A stretch of 64,000 bases of DNA, from assembly GCA_025174535.1 (NCBI GenBank), contig JALBUN010000010.1:1054001-1118000 (forward strand), read 5' to 3'. Position numbers and translations under genes: made by a program. The stretch comes from Cantharellus purpuraceus. Lineage: Eukaryota > Basidiomycota > Agaricomycetes > Cantharellales > Hydnaceae. Below the pieces are notes generated by a model. It was given only the letters and a program-made list of their open reading frames with translations, had not been told where the DNA came from and did not search any database. The first letter of the stretch is position 1. Every line of letters begins with the position of its first letter. This document shows, one piece after another, positions 1 to 64,000 of this stretch.

Positions 1-71
1 ACCTCGCATACAGCACAGGAGGTAAACTGTGCATCTCCACGGGTGACGTATCGCACGTTCACTTCGACTTT

Positions 72-721
72 ATGCCACATATGCCGCTGCACGCGCCTCC
101 TGGGGACGACTTGGGCATGGCTGCAACTCTCGTGTTTTCGGATACAAACCCGCACCTGTCAATCACGACATCCGCCTCTTCCGTCCTATTCTCATCTTCG
201 TATACCATTCCCCACTTTCGAGCATTTCCTGGGGGCGAGGTAATAGCTCGTTCCTACCTATATGGAAACTCGCTACGGACGATCCTCTACACCCTTAGCC
301 CTCACTGCCAGTTTGTTGCCTTACGGAGTAAGAACTCACAAGTGGTCGTGCCAACGCTCCCATTAGTTTGGCCTGCTCCTGAACAAGAGGCAGAGTGGGA
401 GTGGGAGGTTGTATGGTGCACCCCAAACCCTAGGAAAAAAGAGATGCGGTCCGATGCGATGATGTACTTCCAGGGAGATGGCAACTTGGTGAGTATGTAA
501 ACCCTGGCGGTACGGTATAAATAATGATTGGAAATGGATAAACTAACATCAACCACCTACGCGCTTACTAGGTTATTCGCTCGCAAGGCTCGGTGCCCTG
601 GGCATCGGGAAGCAGTGGTAGGACGCCTCCAGCATCATACATACGTTTTGGAATTGGGACTGCAGAGGAGCCTTGGGTCGAAATCATCGACGAAAACGGT
701 GGAAGAGTGTGGAGCAAGTGA
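72..721 (+). CDS. Small bulb-type (B-lectin) domain protein, 5' end uncertain
   Basis: A likely carbohydrate-binding protein. Seen: the last part of exon 1 encodes FQGDGNL. A GT-AG intron at 489-571 (starts GTGAGT, ends TACTAG) joins it in frame to VIRSQGSVPWASGSSGR. Across the junction this gives QGDGNLVIRS followed by WASG, which matches the QxDxNxVxY mannose-site repeat and the following W-A-S-G turn of bulb-type lectins. The upstream stretch with WEVVWCTPNP fits the preceding strand of the same fold. The stop is at 719-721. Only one clean lectin repeat is visible, so the protein is short or lacks 5' exons. The ATG at 72 simply opens the frame and is weakly supported; more coding may lie upstream or beyond the window edge. 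No substrate is inferred. Confidence 0.55.
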
Positions 722-1276
722 CGCATCACTGAAATTTCCACGTGCCAGTGCAATGCCGGTCGGCAGTGATCCATCGAATCACGAGCGATCGGAGTGGCAG
801 ACAACAGTAGAGTCGACTCTCATGGGCCAACTTAACGGCTCAAGTTTCTGAAATTGCACTCGACAAGTTTTCGACTTGGCGATCAGTTTCTTTCGATGTT
901 CAAAGTTCAACGTTACTGTCACCGTGGAGTCTCAACGAAATGTACTTTTACATTTCCACATGTTACTCCACTAGAATAAATATAGGTAGTACTAGTGCAT
1001 ACCGAGGAGCACAGCGCTTAACATCTACGCAATTTTACTCCCAGCACAAAGCAAAGGACCGGCGTGACCCATGCTACATCAATACCCCCCATGTGCCGAC
1101 ATGGTCTACGTATGTTAGCACCGCGCTCGCGGAGAAACGCGGTCCGCTAGAGTCACGGGAACGTGAGCCTGCTTCTCTTCAGCCTTATATCTGTCCATGG
1201 CTGAAAAAACACACGGATTTCTTTATCCCACAGTACAAGGGTCTTCCTTCCTCACGTTCAGTTTTGTATTGTTACC
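722..1276. other. Intergenic spacer, no gene seen
   Basis: I see no supported coding sequence here. It probably holds the 3' UTR of the lectin gene and the promoter of the sugar transporter; no clear TATA box was picked out. Confidence 0.4.
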
Positions 1277-3848
1277 ATGACGTGGCGCAGACGTGCAGTG
1301 AAGCCGCCGACTGGTGACGAGAAGGTCGTCGTTCCCACAGAGCTGTCGAAGGTCCAGTTCATCTATGCCTACTCGCTGATCACCAGCTTGTTCTTTGCCT
1401 GGGGTTTCGCATATGGGCTTTTGGACTCATTGAACAAGTGCGAACGTTCATGATGTCGTATCAGATTCATGGTGTTAATGCCAGTGTCCCATGCAGGCAC
1501 TTCCAGCAGGTGTTTGGGATCACGAAAACCCAGTCAACATTCATGCAGGTGTCGTATTTCGGTTGGTCACGAAGCGCTCGCATGTGTTATGGAATCCATC
1601 TCATGATCTGCAATTTCAGGAGCGTATTTCCTCTGGGCTCCGTAAGATGTTACGTTCTACAGGGCCGTCACGTATTGATTTTGTCTAGTTGGGCTGGAGC
1701 ATTCATGCGTCGGGTTGGATACAAGGTAATTTCTGTCAATTAAGAGTAGGATGTTGAATAACAATTTCCTTTGCACCTCAAGAACGGTATATACGCAGGG
1801 TTGACGATGTATTCCGTGAGTGAGATCCCGGAATGTGGCCCAATGTCAGACTCACGAGCACGCTGTGTAGCTGGGTGCCAGTGCGTTCAGTTATACCTGT
1901 TTGATCATGATCAGACAATAAGTTGGATATGTCAACTTCAGTATTTTACTGGCCCGGTGAGCATATTGTGAGAATGTCTCCTGTCCTGCATGTCATTGAG
2001 CATAATGGTTAGTGGCTGTGAAGAAGAGTTATGCAGGATTTGTTGTAAGCATACTCCATACTCAAAGTCATGTATGAGTCTTGAAGACTGACCTATCCCG
2101 AAGATCTGCACGTTCTTCATCTCCATGGGTCTATCCACCCTTGAAGTCGCCGCCAATACGTACATCACAGGTAAGATGGCCTCCGAGGGAGAAGATAGGC
2201 AATCGCTGACTTGCAAATAAAGTCTTGGGAGATCCGAAGTATGGTGCTATGCGGTTGACATTTAGTCAGGCATGGTAAGACACTGGTATATAGTGTTTTT
2301 CATTATCATCTTATCGAGATAATAGGAACGGGATTGGCGCATTTGGTGAGACACGCCTTGTTACGCCTCCTGGATACAGGCTCTAAGGATCCTGAAATAG
2401 CTGGGCCTTTGATCGCTTCGCAAGAATTCTTCAAAGGCACCAACGATACATCACTGGCGAATGTACAATGGGTGTATCTTGCGGTTGGTGGGTAATAATT
2501 GAAATGTCGGGTACCAGCGTCATGCAACTTAACTACATTTGGCTCCAGCATGCTTTGGCTGCATTCTCATTGTCTTATTCCGATTGGCTAAGCTGCCTGA
2601 AGTCGACGAGGCTAAGTTACCAGATACGTTGGAGAACCAGATGGATGTTGCGCCTCTTTATAAGCAGTATCATACCATCTTCGGCTTTTGGGCGCAGTTC
2701 TCGTACGTTCGCCGACTTCCGTCATATGTCGCCCTCACTGCTGGCTGACTGTTTGTTAATATGACTCAGGTACGTCGGAGCTCAGGTGGCTGTTGCAACG
2801 GTACGCACATTCGCTCAGTCCTCTGAGAGTGATCCGTGACAAACTTACAGTTTTGCACCAACTTTTTTGCCGATACCCCATCAATCAACTTCCCGCCCTC
2901 TAAAGCCTCGCTATGGTATTCTTATTGCCAGATGGTATTCGCACTTGGGTTGGTCATGATCTTGTCTACGTCATGTGGCAACTAAGGCCAATCTATGCAG
3001 ACGCTTCCTCGGCGCGATTTTGCTTAGATTTGTGGATCGTGAGTTGATCGAGCTCGAACGTTTGTTGCGGTATTGATTGTGGTTTTCCAGCGGCTCATGC
3101 GTTGACTTTCTATTTACTTGTGAGTTATATTTGACAAGAGGCTCTTAAGTCCTTCTCCAGGCGGAACATACTTTCCTGTCGCTGTCGCTGACCAATCTGC
3201 ATAGGCATGTGCTTTGTTTACCCTTGGAGTCATCTTTGGAAATGGTAATACCGCCGTGGTGTCAATGTTCTGTAGGTTTAGCCTCGGCTATCAGGCCTGT
3301 CACGTCACCTGCTGATTGGATCTTTCAAGTCGTGTTCATGTTTGAGAGCATTTGCTGGGTATGCATGTTTGTTACGTCTCTGTTTCAGGTTATTGATATA
3401 TTCGTCCTCTTGATATACAGCCCACCATATATGTCAGTTTTATCATATCCGATCTTGAAGCTTAACTTACACGATCATACAGGCCTTGGCAATCAGCCGA
3501 CTGGGACACCTCTCCAAACTAGGTGGGAGTCTCGTGGTGTCTGGCGTTGGTGGAGGAGCAGTGCGTAGATTAATGTTATATATGTCACGCATATTGTTTA
3601 TTATTGTTTTTCAGCTTTACGCACCTCTCCAGGGTGTTCTATCCGATTCGAAAAATGTCCAGATCGGGTATTGGGTTGCCTTTGCTGGTTACATCAATGC
3701 GCTAGGATACGGTATTGGCATGTGCATCGATAAGGAACGCCGAAAGCGAATAAATTCTAAGACGGGTAGACGAGTAGACGATGTGACAGCGCCTGCGTTC
3801 GTGGAGGACATGTCTGAAAAGAGCGGGATGGAGAAATTCGAGACATAA
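1277..3848 (+). CDS. MFS sugar/H+ symporter, L-fucose permease (FucP/GGP) type, about 15 exons
   Basis: Plasma-membrane sugar importer of the FucP branch of the major facilitator superfamily. Exons chained by eye: 1277-1437, 1497-1561, 1620-1641, 1689-1725, 1783-1815 and further short exons to the stop at 3846-3848. The spliced product has the family landmarks in order: FFAWGFAYGLLDSLNK in helix 1, HFQQVFGITKTQSTFMQVSY, the arginine-rich loop FMRRVGYKNGIYAGLTMYS, GLSTLEVAANTYIT, VLGDPKYGAMRLTFSQAW, then LYKQYHTIFGFWAQFSYVG and VFMFESICWPTIYALAI near the C-terminal half, and a charged C-tail. The 3' exon (after the acceptor near 3615) encodes LYAPLQGVLSD and ends in a basic, acidic tail typical of a cytosolic terminus. 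Splice sites in the central part (2990-3250) are the least certain. No frameshift is needed, so the gene looks intact. The substrate (fucose, glucose or galactose) cannot be told from sequence. Confidence 0.85.
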
Positions 3849-6800
3849 AGTTGATGGATTGCTCCGAGTCGGTGCAGTGTAGTCCATGCCCCTTTTGTGT
3901 GATGCCTATACGAAGGCCATGTGTATATAGAACTAAGAATGCCGCTGTATCGAAGCTTCTTTCTACATTCCTGATCGTTGATTTGGCTGTCATGGCGGGC
4001 ACTGAAGCGGCCATTCAGTTGGGTCTCCGCTCGTGCGGCGGACCAACGGTTTTGTTGATCACCGATATCATCAACGTCCCAGCCCATGCAATTCGCCCCT
4101 TTCCACGGCATACAAACATATCCGGGAAAGATTTTATTCGCAAGGGCGGACACAACGGCCCATTCAAGCACTCTCCTGTGACTCCGGTCATTAGCTGAGA
4201 AGGCGATCTCGGTGCGTTCATCACAGTCTCATCTCGCGAGAAGCGTGCTCTCTCTCCGCGAGCTTGAGAGGCACCCCCCTACACATCATGATTTGATGCT
4301 CACCTCAGTTCGATTTCGCGCCATCACGTCTACATGGAAAGCCTGGTCGCTGAAGCTGCGAAGCCCGATTCATGACGGGTGCTCGTTCTGCTATTCAAGA
4401 GTGCCCCTGTGAGGCGATGAGGGGATCCCGCCAATGTCACACGGCATCTGGGCTGTGGCGGTAATGTCGTGGATGGAGCTCAACAGCGACGAATCGCTAC
4501 TATCAACAGGGGGGCCGGGATCAGCAAATTGGTAAAATCTTGTTAGTCACATACATTACTTATCAAGGGATGTCGTCGCAAGGTACCCCGTATTTTCTGT
4601 TAACTTTGTTTTTTATTTCATTTTATTTTTCCTTTTCCTATTATCAAGATCACACAAAATCATGCAGGCTTTGCCGAGATTTGGCGCGATTTTTACCAGT
4701 TGCTGCTGCCATTGGAAACCGAAATGAAAGATCGAATGAATGCCTGTATTTACCCCATTTCTATCCATGCTTCTGGCTCCCCAAATCAATAAAGAAGAAA
4801 TTTGACATGCACGCTTGAGTGTTTGGTATTAGAGCAGGAACCACGTCACAAGGTAGCATGGATCTGCCTGGTCTTCGACTCTTAACGCCCGCTCTCTCAT
4901 TCACACCGGCTGAAAATCCACAGGACGGATCGGAGTCTGGGCACACCGCGGGATCGAATGCACACCCCGCCGATGTATCGAATGCACACCCTGCCAATGT
5001 GAGGCATGTCTCGAGTTCCATAAATTATGTGGCCGACTTGCGTGCCGTATAGATGACTCAGGATGTACAACTTCCTTGATTTTGCAATCATGGTGGGGTT
5101 TTCCGGAGGGAGATGGGATCGCATGTGGAGGAACAAACAAGGTCCCTGGGAGTCAGTCATGAGAGCCTTGTTCTATGCGAAGGAAGTTGAATATAGGGTG
5201 TTTTTGAATTTGTTCACTACCATAGGAGTTTGGAAGGGCGGATCATGTGTTGCACCCTTATGCCAGCCATGTCTTTGCTCAGAATGCATTTCCGGTCCGA
5301 ATTCTGTAATCGCTGTGGGGTTTCCCGAAGGGAATCGGACTTGCATATGGAAGTGTCAATGAGATCCTTGGGAGGATCACAATGAATCGTGAGGAGCTTT
5401 AAAGAGTCGCTGGAAATGCATTGTTCCCGTATGAAGGAGGTTGAATATGCGGGATATCTCCGAAATTGTTAGATGAACCAGATGTGTTCAAAGGCTGTCG
5501 GGCGTCATGTACTGACTTGAAATTCGCGATGTTTTTCAATGCAACAGCGCACCCCCCTTTGCGAATGCTCTCACGGAGCCCCCAAGCTCCTGTTGGAAAT
5601 TCTAATCCTAATATATAAACAGGGTCAATCCATCTGAAGTGGCACCTGCATCATATAACATAAGTTGATTCACTAGCCTGGGGTGCCTGGAAAACGCAAG
5701 GAGGGACGCGGAGGGGTCCGCGACGGGTGCGAATATTGTGCTCCCGAGGCTGGAGCGGGTTCTTTGAGCATGACATAACTGCCCACGCACGTCTGGTTTG
5801 CGTCATTCACATGGAGATCTACTGGCACAATTGGATTTTCTTAATGCCAGGGTTTAGATGCAGCCCTTGAAATGTAGCCTGCCGTATCGGTCGGGAACGA
5901 GTAAATGGGGACTGCCAATGTCACAGTTGCACTTCGTGCAGATGGGCGGCATCGAGGAAGGCACGAAGCGGCGATGAAAACTGTTCGCTTCATCAGGACT
6001 AGGTTGCATAGTGGGAGTAGTCAGCGGGTCGATCCTGCACCGGATACGTGGCAAAAGCGGCGCAGTGATGGGTGCAGAAAGGGCGTGGAGGGTGTGGGCA
6101 GTGTACGGCAAGCATGATGACTGCTTGGACCTGCCCTTACGAGGGATCTAGCCCGCCTGACCTGCAGTGCATCCGGCAGACGGCATTGCTTGAGAGCGAA
6201 GCGCTAGGGTTAACGTTCATCGATGTCATTGACTTCGCTGGCAGAGCATTGCCGGTTGCCAGTATGGCGGGAGATGATCGCCAAGGGATGCGAGTGAGAA
6301 GGCGGTGATGGAAGAAACTGAAAATAATGTTCTATAGGAAAATATGAGATGGTACTAATTGGGCATGCCAGAGATGTGTGGCGCTGGAAAATTTTTGCAG
6401 GCGGATACAAATGGCAAGGTCACTACTCCGACGTTTGGGCGTCTGTCGTGACGGAGTGGGCGGTGGCGCGTGGCAGTGGTGGCAGTATAAGTACGCCGCC
6501 GTGCGCCCTAGTTATTATCTTTATTATTTTGCTCCACAGGCGTATCACCTCGCCCCCTTTTGCATCAGGTCACAGGTGCTGTTGGCAATAAATAGTCACC
6601 CGAGATTCAAACTCTCTTTTCCTTCCAACCGGCTTCTAATCTCACGCGTCCTTTATATGAGCACCTTGCTGCTTCCACGCCTCCCCCACGTCGCTCCCAC
6701 CTGCACCACTACTTAGTCACTCCTCCTCTGGTGGTGGGTGGCCATTTTCTTCCTCCTCGTCGTTTGTGTGCTGAACATTCCGTCTTGTCCTTCCTTCTCC

Positions 6801-6915
6801 TCGCCACTCGCGTGCCTCCATCACGTGACGCGACGCGTCGACATTAGTGGCTATTCTCCGTCCTCGGCGGCGTACAAAAGGGTCGTAGTGCGCACTACTC
6901 AAACCCACTTCCAAT
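3849..6915. other. 3 kb without a supported gene
   Basis: Open frames here are short, overlap on both strands and show no family motifs. A degenerate direct repeat lies at 5083-5474 (separate entry), and near 4947-5000 a short phrase (tcgaatgcacacc) occurs twice. A TATA-like ctttatatga lies near 6651, about 260 bp before the next ORF. Confidence 0.4.
5083..5474 (+). repeat. Degenerate direct repeat, two copies about 220 bp apart
   Basis: Copy 1 (about 5083-5217) and copy 2 (about 5304-5474) share the same order of blocks: a 'gcaatca/gtaatcg' start, gtggggttttccggaggg versus gtggggtttcccgaaggg, gatcgcatgtgg versus acttgcatatgg, then tatgcgaaggaagttgaata versus tatgaaggaggttgaata, and an end of aatttgtt versus aaattgtt. 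The copies differ by substitutions and small indels, so the duplication is old. No protein function is visible. Confidence 0.6.
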
Positions 6916-8010
6916 ATGGATCGTCTCACTCCCGCTCCTTCTTTTCGTCCCACTCGTCCCACCACCCGCACCCGTAATTGTGCTCGCCCCATGAGCCCCT
7001 CTCCCAGGCCCAACCATCGCAGACCGTTCACAGATACTATTCCCAGCACAATGTTCATCACCACCGACTACGACTACGACTATATATCTCCCTCCTCTCC
7101 CGACTCGGATCTCATTTTCCACATGTCTCCCATTCAATCCCATATTCTTTCACCTTCGCCTCCAGGCCGCGAACCTGTTAATGTCATGACCCTTCGCAAC
7201 AAACCGCAACAGAAAAATTCTCCTCCGCTCTCACCGCTGCTTTATTCTTTCCCAAGGCCATCCAGACTGCACTCATACATTAAGCAGAACTCAGCATCTC
7301 CAAAGGATACGCTTCCATCCAAACCATTGGCTTCTATCTCTCAAAATAAGGGCCCGAGCGCACCGACACTAGACACCCTGTCGTCCTCGCGCGGCATCGA
7401 TGCAGTTCCAACGGTCGACGAGCGTCCTCTTACTGCCTCCCTTGTCGATTCATTCTCGCTGCAAGTTCAGTTTGAAAAAAAGCAGGAGAGCGACGTGATT
7501 CCGCCCTCGTGCCCTCGTCCGACGCGTTCTCCACATTCTTCCTCGCCTATTCCTATTCCTCGACATACACCCCGTCAGTCTGATCCCGGTCCTTTTGTCC
7601 CCCACCCAATCTCTTCCCACCCATTTCCGCATAAAATTAATTGCACTCCTCTGCCTTCCTCCGGTATCGCTAGCCACGTCGTTTCTGCCGGGCGTCGAAG
7701 CGACGGAAAGACTGCTTCCGGTAACCCACCATCTGCAGGGTCATCAGCGTCTTTGGAGCCGCTTCGCCGTATCGAGGGGTTTGATGACTCAGCCTGCGAT
7801 CCGCTCGGTATCAATGAGGAGAAGAGTGCCAGGTCATCCTACCCTGACTTACGCTCGTCCATCGTCTCGAGCACCGCGTATTCGATTTCCGATTCTGCAC
7901 CATTCCGATTTTCTAGATACCTTGATCCTGACCCGGTGGATCAAGGTCTAGATAAGTCTGATGGGAGGACTGAAAGAGGCTGTTTGCACCGAGGATGTGC
8001 CAGGTCATAA
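6916..8010 (+). CDS. Proline/serine-rich disordered protein, function unknown
   Basis: A single open exon of 364 codons, long compared with the surrounding noise, with strong S/P/R bias and almost no hydrophobic stretches. Short charged or aromatic islands include an acidic-tyrosine run (DYDYDYIS near residues 50-56) and a C-terminal block (PFRFSRYLDPDPVDQG) that looks ordered. No domain is recognised, no signal peptide or membrane segment is visible. Repeated SP and TP dipeptides would suit proline-directed kinases, which is inference only. It lies between the FucP-type transporter and a minus-strand orphan, with no sign of co-regulation. The start is the first ATG of the frame (aatATGgat) and downstream in-frame ATGs exist. 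It could instead be the last exon of a larger gene. Confidence 0.55.
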   Translation: MDRLTPAPSFRPTRPTTRTRNCARPMSPSPRPNHRRPFTDTIPSTMFITTDYDYDYISPSSPDSDLIFHMSPIQSHILSPSPPGREPVNVMTLRNKPQQKNSPPLSPLLYSFPRPSRLHSYIKQNSASPKDTLPSKPLASISQNKGPSAPTLDTLSSSRGIDAVPTVDERPLTASLVDSFSLQVQFEKKQESDVIPPSCPRPTRSPHSSSPIPIPRHTPRQSDPGPFVPHPISSHPFPHKINCTPLPSSGIASHVVSAGRRSDGKTASGNPPSAGSSASLEPLRRIEGFDDSACDPLGINEEKSARSSYPDLRSSIVSSTAYSISDSAPFRFSRYLDPDPVDQGLDKSDGRTERGCLHRGCARS

Positions 8011-8546
8011 GTGCCAGGTCATCGCCGCGTTTCTCCCTGTCTGTGGGTACCTTCCCTGTTGCGTAATCTCACTCCTTCCTCATAGGTGAAACGTAGCAAC
8101 TTTTAGCACGCTTGTTTCACACATGCCCATTCCCAGCGCTTTCTTCAACCATCCATTCCTTCCCTCTCAGTGAAGTGACAGTCAAACATCGCATCCTTCA
8201 TCCCCACTTAAATCATGCATCTTTCATTCCCATCGGCACGCATTAGTACTCATCACGTCGTTTCTTGTCATCGTTGCATCTTTCTTGTCCTGTCGTCGCT
8301 TGCACTTGAGCCATATAGCCTTCCATACAAAAATGATGAATCGAATCATTTTATCAGGCTAAAAGTACCATCTAAGTGTACATGGGCATTTAACATCAAA
8401 GAAAACATACAGTGACGACGAAAATGAACAGCGCCAGCCCACACTACAGATATTCATTGAAACCCCTCCGATCAGCAGACGAATAAATTTTCTAGAAAAT
8501 GCATGGCTAAAACCCGCGCCACGCATCATTAAGGGGAGAAGCGGTT
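8011..8546. other. Intergenic region between convergent genes
   Basis: Nothing coding is supported. It should contain the 3' UTRs of the proline/serine-rich gene and of the minus-strand orphan, whose ends face each other. Confidence 0.4.
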
Positions 8547-9157
8547 CTAGTACTGGCAATCACGTCCCACCAAGTCGCCACGAATGCAACCGAGGTCCAT
8601 CTTTCCGAAGCCCTGGACAAGACAGTCCAGGTCACGCAAGCGAGACTCGCGAGGGTGCCCGCGGGACATGTATGTCGTGTTGGATTTTTGAGAACTGTGC
8701 AGGGCGCTGGAGATGGCGCGTAACTGCACCAGCGCTTGCACTTTCCATTGTGGGAACGATTCCGTGCGCATGGTCGCAGCGGTGCCAGAGACGGCGGCGG
8801 AAGGGTGTTTAGGACGAGGACCTCCGAGGCGTTTGATCATCGCTTGGAGCTGTGATGATGATGGTTATTGTTAGGTATGGTATAATGGCGATGGGAAACG
8901 GGGAAACAACGCACGTTGTTTTCTATGACTCCTGTGTCACCTCCCAGGCTGAGTGATGCAGCCGAATGCACGAGCACGGCGTGCGACTGTAGTTGGAGCG
9001 GGCAATTCGGCTGCATCATCAGGAGCCACGAAAGGTGCATTGCGCGGGGAATGTCACTCTGCTCGAGGGCTAGCATTATGCCCTCCGCTAGTGCTCTTAG
9101 TGACGGCTGGGCTGTAGGATGAGCTGTTGGCATGATGATGATGGCGGTGTGTCGCAA
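8547..9157 (-). CDS. Orphan two-exon protein, about 170 aa
   Basis: Two open frames on the minus strand join into one reading frame of 170 codons if an intron at 8843-8940 is removed (minus strand GTGACA to CCAAG). Exon 1 (9157-8941) encodes a helical, leucine-rich N-terminus with the phrase LAEGIMLALEQSDIPRAMHL; exon 2 (8842-8547) starts MIKRLGGPRPKHP after the junction. An acceptor nine bases upstream (CACAG) would shift the frame and stop early, so I chose the in-frame one. The phase match and lack of stops are the only support; no family is recognised and no localisation signal is visible. Confidence 0.4.
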
Positions 9158-9504
9158 ATTGCAACCAAATAAACTAGGCTTTGTTGTGCAGCATATTTCA
9201 TGGACTTAGACCCATTATAAATGGGAAATGTCAACCGTGCTCAGTTATTGTGTGTACTGTTCTAGTATACATTTGGAGCTAGACGTCTTGAAGAGGGGAA
9301 GAATAAAATCGGAGTTTTAAAAATCCTCGGCGAGCCGTCATCAATTACCCCAGTAAGCTATTCACATTGCTCTTCGGTGCTTGTTGGCCAGCTTCTTCGA
9401 TCCGAGACAGTCCACTTATTGTCCAGGAAAGAAGCGACTCCTTTTTCTTCGGGGATGAAGGTTTAAGAAGCCCATTTCCTGCCCTCAGGTTACGGCAGCT
9501 GAGC

Positions 9505-9562
9505 CTCATTGTAGTTGATGCTTCGCTTAACCTCCGAAGTCAAGTGAAGCATCAACTGCAAC
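9505..9562. repeat. Inverted repeat forming a hairpin
   Basis: The left arm ttgtagttgatgcttc and the right arm gaagcatcaactgcaa are complementary at 15 of 16 positions, separated by about 20 bases, and partial pairing continues into the loop. It could be a small MITE-like remnant or a structured RNA; nothing else marks it. Confidence 0.5.
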
Positions 9563-10687
9563 CTCTTGGCACGCTGGATAGCATGTCCACTTTTTTTTAG
9601 AATACATCCGTTCAAGCTATCATCATCAGTGCTAGTGAAGGCTTCCAGAAGCAACATTACTTCCTTCGTTTAGGCTTGATTTCCTGCGCTAGCCCTTGAC
9701 TCCAGACTCGGATGCAGGATGGAGATGGCTATAGTCGGTAGCTTCAGCATCTCCATGTGACAATGGATGCCCCCAAGGCCAGCCGAATGATTGTTGATCG
9801 TCGCTGTCAACAAAAGTTGAATTCGTTGAGAAGTTTAACGTTATAGTCATCACCATCCGAATATAAAGCGACCACGAGGGTAGGAAAGAACTCGGAAGAA
9901 TGGGCAAAAAAGATCGAAGCATGGTAGTCCATGGGAATAAGACCATTGACGTGGGTTTTCCCCCAGTTACCCCTAAGGCCTGAGGGTTCGCGGTCACGGC
10001 ATAGATGTGTAGAGACATTCGAATAGGATGTGGTGTTTTGGATGAAACTTACTCTCAAGGCTATTGGTCTTTCGGTCTCTCAGCTAAGAAAAGGAGTCTT
10101 CAGTAAGGCATGGAACTGTGGAATGGTAGACTGATTGAACGGTGTTTCCCGCCAGGGATGGAGCCTTCAAGTTGGAGCTTCGTTGTAGAGCCTGCAGTCT
10201 TATTCCCATACCAACGGGCTGTGGCCTGGGGACATCTCGTCAATACCCGTGGTTACCCATCCAGTCACGTACGCACTTGATATCCATGGGATTAATTCAA
10301 GAGATGGGTTTCTAGCAGACACAATGCTTCCCTGTACGGTGATGCCCGACTCGTCCTTCGAAAGAAGTGACCAACATTGGTCGCCTGGCAGTAATTTGAA
10401 CCCGGAAACCATACTGATGATCTCGTCAGACCGTCAGATATGACATCTGCGACAGTGAGGCAATGGCTCACTTGATCAGATTGTGATTTTGACGACATTC
10501 ACGAGCATAGGGCAAATCGCAATATATGGAGGTGAGTAAGAATAACACATGTTTATCATCATGATGTTGATTCAGAAACAACACCTGGGGAGTCGAGTCG
10601 ATCCTCAGATGTGCCGTGGCGCGACAGTGAAGGAAACAGACATCGGGCAAATCAATCTACTCTCAACCTATAATGCTTGCATAGGAA

Positions 10688-10970
10688 AATCCACCATGAT
10701 GGTGATGCACTCACACGTGAGTGCGGTGGGTTGTATCATGTGGAAAATGTTGTTATATCTCACCACGTTTGATCTGAATAGGATTTGATTCAACGGTGAG
10801 TGCATATCTAGTGCCTGAGGGAAATGTGCTCGCTCATTCAACTGTGTCCACAATGATGGTCACAGATACTGGCTTATATTATCTCTGCCCACGTTTGATC
10901 GTAGATGGTGGCTCGACATTAAGTGCATACCTACCACCGCAAGGCAACGCTTTCATGTACTCTCACCGTC
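10688..10970 (+). repeat. Degenerate direct repeat, two copies of about 125-155 bp
   Basis: Copy 1 (about 10690-10842) and copy 2 (about 10846-10970) share ordered blocks: tccaccatgatggt/tccacaatgatggt, ttatatctcaccacgtttga/ttatctctgcccacgtttga and agtgcatatcta/agtgcatacctac, then gaaatgtgctc/gcaacgctttc. In one frame the last block reads SAYLVPEGN and SAYLPPQGN, which hints at a decayed protein repeat. Confidence 0.5.
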
Positions 10971-12034
10971 GTGTGTAAACTGTTTTCAGATGCTGTGCTT
11001 TTGCATGGGATGCAACGACCGCCAGGAAAAGACGCTGCCTACATCTGGAGCTTAGGAGTCATTATGACAAGAAGGCGCAGAGAGAGGTCTATGCCGAGGT
11101 GACCGCGTTATTACGAGCATCTTCAGGCTGGGCAACATAAAGAATTCGACGAAACATGACCTGGAGTGAAACATCCACTGCCTGGCAGCCAATGAAATCA
11201 CAGCTCATGGCGGTACGCTTCCCGGGAAAACAATGATTCATCACATTTGAATTGCAGTATTTGTCGATTGTAAGGCCTAAAGCGCGACTCCCCATGCATT
11301 GTTACGTACTACTAGTACTACAATGTGCAGTCTATAGTAATGTCTTATAACCCAGGCATCTCGGATGTATATGCTAGCTGGCCAGGTACGGAACGCAATT
11401 CATAAAAGGCACTATTGCGCACACAAGATCGATTTGCATAAGGACTATTGTTCTGGATCTGTTAAGTTTCGCGGCATTGATAGAGAATGTAGACTGTACG
11501 TCACTGCAGCCAAGAGACTCGAACTGCACGCTCGAGGAATTGGATAGGAACTTCGATTGAACGAAGGGCACCTCAGGCGACGACTGTGCCGGATCTATAC
11601 ACCGATACAATCCAAGACAGTATTTTTTTGGAGTACTTATGTTTAAAGGTTGAATTAATTGAGCGTCACAGTTGAAAATATATAATGGAACCGATCCTTC
11701 GTAGAGCGAGCGTTTAGACTACCGGTCATTTTTCTCAATTGGAATATCTGGCGGGGGTTGCAATCATGGCACCACCTTTGAAATTATGTTAACTGAAGCC
11801 GAAGCGGACGGTGCTTCTGTCTGGCTACATTTTCACTCCGTTCTAAAGTTCCTATACGATGGCGTAGGCTTTAAAACATTTGATGCCATTATCAATATTG
11901 TGGGAAAAATGTAAATGAATGAACACAACTAGCCCCTTGAGGACTAGGTGATCGGAATGATAACGAGTCGAGAAAGCTTTATCGATCGGGCTGAGGCCTC
12001 TTTAGTACCTTCGCCTGTCGATAGAAGAGAAAAG

Positions 12035-13365
12035 TTAGGCAAGGTTACTGGTCGCTGTGGGTTCGTTGCGATCCTTAAATACAGTCATTGCAACAGTCTG
12101 GATCCCCTCGGACTGCAGATCCTGCTCCATGTCTCTGTCGATGGATGCCGCGGAGCGTGTGCCTCGAGTTGCTTCGTTACTATTAGGCCCGGAATCCAGG
12201 TCGACATTGAAAAACGAGGCAATGGCGCAGGTTGACAAGATCGCTCCATCAGACGAGGTCGTACGTGGTGCGAAAGCTGTTCTTTGTCGTGAGCCCCGTT
12301 CTCCTTCCCTGCGCAAGCTGAGGACTAGCCGACAGATTAGCACAGTCGACAGGGTTTGACCAAAGCTACAGACCATGCCAAATGCGTCAGTAGCAGACAA
12401 GCATAAGTGCTACATTCACTCGCCTTCCACCGAAAGTCTTGTCCTCGTTTGGAGCGACCTTACACAGATGACATGAACCCAGTCGAGCATGGCAAGACAA
12501 TGATGGCTAAACTTACGAGGGTGAGCAAGAAATTGACCAAATGGGTCAAGCAGACAACCACATAATACAATGTGCCATCACGAAGATAGACCTTGAACAC
12601 GCCAATGCTGGGTGTGTATCAATAACGATGAATATCCAATAACTTGAAGGAACGGTGGGCTTACGACGTGATGGGGTTCGGTGACATGAGGCTCTTTGCC
12701 AACTTTGCAGTCTTTTGGATTGTTAACAAGAATACAGTGGTGTCTAGTACTAATGGTGCTGCCCAGAATGTTGACGAGGAGGCACCAATTGTTCTACCCA
12801 GGAGACAAAGTCGAGATGAGGCTGATCAGAATTCAGAAGGTGCTTCTGCTGAAAGATAAAATAGAAAGACACGCCTATAAGGTCATCAGGGAAGTGCATA
12901 TCTTCTATGTGGTTTAATATGTCAGCTTGATTTGACCCAGGGAGCGTCTGAAGAACTCACTCCCGAACGTGGTTGCCACTAGTGCCATTATTACCGTCGT
13001 GATAGCCCACATTACTCCAAGAAATATAAGGATCCTCTTGTTGAGTGCATAAAGAGCATACGTCCGAAGTATCATGATCCCTGAAGAAACGTTTGATTTA
13101 CAATATATGATGTGCATGAGGTACATACAACTTGCAACTACATATTACTGTAGTTAGTCGCTTGTGAACCGTAGAGTAATTACAACTCACGAGAGAAAAT
13201 AAGGAGAGGACCAATCACAGGAACATTTGAATGGAGATATGCTTTGCAACTAGAAAGGGTATAATTGGACAACCTAGCAAAAATGTGATATGCTTGCCTC
13301 TTCAAATTAAACAAGGTGAGAAGGGCATCGAGGAGTAACACAAACGACTCACAGCAACCGTCCAT
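12035..13365 (-). CDS. DUF6533-type multi-pass membrane protein, several exons
   Basis: Read on the minus strand, successive exon-like blocks follow the order seen in the basidiomycete DUF6533 family: an N-terminal helix with LLLDALLTLFNLK (about 13300), ILRTYALYALNKRILIFLGV (about 13040-13090), WAAPLVLDTTVFLLTIQK (about 12700-12780), VFKVYLRDGTLYYVVVC (about 12560-12610; the LLRDGTLYF-like block is the family hallmark), and a last segment VLICRLVLSLRR (about 12310-12345). Several hydrophobic stretches fit a polytopic membrane protein of unknown function. Exon borders were not resolved base by base, and the N-terminal exon is tentative (it may extend to about 13470). The stop at 12035-12037 closes the last frame. 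It could be a pseudogene. Confidence 0.5.
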
Positions 13366-14033
13366 ATTGGGTAGGTAGCTCAGGATGACGGTCAGGAAGA
13401 ATATCAGCCGGAGAAGTGTTCAGTGTGCGACTCACACAATGCATAGCAAACTAAACAAATTAAGGTAGTGTATCGCGAAACAAGGAACAAGATCGAAGCA
13501 GTTCCGTGCCTGTGATTCCATATGAGATTGACCTAATTCAGAGTTTAGATTATATAAATGCATCTGTTCCACAAGAAATAAGTGCCTCTTGGTCAAAAGT
13601 TATCACTGAAAGGTAAGCTATCAGCTGGATTTATACAGAGAAACAAAACTAAGTCTCACAATAATCGTAGATAAACACAGTGGAACAGCTTAGTATGTTG
13701 TAGTGTTGCTTCTGCCTAGAGAGAGAACGAGTTAAAGCAAGTCACTGCGTGGCCCACTGAATGACCTCACATGAGAGCAATGACAACATCGGGGGAAAAC
13801 GACGCGTTTTTGGGATGCATGAGAAGTCGAAGGCCATTCTGGAATGTATACGCATTTATTAGTGTTCTAGCAGTAGCCGACGTTGCGGTATGTTACAAAG
13901 AGACTTAGGGTTACATAGCTTGGGTTGGATCTGGTAAGCTACTTATCTAACCGGATTGGCGACATAAGCGAGAATCTATGAAGCGCTTAACGCGACATAC
14001 CACCCAAGCAAAGTAAAATTTAGTCGTGGGTAG
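13366..14033. other. Intergenic region
   Basis: No supported gene. It should carry the promoter or 5' exon of the DUF6533-like gene and the 3' UTR of the methyltransferase gene. Confidence 0.35.
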
Positions 14034-16039
14034 TTACAAATTGGAATGGGCCTTATGGGGAAATACCGCTAGTGCATAATTTCTGCTGCTCCCAAGCTCT
14101 TGCTCAAACAGGTTGAAAGCGTAGACATCGGAGTTGTGAGCGTTTTCTGCCAGATACAAATAACGGTCGACGATTATAAGGCTTTCCACCACTGGTCCAA
14201 TCCGGCTTCGCAAAACGTGCAGGACTTCCAGACAAGACGTTAGTTCTGCAAGCCCCTCTTTGTCCAAAGGAAGAGGAACTTGAACATCCGTCCTTTTTGA
14301 GGCCTCTAAGATAAACCCTTCGAAAGAAGTATAAGCCGAATCCCGCAATCGTCCAACTTTCATATGATGATCAAGGGGCGAGGGGGAAATTGCCAACTTT
14401 CCAAATAACGCCCTGTATACCACCTTACGTATCGCTAATTCGGTGGCGGTTTTGGTAGCGTGATTGAGCGCCCATTGAAGAGGCGACTGAGCTGCTAAAC
14501 TCCGGTGATTGTACGACAAATGTAGCCTGTTCTCTTGGATCTTGATCTCCTTCGAGACTAGCTCAGACAAGGGAAAGTCTGCGCGGCACGTCAAAGGCAC
14601 AGATACAAGCTCAAGAACAGTCTTCTATGCAATATTGCAGGAGGAACATACCTGAATCGGGTGACATCAAATTATAGCAGCAACCAACGACGACAAGTGC
14701 AGAGGCGTACCAAGAAGCTTGCAAGCGACTCGGCGACGGATGTGTCTTTTTCTGGTTCGCTAAAAAGCAACGGAAGATGTCTGGAGTGAGTGTCCCACAC
14801 GCGTGCAATGCAACGAACAACACTGGCGTGTCGAGAGATGGCGCTAACTTGTCAGATATCCAACGAGATACCGAGCCGCTTAACGTCTTAGGTATGATGG
14901 CAGTCACTTGATGTGTTAGAGAACCAGTTGTAAAGGATGGAATGTCGTTGTCTGGTGCAGGAATACGTGTATCGGCCTTTTCAGGCATACTGGATGCAGG
15001 ACTGTCTACGCCTTCTTTTAGCGCCGATTTGGCCAACTTCTTCTGGAATGTCTTCTGGATGTTGTTCCCTCGTCGCTCGGCCCCCCTGGTCTGCACTGCT
15101 GAGAAATCCAGAGCAAGTACGTCCATAGACAGAGGAAAGCTAGAGAGGGATCTGGAGAGATACCCCTGATAGACAGAACAGGAGCGACCATTAGCATGGG
15201 CGTGTCCTGCAATGGGTAATGTGACCAACTTGTCCAGCACCGACGTCTACAACATGCCTAATGTCGATTTCTGTCTGCGATAGCATAAATTGAATGAAGG
15301 CCGACATCTGCAGGACCTCATGAGCCTTTTTGGGAGACATGCCGCGCAGTGGAACATGGCCCTCTGGGGTAAGTCTGTCATTTAGAGTTCGCGGAAGCGT
15401 GAGCTGGTCCGCGGTCTCGAGTATCATCTCCAATTCCTCCGGAACACCGGGGCCCGGGTCAGGGGAATTACTACCCCAGCCGGGGACTAAGGTTTTCCAT
15501 TTTTCCCTGCCAGTGGTGGCCCATTGCCACCAGGCTTGCCACTCTGGTCTTGGCCCGTGTATGGCGATGTCATTCGGGTGACATTCTAGTAGAGCGCTGA
15601 CAGGGCCGGATGAGAGAAACTTTATACAAGCGGCGGCGTAAATATGGATCTCCGGCAGAGAGGCGGGTGTGTCCCGTGAAAAGGCGAGGGGGAGCGTTAT
15701 TCCTGCTGCGGTGGTCAGCGGAGTGTTCATGATTGATGCGAGCAACGCTGCGTGTAGGAAATGTAATATACACTGCGATGCCTTTAGTGAGTCTTCAGTC
15801 GTATTCGAGTCGAGGTGACGGTTCCACGCTTGAGCAGCGCAAATAGACAACAAGTCGAACGAGGAAAAAGACAATGCCGACTCTCCCGACGTCGCCGTCG
15901 CCAGCTGCAAAGTATGCACTAAATGCCGGGTCTTTCTGGGATTGCGGCACCAATGATGCAAATGTGCCCGACAAAATCCGGCAATCCGGCGATTGCCGGG
16001 AAGGAGCCAACAGCACTTTCTTTTGCTTGCAACCGTCAT
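14034..16039 (-). CDS. METTL25/RRNAD1-family SAM-dependent methyltransferase
   Basis: Putative S-adenosylmethionine-dependent methyltransferase of the METTL25/METTL25B (Methyltransf_32) type. Three exons: 16039-15230, 15165-14652 and 14578-14034, joined by introns of 64 and 73 nt, give 622 codons plus stop. Motifs in order: [10 protein letters not shown] (about residue 245), the SAM-binding [15 protein letters not shown] split by intron 1 (about 265-275), [16 protein letters not shown] (motif II acidic residue), [15 protein letters not shown] (about 385), [14 protein letters not shown] (about 430) and, after intron 2, FPLSELV and AAQSPLQW. These blocks are typical of the family and look intact. 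The first 60 residues are unlike the family, and the ATG used leaves only 44 bp to the divergent KGD1 ATG, so the true start or a 5' exon may differ. Methylation substrate unknown. Confidence 0.8.
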
Positions 16040-16083
16040 CTACCAGTACTACCTCTTTACACCCATCGTCGAAGCAGGTCGAC

Positions 16084-19000
16084 ATGCTGAGGCGACATAC
16101 ACTACGGGCCAGGCTACCACTGCACCCTAGAACCGGCCCCTGCGCTGTCCCTGCACTCACGCTGCGTCACCTTGCTACGGCGACTACATCCGTACCCTCT
16201 TCGTCTGATATCTTTGCGAACGGTACGAATGCGTACTACGCAGAGGAGATGTACAGACACTGGAGGCAGGACCCCAAGTCCGTGCACGCATCTTGGGACG
16301 CTTATTTTTCAGGACTGGACAAGGGTATTCCGAGCCAGCAGGCCTTTCATGCTGCTCCAGGGACGTTCATCGCTCGTCCTGCGGATGGCTCCCCTCAGCT
16401 TCATGGGCAGGCTGGCAAGGAATTGAACGATCATCTCAAGGTGCGGTGATATGCTCCTGACACCTATTATTTCAGAATATTGACGTCATTTGCACATTTG
16501 AAGGTGCAACTACTTGTGCGCGCGTACCAAGTACGCGGACATCACGTGGCAGAACTAGACCCTCTCGGTATTCTTGACACGGACCTTGATAATATTCGCC
16601 CTGCCGAGCTTGAGCTCAGTCACTACGGCTGGTCCGAACGCGACCTCGACAAACAGTTCGCACTCGGCCCTGGTATTCTACCGCACTTCGCAACTGAGGA
16701 ACGCACCTCAATGACCCTGAGAGAAATCATCAAGACGTGCAGGCGGATTTACTGTACGGGCATTTGTTTAGTCATAACCCATATATATGCTCATCTATTT
16801 GTAGGTGGCGCTGTGGGAATACAATATATACATATCCCAGACAAGGACCAATGCGATTGGATTCGGGAACGGGTCGAGATCCCGAAGCCATGGAACTACA
16901 CTGGCGAAGAAAAACGCATGATCCTCGACCGTCTCATGTGGTCCGAATCATTTGAGAAATTCATCGCAAGCAAATACCCCAATGAGAAGCGCTTCGGGCT
17001 CGAAGGCTGCGAGGCGCTGATACCCGGGATGAAAGCACTCATCGACCGCTCCGTCGACCATGGGGTCAAATCCATTACAATTGGGATGCCGCACCGTGGA
17101 CGACTGAATGTGCTGGCGAATGTGATCCGGAAGCCCATAGAGGCCATTCTGAACGAGTTCTCGGGGAGCAATGACGATGCTGAGCCGGGAGGTGACGTAA
17201 AGTACCACTTGGGCGCAAACTATGTGCGCCCGACGCCCTCTGGTAAACGCGTGTCACTGTCTTTGGTAGCGAATCCGTCGCACCTTGAAGCGAGCGACCC
17301 CATTGTACTGGGAAAGACGCGGGCGATACAACACTTTGAGCAAGATGAGCATGAGCACAAGACTGCCATGGGCGTGCTACTGCACGGAGACGCTGCGTTT
17401 GCAGGCCAGGGGGTAGTGTATGAGACGATGGGCTTCCACAACTTACCTTGTTACGGTACCGGGGGCACGATCCACCTCATCGTGAATAACCAGATTGGGT
17501 TCACGACGGACCCGCGGTTCGCACGCTCGACGCCGTACCCATCAGACATTGCAAAGTCGATTGATGCGCCGATATTCCACGTGAACGGAGACAACGTGGA
17601 AGCAGTCACATTTGTGTGTCAGCTTGCGGCGGACTATCGTGCCAAATACAAGAAGGACGTGGTCATCGACATTGTGTGTTATAGGCGGTACGGGCACAAC
17701 GAGACAGACCAGCCGAGTTTCACACAGCCCCGCATGTATAAGGCGATAGAGAAACAGCCAACACCACTCGCGCAGTACACAAAATTCCTGACAGGGCGGA
17801 AGACGTTCACTGAGCAGGATATTGAAGAGCATCGGAAGTGGGTGTGGGGGATGCTGGAGAAGGCCGCGGAGGGCTCCAAAAATTATGTGCCGACCAGTAA
17901 GGAGTGGCTGTCGGCATCGTGGCAGGGATTCCCGTCGCCGAAGGAGCTGGCGGAAGTGACGCTGCCGTCGAGAGACACAGGGACTTTGGCGGAGGTGCTG
18001 CAGCGGGTAGGGGAGGTGATTTCGGGTGCGCCAAAGGGGTTCAATGTGCATCGTAACTTGGCACGGATCCTGGGGACGCGCGGTAAGACGGTGCAAGAGG
18101 GGCGGAACATTGATTGGGCCACAGCGGAGGCGTTGGCGTTTGGTACGCTGGCACTGGAGAAGATTCACGTGCGGGTGTCGGGGCAGGATGTGGAGCGAGG
18201 GACGTTCTCCCAGCGGCATGCGGTGCTGCATGATCAGGAGACGGAAGAGCAATACGTCCCGCTGAATCACCTGGGCCAAAATCAGGCGCGCTTCACGATC
18301 TGCAACTCGTCGCTTTCAGAATTCGGTGCCCTTGGGTTTGAGCTGGGATACTCGCTTGTGTCGCCGGATGCGCTCACGATCTGGGAGGCGCAATTTGGGG
18401 ACTTTGCGAATAATGCGCAATGCATTATCGACCAGTTCGTGGCTTCAGGGGAGCGCAAGTGGCTGCAGCGCTCGGGACTGGTGATGAGCCTGCCGCACGG
18501 ATACGACGGGCAGGGGCCAGAACACTCGAGTGGGCGGCTGGAGCGATTCTTGCAGCTTTGTGACGACCACCCGCACGTGTTTCCGTCTCCGGAGAAGATC
18601 GAGAGGCAGCATCAGGACTGCAATATGCAGATTGTGTATCCGACGTGAGTGTGCAGGGCCTTGGGTAAAACTCGTTTGGGCTGGGTGCTGATGCAGTTTG
18701 TTGTGCAGGACACCAGCAAACTATGTGAGCAGGGTGTATTGTGGGGATTCAGCTGCTGACACTGGTGGTAGTTCCACGTGCTGCGTAGACAGATCCACCG
18801 CGACTACCGCAAGCCTGTGAGTGAATTGGTTCTTGTTCGCGCGTGTATATGCACTGACACGCATCGTGCAGCTGGTGGTGTTCTTCTCAAAGTCGCTGCT
18901 GCGACATCCGGGGGCGCGGTCGAACCTCGATGAGATGACGGGAGACACGCATTTCCAGCGGTACCTACCTGAGGCTCATGCCGACGAACTCGTGGGGACG

Positions 19001-19550
19001 GAGGCAATCCGGCGGCATATTCTGTGCAGCGGTGTGTGATTTTCTGCGAGTGGAACACGGCATGCGGCTGAGCGTGGGTTACATGCAGGGCAAGTCTACT
19101 ACACGCTCCTGGAGGAACGACGGAAGCGAGGGATCAAGGACATTGCGATCAGTCGGGTGGAGCAGATCTCGCCGTTCCCGTATGATCTGGTAGGCCATTG
19201 TGATCGCTGATTACGGAGGGGAGAGCTGATGTGTCTGGGCCAGATTACGCCAGAGCTGGACCGGTATCCGAATGCAGATCTTCTGTGGTGCCAGGTAGGC
19301 TGATGGTGGTGCTTGGTGCTGCTGGAGTGCGCTGAGCGTGTTGCAGGAAGAGCCGCTGAACAACGGCTCATGGACGTACGTGGATCCGCGGATTCTGACG
19401 GCGGCACGGGAGACGCTGCATCACCGAGATAAGCGGCCGCTGTACGCAGGGCGTGCGCCGACGAGTTCGGTTGCGACGGGACACAAGGGCGTGCACAAGA
19501 AGGAGATTGAGATGTTTGTGGACGAGGCGTTTGATGTGCTGGGGGGATAG
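16084..19550 (+). CDS. KGD1: 2-oxoglutarate dehydrogenase E1 component, mitochondrial
   Basis: Thiamine-diphosphate-dependent E1 of the 2-oxoglutarate dehydrogenase complex in the TCA cycle, decarboxylating 2-oxoglutarate in the mitochondrial matrix. Nine exons (16084-16440, 16504-16753, 16805-18644, 18709-18724, 18772-18816, 18872-19031, 19089-19189, 19244-19294, 19347-19550) give 1007 aa, the usual length. The Arg-rich, acid-free N-terminus is a targeting presequence. Landmarks: [56 protein letters not shown] (about 295), [10 protein letters not shown] (about 395) and [10 protein letters not shown] (about 429) for ThDP binding, [12 protein letters not shown] (about 708) in the pyrimidine-side domain, and the conserved C-terminus with [16 protein letters not shown]. 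For intron 1 I used donor 16441 and acceptor 16503 because this restores [16 protein letters not shown]; an acceptor at TTTCAG nearby would add about 11 residues. Exon 4 is only 16 nt and intron 2 is a stop-free 51 nt. The gene is intact and divergent from the methyltransferase. Confidence 0.96.
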
Positions 19551-19608
19551 GGAGTATAAACTGTGAAGAGGTGTATAGACTAGATGTGATGACATAATAT
19601 CTAGTTGA

Positions 19609-20994
19609 GTGCGCGGGTACATGATGGACTGGACCTCGTCGGGAGGCGCAAAGGGGAGGCCTGTGGCGAATGGGTCCCCGTCCCCAGAGCTCATATTTCC
19701 CATGTCTCCACCGGACCCGTACCCTCTCTTTCCCTTCTCCGATACGAGCGTTGCCCGCGACCCCGGTGCGCTGATGACGCGTGCACGGGTCCAGTCTGCG
19801 ATGGCCTCTGCATCTCGCACCCCTGAGGCCCGGGCTGCAGCACAGGAAGCAGCAGAGACAATGTACTCGTCCTCCCCCCACAGAGACCCATTCGCCCCCT
19901 TCAAGTATGGCAGGATGGGCCCGCCCCACCCCACGCCACAGGCCACCAGATACCTTCCCCCCACCACCCGTGCGTCTCGCACCGCGGAGACCTATCACGG
20001 GGACGAGGACGACTCCTCCTCCTCGTCCTCCCATACCCAAGCAGCCCCAGACTCCCATCATCAGTCCCGAGCATATCCCAACCCTCCTTTCCCGCCTATC
20101 CGTCACTTCTCGTCCAGCGGGACCCATGGCCCGTCGGGACACTCCAGGGAGAGCGAGGACAAGGCAAAGGGAAAGGCGGTACACAAGCATTCTACATCTG
20201 CGAGTGGCGCGGGGCATGGCTCGCGCAGTGGCGGCGACGCATACAGACCGCACACATCAAGTCAAACGAAGAAGACTAGCAAGTTCTATCTCGGTGCAGA
20301 CGAAGACGAAGACGAAGACGAGGACTATGCACATGGCGCGGGTGGCGGCCGCAACGAGGTGGAGGACTTGCGTGTGAACATGGCAGGACTGCGTACGGGG
20401 TATGGACAGAAGAGCAAGGTCGCGCGTGCAGGGGGTCCGGCCTGGCAGCAGCGGCAGTGGGGCGCACTGCTGGATGTACAGAAACAGCCACAGCAAGCAC
20501 ACACTCACGCCCAACAGCAACGGCACTCGCTCACCGTCCAGCCCTCGCAACAAACCAGTCGAAACACCTCACACCCATCTGGGTCCAAGCACTCCCAGCA
20601 GGGACAGTCCTCCCACGCACGCGCATCCGAGGCCCGCCCCGGGCATTCTTCGCGCTCCTCCCACGGGCAATCCTCACATGGGCAATCCTCACACGGGCAA
20701 TCCTCACACGGGCACCCCTCACGCACGCGCACGCGCACCCGGCACCTGAATCAGTCTCCTGGCCACGCCGCCCCTACCCGCGGGATGCACCGTTTGCATG
20801 CCCATGCGTACCCCCACTCACCAGGCAACGCACTCGACAATGTCTACCCTCACCCCTCCGCATCCGAGGGCCGTTCTGCTCCAGTCCCGGTCCCAGGAAC
20901 TGCGCTAGGCTCATCAGGCCCGGGCCCGTACGCGTACGACTATTATATAGAGACGGAACGTGATCGGGAGCTGCGGCGGCGTATGGGTCTCTGA
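19609..20994 (+). CDS. Intrinsically disordered Ser/His/Gly-rich protein, function unknown
   Basis: A single uninterrupted frame of 461 codons beginning 58 bp after the KGD1 stop, so it must lie in or overlap KGD1's 3' UTR or share its terminator region. The protein is low-complexity: an N-terminal SPSPEL/FPMSPPDPY segment, an acidic run (DEDEDEDEDYAH, about residues 228-239), Gln/His-rich stretches and three to four SSHGQ repeats (about 350-370). The last 20 residues (YDYYIETERDRELRRR) look ordered and charged. Three in-frame ATGs lie close together (19609, 19621, 19624), so the start is uncertain. Codon use is GC-rich like KGD1, which supports coding. A 384-codon frame on the other strand is treated as its shadow. 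No family recognised. Confidence 0.6.
   Translation: MRGYMMDWTSSGGAKGRPVANGSPSPELIFPMSPPDPYPLFPFSDTSVARDPGALMTRARVQSAMASASRTPEARAAAQEAAETMYSSSPHRDPFAPFKYGRMGPPHPTPQATRYLPPTTRASRTAETYHGDEDDSSSSSSHTQAAPDSHHQSRAYPNPPFPPIRHFSSSGTHGPSGHSRESEDKAKGKAVHKHSTSASGAGHGSRSGGDAYRPHTSSQTKKTSKFYLGADEDEDEDEDYAHGAGGGRNEVEDLRVNMAGLRTGYGQKSKVARAGGPAWQQRQWGALLDVQKQPQQAHTHAQQQRHSLTVQPSQQTSRNTSHPSGSKHSQQGQSSHARASEARPGHSSRSSHGQSSHGQSSHGQSSHGHPSRTRTRTRHLNQSPGHAAPTRGMHRLHAHAYPHSPGNALDNVYPHPSASEGRSAPVPVPGTALGSSGPGPYAYDYYIETERDRELRRRMGL
20655..20715 (+). repeat. 15-bp coding tandem repeat (SSHGQ), about four units
   Basis: Units of the form tcctcacacgggcaa follow each other with single-base changes, inside the disordered orphan's frame, so unit number can change without frameshift. 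Confidence 0.75.
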
Positions 20995-23900
20995 AGACGC
21001 GCGAGGAGCGAGGAAGAAGGAGGAGGAGGAGGAGGGGAAGGAAGGGGAGGGGGGTTGTTGGAGGGGAAATGTAGAGAGTAGTATGTGGGGGAGGAAGGAG
21101 AAGACGGCAAGTTTTCATTCGATGTGCTAGATTTATATTTACCGTTTGTTTGCAGTGCAGCAGGATATAACAAGAAAAAAAAAAAAAAAAGAACATGGAT
21201 GTGTATATCACCATTGACCACTTACCAGCCACCATATTAATCAACATATACTCGCCAAACGCTAACTACAACCCATCCAGAATGTCCATCTCGTTATGTC
21301 TGCCTCGCTATCTTGTTTTGTCACTTTTTCTCGATGTTCGACCGCTTTCTCGTATCATACTTGGCCCCTGATTGGGACCGCACTCGACTGTACCTTTTCT
21401 GGAACTGCCTGTGTTCATCCGCCATCTTATCACATCTTGGGTTACACACCCACTCACACTCTCCATGTCGACACCCTGTCTGCCCCTGCCACCTGGCGGC
21501 ATAACAGGCGTTCCTAGCCGCGTACACTGGGTTTATTCAAGGCCGTTTGTTCATCTGTCTATAGCATTCCTCACGATGCCACCTCCACATACTGTGACAT
21601 ACCACCCTACGCTGCACACTCCTGACGCGAGGGCACAGGGAAACTGGCAAGTATTCAATTTATGTGTAGCTTGATTGTGAGTTTTTGACTGTAATGCAGT
21701 GTCGCATTATATTGGGTGTGGGTTGGAGGAAGCGATAGGTGGATGGCACTACGGTCATCTATTACTTGCTTTTTTGTTGATTTTTTGATCTTTGCAAAGT
21801 TTTCATACCTTGCGTCTCAGGCCAGGTTCTCGAAGCTCGCGAAATCATGTGTATGCGACGAGAGCGCGGCATGGGTTGAGCTCGTATGGAACCTTTTCAG
21901 CATGGACGTCATTCCATGCTACACGTACACACACATGACGCCGCCAAACACCAATAATAACGGCGCCATACACATCCCACATCTACCACAAACCACATAA
22001 CACCACCAAATCTCACTCCTGGATCTTGCCTCCAACCCAACACGGACCTCGCTCTAGATCTTATACCTCACCGGCTTGCTCCAAGATTCCGTATTCACAC
22101 TCGTATTCACACTCTCAGAGTCGAGCCACATTCCAAATGGAAAGTTGAACATCAATTCTCGAAGCGAAACCTGGTGTGGTGAATTCGATGGAATACGTTT
22201 GGTTTCGCGGAGTCGTACCTAGACAGCACACTTTGGCCTCAAGACTTGGCTCGTCATTCTGACTCTCAATATGAACCCGCATCGTGTTGCGGGTCTCCGA
22301 CACTACATCAACACAGAGCCCTAGACGTCGGACACGGATCACGGATCACGGACCTTAGGTCGGACCTGGACCCCGGATTGGATTTGGACTTTTGATTGGA
22401 TTTGGACTTGATTGGATTTTGGATCTCGGATTGGATTTGGAGACCATGAACCTCGGACTGGATCACGGATATCCTATAGAGGTACGGATATTGGCCTCGA
22501 TTCCGACCTCCGGGCTAATTTGCCAACTTGTCTTACATCTCGTCGTACTCCGGTTCCACATCCTGATTCCGAAACGAAGTCAGACGAACTATGTCACTCC
22601 ATTCTTCCTATTTCTGTTCTCCTGGTTGCCCCTTTTCTCTCTGACACTGCTTCCTCGACTGCGCGCCTGTTGCACCTGACTGCATCACACAAGCTCTATC
22701 AATGCATGGCCTACTTTTCCGCAACTCATCTTGGAATGTGCATGCGTATTTGAACGTACTGGCAATGTGCCGGGCCTTGATTCTCTAGTATGCACACAAG
22801 GCATGTACATGTCCATAGGCGCTTCGCGAGCATACGGAGGAAGCGTGCCGGAGTATTCCACTACTTTCTCTCCTTTCACTGTCTCCTTCACCATCCTTCC
22901 CCCTTTTCCACCTCATTGGCCTTTCTATCGTCCTGTGCTCTCACACAAATCAACCATGCACCCTCATACTCGACCTCGTTCTTGCTCTCCTTCCCCTCCC
23001 GTCTCGCTACTTTCACGTCGTAACGTCGTTCCAAACCGAACTGTATGATATACTAGCGTTGTTTTCCCTTTCTTCTATCTTCGTTGTCACTATGCTTTGC
23101 TGTCGTTGCTTTCCTTCCCGTCCCCTCTACCTCCCTTTCCATGCTGTCTTCCACTCGTATCGTTCTTGTCTGCGTCGCTTTGTTTTGACGGTTCGAAATG
23201 TTGTTGAATCTTGGTCATTTGTGAATGTAAATAGCTGGTTAAAAAATCGAAACAAGAAAATCTAAAGTATATGCACAACATGTAGGAATAGAATAGTAGG
23301 AGCGCCCACTTGGGCGCTTGAGTTTAGTCAATAATGCGACGCTCCGAGTCGATTGATGAGTCGAGTTATCTTTACCACTGCCTGCTCAGAACTGTACGTA
23401 CCTACTCGGAGGGTGGATTTCCACCCCTCTGTTGCCTTCCGCCACCAGCTAATTGACACACGGGTACTTTAGAGAGTATTTAGCGTCGCACTCGTCCTCG
23501 CACACAGTCGGTATTGGTACAGCTATCCTTCGCGCGATTTCTTATGAATGGTAGGTGTGAGATGAGGTATATTTGAAGGTTTATTCTTATACTTATATTT
23601 GGCAAGGCAGGGAATGTAATGACGAACCGTCAAAGGCAAGTAAATTCAAGACAATGCGGGTAGTGGCGTCTCATGACAAAAATGCGTTGCAGCATGGAAA
23701 AAATATGTCGTAGCACAATATGCGCGACCCTCAAGTTGTCACATGCGGAGTCTCTCAGAGGTGGCATCATATGCATGACTGTCTGAATCGGCCTACAAGA
23801 CTGCACCCGAACGAACACCAATTTGAAGCCAGTTGAAGGTCAATAGTCCTATAGCCTTCGACACCATGCCCAAGTCTTGGAGAACTCTGGGGCTAATCAG

Positions 23901-24465
23901 AAGGTATGTATGGTATAACAATACTCTGTTTGCATCATCCAGACTTTCGACTTCAACAGTTTATGCCAGTCAAGACCGCAAGTCGGCCAGGCACAGCCTC
24001 ATGACCGACGATAAGTGGGCCCGACATCGGTATATGAGGGGCTTCGGTGTTCACGACAATTGTATAATCGGAGTTGCTTTGGTTACTACCAGTGAGAGGC
24101 TTGTTGGAGTACCAAATACCTAGTAGAACCCTTGATTACCCCTAGGTATGTCGGGGATCTGGCCTTCGAACATTTCCATCAATATTAATCGCCCTTCAGA
24201 ATAACCCCAACGTCACTTCCACACATTCTACCGCTGGTTTGCCTAGTCCTACCCACTTGCGCTGACTCTAGCCGCCTAGACACCAGACATGGCCTACTCT
24301 GGGAGGCCCAAACAAGCCCGGACAATTGCCTCCTAGCTCATGACGATTAGGCAAGTTCCATGGCACCGGACTGGAACCGGCCTCAGGACTATTTGGGACC
24401 GGTTTCCACTCGGATGAGATCCAGCCTACTTACCAATTTTCAGGGTCCTAGAGCACTCTCGCCAG
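20995..24465. other. 3.5 kb without a supported gene
   Basis: It opens with a GA-rich tract (about 21005-21060) and an A run of about 17 bases near 21174-21190. Pyrimidine-rich stretches at 22860-23200 and a GGATTTGG-rich patch (22325-22490, separate entry) are visible. Small open frames on both strands show no motifs. Nothing supports an RNA gene. Confidence 0.35.
22325..22490 (+). repeat. Degenerate short tandem repeats (cacggat, then ggattggatttgga)
   Basis: cacggat occurs three times near 22331-22350 and again at 22464, and ggattggatttgg-type phrases recur at least four times between 22373 and 22441. The units vary in length, as in an old simple-sequence expansion. Confidence 0.55.
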
Positions 24466-24472
24466 TATAAAA
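24466..24472 (+). promoter_or_regulatory. TATA box of aryl-alcohol dehydrogenase copy A
   Basis: TATAAAA lies 47 nt before the ATG; copy B has the same word 48 nt before its ATG, so the core promoter is conserved though the flanking sequence is not. Confidence 0.6.
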
Positions 24473-24518
24473 TGCACTTAGATCCCACTGGCGTCGACAC
24501 ACCAGTTACTAAGGGACC

Positions 24519-25975
24519 ATGTCTCTGTTCCAGATTCCCCCACCACCTCCTACTAAGTTGGGCCGATATCGTGTTTTGTCTCCCAATGCCGGAGTCCGTG
24601 TCTCCCCTTTGCAGCTCGGTTCCATGGGTCTGGGTGACAAGTGGACCCACCAGATGGGAGCCATGGACAAGGAATCTTCGTTTAAGCTACTTGATGCTTT
24701 CTATGAGGCTGGCGTGAGTGCAATGCCTAATCTTCTGCCATGACTGATCTTGAGCTATGACAGGGAAATTTTATTGACACTGCCAACCATTATCAAGATG
24801 AGACCTCGGAAATGTTCATAGGTGAATGGGCAGAGAAACGTGGCATCAGAGACCAGCTGGTTATTGCCACCAAGTACACAACAAATTATAAGCGCGAGGA
24901 CGACACCATTCCGATCAAGATAAATTATTTGGGTAACAACCACAAGTCGCTTCATTCATCTGTCGAGGCAAGTCTCAAGAAGCTGAGAACGACTTATATC
25001 GATATTCTCTACGTGCACTGTAAGCTCGTTTCCTCGTTGCGTGTCACGTCGAGAGGTCTAATGCTATTCACAGGGTGGTCATATGACAGCTCCGTCGAGG
25101 AAGTCATGAGCAGCCTTCATAACCTAGTGGCCGCTGGGAAAGTTTTGTACCTTGTACGTTCGCTTTCAACTTATGACGACTTTCCTGACTCATTGTAATG
25201 CTGTGCCAGGGTGCCTCGGTATGGGTATATTCATATTGGACCTAGATCCCAGTCATTAATATCTTTCAGGATACCCCCGCATGGGTCGTGTCCAAGGCAA
25301 ACCAATGGGCAAAGGCCTACGGGAAAACACCCTTTTGCATTTATCAGGGCAAGTGGAGTATTCTCGAACGTAGCTTCGAGCGTGACATCATACCCATGGC
25401 AAGATCTGAAGGCCTCGCTCTCGCTCCTTGGGGAGTTGTCGGCCAAGGTCGCTTCATGACGGACGCAGAGGAGAAGCGTCGTAAAGAGAGTGGCGAGGGG
25501 GGTCGCCGTCTATTCACCCCAACATGGGAACGCAGCTCAAATGATGTTAAAATAAGCCACAAGCTGGAAGAGGTAGCGAAAGAAGTGGGCGTGGAAGACC
25601 TCACTGCCGTGGCCATTGCGTACGTCATGCATGTACGTATGCTTCAATGGACTGCGGTGGACAGGTGTATTGAATCCCCTACAGAAGGCTCCTTATGTGT
25701 TCCCAATCGTGGGTGTTCGAAAAGTAGAACATTTGCACGGCAATATAAAGGCGTTAGATATCACACTTACACCTGCGCAAATCAAATCGTTAGAGGACGT
25801 CATCCCCTTTGATCCTGGTTTCCCGAATTCCATGATAGTGAGTCATAAACGCATAGCCATTCATACATATAACTCAATATTTTCATCGCAGGGAGATGGT
25901 TCGGCAGACGTGTGGATGATAACAACAGCAGGGCACGTAGACAAATGGCCCGCTGCACCCCCACTAGCTCCTTGA
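24519..25975 (+). CDS. Aryl-alcohol dehydrogenase (NADP+), aldo-keto reductase family, copy A
   Basis: Cytosolic NADPH-dependent reductase of the fungal AAD group of aldo-keto reductases, which interconverts aryl aldehydes and alcohols. Seven exons: 24519-24713, 24764-25019, 25074-25153, 25210-25218, 25270-25632, 25685-25837, 25892-25975, giving 379 aa, the family length. The tetrad is intact: Asp and Tyr in [14 protein letters not shown], Lys in LVIATKYT, His in YVHW (split by intron 2). Cofactor and C-terminal motifs include [11 protein letters not shown] and [12 protein letters not shown]. Exon 4 is a 9-nt microexon coding Gly-Ala-Ser; skipping it would delete three residues in frame. Introns 2-4 are almost identical to those of copy B at 56498, while intron 1 and the segment near residue 265 ([14 protein letters not shown]) differ. 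It lies just outside the transposon nest. Confidence 0.93.
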
Positions 25976-26544
25976 GCGAGTTGCCATAGTACGCAATGCA
26001 GCTATGTAATATAAGGATGCGAGCTGTAAAGATTCTTTACAGCCGTTTGCATTTCACTTTGCACTCCGACGCGCAGCGCGTGTTTGGTGCAGTTCACAAC
26101 CAGGCCACCACCGGGATTTTCTACCGCAACGCTTGAGATATGACACCAGTCAACATAATGTAATTTGTTCTATAGTTGATAGATAAAGTCTCTCGAAGAC
26201 CTTTTATTGATTCCCGCACTGCTGCATGAGGCTCCCGGGGAGCTTACCCACATTTTCCCAGCACATCTTGGCCACTTTGCATGGGTGGTCGTTTTTCAAA
26301 CTGTAGATAACATCATTACCTGAATTTCATCAAAGATATTTTCAAAGTATCTCACCGTTGGTGTGTCCACAGACTTTTATGTTCCCACGCGTGACAACAT
26401 CTCTTCGTTCCCCACTATGCCCTTGACTAAACAAGTCTTGCAAGATTGTTGCTGATCTATTGTTTGCATGATTGTAGTTATGCCTTTGAGTGTTACACTT
26501 TGCAACACGAAGTCTGAACTCCAGTTCCCCTGGACCTATCACCC
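25976..26544. other. 3' flank of AAD copy A, no gene seen
   Basis: No coding sequence is supported. The sequence becomes AT-richer towards the old LTR that begins at 26545. Confidence 0.4.
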
Positions 26545-27261
26545 TGTATGGGAACTGGTTTTCCCTTAAAAGATCTTGTTTAAAGTCCCAAAACTGTACA
26601 ATTTCACTTCATGGCCTTAAAATATCAGCATATATGTGCTGCTTTCTCTTGATTCAGGGCCATTCAAATATTCTCTATTTTTTCATATTTTTTTTTGGGA
26701 ATTTTCCATGCAGAAATGAGTCTACAAACTTATTGTTCTGCTGGGCAAAGTTTGGGACCCACATGGACCCACAAACATTCGCAGATGTCACCAGCTTCAA
26801 AGTCAGCCGGAGTCACCCGGACAACTGACTCATTTTCATTTCAATCTCTGACTCAATCTGGTCATCACTGCCAGTAAATGCTCAATATCTTCACAACCAC
26901 TGCACCTCCTGACTCCATTTTCAGTGGAGAGTTCAATAGAAGCTGTGCCTACCCATAGCTGTGCTGATCAGCCCAGGAAATGAAGTATTGACCAAGTTAT
27001 TTGAGTAATGGTGACTCATACCATGACTCCTGCTCTGAGTCACACTATGACTCCATACATGACTCATGCCATGAGTCAGAGCAAATCCAAGCAGCTCATT
27101 GGCTAGGAAACTTCCACCCCCTTCTTATATATTCCACTAGCTTCCAGTAGTTTCCATCTATTAATAGGTAGAAGTTTCCAGTAGTATTAGTCAGCTCCTG
27201 TAAATACAATATAAAAGGAGCCCATTCTGCCTCTGAAATTAATAACCATTTTCTACCCCAT
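26545..27261 (+). mobile_element. Old, diverged LTR fragment related to element A
   Basis: Starts TGTATGGGAA, the start of the A-family LTR when read in element orientation. Blocks shared with the A LTR in the same order: AAATATCAGCATATAT, TTCAAATATTCTCTATTTTT, a TTCCATGCAGAA block, CCACAAAC, later TTCCATCTATTAATAGGTAGAA, and a promoter-like AATACAATATAAAAGGAGCC next to CATTCTGCCTCTGAAA. It ends abruptly at TTCTACCCCAT where element B1's LTR begins. The missing distal half of this LTR is not found elsewhere in the window. Confidence 0.75.
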
Positions 27262-27774
27262 TGTTACGCACTAGGTCCGATTGGGGTCAGAGATTGGGTC
27301 AGAGGTTGGGTCAGAGTCAGAGTACGTCGTGGGGGTCAGAATGGACTTGGCTTCAGCTTATGTGCTGCGCCCTCACTAATACTGGTGTCTGAGATTTCGG
27401 AGACGGAGTACGACTTAGAGAGTTAGGATCGGACTTAGGAGCTAGGCGTGATTCGATATTCGAACTGGGGAATGAAGTCCCCAGTTGGGCAACTTAAATA
27501 CATATTTGAAATCTAATAATAATTATTTTGGTGATGGGTCTCCAAGGCTGACGGCCTTACGTGAGTATGTCCGAGTCCAACGGGGACGGATGTCCGGGTT
27601 CCTATGGTGATGCTGATGCATCAATCGGAACCGGAGACAGATGGGCGGAATTGGCGGTGACAGTTGGACAGGCAAATGGAGACGTAGCGGTTTCCAAATG
27701 GAGTATAGATTTCATACGCGCGGATCTGAGGGGATCGGATGGGGATCTGGTTGTTAATGAATATAGTCATAACA
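27262..27774 (-). repeat. 3' LTR of element B1
   Basis: 513 bp with TG...CA ends (plus strand TGTTACGCAC to GTCATAACA). It matches four other B LTRs in the window. A short run of a 12-bp unit (ttgggtcagagg type) lies near its element-3' end at 27278-27310. Confidence 0.9.
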
Positions 27775-27876
27775 GTATCTCTCCATTTAAGGCCGAGCCC
27801 CTGAGGCCTCATGTCCGTGGATTGAATAGGTGAGACGATTGGGCGCGGTCGGAGTTATACTGGGGGTCTGGAGACA

Positions 27877-27885
27877 TATAAAAGG
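27877..27885 (+). promoter_or_regulatory. TATA box of the antisense gene, B1 copy
   Basis: TATAAAAGG lies 39 nt before the ATG at 27916 and about 100 nt inside the LTR border. The same word is at the same distance before the matching ATG in B2 (53301-53310), so it is a conserved core promoter pointing away from the 3' LTR and against gag-pol. Confidence 0.7.
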
Positions 27886-27915
27886 AGGGGCATGATTGAG
27901 GTCTGATCCTCAACG

Positions 27916-29499
27916 ATGTCAAACCCTTTGGCAAGCATGAGCATGGCCGAGCTGGAGCAGTTGCTCTTGGCCCGATGGAAGGAAGAGGAAGAGGAGCGGA
28001 ATTGGAAAGAGGAGGAGGAAGCAGAACGGAGACGGAAGGAGGAGGAGGAGGTGGAACGGAGACGGAAGGAGGAGGAGGAGGCGGAACAGAGACAGAAGGA
28101 GGAGGAGGAGGCGGAACGGAGACGGAAGGAGGAGGAGGAGGCAGAATGGAGACGGAAGGAGGAGGAGGAGCAGTGACAGAAAGAGGCGGCGAAAACGGAA
28201 CGGAGAAGGAAAGAGGAGGAAGCGAAGGCCGAGAGGGCCCACATGGTGAAGGAACTTGCGGCAGTGATGGAGGCTGCGAGACTGAAAGAAGTGGAGGAGC
28301 AGGCGCACGAGTTAGAGGCGACTCGTTCGAGGACTGTCACTGCGGAGGACTCACCGTTACGTCCGCGGGCATGGCCCTTATTTGAGTTAGGGGCAGCTGA
28401 GGAAGATGATGTGGCGGAGACGGAGAGGGCGGAGGTGGAGGTGGATCCCGATGCCAATGTGGAGCTCGATGCAACTGTGGAGCCCGAGGCGGGCGTGGAT
28501 GTTGGGACGGATGTGGAGCCGGATCCTACTTCAAATTCTTACGAGGAGATGGCTTGGGTAGCTGTGGTCGAGGCTCGCAAAAGAGCGGAGCTCTATGCCG
28601 CTACCACTAAGAAGAACCTCGACGTCGTGGTCTTTTCCCTGAAGGCGTACCCGAGTGCTGATACAGAGAAGCGAGAGGCGGACCGGAGGGTCATATGGTG
28701 CAAGGCGGAGAGTCGTGTGTTGGCGACCCGTAAGAAGGAGCTGCGTGTCGCAAGGTTGGCGATCCAGCTTCGCAAGTGCGAGATGGAGAAGGCGGCGGCA
28801 GAACAGCAGGACAAGGAGGAGGAGAGGGAACGCTTGGAGGCCGCAGCGAGAAGGGGTGGACCACCCAAGGCTCTGGCTCCAACGGAGCCATTTGGCGGAC
28901 CCGGCGTAACTTGCGACTTATGTCATGATGTGGGTGTGGAGTGCATGTGGCCTACCGGCCCAACTCGCCGACTTCGGTCCTGCGATCGTTGTCGGGGTCG
29001 GAAAGGAGGGTGTAGGATCGATGGGAAGTTCAATCCCTGGAGTCAGAGCATCAAGCCCCGACTAGTGGTACAAGGAGGGGCAGAGAAGGAATTGGAGGGT
29101 CGTCCAACCAAAAAGAGGCGGACGGAGACGGGTGCTGTGGCAGCCGGGGGTAGTGGCGTCGGATCGGAAGGGGCAACGACCGGTGCAGGTACGGGGCGTG
29201 TTTCGGCGCCCAATAGCACCGTGGGCCAGCTTATCCGGCTGGTTAACCTACAGTCGGAGCACCTTCGGCGGATGGAGGGGTTGTTGGTAGACTTGGTGAG
29301 GACGATGAAATGGAAGGAGGTTCTGGAGGGTCGTTGGACAGCCGAGTTACGTCGGTTGCGGAAATTCATGGCCCTGTTGGACGAGGATTTGGACATGGGA
29401 GATGAGAAGGATTGGGTGTTGGATGTAGAGAGTGATGAGGAGTCGGAGACGGAACCTGAGGTAGATAAGGGAAAGGGGAAAAGGAAACGCGATGTATAA
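27916..29499 (+). pseudogene. Antisense ORF of element B1: coiled coil plus Zn2Cys6-like protein (one in-frame TGA)
   Basis: Encoded on the strand opposite gag-pol, between the 3' LTR and the end of pol. The frame runs 528 codons with a single TGA at 28174-28176 in an Arg/Lys-rich context (B2 has a sense codon there). Parts in order: MSNPLASMSMAELEQLLLAR start; charged coiled coil of 10-residue KEEE repeats (residues 30-85); helical ARLKEVEEQAHELEA; acidic, Asp/Val-rich region (about 160-200); a second helical region; a cysteine cluster starting CDLCHDVGVEC (about residue 333) with C-X2-C-X6-C-X12-C-X2-C-X6-C spacing; basic PTKKRRTE (nuclear-signal-like); a C-terminal helix and an acidic-basic tail ending KGKGKRKRD. 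The spacing fits fungal Zn(II)2Cys6 clusters. Relative to B2 about 30 residues are missing after HELEA. Function unknown; a nuclear DNA-binding role is inference. Confidence 0.75.
28006..28170 (+). repeat. 30-bp coding tandem repeat in the antisense ORF, five units
   Basis: Five consecutive units encode EAERRRKEEE-like decapeptides (with V, Q and W variants). B2 has fewer units and a frameshift in the same place, showing that the array is unstable. Confidence 0.85.
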
Positions 29500-30311
29500 A
29501 ATAAAAATGAAAATGATTATAAATTTTGGAATGGAGAAAGAATGAGGCGGAGTGATTCCTTTGGAGCTTTTTGAGCAGGCTGGTAATTTCCCTTGACTTG
29601 TAATAAAATGGTGATGCAAAATAATAGAATTAGCATTAGTAATTGAACTTAAAGATTCATAAGAGGGCCAGGTTTGAGAGTTGGAGCGTCAAGCCCCGAC
29701 TAGTGGTACAAGGAGGGGCAGAGAAAGAATTGGAAGGTCGTCCAACCAAAAAGAGGCGGACGGAGATGGGTGCTGTGGCAGCTGGGGGTAGTGGTGTCGG
29801 ATCGGAAGGGGCAATGACCGGTGCAGGTATGGGGTGCGTCTCTGCACCCAATAGTACCGTGGGCCAGCTTATCCGGCTGGTTAACCTGCAGTCAGAGCAC
29901 CTTCGGCAGATGGAGGGTTGCTAGTGGACCTGGTGAGGACGATGAAACGGAAGGAGGTTCTGGAGGGTCAGTGGACGGCCGAGTTACGTCGGTTGCGGAA
30001 GTTCATGGCCCCTTTGGATGAGGATTTGGACATGGGAGATGAGAAAGATTGGGTGTCGGATGTAGAGAGTGATGATGAGTCGGAGATGGAGCCTGAGGTA
30101 GATAAGGGGAAGGGAAAAAGGAAACGTGATGTATAAAATAAAAAAATGAAAATGATTATAAATTTCAGAGCAGAGAAAAATGAGTCGGAGTGATATTCCT
30201 TCAGAGTTTTTTAGGCTGGTAATTTCCCTTGACTTGTAATAAAATGATGATGCAAAATAATAGAATTAGCATTAGTAATGGGACTTAAAGATTCATAAGA
30301 GGGCCAGGTTT
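29046..30311 (+). repeat. Tandem duplication of about 638 bp at the 3' end of the antisense ORF
   Basis: Unit 1 (29046-29676) and unit 2 (29684-30311) both start gagcRtcaagccccgactag and end ggccaggtttg. Each contains the last third of the antisense ORF, its stop codon, the following AT-rich region and the last codons of pol. Unit 2 (reading 29684-30136) has a small deletion near 29920 that shifts the frame. The unit next to pol is probably the original position, which puts the two convergent stops only about 150 bp apart. Confidence 0.85.
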
Positions 30312-33300
30312 GTCTGGATAAGCGGAGTGAAAGTCAGAGACGGATTCAGATGCGTGATCGAGTTTGGACACAGAGATCCATGAGGACTCTTCATCGGTGC
30401 CTTCGTATCCAGTCCATTTGACTAAGTACTGGAGCTTGCACTTGTATCGACGGTCAATCTTCGAGTCCAGGATCTCAGATATCTCATATTCATTGTCTCC
30501 TTCGATGATGATCAGGGGAGGTGGAGGTTGCATGTGACCAGAGATCTCGTTCGTAGTAGTGGGTTCGAGCATTGATATATGGAAGACTGGATGAACTGCT
30601 CGGAAGTGGTCTGGGAGGCAGAGGGTGAAGGACCTGCTGCCAGCGCGAGCAATGACCTCATAAGGACCTAAGTATTTCTCAGAGAGTTTCTTCGATGGGC
30701 GGGTGGTCCGGAAGTGTTTGGCCTTAGCAAATACTTTGTCTCTGATTTGCAGGTCCAGAGCTGGAATGCAGCATCGGTCTGCGGAGACTTGATATTGTTT
30801 CTGGGCATTGGAGATGGTTTCTCGGAGATGTTGGTGTAGTTGATTGAGGTCGGTTACGAATTGGTGGGCTTTGGTGGAGGCAAGTTCTTTCTCAGCGTGG
30901 ATGGAGATGTTTGGATAATAGCCTTTATTAGCAAAGAACGGAGAGATGCCAGTAGTCGCGTTCGGAGCATTGTTGTAGGCAACTCTGCGATCGGAAGTAG
31001 ATCAGCCCAGTTGTCTTGTTGATAGTTACAATAGATTTGGAGGTATTGTTCCAGGGACTGATTCATTTGTTCCGTTTGTCCGTCTTCTTCAAGATGGTAT
31101 CTGGAGGTGAAGTGAAGTTTCATGTCGAGAGCCTTTCCTAGTGTGCGGAAGAAGGAGGACATGAACTCCGAGCCCCAATCGGATGTGACATGCGATGGGA
31201 CTCCATGTTTAGAGAATACGTGGAGAATGAACAATTTAGCTAGTGAGGTGGAGGTGATGGTATCATGTGTTGGAATGAATAGTGACTGTTTAGTGAACCT
31301 GTTGACAATCACGAGTATGGTGTCGTATCCGAGCAATGGGGTGAGCTTCTCTATGAAATCCATGGAGATGGAGTTCCATGGTTGCTCCGGGACCGGAAGT
31401 TGCTTAAGCGTTCTGTAGGGTTTGTGCCTTTGCAATTTTGAGCGCATACACGTGGTGCAGGAGTTACAGTAGTGTTGAATGTATTCTCGCATTTTTGGCC
31501 ATACATAGTCTTGTTGGATTAATCCTTGTGTGTGATTTTGCCTGAAATGGCTGGAGATTGGGTGATCATGGTAATACTGCAAAACTCGGAGTCGGAGGCC
31601 GTTGGTGTCGGGGATGTATATCTGGTTGTTGTGTCGGAGGTGTCCTTTGGGGTCAAGTGACCATTTGGGATCGGAAGGGTTGTCCAAGTGTTTAACTGCA
31701 ACAGGATCAGATTGGAGTGATGAGCAGATGTCGGAGTGGAGTTGGTTGATGTCTATAATGGTGACAGCTCGGAGGGTGGGAGTCATGAGGGTGGATGCTT
31801 GTAGGGACAATGCCAGCTGCTCGTTAGTAAACACAGGGTGAAAGTTGTGTGGGTTTACAGTGGCATAGTCGCTATTCCCCTCTTTAGGGTAGACGTCCCA
31901 TTGTCTAGTTAACACGTTGGGCTTTGCTCCGAGTCGACCTGGACGGAAACGGATAATGAGATTGAACTGAGATGGGTATTTGGACCATCGGACTTGTCTC
32001 CAGGTGAGCAGTTTCATTGTGGAGAAGTATTCCAAGTTTTTGTGGTCAGTTATGACGTCCACCGGATCGGAGGGGCCTTCAAGGTAGTGTCTCCATATCC
32101 GGAAGGCTTCATATATGGCAAGGAGCTCTTTGTCATGGACGTCATAGTTCAGTTCAGGGGGCATAAATGTATGCGAGTGAAAAGCGATCGGATGGACTTG
32201 TCCGTCGTCCGGAGAGATGATGGACAGGATCGCAGCAAGTGCATAGTTGGAGGCGTCGGTCTCTAATAGGATGGGAACGTCTGGAGCCCAATGAGTCAGT
32301 ATTGGAGCGGAAGTAAAGGCCTTTTTCAAGGTCTCAAAGCTCTGTCTACATTCGTCAGTGAAATTCCATTGGATACCCTTCCTAGTGAGTTGGGTGAGCA
32401 GAACGGTGATATCGGAGTAGCCATAAATGAAGCGGCGGTAGAAGTTGGCGAACCCTAGGAAGGACTGTACGTCCTTGACTTTCTGGGGTTCTGGCCATTC
32501 CTGTATGGCTTTGATTTTGTCATCAGACATTGTCAATCCTGCTGGGGAGAGGATATAGCCTAGGTATTCGACCGAGTTGGAGTGGAATTTGCATTTGTCA
32601 GCACGGGCGAAGAGGCCATGTTTTCGGAGATGTTGGAGTACATCTCGGACATGTGTCTGATGTTCTTCTTCATTGTCTGAATATACCAAAATGTCGTCTA
32701 AGTAAACGAGGACAGTCACATTGAGGAGGTTGGCGAAGGTATCATTCATGAACCTCTGGAAGGTGGCTGGAGCATTGGTTAGTCCAAAGGGCATGACGCA
32801 CCACTCGAAAGATCCATATCATGCGGAAGGTCGTTTTCCATTCGTCGCCTTCTCGGATGTGGACTAGGTGGTAGGCATGTTGGAGATCTATTTTGGAATA
32901 TATCTTAGCCTTTCAAGGACTCTCGAGTAGGTCCGCGGTGCGGGGTATCAGGTACCGGTCTTTCTTGGTGATCTTGTTGAGTCCACGGAAGTCGATGCAT
33001 AGATGGAGTGATCTGTCCTTTTTGCAGACAAATAGGACCAGAGCTCCATGGGGAGATAGGGATGGGTGGATGAAGCCCGTGGCCAAGTTCTTGTCTATGA
33101 ATGTTTGGAGAGCCAGTAGCTCTTTTTGGATAGCGAGTAGATAGGGCCAAGTGGAGGGGTGGAGTTGTCATCCAGTTCGATCTTGAGATTGTATGGTCGG
33201 TGTTCCGCTAGGGAGTCGGCTTTAGACTTGCTGAACACATCAGCGAACTCATGATACTCCTTAGGAACCATAGATAGGTCCGGTGGAGTGGATCGGGCAG

Positions 33301-34972
33301 AATGAGCGGCGAGGAATATCGGATCGGAGAGGTGGACCTGGAATGTGTGAGAACCATCCAGCTTGCTTAGTCTGGTGAAGACCATAGCGTCCACCATCGG
33401 TGGGGTAGACGGAGTATCTATCAGAGCGGAGTCAGTGGAGGCGGAAGATAGTTTCACACCTAAAGTTGCTGGTGACGTCGGGGATGACACAGCCTGTGCT
33501 GGAGAACGGAATGTGATATGGCCCAATGCCCAGTCAATCAACAGATTGTAGCGGGTGAGCCAGTTATGTCCGAGAACCACAGAACAGCTGGAGTCAAGTG
33601 GAGTAACATAGAATGTAAGGTTCTGGATTTCTCTGACAGAAAAACGGATAGACAGGTCTATAGCTTGTGAAATAACAGCATTAGTAGTGCCATCAAATAA
33701 TCAGAGTGGTGTATGTATGGAGTTTATGTAAATCGGAAAAAGAGGAATTGAGGAAACAGTGAGTAGAACCGGAGTCAATTAATGCTTGAATAGCAGTATT
33801 GGGAATGGAGTCGGAGTAGACGAGGAGGGTAAGGGAGTCAGAGTGGGAAAGAGTGGATGCGTTCAGGTGGACCTCGTTTGTCATACGGGGAGTACCAATG
33901 CAGCCCTCAGCCCGTACGGAGGCTATAGGACTGCTTACTATTTTTTTGGGTCTGTCGCTTTTGCGTCGGACTTGTCTGTTGTGGCGTTGGCAGCACAGCC
34001 CTTTGCCTTTGCTGTGGACGAGGTTGCCTTGTTGCAATCCTTGGCTTGGTGGCCTGGCTTTCCGCAGAACAGACAGAGGTTGTTGTCCATGTGGCACTGG
34101 TGTTCCTGCTGGGTAAGTTTCCTGTCCTTCCCCAGCTTGGTGGAGAGGTCCGGAGTACTCTTGCGAGCTCCAGAGTTATTGCTGGTGCCGGAATTGTTCT
34201 GACCGGAACTGGAGGCGGCAGTGTTACCAGTGTTTGACTTCTGGCCTGAGTTGGTGGTGGCCCTCTTATCGGACCCCTTGTTGGACTTTGGGGTCTTGTC
34301 CAATGATTTGTCCGATTTGTTGTTGGCTGAATTTTCGCAGGAGACCTCAGATTGACGTTCCCAATAATGGGCATCGATGGATTGGGTGAGCTTGCGAAGG
34401 GTAACCAAAGTATCTGGCTTACCGATGCGTGATATCTCGTCCTTGATGTGGGATGGGAGTCCAACGTAAAATTGGTGTCAGAGTGCGGTGTCGCCCCATT
34501 GGACTTTCGGAGCTAGCTGCTGGAAACTCACAATGTATTTTGCGATTTTGTGATTTTCCTTCATTCGAAGTTGATCGAGTTCATTCTTGGCATTGGCCTC
34601 GGGGTTGTAAGGACCAAAATTGGTCCAAAGTTTGGAGATGAAGTCGGAGTAGTCCTCTGACCATATTGGGTCATTGGAGTCGTCCATGAGTGCTGGCTCA
34701 AAGTAGTCCAGTGCAGTGCCCTTGAGATAGGACATGGCGAAGGTGACCTTTGCCCAATCAGATGTGAATGCGTCGGGGCAGTTGCGGAAATTCAACCAGC
34801 ATTGCACCAAGAACAGCTGGAGCTTTTGCGGATCGGAGCCATCGAATGGGTCGGGTTCTCGGACCTTGGTCCAGGACTTAGGGGCTTGTGGGTTACGGAT
34901 GCTGCTGGCAAGCAGGGAGATGGCTTGCGCCAGATTTGGAGAGGGCGGGGTGTCATCTTCTTCATTGACGGC
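30285..34972 (-). pseudogene. Gag-Pol of element B1, decayed (main part)
   Basis: Minus strand, order gag to chromodomain. Gag core with MSYLKGTALDYF (about 34740); a TGA near 34478 interrupts it; CCHC knuckle CLFCGKPGHQAKDC (about 34060); protease LIDSGSTHCFL (about 33770); RT with a frameshift near 33130 and again near 32800, [13 protein letters not shown] and the catalytic YLDD (about 32690); RNase H LETDASNYA (about 32255); integrase HHCC zinc finger (HDHPISSHF to CNSCTTC, about 31450-31540) and D,D,E residues in SMDFI, TSDWGSEF and DGQTEQMNQ; a frameshift near 30960; and a C-terminal chromodomain in which YLVKWTGYEG is clear (30285-30572). This is the chromovirus branch of Ty3/Gypsy. Several breaks make it non-functional. 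Confidence 0.9.
34968..34972. repeat. Target-site duplication ACGGC, left of element A
   Basis: ACGGC directly precedes the left LTR and recurs directly after the right LTR at 46692-46696, as expected for a 5-bp Gypsy integration. Confidence 0.95.
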
Positions 34973-36404
34973 TGTTTTGGAACCCGCAAAATTATGGTGT
35001 TAGGGCAAACTCTAAATCACCACAATTCCGTGAATGAACAGCTGAGAAGAATATCAAACCCTGCTGCAGCACAACTCCAGAAACGATTTAACGTTTGTAC
35101 TTTGGTTACAATCCTTTGTATTGGTCAATGCAGACTATACGCAGAAAGGTAATACGTTTCTTAGCAGCAAGAAATGAATAAGACTTCCAGAGTCTAGAGT
35201 TCACGGACGCTTAGGGGTCCAGATATTCCAAAAAGAGGGGAATGCACTTAGAGGCTAAAGGAAGTAGGTGGATGAATCCAACCGTCCAACCAGTGGCACT
35301 CAGAAGCGGGTAACAGCGATGTGTGAAGTAGTCTAGCAACTGCTTCACACGAGTTCAAGCTTCTAATGCTCTGCAAAGGCAGTACACACTAGTTACTTAA
35401 ACAAGAGCACTAATGGCAGGACTATCGACAGACAATCTCACCCTGTAGATTCGTAGTCACGTGAGGCAGATACTACACTCACGCCCAAAGCAGGAATATC
35501 ACTACCTTGAGTGCAATCAAGTACAGTTACACAACTGTAAAAGATCCTTGAACTGGTAATCAACAGTTACTGAGATAGAGGATGACACTGTATGTCACTC
35601 TAGTCACACTGGTGTGCAGAAGATGGGTAGAATATGATGATATGTTATTCTTTCAGAGGCAGAATGGCCTCCTTATATATTGTATTTACAGGGGCTGACT
35701 AATGCTTCTGGAATATTCTACCTATTAATAGATGGAAGCTACTGGAAGGTTGTGGAAGGTGGAAGAAAGGGGTAGAATATTCCAAGCCAATCACAGGATC
35801 TGATCACAGCACTAACACTGATCAGGAGCTGAATAATGGTTCTGGAAAGTTCTATCTAATAATAGAAGGAAACAGCTAGAATGTTATGGAAAGGGGTAGA
35901 ATATTCCAAGGCAATCACCTGATTTGATCACCCATCAGCTGATCTGATCCCTGAGCTAGGCACTGATCAGGCAAAAAGAAGGGTGTCCACCCTGTTTTCT
36001 GCACTGGTTTGGACAGCCATGGATAGCCACATGTCATGTGATGATCTCCACGGAAAATAGTGCCCTGAGAGGCTGTGGTTGTTAAGTTACAGAATATTTA
36101 TTGATCAGAGACATCTGAGCTTGAATTGAGGCCAAATGCCTGGTCCAAAAGGGGAGAGCCGGCTGCGCGAAGGTTTGTGGGCGCCTATGGGTCCACAACT
36201 GTAGCACAGCAGAAATAAATGATTCTGAGCCGAGTTCTGCATGGAATATTCCCAGAAAAATATGGAAAAATAGAGAATATTTGAATAAGTCCATTCCAGG
36301 TACAAGCATCAAATATATGCTGATATTTAGGAATGGAAAAGCAAAGAATAGCACATTGGTGCTGCATAAATGGAATTTGATAGGGAAAAGGTGATTCCCA
36401 TACA
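34973..36404 (-). repeat. 3' LTR of element A
   Basis: 1432 bp, plus-strand ends TGTTTTGGAA and CCCATACA. Virtually identical to the 5' LTR. Confidence 0.95.
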
Positions 36405-36418
36405 TTCATCCCCCCTTC
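36405..36418 (-). promoter_or_regulatory. Polypurine tract of element A
   Basis: On the minus strand the sequence TTGAAGGGGGGATGAA directly precedes the 3' LTR, the expected position for priming of plus-strand DNA synthesis. Confidence 0.8.
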
Positions 36419-36436
36419 AAATATTCTTTCCCTGAC

Positions 36437-37465
36437 CTAGTCACGCACATCTTTCCTCCCTTCCATCCTCTCATATCCTCCAGAGTTACCCGTGGCATAA
36501 GGATTTTTGAACACACGAGTCGTGAGTCGAGTCCGACGAGTCAATATAGGTTTAGGAACTCGAGGATCATAGGAGTGAGTTGAGTTTTTGTGATAGGGAG
36601 GAGGAGCTGGTGAGTTGGGAGGAGTGGTGATAGAAGACGTGGGAGCAGAGTATGAGCTAACATATCCACGTGAAAGGGAAAGGTACATCTCTCGAAGTTG
36701 GGTCGCTGAAGGTTGCCACAACACAAGTTGTTTCTTGTTGGCATCGTCACCATCACGATTGGCCTCGAAAGGGGACGACCAGCGGGGTCTTTTGAGACCA
36801 TCAGGTTCAGCATGGGCTCTGAAAGCATGAACGACTGGGAGAGAGGGGAGAGAGGACTCGGATATAGTGGAGTTCACCTCAGTGGCTTGGGAGATTCCGT
36901 CATCAAATTCTGACACGTCATCCAAAGGATGGGAGTAGAGTGGTGAAGTTGGCCACCTCCAGGAGCAGCCTGGGAGGCGTGCACTATTGATTTTGGATTT
37001 GCAGATCCATGCAGAGAGCTGGCGAGACTGATTCTGCCAAGCACGGATCCATTCACGTATGACAGAGGGTTTCTCTGGGAGGAGGAAGAAGTTGAATGAG
37101 AGTTGGTTACGAGCTGGAAAAGGAGGGGGAATCATATCTATCTCCTGGAGCTTTCCAAGAGGAATCTCAGAAGGGAGAGGTTCGAGGGCTGACTCGCCGT
37201 CCCATCCGTGAGCAGCTGCGAGAATGTATCGAGTTTTCATCTTCAACGTCTCCCAGAAGCTGCTGGCAAGGTCATTGCGTAGTATGGCATACTCACTTGC
37301 CGGTGCTTCAAGATAGATGAAGTCAAAACGATTGGGTTGGTAGAAGTCGAAGTTGGAAGTGAATTGGAGTCCGTAGTTAGGTACAGGAACTCCACCTTGT
37401 ATATATGTATCGTTTTCTTTATGAATCACGAAGTCAATGACAGACACATCAGGGTAGTTAGCCAT
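36437..37465 (-). CDS. Second sense ORF of element A, 342 aa, no known family
   Basis: Lies downstream of pol on the same strand, 197 bp after the pol stop and about 30 bp before the PPT, in the slot where env-like genes sit in other LTR elements. Seen: no signal peptide and no membrane segment. The N-terminal two thirds look folded, with aromatic-rich stretches (FDFYQPNRFDFIYLEAPASEY, residues about 38-58; WIRAWQNQSRQLSAWIC, about 137-153; then a WRWPTSPLY loop). The C-terminal third is Ser/Pro-rich and basic (PAPPPYHKN; TRRTRLTTRVFKN). The frame is open for 342 codons in an element that otherwise looks young, which argues that it is coding. It is not an envelope by any feature I can see. 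Role unknown; expression could be from a subgenomic RNA or by reinitiation. Confidence 0.7.
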   Translation of the reverse strand: MANYPDVSVIDFVIHKENDTYIQGGVPVPNYGLQFTSNFDFYQPNRFDFIYLEAPASEYAILRNDLASSFWETLKMKTRYILAAAHGWDGESALEPLPSEIPLGKLQEIDMIPPPFPARNQLSFNFFLLPEKPSVIREWIRAWQNQSRQLSAWICKSKINSARLPGCSWRWPTSPLYSHPLDDVSEFDDGISQATEVNSTISESSLPSLPVVHAFRAHAEPDGLKRPRWSSPFEANRDGDDANKKQLVLWQPSATQLREMYLSLSRGYVSSYSAPTSSITTPPNSPAPPPYHKNSTHSYDPRVPKPILTRRTRLTTRVFKNPYATGNSGGYERMEGRKDVRD

Positions 37466-37662
37466 AGTGGAAAGAAGTAGATAGGTGGAAAGACTAAAGA
37501 TTTGCTGAGGTTTTTCAAAAGTTAGATGCGGTTGGGATTGAGTAAAATGAAGACATCATGATATTGGGTTTATAGAACAGTAGGGAAAGGATCTGGAATA
37601 GCTAGGAAGGGGAAGGAATAGGGTAGAAGGCCGAGATAAGAGAGTCATAGATAGAGGAAGCC

Positions 37663-40600
37663 CTAGTGGCGAGAGATACCCCGATCGCGTCGATCCCAAT
37701 CGCGAAGGAGGTCGGGAGCGTTGCGAAGGTTCTTTCGCGGGAGCCACTCGTCATATGATGAGTCGTATCCGATGAAACGCGTGAGGAGCTCCTGGACACG
37801 CCGGCCATTACGGGCCTTTCGCCATCGTTCACTGATGATGGACTCGACCTCGAATTCTGGGAGTTGCGTGAAATCAGCGCGTTCAAGAGATCTGAGAGGT
37901 CGTGAACCGAAGGAAGGGGGTGAGGAGGAGTAGAGCTCGAGGTGAGCGATGTTAAGGACAGGGTGGAGCCCGTATGACGCAGGCATGCGAAGGCGATAGG
38001 TAGCCGGCCCTAATTTTTGTATGATATCAAAGGGGCCATCGTATTTCATTTGGAGCTTCTTACCTAGGCCTTTCTGAGCATGCAATAGACTGAGGGAATG
38101 GGGATTGATGAGAACGCGATCGCCAACGTCGAATTCTTGAGCCAGACGACCGGTGTTGAAATTCTTTTGCTGAGCAACCTGCGCAAATTGCAGGGCTTCT
38201 CTAGCCTGAGATCGGTAAGTAGCTAATTCACTTAGGAAGTCCATAGCTTTCGTACTTTCAACTTCATTGGCAGGGGACTTGATTAAATCAACGCGATCGA
38301 CCGATCCAACTGGTCGCGGGGCCGGCGGGCTGGAAGGCCGGTGAACGCCGTGAGTAGATGAATGAATGTAGGAAGAAGGAGTGCGTGGATGGTAGCCATA
38401 CAGTAGAAATGCCGGCGCGAATCCAGTCGCGGAGTGTGGGAGGTTATTGTAGGATAGAGCAAATGGAGAGAGGAGAGCCGCCCAGTTGTCGCGCGTCGGG
38501 CTTACATAAGAACGTAGCGCGGTTTCAAGCGTCTGGTTCAACACCTCAGTTTGACCATCTGCTTGAGGGTGATAGGCTGTAGTTAGAGCTCTTCTAGTAT
38601 TTATTTGCTTGCATATCTCTTTCCAGAAGGTGCTGGTCCATCTGGGATCTCTGTCGGATATAATTTGTTTGGGAATTCCATATTTGGATAGCACATGTTC
38701 AAACAGTATCCGAGCAGTTCCCTCCTCATTAATAGTGCTTTGAGTAGGGACAAAGATGCCAAACTTTGTAAGTTTATCCACTATCACCAGGATGGAATCG
38801 TACCCATTGCTCTCGGGTAATTCCATAATGAAGTCCATGGTGATAACTTCAAAAGGATTTTCTGGAATAGGTATGGGCTGCAACAGTCCAATAGGTGCGT
38901 GTCGCCTTGGTTTGGCTTTCTGGCAAATATCACAGCTTACAACAAACTTCTTGACATCTCTACTCATTCTAGGCCAATAGAAGGTAGAAGCCAGTTTGTT
39001 GTACGTTTTATGATAACCCGCATGAGCTCCTTCAGTGATTTCATCATGAATTTCACTTAGAAGATTAGATTGCTCAGCCTTGGGTACGCATAGCCTGTAA
39101 TTGCCATTCCAATCTTCAAAGTAAAGCAATCCATCCTCATTTTCAAAAAAGAGTGGATGCTTCGGACTGATCCAATTAGACTCCTGTCGTAATTCAGATC
39201 TGACCCTTTTGAAGTAAGGATCTTTGGCATACGCATCAACTATTTTCTGAATCTCTTCCTGAGCAAGGCTAGAGACTAGATTATAGCCTTTGGCTGTCAC
39301 GTATGGAATGGTGAAATCTTCTTCCAGGCTGGTATTGACTTGGATGGAAGAAGCATGCACGTTCAGTGGAATTCTCTGGTTCTCTTCTTCATATGCAGCC
39401 ATTAACATTAAAGTTCTGGCTTCAAAGTGAGGAGAGATATCAGAATAAAAATCCACAAGTGGATCCTGTTCCGAGTCCAGGATAGTAGGAATGGAGTCAT
39501 CAGAAGAAGGCCCATCTTGATATGGAACATTCCTTCTGAGTCTGGAAATAGGATCTACATTAGAGTGAACCCGTCCTGCTCGGTGTACGATTTTTAATTC
39601 AGGGTATGCAGCAAATACAGTTCCCCAAGTTAATAACCGCCGATTAACATTTTGGTAGGTCCGACTCCAGATGAGGGCTGCATGGTCTGTGATGGCTACT
39701 ACTTTCTCCCCTTCAATGTAGGGTTGAAATTTGATAAGACCGTCTCGTAATGCAAGCGCCTCCCTTTCTGTAGGAGAGTAATTCCTTTCAGCTGGTTTCA
39801 AGGTACGAGACCAGTAAGCAATGACTCGTTCTACTGAAACCGTAGTGTTTTCAAAGTCTTTATCCCAAGTACCTGGCTTAGGGAGAGTTTCATCTTTTAA
39901 CACAGGAATCACCAATTGTGGTACAGGTAATCCTTTGTCATAAGCTGATTTGAGTTTCTCATACCCTTTGGTACCTTTGAGATCTCTGATTTTGAGAGGT
40001 TGAATCTGCTGAAGTATAGCAGCGATTCCGACATCACATGCATCAGAGTAGACTCTATATCCGAGACCAGGAATGGCATACGCTCTGACTGGCGCACTGA
40101 CAAGGGCATTTTTAGCCAAATCAAAGGCTTCTTGTTGAGTATTGCCCCATTCCCAAGTTGAATTCTTTTTGAGCAATTCAAACAAGGGAGCTACAATCCA
40201 TGCATAGAATGGTATATATGAGGAGAAGTATACCACCATTCCGAGGAAGATTTGTAGGTCATGCACATTCTTTGGTTCTGCCAATTCCAGTATAGCATCT
40301 ATCTTCTCCTTGTGAGTTGATAGACCTAACCGTGATACCTTTTGTCCTAACAGTAGCAATGACTGGTAGGCCAAATGGCACTTAGCAGGAGATAAGGTGA
40401 TTCCAGACTTTTCTATAGCTCCGAACACTTTGTCTAGATGATCCAAGTGTTCTTTGAATGTCTTGGAATATATGACAATATCATCAATATAGACCAGGGC
40501 AAACACCCATAGAAAAGGTGCTAGGACACCTTGCATCACTCTTTGAAAGACTGCAGGTCCATTCCGATACCCAAAGGGCATCCGTTTGAACTGATACAGT

Positions 40601-43600
40601 CCTCTATGAGTTCTGAATGCAGTTTTTTCTTTGGCACTGTCCGACATTTGCAGCTGTGTGAAACCCGCTAATGCATCCAAGGTGGATAACCAACGAGATC
40701 CAGTGAGTGCCTGCAAAATGGAATCTTGTCTTGGCAAGGGAAATTCATCCGGGACAGCAATCTCATTGAGTTTCCTATAGTCTATACACATTCTTGGTTT
40801 CCCATTACGATAGGCTATAAGTGCTGGAAAACCCCAAGGACTTTTGGATGGTTCAATGACTCCAAGACTGAGCCAAGCATCCATTTGCTTGTCAATGACT
40901 TCCCTTTTGGCAGGTGAGGCATTATAAGGAGGTAGTGAAATTTCTTTGGCCTCAGGCCTGAGATTGATTTCAACTTTTGCATCATAATTGCCAAGTCTGC
41001 CATCAAGACCAAATGCGTCTTTATGTGCCAGAACTGTATCTTGGAGAGCCTTCCTATTGGCATCATTGAGCTCTGGTGAGAAGTCAATTTCATCCAACAG
41101 TTGGTTTTCAGGAACATCCTCAGGGGGAATTTCCTGAGCCTTAGGTCCTCCTTGTACCACCTCTCCATCTGATTCAAGAGAGGCAACAGTAGGTACCGCA
41201 CCAGTCTCAAAGTTCTGTTGAGCAAGAGCTTTTATGAGTCTGGCGTGAGAGAGACAAGTCTCTAATTGAGTCTGGTTCAAATTAGAAGTCCGATCCAGCC
41301 AATTGGAAGGATTTCTAGCATGACCCAGAAGTTGTCCTTGATGTATAGTAACTGGTTGTGATGAAAAATTGCTAACATGTAGGCACGGGTTATTCCGAGA
41401 TACAATTGCGTCTGAGATGCCATAGAAATCTTCAGGCCCATGATTGGAGTGAAGCACTTTTTCCACATAAACTTCATTACTATTCCCAGGGAAATAGATA
41501 GAAGCAGGAATTAGAGAAGCAGTTTCAGGAGGAATTGTGACGGGATGTAAGGCCCTAACACTTGAATCAGAAATGCGTGCTCTAATCCGTTTCCGAGATT
41601 TCTTAATACGTCTATGAGCCTTGAACTTTGCAGTTAGAGATGCAAGGTCAGGAAGGGCTCTTATTTTAAAGGTGTGACCATTCTCATCCAATAAGGGTGA
41701 GCTCACTGAGTTCTCAATCTTGGCTTTCCGTCCAGTATTACCAAACATAAGATAGCTATCTGAGCCTTCTCTTATAAGTGAGATAGAGTACTGATCAGCA
41801 AAATCATTCCCAAGAATGACAGGGGTAGTCATGCCTTTGACCACATAAGCTTCAACTTCAATCTGAACTGGTCCAGAGTCAGAGTCAAAGTAAATGGGCA
41901 CCGTAACGTATCCAGAAATTTTGGATGTGCCAGTAACTTGTATCAAGTTAATTTTCTGACCTGTTTTGATCTTAGGAGGATTCTCCATAGAGCAAAGAGC
42001 TTTCTGAGAGATAAGGGTTATGTCTGAACCAGAATCAGCTACAAGGGTAGTTTGATTCTTTCCATATTCTCCCAGCCAAACATTAGTAGTGGTTGCAGAA
42101 GATCCAAGGAAGGCACAGCCTGCTGGTCTGGACATGAAACGCTTGAGTTTAATCAAGGAGTTAGGAGCCCAACTAGTAAGCTTAGAATTCCTTAGGAAAG
42201 CAGCTACATGTTTGGAATCTTTCATTAACCTTCTCCTCTCTTGACGAGATTTAGGAGTGAATGTCTCAGAAAAAGAGTTTTCCAGAGACAAAGGCTCAGA
42301 AGATTTTTCTCTATTAGGTATGGATCCCCCCAGTCGGGACATACTTTCCAGCAAGCTCATGGCTGGTTTAGCAAGTTGACAATGTGCCTCTGTATCCTGA
42401 GCAGATTCCTGTTGATCCGATGAAGGTTCTTCAGGGATATTCTCAGTCGCAACATTATTAACATGAGCATTGTCTGAACTTAAATCCACTTCTGATTCAT
42501 GAAGTGATTCAAGGTACATATCCTCATAGGCAAGGTCTGCATTAGCTTCTTCATTAGAAACCGTGTAACGTGTATGGGCAGAGCGAGATGCTGAACTGGC
42601 ATGTTTGCACTCATTATCCCAATGCTTGTTACTGCCACAATGCCTGCAAGGTCTAGCTCCTTTGGATTCAGGTGTGGAATTTTTAGACACATTAGAATCA
42701 TCCCGAGGGAATTTTGGAGGATTCAATTTGGATGACCATCCAACCAGATGAGCTCTAGCATCTCTAAAAGATCTGTTCGAGTCAAACCTAGGTTTGGTTT
42801 GATGCAAAGAATTTTCCAAATTTCTAATACGTCTTTCCAGGTTGTCTCCTGAAGAGAAAGGAGCATGTGACAATGATTCCTCGTGATACTTGATAGCAGT
42901 TTGGAATTCCACTGCAGATGAACACCTGTGAGCATCAATGACTGTGTGCCAATATGGTGGAGCACCATTCATGATTTCCAATATAAGCTCTGAGTCTGAC
43001 AGCTTGCTGACCAGTCTCAATAGCTCTGACTTTCTAACGTAATACTCACTAGGAGTCTCATTAGTAAAGCCAGGCTCTCTGAAAGTAGCACGAGTTGCTC
43101 TAGCTTTCTGCCTATCCAACCAGGCTCTGTTCATATAGTATGAACCAATGACTTCTCTGATGGACTTCCAGTCCTCAGTTGCTTCTTGGCGATATGACAA
43201 TGGTAAGGAGAAAAACCATCTCTCAGCTCCTTTACGCAACCGCAAAGGGATAATTTGTCCCAATTGCTTGAAGACCATAGGAGATCGCTGAGCCAAATGA
43301 TTTACTTTCAATATCCATTGAGCCAAACTGTCAGGGTTTCCATCCCACTCAGGGACTAAGTCCTGACGCAACTTGTTATCAAAGTAAGCTTCCAGCTTGC
43401 TCTGAGTCACTGGAGCGTCTAATCCGAGATTAGGATTTCTCTGATCAAGATTCCCCCAGTCTGGACTATGACCGTAACCTCCACCATCACCTCCATCAGG
43501 AGGACCTGAGCCTCCATGCCTACCCAGAGGGGGAGGATTACTCCTTCCACTTCTATGTGGCAATGATGGTCTAGGCAAAAATGGATTAGGTGTATGAGGG

Positions 43601-45126
43601 GGACCAGATGATCCGTCATCATCAGGAGGTTCTCCTCCAGGAGGTGGAGCACCTCCTCCAGAAGCTCCATAAGTTCCGTGAGGAACCCTAATGGATTCTG
43701 GAATGCCTAAAGTACCCCTGCTCTGAACTTGAGGAGGAGTATAGAACATTTCTTCCAAACCTGCAGATCCCGTAAGTTTACTAGGATCCTGATGGTAAGG
43801 AGAATTGAAAAGAGTAGAGGGTCTGGGACCACGGTTGTAAACCGCAGACTGTCTCTGTCTAATCCGTTCATGATCAACTGGAAATTTTTCTCCTTGATCC
43901 AATCTGGAAATCAAAGGAGCTTCCTTAACAGTATAGGCAACAGTTGACTGCTGAGCATCCCTGACAGGCATAGCTGCAAGAGTGGGAAGATCATGTCCAA
44001 GGACAGGATTCACCGATGCATTAATGACTTTAGCTTCATAAAAACTAGTATCCGCAGCAACCTTTCTCTGCAAAGCAGCTTGGGCAGCAGCGAAGTGAAT
44101 TTTGAAACCATTAATGTCAGAAGACATCTCAGAAATGTCTGGGAGAGCAGGAGACAGAAAGTCATCCTTTACTGGTTTCCAAGAACCCTTGTACTTGGAT
44201 ACAGTATCCCAATAAAATGCCAAAAAGTTTTCTACATCTTCACGTAGTGTAACACAAAGCACTTCCAGGTCTTTGGAACTCCAAAGGGAGTCACTAGGCC
44301 ATTCCGAAGGCAATGTAGGGACAGTAGGAGGAGGAAGTTTCATCTGCTGCAGAACACTTTCTCTCTCATTTGCAATATGATTAAGAGTGTCTAACAGTTG
44401 CTTATACTTCCATGGATCAAGATAATACCCCGTACTACCATGCTGACTAACTCGTCCAGGATGTCCGAGCAGTACCACATTGAGTAACGCTAATTCTTTC
44501 CTGAAGAGTCCAGTAGCAAGACGATTCAGAGCTCTAGTACCTGGTGCTTCCGCACGATTAAAGCTCATCTCTGCAATGCTAAGGAGTGAATCTCTTCTGG
44601 AAGAGAGTAGGGGATCAAGTCTGACCTCTCTCCGTACTCTTGCTGCACTGAAGCTTTTCAAAGGCTTACCAGGCACTACGAAGACATTTTGTAATGGTCC
44701 TGTGATCAGGGGTCCATCAAAAGTCCAATTGGTAAGTGCATGGTTAGTCTGATCAACTTCCACAGCAAAAGAGGCATCAGCAGCACTAATCTCTTCATCC
44801 GTAGTAAATGTCTGGTCAAGATCATTCACAGGAGTAAGTGGGGATCTAGTGTGCAAGAAGCCAGGAGTGATAGGGGCAATAGGTCGCTCTGGTTGAGCAG
44901 CCAAAGGAGTAGACGGGTCGTCCTCGAGTTGTTGTTGTTGTTGAATTGTTGAAGTAGACATGTTGCTCAGCTTGAATGAGGTCAACTTGTCACGAGGTCG
45001 ATACGATTCGAAACGAGTTTGTATACGAGTTGGTGTTGGATAAGGGTTTAGATAAAGAGGAGAGTTAGGATTAGAGGAGGAGGGCAGACGAGTGTGACTA
45101 TAGAACTTGTCTTCTGGAAATTCCAA
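37663..45126 (-). CDS. Gag-Pol polyprotein of element A (chromovirus-type Ty3/Gypsy), 2487 aa
   Basis: One continuous frame, so gag and pol are made without frameshifting. In order: long N-terminal extension; proline/glycine-rich segment (about 480-560); capsid-like retrotransposon gag domain (WDGNPDSLAQWILKVNHL, about 600-770); CCHC knuckle CRHCGSNKHWDNEC (about 825); aspartic protease LVADSGSDITLIS (about 1030); reverse transcriptase with RMPFGYRNGPAVFQ and catalytic YIDD (about 1549); RNase H with YSDACDVGIAAIL (about 1692); integrase zinc finger and D,D,E residues in TMDFI (about 2096), ISDRDPRW (about 2159) and GQTEVLNQ (about 2195); and a divergent chromodomain near the end (FIGYDSSYDEWLPRKNL). 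The usual YLVKW core of the chromodomain is changed, so histone binding is uncertain. Gag may start at 45126 or at the internal ATG of MSTST. No stop or frameshift seen. Confidence 0.95.
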   Translation of the reverse strand: MEFPEDKFYSHTRLPSSSNPNSPLYLNPYPTPTRIQTRFESYRPRDKLTSFKLSNMSTSTIQQQQQLEDDPSTPLAAQPERPIAPITPGFLHTRSPLTPVNDLDQTFTTDEEISAADASFAVEVDQTNHALTNWTFDGPLITGPLQNVFVVPGKPLKSFSAARVRREVRLDPLLSSRRDSLLSIAEMSFNRAEAPGTRALNRLATGLFRKELALLNVVLLGHPGRVSQHGSTGYYLDPWKYKQLLDTLNHIANERESVLQQMKLPPPTVPTLPSEWPSDSLWSSKDLEVLCVTLREDVENFLAFYWDTVSKYKGSWKPVKDDFLSPALPDISEMSSDINGFKIHFAAAQAALQRKVAADTSFYEAKVINASVNPVLGHDLPTLAAMPVRDAQQSTVAYTVKEAPLISRLDQGEKFPVDHERIRQRQSAVYNRGPRPSTLFNSPYHQDPSKLTGSAGLEEMFYTPPQVQSRGTLGIPESIRVPHGTYGASGGGAPPPGGEPPDDDGSSGPPHTPNPFLPRPSLPHRSGRSNPPPLGRHGGSGPPDGGDGGGYGHSPDWGNLDQRNPNLGLDAPVTQSKLEAYFDNKLRQDLVPEWDGNPDSLAQWILKVNHLAQRSPMVFKQLGQIIPLRLRKGAERWFFSLPLSYRQEATEDWKSIREVIGSYYMNRAWLDRQKARATRATFREPGFTNETPSEYYVRKSELLRLVSKLSDSELILEIMNGAPPYWHTVIDAHRCSSAVEFQTAIKYHEESLSHAPFSSGDNLERRIRNLENSLHQTKPRFDSNRSFRDARAHLVGWSSKLNPPKFPRDDSNVSKNSTPESKGARPCRHCGSNKHWDNECKHASSASRSAHTRYTVSNEEANADLAYEDMYLESLHESEVDLSSDNAHVNNVATENIPEEPSSDQQESAQDTEAHCQLAKPAMSLLESMSRLGGSIPNREKSSEPLSLENSFSETFTPKSRQERRRLMKDSKHVAAFLRNSKLTSWAPNSLIKLKRFMSRPAGCAFLGSSATTTNVWLGEYGKNQTTLVADSGSDITLISQKALCSMENPPKIKTGQKINLIQVTGTSKISGYVTVPIYFDSDSGPVQIEVEAYVVKGMTTPVILGNDFADQYSISLIREGSDSYLMFGNTGRKAKIENSVSSPLLDENGHTFKIRALPDLASLTAKFKAHRRIKKSRKRIRARISDSSVRALHPVTIPPETASLIPASIYFPGNSNEVYVEKVLHSNHGPEDFYGISDAIVSRNNPCLHVSNFSSQPVTIHQGQLLGHARNPSNWLDRTSNLNQTQLETCLSHARLIKALAQQNFETGAVPTVASLESDGEVVQGGPKAQEIPPEDVPENQLLDEIDFSPELNDANRKALQDTVLAHKDAFGLDGRLGNYDAKVEINLRPEAKEISLPPYNASPAKREVIDKQMDAWLSLGVIEPSKSPWGFPALIAYRNGKPRMCIDYRKLNEIAVPDEFPLPRQDSILQALTGSRWLSTLDALAGFTQLQMSDSAKEKTAFRTHRGLYQFKRMPFGYRNGPAVFQRVMQGVLAPFLWVFALVYIDDIVIYSKTFKEHLDHLDKVFGAIEKSGITLSPAKCHLAYQSLLLLGQKVSRLGLSTHKEKIDAILELAEPKNVHDLQIFLGMVVYFSSYIPFYAWIVAPLFELLKKNSTWEWGNTQQEAFDLAKNALVSAPVRAYAIPGLGYRVYSDACDVGIAAILQQIQPLKIRDLKGTKGYEKLKSAYDKGLPVPQLVIPVLKDETLPKPGTWDKDFENTTVSVERVIAYWSRTLKPAERNYSPTEREALALRDGLIKFQPYIEGEKVVAITDHAALIWSRTYQNVNRRLLTWGTVFAAYPELKIVHRAGRVHSNVDPISRLRRNVPYQDGPSSDDSIPTILDSEQDPLVDFYSDISPHFEARTLMLMAAYEEENQRIPLNVHASSIQVNTSLEEDFTIPYVTAKGYNLVSSLAQEEIQKIVDAYAKDPYFKRVRSELRQESNWISPKHPLFFENEDGLLYFEDWNGNYRLCVPKAEQSNLLSEIHDEITEGAHAGYHKTYNKLASTFYWPRMSRDVKKFVVSCDICQKAKPRRHAPIGLLQPIPIPENPFEVITMDFIMELPESNGYDSILVIVDKLTKFGIFVPTQSTINEEGTARILFEHVLSKYGIPKQIISDRDPRWTSTFWKEICKQINTRRALTTAYHPQADGQTEVLNQTLETALRSYVSPTRDNWAALLSPFALSYNNLPHSATGFAPAFLLYGYHPRTPSSYIHSSTHGVHRPSSPPAPRPVGSVDRVDLIKSPANEVESTKAMDFLSELATYRSQAREALQFAQVAQQKNFNTGRLAQEFDVGDRVLINPHSLSLLHAQKGLGKKLQMKYDGPFDIIQKLGPATYRLRMPASYGLHPVLNIAHLELYSSSPPSFGSRPLRSLERADFTQLPEFEVESIISERWRKARNGRRVQELLTRFIGYDSSYDEWLPRKNLRNAPDLLRDWDRRDRGISRH

Positions 45127-45237
45127 ATTGGTTTGTTCCAGATTACGAGAAACTATATTGAGTAAAGACTTAGTGATAGAAGGTCGGGTTATATCTGCAA
45201 TGGTGCTTAGAATCTACACTCTAGACACTGCTTAAGC

Positions 45238-45257
45238 AATTCCCAGAGCGTCCACCA
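45238..45257 (-). promoter_or_regulatory. Primer-binding site of element A (tRNA type)
   Basis: Two bases inside the 5' LTR the minus strand reads TGGTGGACGCTCTGGGAATT, beginning with TGG that pairs with a tRNA 3' CCA. The matching tRNA would end in AGCGTCC-A-CCA. I cannot assign the tRNA species by eye. Confidence 0.75.
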
Positions 45258-45259
45258 AA

Positions 45260-46691
45260 TGTTTTGGAACCCGCAAAATTATGGTGTTAGGGCAAACTCT
45301 AAATCACCACAATTCCGTGAATGAACAGCTGAGAAGAATATCAAACCCTGCTGCAGCACAACTCCAGAAACAATTTAACGTTTGTACTTTGGTTACAATC
45401 CTTTGTATTGGTCAATGCAGACTATACGCAGAAAGGTAATACGTTTCTTAGCAGCAAGAAATGAATAAGACTTCCAGAGTCTAGAGTTCACGGACGCTTA
45501 GGGGTCCAGATATTCCAAAAAGAGGGGAATGCACTTAGAGGCTAAAGGAAGTAGGTGGATGAATCCAACCGTCCAACCAGTGGCACTCAGAAGCGGGTAA
45601 CAGCGATGTGTGAAGTAGTCTAGCAACTGCTTCACACGAGTTCAAGCTTCTAATGCTCTGCAAAGGCAGTACACACTAGTTACTTAAACAAGAGCACTAA
45701 TGGCAGGACTATCGACAGACAATCTCACCCTGTAGATTCGTAGTCACGTGAGGCAGATACTACACTCACGCCCAAAGCAGGAATATCACTACCTTGAGTG
45801 CAATCAAGTACAGTTACACAACTGTAAAAGATCCTTGAACTGGTAATCAACAGTTACTGAGATAGAGGATGACACTGTATGTCACTCTAGTCACACTGGT
45901 GTGCAGAAGATGGGTAGAATATGATGATATGTTATTCTTTCAGAGGCAGAATGGCCTCCTTATATATTGTATTTACAGGGGCTGACTAATGCTTCTGGAA
46001 TATTCTACCTATTAATAGATGGAAGCTACTGGAAGGTTGTGGAAGGTGGAAGAAAGGGGTAGAATATTCCAAGCCAATCACAGGATCTGATCACAGCACT
46101 AACACTGATCAGGAGCTGAATAATGGTTCTGGAAAGTTCTATCTAATAATAGAAGGAAACAGCTAGAATGTTATGGAAAGGGGTAGAATATTCCAAGGCA
46201 ATCACCTGATTTGATCACCCATCAGCTGATCTGATCCCTGAGCTAGGCACTGATCAGGCAAAAAGAAGGGTGTCCACCCTGTTTTCTGCACTGGTTTGGA
46301 CAGCCATGGATAGCCACATGTCATGTGATGATCTCCACGGAAAATAGTGCCCTGAGAGGCTGTGGTTGTTAAGTTACAGAATATTTATTGATCAGAGACA
46401 TCTGAGCTTGAATTGAGGCCAAATGCCTGGTCCAAAAGGGGAGAGCCGGCTGCGCGAAGGTTTGTGGGCGCCTATGGGTCCACAACTGTAGCACAGCAGA
46501 AATAAATGATTCTGAGCCGAGTTCTGCATGGAATATTCCCAGAAAAATATGGAAAAATAGAGAATATTTGAATAAGTCCATTCCAGGTACAAGCATCAAA
46601 TATATGCTGATATTTAGGAATGGAAAAGCAAAGAATAGCACATTGGTGCTGCATAAATGGAATTTGATAGGGAAAAGGTGATTCCCATACA
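45260..46691 (-). repeat. 5' LTR of element A
   Basis: 1432 bp. Read on the minus strand it contains CAATATATAAGG (about 45958-45969), a good TATA element in the expected region. Confidence 0.95.
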
Positions 46692-46804
46692 ACGGCCTCT
46701 ATATGGTCCGTCGGTTCTTTGACGACCTCGGGGATGGTGTCGATGCTGGGAGCGGGCACCTTGACGATTCATGCGCGTTCGGAATTGGCGGTGGATCGTG
46801 GCAT
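46692..46804 (-). pseudogene. N-terminal gag fragment of element B1, cut off by element A
   Basis: Minus-strand ATG at 46804-46802 starts MPRSTANSER, as in B2 at 48341. A TGA at 46771-46769 replaces the CGA seen in B2, a CpG transition. After the TSD (46692-46696) the frame resumes at 34972, on the other side of element A. Confidence 0.85.
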
Positions 46805-46836
46805 TGGTAGGAGTGAGTATGGCAGTTTGAATATAC

Positions 46837-47769
46837 TGTTACGCACTAGGTCCGATTGGGGGTTGGAGATTGGGTCAGAGGTCAGGTCGGAGGTTTCGTC
46901 GGAGTTGGAGAACGTTGTGGGGGTCGGAATGGACTTGGCTTCAGCTTATGTGCTGTGCCCTCACTAATACCAGTGTCTGAGACGGAGTACAACTTAGAGA
47001 GTTAGGATCGGACTTAGGAACTAGGTGTTATGACTATATTCATTAACGCCCAGATCCCCGTCCGATCCCCTCAGATCCCCGCACATATGAAATCTATACT
47101 CCATTTGGAAACTGCTACATCTCCATTTACCTGTCTGATTGTCACCACTGATTCCGCCCATCTGTCTCTGGTTCCGATTGATGCATCAGCATCACCATAG
47201 GAACCCGGACATCCATCCCCGTTGGACTTGGACATACTCATGTAAGGCCGTCGGCCTCAGGGACCCATCACCGGAGTAATTATTATTAGATTTCAAAATA
47301 TGTATTTAAGTTGCCTGACTGGGGACTTCATTCCCCAGTTCGAATATCGAATCACGCCTAGCTCCTAAGTCCGATCCTAACTCTCTAAGTCATACTCCGT
47401 CTCCGAAATCTCAGACACCAGTATTAGGGCGCAGCACATAAGCTGAAGCCAAGTCCGTTCTGACCCCCACGACATACTCTGACTCCGACCCAACCTCCGA
47501 CCCAACCTCCGATCCAATCTCCGACCCCAAATCGGACCTAGTGCGTAACACTAGGTGTGATTCGATATTTGAACTGGGGAATGAAGTCCCCAGTCAGGCA
47601 ACTTAAATACATATTTTGAAATCTAATAATAATTACTCTGGTGATGGGTCTCCGAGGCTGACGGCCTTACATGAGTATGTCCGAGTCTGATGGGGACGGA
47701 TGTCCGGGTTCCTATGGTGATGCTCATGCATCAATTGGAACCGGAGATGGATGGGTGGAATTGGCGGTG
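46837..47769 (-). repeat. 5' LTR of element B1, interrupted and truncated
   Basis: Begins TGTTACGCAC on the plus strand at the border with gag. It is split by a solo B LTR in opposite orientation (47026-47550) and cut short at GGCGGTG, where B2's 5' LTR starts; the remaining outer part is not found in the window. Confidence 0.85.
47026..47550 (+). mobile_element. Solo B-family LTR inserted in B1's 5' LTR
   Basis: 525 bp, TGTTATGACT to GTGCGTAACA, flanked by the 5-bp direct repeat CTAGG (47021-47025 and 47551-47555). Orientation is opposite to the host LTR, so together they form a large inverted repeat. The internal part was lost by LTR-LTR recombination, which preserves the TSD. Confidence 0.93.
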
Positions 47770-48308
47770 TGTTATGACTATATTCATTAATGACCAGATC
47801 CCCGTCCGATCCCCTCAGATCCCCATGCATATGAAATCTATACTCCATTTGGAAACTGCTACGTCTCCATTTACCTGTCTGATTGTCACCGCCAATTCCG
47901 CCCATCTGTCTCCGGTTCCGATTGATGCATCAGCATCACCATAGGAACCCGGACATCCGTCCCCGTTGGACTCGGACATACTCACGTAAGGCCGTCAGCC
48001 TCGGAGACCCATCACCGGAGTAATTATTATTAGATTTCAAATATGTATTTAAGTTGCCCAACTGGGGACTTCATTCCCCAGTTCGAATATCGAATCACGC
48101 CTAGCTCCTAAGTCCGATCCTAACTCTCTAAGTTGTACTCCGTCTCCGAAATCTCGGACACCAGTATTAGTGAGGGCGTAGCACATAAGCTGAAGCCAAG
48201 TCCGTTCCAACCCCCATGACGTACTCCGACTCCGACCCAACCTCCGACCCAACCTCCGACCCAACCTCCGATCCAATCTCCGACCCCAATCGGACCCAGT
48301 GCGTAACA
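47770..48308 (+). repeat. 5' LTR of element B2
   Basis: 539 bp, TGTTATGACT to GTGCGTAACA. It contains TATTTAAG at 48046-48053 and, 33 bp further on, the proposed RNA 5' end CAGTTCGAATAT (48079-48090). A 12-bp unit (acctccgaccca) is present about four times at 48225-48285. Confidence 0.9.
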
Positions 48309-48322
48309 GTATATTCAAACTG
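48309..48322 (+). promoter_or_regulatory. Putative self-priming primer-binding site of element B2
   Basis: GTATATTCAAACTG directly follows the LTR and lacks the TGG expected for tRNA priming. Its complement matches CAGTTCGAATAT in the LTR at 11 of 12 positions; the single mismatch is a CpG to CpA change. Position about 33 bp after a TATA-like box makes that LTR word a good candidate for the RNA 5' end. B1 has the same post-LTR sequence (46823-46836). Confidence 0.5.
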
Positions 48323-48340
48323 CCATACTCACTCCTACCA

Positions 48341-50678
48341 ATGCCACGATCCACCGCCAATTCCGAATGCGCACGAATCGTCGAGGTACCCGCCCCCAGC
48401 ATCGACACCATCCCCGAGGTCGTCGAAGAACCGACAGACCACTTAGAGGCCGTCAATGAAGAAGACAACACCCTGCCCTCTCCAAATCTGGCGCAAGCCA
48501 TCTCCCTGCTCGCCAGCAGCATCCGTAACCCACAAGCCCCTAAGTCCTGGACCAAGGTCCAAGAACCCGACCCATTCGATGGCTCCAATCCGCGCAAGCT
48601 CCAGCCATTCTTGGTGCAATGCCAGTTGAATTTCCGCGATCGCCCCGACGCATTCACATCCAATCAGGCGAATGTCCTATCTCAAGGGCACCGCACTGGA
48701 CTACTTCAAGCCAGCACTCATGGACGACTCCGATGACCCAATATGGTCAGAGGACTACTCCAACTTCATCTCCAAGCTTCGGACCAATTTCGGTCCATAC
48801 AACCCTGAGGCCGATGCCGAGAATGAACTCGATCGACTTCGGATGAAGGAAAATCACAAAATCGCAAAATACATTGTGAGTTTCCAGCAGCTAGCTCTGA
48901 AAGTCCAATGGGGTGATGCCACACTCCAATGCCAATTTTACGTTGGACTCCCATCCTGCATCAAGGACGAGATATCATGCGTCGGTAAGCTGGATAGTTT
49001 GGCTACCCTTCACAAGCTCGCCCAATCCATTGACGCCCGTTATTGGGAATGTCAATCCGAGGTCTCCCGCGAAAATTCAGCTAACAACAAATCGGACAAA
49101 TCATCGGACAAAACTCCAAAGTCCAACAAGGGGTCCGATAAGTGGGCCACCGCCAATTCAGGCCAGAAATCAAACACTGGTAATGCTGCCGGTTCTGGTT
49201 CTGGTCAGAACAACTCCGGCACCAGCAATAACTCCAGAGCTCACAAGAGTACTCCAGACCTCTCCACCAAGCTGGGAAAGGACAGGAAACTTACCCAGCA
49301 GGAACACCAGCGCCACATGGACAACAACCTCTGTTCTGCGGAAAGCCTGGTCACCAAGCCAAGGATTGCAACAAGGCAACCTCGTCTGCAGCAAAGGTGA
49401 AGGGCCGCGCCGCCAACGCCACGACAGACCCAAAAAAATAGTAAGCAGTCCTATAGCCTCCATACGGGCTGAGGGCTGCATTGGTACTCCCCGTACGACA
49501 TACGAGGTCCGCCTGAACGCATCCGCTCTTTCCCACTCCGACTCCCTTACCCTCCTTGTCCACTCTGACTCCATTCCCAATACCACTATTCAAGCATTAA
49601 TTGACTCCGGTTCTACTCACTGTTTCCTCAATTCCTCTTTTTCCGATTTACATAAACTCCATACATACACCATAACTCCAATACCACTCTGATTATTTGA
49701 TGGCACTACTAATGCTGTTATTTCATGAGCTATAGATCTGTCTATCCGTTTTTCTGTCGGAGAAATCCAGACCCTTACATTCTATGTTACTCCACTTGAC
49801 TCCAGCTGTTCTGTGGTTCTCAGACATAACTGGCTCACCCGCTACAATCCGTTGATTGACTGGGCATTGGGCCATATCACATTCCGTTCTCCAGCACAGG
49901 CTGTGTCATCCCCGACGTCACCAGCAACTATAGGTGCGAAATTATCTTCCTATCTTCCGCCTCCGCTGACCCCACTCTGATAGATACTCCGTCTACCCCT
50001 CCGTTTATATCGATGGTGGATGCTATGATCTTCGCCAGACTAAGCAAGCTGGACGGTTCTCACACATTCCAGGTCCACCTCTCCGACCCGATATTCCTCG
50101 CCGCTCGTTCTGCCCGATCCACTCCACCAGACCTCTCTATGGTTCCCAAGGAGTATCATGAGTTCGCTGACGTGTTCAGCAAGTCTAAAGCCGACTCCCT
50201 AGCGGAACACCGACCATATGATCTCAAGATCAAACTGGATGACAACTCCACCCCTCCACTTGGCCCTATCTACTCGCTATCACAAAAAGAGCTACTGGCT
50301 CTCCAAACATTCATAGATGAGAACTTGGCCACAGGCTTCATCCACCCATCCCTATCTCCTCATGGAGCTCTGGTCCTATTTGTCCGTAAAAAGGACGGAT
50401 CACTCCGTCTATGCGTCAACTTCCGTGGGCTCAACAAGATCACCAAGAAAGACCGATACCCGATACCCCGCACCGCGGACCTACTCGAGAGTCCTCGAAA
50501 GGCTAAGATCTACTCCAAAATAGATCTCCGACACGCCTACCATCTAGTCCGCATCCGAGAAGGTGACGAATGGAAAACGACCTTCCGCACACGATATGGA
50601 TCTTTTGAGTGGTGTGTCATGCCCTTTGGACTAACCAATGCTCCGGCCGCCTTCCAGAGGTTCATGAATGATACCTTC
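48341..50678 (+). pseudogene. Gag, protease and 5' RT of element B2, decayed
   Basis: Gag starts at ATG 48341 (MPRSTANSECAR). A small deletion near 48670 shifts the frame before MSYLKGTALDYF, and another destroys the zinc knuckle near 49330 (only the first Cys remains readable in frame). Protease LIDSGSTHCFL is readable near 49600. RT resumes at 50013 with [44 protein letters not shown] and [18 protein letters not shown], where the A LTR is inserted. Non-functional. Confidence 0.88.
50674..50678. repeat. Target-site duplication CCTTC, left of the solo A LTR
   Basis: CCTTC occurs directly before 50679 and directly after 52086 (52087-52091). Removing the LTR and one copy restores the RT frame (MNDTF to TDLLDV). 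Confidence 0.95.
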
Positions 50679-52086
50679 TGTTTTGGAACCCGCAAAATTA
50701 TGGTGTTAGGGCAAACTCTAAATCACCACAATTCCGTGAATGAACAGCTGAGAAGAATATCAAACCCTGCTGCAGCACAACTCCAGAAACAATTTAACGT
50801 TTGTACTTTGGTTACAATCCTTTGTATTGGTCAATGCAGACTATACGCAGAAAGGTAATACGTTTCTTAGCAGCAAGAAATGAATAAGACTTCCAGAGTC
50901 TAGAGTTCACGGACGCTTAGGGGTCCAGATATTCCAAAAAGATGGGAATGCACTTAGAGGCTAAAGGAAGTAGGTGGATGAATCCAACCGTCCAACCAGT
51001 GGCACTCAGAAGCGGGTAACAGCGATGTGTGAAGTAGTCTAGCAACTGCTTTACACGAGTTCAAGCTTCTAATGCTCTGCAAAGGCAGTACACACTAGTA
51101 ACTTAAACAAGAGCACTAATGGCAGGACTATCGACAGACAATCTCACCCTGTAGATGTGTAGTCACGTGAGGCAGATACTACACTCACGCCCAAAGCAGG
51201 AATATCACTACTTCGAGTGCAATCAAGTACAGTTACACAACTGTAAAAGATCCTTGAACTGGTAATCAACAGTTACTGAGATAGAGGATGACACTGTATG
51301 TCACTCTAGTCACACTGGTGTGCAGAAGATGGGTAGAATATGATGATATGTTATTCTTTCAGAGGCAGAATGGCCTCCTTATATATTGTATTTACAGGGG
51401 CTGACTAATGCTTCTGGAAACTACTGGAAGGTTGTGGAAGGTGGAAGAAAGGGGTAGAATATTCCAAGCCAATCACAGGATCTGATCACAGCACTAACAC
51501 TGATCAGGAGCTGAATAATGGTTCTGGAAAGTTCTATCTAATAATAGAGGGAAACAGCTAGAATGTTATGGAAAGGGGTAGAATATTCCAAGGCAATCAC
51601 CTGATTTGATCACCCATCAGCTGATCTGATCCCTGAACTAGGCACTGATCAGGCAAAAAGAAGGGTGTCCACCCTGTTTTCTGCACTGGTTTGGACAGCC
51701 ATGGATAGCCACATGTCAGGTGATGATCTGCATGGAAAATAGTGCCCTGAGAGGCTGTGGTTGTTAAGTTACAGAATATTTATTGATCAGAGACATCTGA
51801 GCTTGAATTCAGGCCAAATGCCTGGTCCAAAAGGGGAGAGCCGGCTGCGCGAAGGTTTGTGGGCGCCTATGGGTCCACAACTGTAGCACAGCAGAAATAA
51901 ATGATTCTGAGCCGAGTTCTGCATGGAATATTCCCGAAAAAATATGGAAAAATAGAGAATATTTGAATAAGTCCATTCCAGGTACAAGCATCAAATATAT
52001 GCTGATATTTAGGAATGGAAAAGCAAAGAATAGCACATTGGTGCTGCATAAATGGAATTTGATAGGGAAAAGGTGGTTCCCATACA
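50679..52086 (-). mobile_element. Solo LTR of element A inside B2's reverse transcriptase
   Basis: 1408 bp, same ends and orientation as the A LTRs. It differs from them by scattered substitutions and a deletion of about 24 bp near 51418, so it is older than the full-length A copy. Flanked by TSD CCTTC. Confidence 0.95.
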
Positions 52087-52233
52087 CCTTCACCGACCTC
52101 CTCGACGTGACCATCCTCGTTTACTTAGATGACATTCTGGTATATTCGGACAACAAAGAAGAACATCGGACACATGTCCGAGAGGTACTCCGACGTCTCC
52201 GAAAGCATGGCCTCTTCGCCCGCACTGACAAAT
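52087..52233 (+). pseudogene. Short RT fragment of B2 after the solo LTR
   Basis: Encodes TFTDLLDVTILVYLDD (catalytic YLDD retained) through HGLFARTDK, then changes abruptly to the reverse complement of the antisense ORF. The junction marks a deletion of more than 3 kb compared with B1. Confidence 0.88.
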
Positions 52234-52237
52234 ACAG

Positions 52238-53270
52238 AAGTCGGCGAGTTGGGCTGGTAGGCCACACGCACTCCACACCTGCATCACGACACAAGTCGCA
52301 AGTTATGCCAGGCCCACCAAATGGCTCCGCTGGAGCCAGAGCCTTGGGTGGTCCGCCCCTTCTCGCTGCAGCCTCCAAGTGTTCCCTCTCCTCCTCCTTG
52401 TCCTGCTGTTCTGCTGCCACCTTCTCCATCTCACACTTGCAAAGCTGGATCGCCGACCTCGCAACACGCAGCTCCTTCTTACGGGTCGCCAACACACGAC
52501 TCTCCGCCTTGCACCATATGACCCTCCAGTCCACCTCCCGCTTCTCCATATCAGCACTCAGGTATGCCTTCAATGAAAAGACCGTGACATTGAGATTCTT
52601 AGTAGTCACGGCATAGAGCTCCACCCTTTTACAAGCCTCGACCATGGCTACCCAAGCCATCTCCTCGTAACAATTTGAAGTTGGATCCGGCTCCGCATCC
52701 GTCCCAACATCCACACCCACCTCGGGCTCCGCATTTACATCAAGCTCCATATTGACATCAGGATCTGCCTCCACCTCCGCCCTCTCTGCCTCCGCCGCTT
52801 CATCTTCCTCAGCCACACCCAAACCAAATAATGGCCATGCCCGCGGACGCAACGGCGAGTCCTCTGCAGTGACAGTTGTTGGACGAGTTGTCTCCGTCTG
52901 AGTAACAGAGATGATAGTGACCTCAGGAGTTCCTGCCCATATTGGCACGCTCGGACTTCCTGGGTGACTGGTCACCCCTGCCCTGGTCACCTCCTCCTCT
53001 ACCTCCATGGCGGCTTCTAGCTCGTGTGCCTGCTCCTCCACTTCCTTCAGTCTCATGGCCTTTGCTTCCTCCTCTTTCCTTCTCCGTTCCGTCTTCACCG
53101 CCTCTTTCCGCCTCTGCTCCTCCTCCTTCCGCCTCCTCCTCCTCCTCCTTCCGTCTCCATTCCGCTTCCTCCTCCTCTTTCCGTTTCCGCTCCTCCTCCT
53201 CTTCCTTCCGTCGGGCCAAGAGCAACTGCTCCAGCTCGGCCACGCTCATGCTTGCCAAAGGGTTTGACAT
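52238..53270 (-). pseudogene. Antisense ORF of element B2, truncated
   Basis: Same gene as 27916-29499, here minus while B2 is plus, so the antisense arrangement is preserved. It starts MSNPLASMSVAELEQLLLAR; the KEEE repeat region is shorter and carries a frameshift (about 53150); the downstream frame (from about 53098) is open to the first half of the cysteine cluster (CDLCRDAGVECVW) and then runs into RT sequence. It keeps a segment after HELEA (EVEEEVTRAGVTSHPGSPS...) that B1 lacks, so that segment is probably ancestral and B1 has a deletion there. Confidence 0.8.
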
Positions 53271-53300
53271 CGTTGAGGATAAGACCTCAATCATGCCCCT

Positions 53301-53310
53301 CCTTTTATAT
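53301..53310 (-). promoter_or_regulatory. TATA box of the antisense gene, B2 copy
   Basis: ATATAAAAGG on the minus strand, in the same place relative to the ATG and LTR as in B1. Confidence 0.65.
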
Positions 53311-53411
53311 GTCTCCAGACCCCCAGTATAACTCCGACTGCGCCCAACTGTCTCACCTATTCAATCCACAGACATGAGGCCTCAGGGGCTCAGCCTTAAA
53401 TGGAGAGATAC

Positions 53412-54106
53412 TGTTATGACTATATTCATTAACGACCAGATCCCTGTCCAATCCACTCAGATCCCCACACATATGAAATCTATACTCCATTTGGAAACCA
53501 CCGTCTCCATCTACCTGTCCGATTGTCACCACCAATTCTGCCCATCTGTCTCCAGTTCCAATTGATGCATCAGCATCACCATAGGAACCTGGACATCTGT
53601 CCCCATCGGACTCGGACATACTCACATAAGGCCGTTGGCCTCAGAGAACCATCACCGGAGTAATTATTATTAGATTTCAAAATATGTATTTAAGTTGCCT
53701 GACTGGGGACTTCATTCCCCAGTTCAAATATTGAATCACGCCTAGTTCCTAAGTCCGATCCTAACTCTCTAAATCGTACTCCGTCTCCGAAATCTCGGAC
53801 ACCAGTATTAGTGAGGGCGCAGCACATAAGCTGAAGCCAAGTCCGTTCTGACCCCCACAACGTGCTCTGACTCCAACCCAACCTCCAACCCAACCTCCAA
53901 CCCAACCTCCAACCCAACCTCCAACCCAACCTCCAACCCAACCTCCAACCCAACCTCCAACCCAACCTCCAACCCAACCTCCAACCCAACCTCCAACCCA
54001 ACCTCCAACCCAACCTCCAACCCAACCTCCAACCCAACCTCCAACCCAACCTCCAACCCAACCTCCAACCCAATCTCCGACCCCCAATCGGACCTAGTGT
54101 GTAACA
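53412..54106 (+). repeat. 3' LTR of element B2, lengthened by a minisatellite
   Basis: TGTTATGACT to GTGTGTAACA, about 695 bp against 513-539 bp in the other copies. The extra length is the 12-bp array described separately. Confidence 0.9.
53869..54072 (+). repeat. 12-bp minisatellite (acctccaaccca), about 17 units
   Basis: Almost perfect head-to-tail units. Other B LTRs have three to four units with CpG (acctccgaccca), so this LTR shows both expansion and CpG to CpA change in every unit, which points to expansion from one already mutated unit. Confidence 0.95.
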
Positions 54107-54475
54107 TTCCTGGTCATTGAAGAAACAACCGATGGTCACTCTATCTACAGTGGAGGCCAAATACATGGCTGCATCAAATGCAACAAAGGAAGTTATATGG
54201 CTCCGGACCTTACTTGAGGATTTGTATTATCCATCGCTGCCACCGTGCTTCATGCTGATAACCAGGGATGCATTGCACTGGCACGGAATCCGGTCGCTCA
54301 TATGCATGCTAAACATATTGATATCCGCCATCATTTCATCCAAGAATGAGTAGATCACTGCAAAGTCAACTTACAATACTGTTCTACCAATGATATGTTA
54401 GCCAACATATTCACCAAGCAGCTTCCCAGAGACATGTTCGAAAAATTTAGGGAGCTACTAGGAGTGGGAGACGGT
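54107..54475 (+). pseudogene. Copia-type RNase H fragment
   Basis: Starts inside the RNase H domain: KQPMVTLSTVEAKYMAASNA and KEVIWLRTLLEDLYY, then, after a frame change, DNQGCIALARNPVAHMHAKH and IDIRHHF, and finally CSTNDMLANIFTKQLPRDMF. This is the C-terminus of a Ty1/Copia polyprotein. It joins B2's LTR directly, without its own 5' part, and has at least two frame breaks. Confidence 0.88.
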
Positions 54476-55110
54476 TGACATCATTGAGCACTCGTCAAGT
54501 GGGAGTGACGAAGATCATACGACTCGCCCTCAATGTGGACTCCTATGGGTCCACGACTTGACAGGCCATAAACAATTTTCTAGCGCTTACTGGAGTTCAC
54601 ACTCTTTCTGCTGAACTCCAGGTAAGCAATCCATAGTATTCTGCCAACAACATTAGTATTTAATACATGCTCTTTCTGCTGAACTCCAGTCTCTGCCTGC
54701 CTAAGTTGTTAGATACTGCACATGCCGTAGAGGATTATAACCTCCCATCCCCACCTCCACAAGTTCATTTCCCCTTCTGGCATCGTAATCCATCAAGATG
54801 CCAGACATACTACATCGGGGACCCTCTATTCATCGGCAACTATGACATACCATACACCTTCCAAGGGCTCGCCAGTAAAGTCACCTATGAGGGAGGGGAG
54901 ATGATACTTGGAGCAGTTTTCAGCATGGACAATCCATATCCCCCAGAGAGTTCACCATCCCACTTTACCCCAAGGCAGAGAAGAATCACCATCAACACTC
55001 ATCATGGGCTCTACTTTGGCAGAGAGTGAGAAAGGACCTTGCAGAGTGCTTCAGGGTGTGTCTCTCTTGAGATGGACGGGACGATAGTGCATATCGAGAC
55101 GACATGCATT
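54476..55110. other. Region after the Copia fragment, unknown
   Basis: A 20-bp phrase (ctctttctgctgaactccag) occurs twice, at about 54602 and 54669. An open frame of 120 codons (54667-55029) has no recognisable family; it may belong to the 3' part of the Copia element or to an unrelated host gene fragment. Confidence 0.35.
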
Positions 55111-55500
55111 AAGAGGGGGGTGATGTCAGGGTTCAAATGAGTCATATTCTATTTTTAGCATTTTCTCTTGACGCCCCTATCAGCACAGCCTGTCAGGGTG
55201 CGTCTCCCCTATTTCATTGCCCCTATCACTTCCCCTATCCTTCCTCCCTATTATTCCCCTATCTTGGTCTTCCTATCCATCTCCATCATTTAGTATAAAG
55301 ACTCACCTTGGTGCAGTGTGATCCCCTCAGCTTGATCTCTGAGGATATCTGCTGTACCAGGTAAGTCCCATGTATTTATCAGAAACAGCTGTATAGACTG
55401 AGGATATCCACTGTACCAGGTGGCATTATCTCTTATTGGCTCTCATCTATTGAGTATCTTGTTGTTGTGGCCTCATCATCAGCGTCGCTCTCACAGGAGA
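55111..55500 (+). mobile_element. Possible Copia polypurine tract and 3' LTR start
   Basis: AAGAGGGGGG (55111-55120) followed by TGATGTCAGGG resembles a PPT next to an LTR starting TG. The distance from the RNase H end (about 640 bp) is plausible. The far end of the LTR is not clear; near 55340 and 55400 the phrase gaggatatc...ctgtaccagg occurs twice. Confidence 0.4.
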
Positions 55501-56440
55501 CAGAGTGGGAGCAATACTATTGAGTCAGATCAAGTGGACTTGGCTTCAACTTGTGTGTTGCACCCCCTCAGATTGTCAGTCCAATAGAGTTGGATATGCA
55601 GCAAGAGGCAAAGACCCAGGGATGCAGTCATACCCTTTAGAACCGCATCACCAGCCATTAACTTGGCCAGATATAAAGCCCCCTTACATTAAAACCAACC
55701 AAACCCATTGTAGTCATGTAATAGTTCACAACACCTAAGGGAATCCTGCAACACTATAGTACAGACAGTAGATACGGTGTACCATAAGCGCAACAGCGCT
55801 TCATGCACCTTAATTGATTATCCATCTCTCTCTCTCTACGGTGCAGATTATCTCGCGAATCGTATCACTTTTTTTTGGCAGTCACAATATGTCACCACGC
55901 GTGACATATTTTCGTTATGCATAAATATCATAATGCATAGGTTCTGAGTCGGTCCGAGTGTATGCATTATGAGAAGGTCAACTGTAATTAAGCCTGCCGG
56001 ACCACGGTAACTCGCTCTATTTTCTTGTAAAATAACACATGTAAATAACTCATTAAAACATTTATGGCTATTTATATGCCCGAGAAATAACGATGAGTGT
56101 CCTAGGGAATTTTTTTTCATATCGTGGTGATTTCAGATACCTGGTGACAGATAGTGTGATGCCAGGACCCTTTTTCCTGATGTTCGGCACTTGAGCTTTG
56201 TCAACAGTAGGTGCTAAGTGCTGTACCTAAACCTCCTACGGCACGTACGCGTCACATATCATCTACATGCTTGGTCACTACTGTGCCTGCCATTTTCGCT
56301 CGCTCATCGTATGTATCGAATTCACCTCTTGCCAGTGAGCTTGCGTGTTCACGGCCGGGAATTAGATTTATGCGGTTACAAACCGAGTCTCGGATGTTTC
56401 TAGTGTTTACAACAGTGCAATTAAAAGGAAGGTCTCTGGC
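55501..56440. other. Intergenic region with a relic resembling a B LTR
   Basis: At about 55535-55575 the phrase gtggacttggcttcaacttg, then tgtgttgcacccc, resembles the B LTR (atggacttggcttcagctta, then tgtgctgcgccc), suggesting a much older relative. The rest shows nothing coding. Confidence 0.35.
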
Positions 56441-56443
56441 CCA

Positions 56444-56450
56444 TATAAAA
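56444..56450 (+). promoter_or_regulatory. TATA box of aryl-alcohol dehydrogenase copy B
   Basis: TATAAAA, 48 nt before the ATG, matching the position in copy A. Confidence 0.6.
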
Positions 56451-56497
56451 AGTGCTTTGACCGCATTGACGTCGATACACTCACCAGTTAACAAACC

Positions 56498-57965
56498 ATG
56501 TCTCTGTGGCAGATTCCCCCGCCTCCTCCTACTAAGCTGGGTCGATATCGTGTCCTGTCTCCCAATGCCGGCGTTCGGGTCTCCCCCTTGCAGCTTGGTG
56601 CTATGAGTCTGGGTGACAAGTGGTCCAGCCAGATGGGAAGCATGGACAAAGAATCTTCATTCAAGCTACTTGATGCTTTCTATGAGGCTGGTGTGAGTGT
56701 AATATCTAACCAAACCCCTCCTATGACTAACCTAGAACTGTGATAGGGCAATTTTATCGACACTGCCAACAACTATCAAGACGAAACTTCAGAAATGTTC
56801 ATAGGTGAATGGGCAGAGAAACGTGGCATCAGAGACCAGCTGGTTATTGCCACCAAGTACACGACGAATTATAAACGTGGGGACGACACTATCTCGATCA
56901 AGATGAATTACTCGGGTAACAACCACAAGTCGCTTCATTCATCTGTCGAGGCAAGTCTCAAGAAGCTGAGAACGACTTATATCGATATTCTCTACGTGCA
57001 CTGTAAGCTCGTTTCCCCGTTGCGTGTCACGTCGAGAAGTCTAATGCTATTCACAGGGTGGTCATATGACAGCTCCGTCGAGGAAGTCATGAACAGCCTT
57101 CATAACCTAGTGGCCGCTGGGAAAGTTTTGTACCTTGTACGTTCGCTTTCAACTTATGACGACTTCCCCGACTCATTGTAATGCTGTGCCAGGGTGTCTC
57201 GGTATGGGTATATTCATATTGGACCTAGATCGCAGTCATTGACATATTTCAGGATACCCCTGCATGGGTCGTGTCCAAGGCAAACCAATGGGCAAAGGCC
57301 TACGGGAAAACACCCTTTTGCATTTATCAGGGCAAGTGGAGTATTCTCGAACGTAGCTTCGAGCGTGACATCATACCCATGGCAAGATCTGAAGGCCTCG
57401 CTCTCGCTCCTTGGGGAGTTGTCGGCCAAGGTCGCTTCATGACGGACGCAGAGGAGAAGCGTCGTAAAGAGAGCGGCGAGGGGATTCGCCTTCTGACGGC
57501 TGGAACATGGGAACGCGACCCGAATGATGTTAAAATAAGCCACAGGCTGAAAGAAGTCGCGAAAGAAGTGGGCGTGGAAGACCTCACTGCCGTGGCCATT
57601 GCGTACGTCATGCATGTACGTATACTCAAATGGACTGCGGTGGACAGGTGTATTGATTCCCCTTACAGAAGGCTCCTTATGTGTTCCCAATCGTGGGTGG
57701 GCGAAAAGTAGAACATTTGTACGGCAATATAAAGGCGTTAGATATTACACTTACACCTGCGCAAATCAAATCGTTAGAGGATGTTATCCCCTTTGATCCT
57801 GGTTTCCCGAATTCCATGATAGTGAGTCATAACGCATAGCCATTCATACATGTAACTCAATCATTTTCATCACAGGGAGATGGTACGGCAGACTCGTGGA
57901 TGGTGAAGATAGTAGGGCACACAGACAAATGGCCCATTGTATCCCCACTCGTACACATCGAGTGA
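56498..57965 (+). CDS. Aryl-alcohol dehydrogenase (NADP+), aldo-keto reductase family, copy B
   Basis: Paralogue of the gene at 24519, same strand and same seven-exon plan: 56498-56692, 56747-57002, 57057-57136, 57193-57201, 57253-57615, 57669-57821, 57876-57965, giving 381 aa. Catalytic residues intact ([26 protein letters not shown]). The 9-nt exon 4 codes Gly-Val-Ser here. The segment [15 protein letters not shown] is closer to the usual family sequence than in copy A. Exon 7 is six bases longer and ends VHIE. Exons 2-5 and introns 2-4 are almost the same as copy A at the DNA level, whereas intron 1, the exon 5 end and exon 7 differ, which suggests gene conversion. Likely role: reduction of aryl aldehydes in the cytosol. 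Confidence 0.93.
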
Positions 57966-59381
57966 GGGTACAAGCGACTGTGATGTAATTTACATGAGTG
58001 TAACACACGTCTTTACTGTTTCCGGCCTGTCCGCTTGAACTGTGCTTATATCGACATCCTCTATTATGCATTGAATATTCCAATCATCTTTCTACTATTA
58101 TGTTGCATGGACTCATTCAGTAATAGTCTGACCCCTTAACTTTTGGTGAAGAAATTCAGCCTTGATGAGGTTAATGCATGGTGGCTGGAATGTTGCATCG
58201 ATATCTGGTGCGTTAATTCAATCAATCAGTCTACGATGCCTTTCTCCACTGATTATGCTAGTAATCATCGTAATCCCTATGTCATGCATGCACGTCTCTG
58301 TCTCAATTAGTAGATTCAATACCATCATATTAGCGTTGATCTACCTTTACAGAAGCATCTCAAGTATTTCCCAACCTGGGCCCGGGGACAAAAAATCAAC
58401 ACGCTAACATTACGATGAGTGATCCGATATGTCTCTGGTATATGATAAGATCAATCATTTGATTAGGCTCTTCCCTTTGACTGCAAGTTTCAAGGATCTA
58501 ACGGTTATAAGTGCAATAAATACCTATGAGTCTAAGTGCATCGTGACTCAAGATCACTGCCATCTAGCACTCTTTAATCAATGTTATGGTACGCATGATC
58601 CGTGGATGGTGAAGGATGTTAGGGTCCTGGAAAGATTGCCCGACCTCTGCATGGTACTCCCCTCTCGATACCACTCTTCGAGCTCAACGGCTCTTGTTTC
58701 TCCGTCTCTTCCTGGCGACGATTTACAATAACCACAGCACAGTACAATGTACGTGGCAGATAACCTGGTCGTATCAGAAGCAATGTATACATTGTACCGA
58801 CATGACTTAATTGGGCTTGCAAAATTATACATTAGCACTGTATATACATGTCCCTTCGAAGGTCGTGTTGACCCAACGAAGGTCAAGGAGATACCTCCTA
58901 TTATATCTACACCTTCAACTAGCTGCTTTCAAGACGCGACTACCCATCCTGGTTCCCAACACATTGCTCATCCCTGCATCAGTGAGTTCCCTTGACTCAG
59001 CCCAAGAACTGCCTGGCTCGCTGTGCTCACCCAAACACACGAGTGACGAACCACATTGGACAACGAACACAAGCAACTTGTTACCCGTTATGGTCCAGGT
59101 CCATGATTCTAAGAAACAACCGTTGCACTCTGTGGGGATTCGTCGAGGAAGATCCTCTGCATACTAAGTATGCTCTCTCTGCTGACTCTCCCCTCTTCCC
59201 ATTGATGTCAGAGTTCCTGTCTGATCCGTTCGGGCTTGAAAAACCTTATGGTGACGCGCGACGATCTGCGTTCCTGCTGAACCCTTAGAGATAGATGATC
59301 ATATGATCAAATCATACTGTGAACGACCAACTCTGGGAAATCCAGGAGGATACATAATGCTATGGGTATGGAAATATAATA
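57966..59381. other. 1.4 kb without a supported gene
   Basis: Short frames on both strands lack motifs. The 3' UTRs of AAD copy B and of the convergent helicase gene lie here. Nothing else stands out. Confidence 0.35.
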
Positions 59382-62209
<2,828 letters not shown>

Positions 62210-62332
62210 TGCACTGAAAGACGGGCGTATACAACGACATGAAGTTTGCAGCGGATTCGGTTGGAAGCGGTACAAGCGGAGCAGCTGTTTACGGGCGCTC
62301 GTTATATCTCCGAAGTCGAACTTCAGCAACAC

Positions 62333-62880
62333 ATGGTGAGCGTTCCCCCAGCACCCGTGACACTAGACATGTAATGACCCGATGTCATGCTGCCACTGTA
62401 GTCAAGCGAGTTGAGGTATACAGCAAACACCCAACTGGAGCATTGTACGAGTCTTTGTGTCGCTCAGAGACTGCCACTAATATCCTGGGTCTCCAGTGCA
62501 CGCTCGATACACTGGCACAGGTGAGAATGATTGGCTCGGTTTTGGAAGCACTTTACTAATCCTTCACAGGCCATGCGGACCTCACCAAGTAGTGAGTCTA
62601 CAGCATAATTGAGATCGTGGGTATCATTGAAAGATTCTTGGCAAGTGATTGGCTCACCCATCAACATCGAGACACTCTGGCATCCATCGTGGGCCATCCA
62701 ACCTTGAACTCATATCTCGCTATTGCAGACGGAGAATCCATCGGGCGTGTGAAATTTGAAATGACTGAGGTAAAGATTCGCTTCCATTACCGCTCTGGTT
62801 CGTCTTCTCACTTATGCATGGACCTTAAACAGCGCATGCTCCAACCCTGTGGACCGCCCCCTCCTAGGGATGATGACTAA
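62333..62880 (+). CDS. SF3B5: Splicing factor 3B subunit 5 (SF3b10/Ysf3)
   Basis: Small subunit of the SF3b complex of the U2 snRNP, which helps recognise the intron branch point in the nucleus. Six exons (62333-62335, 62402-62444, 62497-62520, 62570-62591, 62646-62769, 62833-62880) total 264 nt and give 87 aa, against 86 in human. The spliced product contains TQLEHLHARYTGTGHADLT, DWLTHQHRDTLASIVGHP, LNSYLAIADGES and the diagnostic MLQPCGPPP near the C-terminus. Every junction keeps phase (0,1,2,1,0) with GT-AG sites. Exon 1 contributes only the ATG; exons 3 and 4 are 24 and 22 nt. The gene is head to head with the helicase, 123 bp between start codons, so the promoter is probably shared. Confidence 0.93.
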
Positions 62881-63379
62881 GTACCGTAATATCCTGTGTT
62901 ATCGGTATGCAAAGATACAAGGAATATGCGATTCAAATAATAGTCACCCATTTCAGACCTCCAGATGCCCTCAGACTCATCAGTCTCAAGTTGCCAATAT
63001 TAGCAATGCCGAGTCGGAAGGTTTCTTCCGGGGTTTACACTCGAGCACATGTGTTTACTGCCTGTTCTTTCAACGACTAGCAGAGGATGTTAGATGTAGC
63101 ACTCTTACTGTAGGAACTAGACCCATCTTGGCGATAACTTTATCGTTTACATCAAGCCACTCCGTGTTTCACGGATGGTTTACGCAGCTCAGCTGTAGTA
63201 AGAGGCCTTGTCAACTAAAGTATTGAATTCGAAAGTCGGATGACATTGCATCGCGTCAATGAGTACATGCGAGCTTCCGAATAGATGATTGGCTAAGAGT
63301 CTTCCGAAGTTTTACCCAGCATAAATAGGGAGTGGCTATTCACCAGTCGGAGCCGGCTTTCCTCTCCACACTAAGCTCT
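62881..63379. other. Spacer, no gene seen
   Basis: SF3B5 3' UTR and the promoter of the F-box gene; a TATA-like cataaatagg lies near 63320, about 60 bp before the ATG. Confidence 0.4.
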
Positions 63380-64000
63380 ATGGGAGGGCAAAGGTGCGTC
63401 TTTCATCTTCCCTGCCTCTTCTACAAATCCACACGCCAACCAACGATTTGCAGATTCTTGGCAGAGATTCTGCATGCTCTGCCTGTTGAGCTGGTTCGAA
63501 TTATTTTTGAAGACGCAGCTTGCCGCTCACGGGCAAATGCCGTTAATCTTGTCTGTGTGTCAAAGACCGTGCAAAAGTGGATTGTCCCACTTTTATATCA
63601 AACTGTCGTGCTCGAAACGACACGCTCTGTGCTCTCTTTTTATGATACAATTCTAATTTCGAAGTCGGATTTTGCTTGTCATATCAGGGCTCTCTACCTG
63701 GCGTCACCACCTTCTCCCGGACTCCCCCCTGCGTTTCTGAATAATTTTCCTGCCCTGCAACACCTGGCCGTTTGTAGCCTCTCCCTTCGCGAACCCCCGC
63801 GCTCGGCAATACCTCTACATAACTTTCCCCGCCCGATTAGCATCACCATCACTGGACCACTGGGTCGTATCTCCTTTCGTCATCCAATATTCCACCACTG
63901 CACGCACCTGTATCTCGCTGACGACGTCCCTGGACCGCCCACTCTCATGACCGAAGTCCTCCCGTGTCTGACACACCTCGCTTGCGCATATCGACATGGG
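63380..64000 (+). CDS. F-box domain protein, 5' part (runs off the window)
   Basis: Likely substrate-recognition subunit of an SCF ubiquitin ligase, of the large basidiomycete F-box set. Exon 1 (63380-63393) encodes MGGQ and part of an Arg codon; a 60-nt intron (63394-63453) follows; exon 2 is open to the window end. The F-box begins at once: LHALPVELVRIIFEDAACRS, NLVCVSKTVQKWIVPLLYQT, with the LP..L..I and W..P.LY signature. After it comes Leu-rich sequence (FPALQHLAVCSLSL; CTHLYLADD; TEVLPCLTHLAC) that suits a leucine-rich-repeat-like C-terminal part. The target is unknown. The start is supported by the short intron restoring frame directly into the F-box. Confidence 0.82.
   Translation, partial: MGGQRCVFHLPCLFYKSTRQPTICRFLAEILHALPVELVRIIFEDAACRSRANAVNLVCVSKTVQKWIVPLLYQTVVLETTRSVLSFYDTILISKSDFACHIRALYLASPPSPGLPPAFLNNFPALQHLAVCSLSLREPPRSAIPLHNFPRPISITITGPLGRISFRHPIFHHCTHLYLADDVPGPPTLMTEVLPCLTHLACAYRHG

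Follow-up and report, generated by a model that had tools for sequence, protein, structure and literature searches.

Element B, a Gypsy/Ty3 chromovirus of Cantharellus purpuraceus, carries an open reading frame of about 549 codons (AO) that is antisense to pol and faces it from the stretch separating the pol stop from the 3' LTR. This antisense frame is real and more than a product of chance: it codes, its position and start segment are conserved, and it was under selection as a protein while the family spread, with near-neutral decay since. The window (the whole stretch of 64,000 nucleotides that was analysed) holds two copies, B1 and B2, neither of which is a working gene. The genome searched comprises 40.15 Mb in 50 contigs; in this one compact genome the family is present in high copy number, and selection could be gauged for AO and pol alike within the same copies.

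Antisense frames in the window

B1 reads on the minus strand, and its gag-pol domains were named by way of the copy L033. The features of both copies are listed below.

27262..27774, minus strand: 3' LTR of B1 (blastn with the LTR of copy L036; left edge approximate, right edge TAACA at 27770-27774)
27877..27885, plus strand: TATAAAAGG of B1, 39 nt 5' of the antisense ATG (from the sequence)
27916..29499, plus strand: AO, B1 copy, a broken frame with ATG at 27916 and stop at 29497-29499
28004..28170, plus strand: 30-bp tandem repeat of B1 coding for ERRRKEEEEA-type charged repeats (TRF)
28912..29013, plus strand: six-cysteine cluster of B1, C-X2-C-X6-C-X12-C-X2-C-X6-C (from the sequence and conservation across copies)
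29678..30312, plus strand: duplicate of the AO 3' end with the spacer that follows it, in B1 (90-97% identity to 29040-29676 by piece)
30285..34972, minus strand: gag-pol region of B1, frameshifted, with the pol C-terminus at the low end and the largest open part at 30854-32794
47026-47550: further LTR copy beside the B2 5' LTR (blastn with the L036 LTR)
47770..48308, plus strand: LTR at the 5' end of B2 (blastn with the L036 LTR)
52234..53270, minus strand: AO of B2, truncated within the cysteine cluster, ATG at 53270
53412..54106, plus strand: 3' LTR of B2, in which a 12-bp minisatellite is expanded at 53871-54083 (LTR comparison, repeat search)

An initial annotation of this DNA had described, for both copies, a gene on the antisense strand flanked by pol and the 3' LTR, with the TATA-like TATAAAAGG 30-40 nt before the same ATG. 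Position and strand held for both, and the distance is 39 nt both in B1 and, on the minus strand, in B2 (TATA at 53309, ATG at 53270), but the gene is intact in neither. The B1 frame meets an in-frame TGA (28174-28176, codon 87) after 86 codons, is open again from 28177 to its final stop and lacks about 40 residues relative to B2 and L033; in B2 a deletion near 52,234 cuts the cysteine cluster and fuses AO to a pol fragment. The MSNPLASMS start and the KEEE repeat region were present as described. The interval 27877-30136, to which the annotation referred, comprises one gene copy plus an extra 3' end, since 29040-29676 is duplicated at 29678-30312.

The host element and its decay

Element B has a Gypsy-type pol whose integrase carries a C-terminal chromodomain, as expected of a chromovirus: the pol C-terminus of L033 matched rve, SH3_Tf2-1 and Chromo above the Pfam cut-offs. 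At least 7096 relatives of B1 pol were found at E<=1e-3 among the best 7974 candidates scored, with a top identity of 71%, and the named ones among 120 listed matches came from Leucocoprinus, Coprinellus, Trametes and Pisolithus, which are Agaricomycetes and thus basidiomycetes. Neither AO nor pol matched viral contigs. In one copy, the complete L036, paired LTRs of 540 and 546 bp (89.9% identity) run from TGTTA to TAACA in the element sense, and a 5-bp TAGTT repeat on either side forms the short target duplication. The AO ATG of L036 lies 142 nt from the 3' LTR edge and the frame heads towards pol; in L033, about 150 nt separate the end of AO from the pol stop.

The family appears to be an old one in decay through CpG loss. 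Many CpG sites in the LTR and the upstream region have been lost from about half of 25 copies, from which host methylation looks strong. The window's own copy alone is stop-free in the matched stretch of pol among the best 68 of 2354 candidates, and the pol stops of six full copies are mostly TGA where other copies have CGA, most of them private to one copy. AO has fared better than pol; 12 of the 43 copies with its exact start stop after 19 codons, at an Arg CGA codon able to become TGA; its CpG reads CG in 44% and TG/CA in 56% of 25 copies.

Position and integrity of AO across the genome

A search of the genome with the AO protein gave 1227 candidates, the best 99 of which showed 78-100% identity and were stop-free in the matched stretch in 55 cases. 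When these 99 were combined with the 68 pol matches, 30 of the 33 AO/pol pairs within 5 kb of each other were convergent, 26 of the 30 with a gap of 722-933 nt. Among copies selected by protein, the pol C-terminus adjoined AO in opposite orientation in 27 of 28, the exception (L021) being at a contig end; among copies selected by position it stood opposite AO in 11 of 20, with none in the other nine within the 3 kb fetched. The pattern TATAAAAGG-N20-40-ATG had 644 matches in the genome against 100 for a reversed-pattern control, and the majority of the matches listed (to within contig C3) were element B, some sites being matched twice. The exact AO start is kept in 43 of the copies examined; the frame is interrupted in 37 of these and uninterrupted in six (L002, L003, L012, L018, L026 and L030), of which L012 has a frameshifted tail.

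Selection on the antisense frame

Each copy was aligned codon by codon to an uninterrupted one, and non-synonymous (N) and synonymous (S) variants were counted against an expectation that took account of the type of base change and, wherever CpG columns were retained, of the neighbouring bases. The sample was widened with a diverged AO subfamily; about half of its copies were picked by protein score and the codon columns follow the AO frame, and the intervals given are codon bootstraps in which related copies count as separate observations.

Across residues 90-549 of 52 copies the AO frame averaged 1.10 stops per copy, and the five alternative frames 6.0-20.0. Variants shared by at least four copies gave an N/S ratio (w) of 0.57 (0.50-0.66), or 0.20 (0.13-0.27) with CpG columns removed, and private variants gave 0.87 (0.72-1.06) and 0.85 (0.67-1.07), respectively. 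The corresponding values for the pol C-terminus (41 copies) were 0.51 and 0.05 for shared variants and 0.77 and 0.76 for private ones. The conservation of AO is therefore similar to that of another protein of the element when all shared variants are counted (0.57 and 0.51), and the values without CpG (0.20 and 0.05) indicate that AO was selected more weakly than pol. Low shared and roughly neutral private ratios together indicate that AO was kept as a protein during the spread of the family and that copies decay after insertion.

A second set, whose members were picked for the TATA pattern independently of the protein (15 of the 20 copies on contig C1 together with the reference L002), gave 0.17 (0.10-0.27) for shared AO variants without CpG. 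Private variants in this set were also below 1 at 0.60 (0.46-0.77), so that here they are either not purely neutral or affected by alignment bias. The initial annotation had staked the gene in part on dN/dS across copies and on the survival of intact ones; the ratio lies well away from 1, at 0.20 for shared variants without CpG, and six of the 43 copies with the exact start are uninterrupted.

A conserved TATA-ATG segment

Our comparison of the start region revealed TATAAAAGG 39 nt before the AO ATG in 25 of 28 protein-selected copies. In 25 copies chosen by protein and exact ATG context, TATAAAAGG was exact in 24, and the mean pairwise difference at non-CpG columns was 0.011 between -39 and -1; the adjoining stretch of 103 nt (-142 to -40) had 0.060 and the LTR body 0.062. 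The 39-nt segment is thus 5-6 times less variable than its flanks, and none of 483 upstream 39-nt windows was as low, which bears out the description of the TATA box as conserved. An upstream ATG occurs at -24; as this precedes the predicted transcription start about 30 nt past the TATA box, the conserved AO ATG would probably be the first in the message. The conservation of the segment could have another cause, such as a function in the sense RNA.

The AO protein and its cysteine cluster

The L033 copy encodes 549 residues, with the MSNPLAS start and ERRRKEEEEA-type repeats followed by a long helical middle and the six-cysteine cluster (355-388); beyond the cluster come a basic stretch and a C-terminal helix, and the protein has a KGKGKRK tail. 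AlphaFold results for the two window copies were too poor for a fold search (mean pLDDT 53 and pTM 0.25 in the model, with the cluster left unmodelled); the low-confidence model of the B1 copy places helices at 103-138, 145-208 and 330-387.

Zn(II)2Cys6 clusters follow the spacing rule CX2CX6C-X5-12-CX2CX6-8C, and the AO cluster, which is present in B1 with the C-X2-C-X6-C-X12-C-X2-C-X6-C spacing first reported for it, conforms to this rule. Each of the six cysteines is conserved in 96-100% of 49-51 copies, and their mean conservation of 0.984, against 0.864 for all residues 90-549, is reached by six random residues with P=0.018; ranked one by one among the residues by conservation, they reach no more than the 49th-76th percentile. 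The cluster as a region, with N/S of 0.68 (0.48-0.93), shows no stronger constraint than the remainder of AO. Cysteines 243 and 418, outside the cluster, are most often Arg in other copies.

The resemblance to Zn(II)2Cys6 proteins (PF00172; Gal4) extends to a predicted helix after the cluster and to basic residues in one half, but not to recognition of the domain. PF00172 gave no match to AO at E<=1, and the sole Pfam line for AO was Nrap_D5 (E=0.17, below its cut-off). Within the genome PF00172 matched 19 places, and the AO cluster was in none of their translations. The two halves of the cluster were scored by log-odds matrices built from the host clusters and Gal4, with canonical halves left out in turn. 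Canonical first halves scored +15.3 to +29.0 (9) and canonical second halves -27.0 to -5.3 (15), whereas the AO medians were -3.4 for the first half (-6.3 to 2.5 in 49 copies) and +9.4 for the second (3.7 to 18.5 in 48 copies). AO thus does not show a basic first half followed by a neutral second half; relative to known clusters its halves lean towards the reversed order, with medians intermediate between the two classes and a small training set. Such a reversal may reflect convergence as readily as permutation. In view of the missing profile match, the 19 differing host places and the reversed half polarity, AO was rejected as a standard PF00172 member. The initial annotation was therefore right about the spacing, but AO has no recognised Zn(II)2Cys6 domain; with this and with both window copies broken, its observation was confirmed in part and its interpretation supported in part. 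If the reversed cluster holds, it would be a domain that PF00172 misses.

Relatives and comparable antisense genes

No relatives of AO were found at E<=1e-3 when residues 120-549 of L033 were compared with 5.8 billion proteins (best 7994 candidates scored), and none at E<=10 for residues 320-402 of L036, for which 132 candidates were scored; the protein set is the one in which pol has thousands of relatives. Both comparisons depend on shared words of five residues, and the candidates of the first were capped in number, so that distant relatives may be missed. Protein searches likewise gave no homologue of known function, and a search of the PDB by sequence gave only one chance-level match (E=3). 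AO may either have arisen or been captured in this lineage, or be unannotated or too diverged elsewhere. The protein family looks new; the antisense arrangement itself is already known.

HTLV-1 HBZ is a bZIP protein, and AO had no Pfam match to bZIP at E<=1. Both adjoin a 3' LTR and are antisense-encoded, and AO would share with HBZ the role of a nuclear regulator, as proposed below; the two differ in the cysteine cluster of AO and in its putative start inside the element, the ATG being 142 nt from the LTR edge, whereas the antisense promoter of HBZ is described in the available part of PMC7264820 as lying in the 3' LTR. An antisense mRNA of a mussel LTR element is also on record (PMC10974842, in the part accessible to us).

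Genes antisense to gag-pol between pol and the 3' LTR, the arrangement found here, are termed aORF-3R, and plant examples named in the accessible portions of PMC7264820 and PMC11963269 are Grande gene23, RIRE2, Retand (TRP28, PF04195) and PvRetro13. According to the same portions, gene23 is nuclear and transcribed from a promoter upstream of the gene, and DNA binding has been proposed for TRP28; the roles of such antisense genes are called unknown there and in the accessible part of PMC8365987. AO differs from the plant genes in its fungal chromovirus host, its six-cysteine cluster and the lack of a match to TRP28 or any other Pfam family above cut-off. Among fungi, brtn was the only antisense gene of this kind found in the literature, most subscription papers being out of reach. 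As far as the available text of PMC7264820 and PMC8365987 goes, it is an extra antisense gene between pol and the 3' LTR of a Boty-like Gypsy element in Botrytis cinerea and Sclerotinia sclerotiorum, and so resembles AO in host element, strand and position; its hosts are ascomycetes, and the comparison was made by description.

Possible functions of AO

On balance, and with modest confidence, we regard AO as a nuclear DNA-binding accessory regulator of element B. Its transcription would run on the opposite strand to gag-pol, starting at a TATA-type core promoter that lies in the internal region next to the 3' LTR, and would give a short-leader mRNA predicted to begin about 30 nt past the TATA box. 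The protein, with its charged ER/K-type N-terminal repeats, long helices, zinc-binuclear-like cluster and basic stretches, would enter the nucleus, bind metal through the cluster, dimerise and bind DNA, and would regulate the element's own transcription or transposition, the LTR being a plausible target. Regulation of LTR transcription, one of the roles suggested in the initial annotation, would be part of such a function. Against this reading speak the failure to find a homologue of known function or a PF00172 match, the poor AlphaFold model, the weaker constraint on AO than on pol and a cluster no more constrained than its surroundings in the protein.

Our second choice, possible but clearly less probable, is a real accessory protein that acts outside transcription, as a nucleic-acid chaperone, as an integration-targeting or nuclear-import factor or as a counter to host silencing. 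The same evidence of selection on a protein speaks for this, charged helices and a basic tail suit many kinds of RNA or DNA binding, and the apparently strong host methylation, with about half of the upstream and LTR CpGs decayed, would fit a counter to silencing; however, the cysteine spacing and the conserved cysteines favour a metal-bound fold, and nothing positive was found for import or anti-silencing. That the antisense RNA matters and not the protein, pairing with the gag-pol 3' UTR as dsRNA and limiting copy number, we consider improbable. A role of this kind is discussed for plant elements in the accessible part of PMC7264820 and would be served by the conserved TATA-ATG segment and the convergence of 30 of 33 nearby AO/pol pairs, but an N/S of 0.20 among shared non-CpG variants and a 549-codon open frame are not expected of a non-coding RNA.

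It is slightly less probable still that AO is a captured host gene or a passenger in decay without a role for the element. The lack of relatives in protein searches would allow a recent gain, and both window copies and 37 of the 43 copies with the exact start are broken; against this, shared variants were under purifying selection throughout the spread of the family, in the positional set too, and the pol C-terminus lies beside AO in opposite orientation in nearly all protein-selected copies (27/28) and in 11 of the 20 positional ones. The chance that the frame is a by-product of overlapping coding or of base composition on the gag-pol strand is negligible. On the AO strand its N-terminal repeats contain almost no T and are hence open in several frames, and among variants in at least four copies, where the other frames gave 1.27-1.39, the reverse frame that shares wobble positions with AO also fell below 1 (0.68). 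Yet this reverse frame, with 6.0 stops per copy, is open in none of the 52 copies, and pol mirrors the pattern in its own wobble-sharing reverse frame (0.64), so that the low value is a shadow of the AO frame; the six-frame stop and N/S counts led us to reject this origin.

LTR repeats as a candidate target

The accessory regulator that we favour could find its target in the LTR. There are 3.8 units of CTCCGACCCAAC in the LTR copy at 47.0-47.6 kb and 4.8 in that at 47.8-48.3 kb, whereas the one at 53.4-54.1 kb contains 17.8 units of a 12-bp form without the CpG; an alignment of 25 copies shows five CpGs there, or TG/CA where they have decayed, exactly 12 nt apart. As zinc-cluster proteins commonly read CGG triplets, this 12-bp minisatellite, with CGG triplets 12 bp apart, is a plausible candidate target of AO and no more, the repeats lying in CpG-rich sequence where CGG is common anyway. 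A more specific form of the favoured reading, which we hold to be doubtful, is that AO is a sequence-specific transcription factor with a permuted Zn2Cys6 domain (CX2CX6C halves reversed) of a type not described before, and that it binds the CGG triplets of its own LTR and so couples the 3'-internal antisense promoter to control of sense transcription. With a core-promoter candidate, a putative DNA-binding motif and an LTR candidate target in one element, the function of such genes becomes testable by binding and reporter assays.

Stop codons and CpG decay in element B

Stop codons were present in the pol stretch of element B, a high-copy Gypsy/Ty3 chromovirus, in all 67 genome copies scored besides the window's own (68 scored in all), whereas 55 of the 99 scored hits of its antisense ORF (AO), which faces pol from between pol and the 3' LTR, were without stops; the AO is shorter than pol and may contain fewer CGA codons. 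Across 25 copies, many CpG sites between -677 and +57 of the AO ATG were about half decayed to TG/CA, suggesting that the host strongly methylates cytosines in its transposons.

Duplicated copies and further repeats

Two AO elements on contig C1 (L038, C1:3303146-3313145, and a copy at C1:3317344) form a tandem pair with 98.9% identity across 1354 bp, LTR included, as recombination between elements would be expected to give. The AO copies L059 (C17:679659-682636) and L060 (C49:2584-5561), on different contigs, have identical stops, frames and match coordinates; either a segment was recently duplicated or the assembly contains this stretch twice.

The window also contains a 12-bp minisatellite in three B-element LTRs and a second Gypsy-type element:

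53871-54083: minisatellite, 17.8 nearly identical units
47483-47527: minisatellite, 3.8 units
48230-48286: minisatellite, 4.8 units
37663-45126, minus: second element, gag-pol
36437-37465, minus: second element, downstream ORF

The gag-pol of the second element is open over 2487 codons, and the 342-codon ORF (MANYPDVSVIDFVIHKEND...) located 3' of it on the same strand has a 307-codon relative at 8275-9198 of the stretch around AO copy L033.
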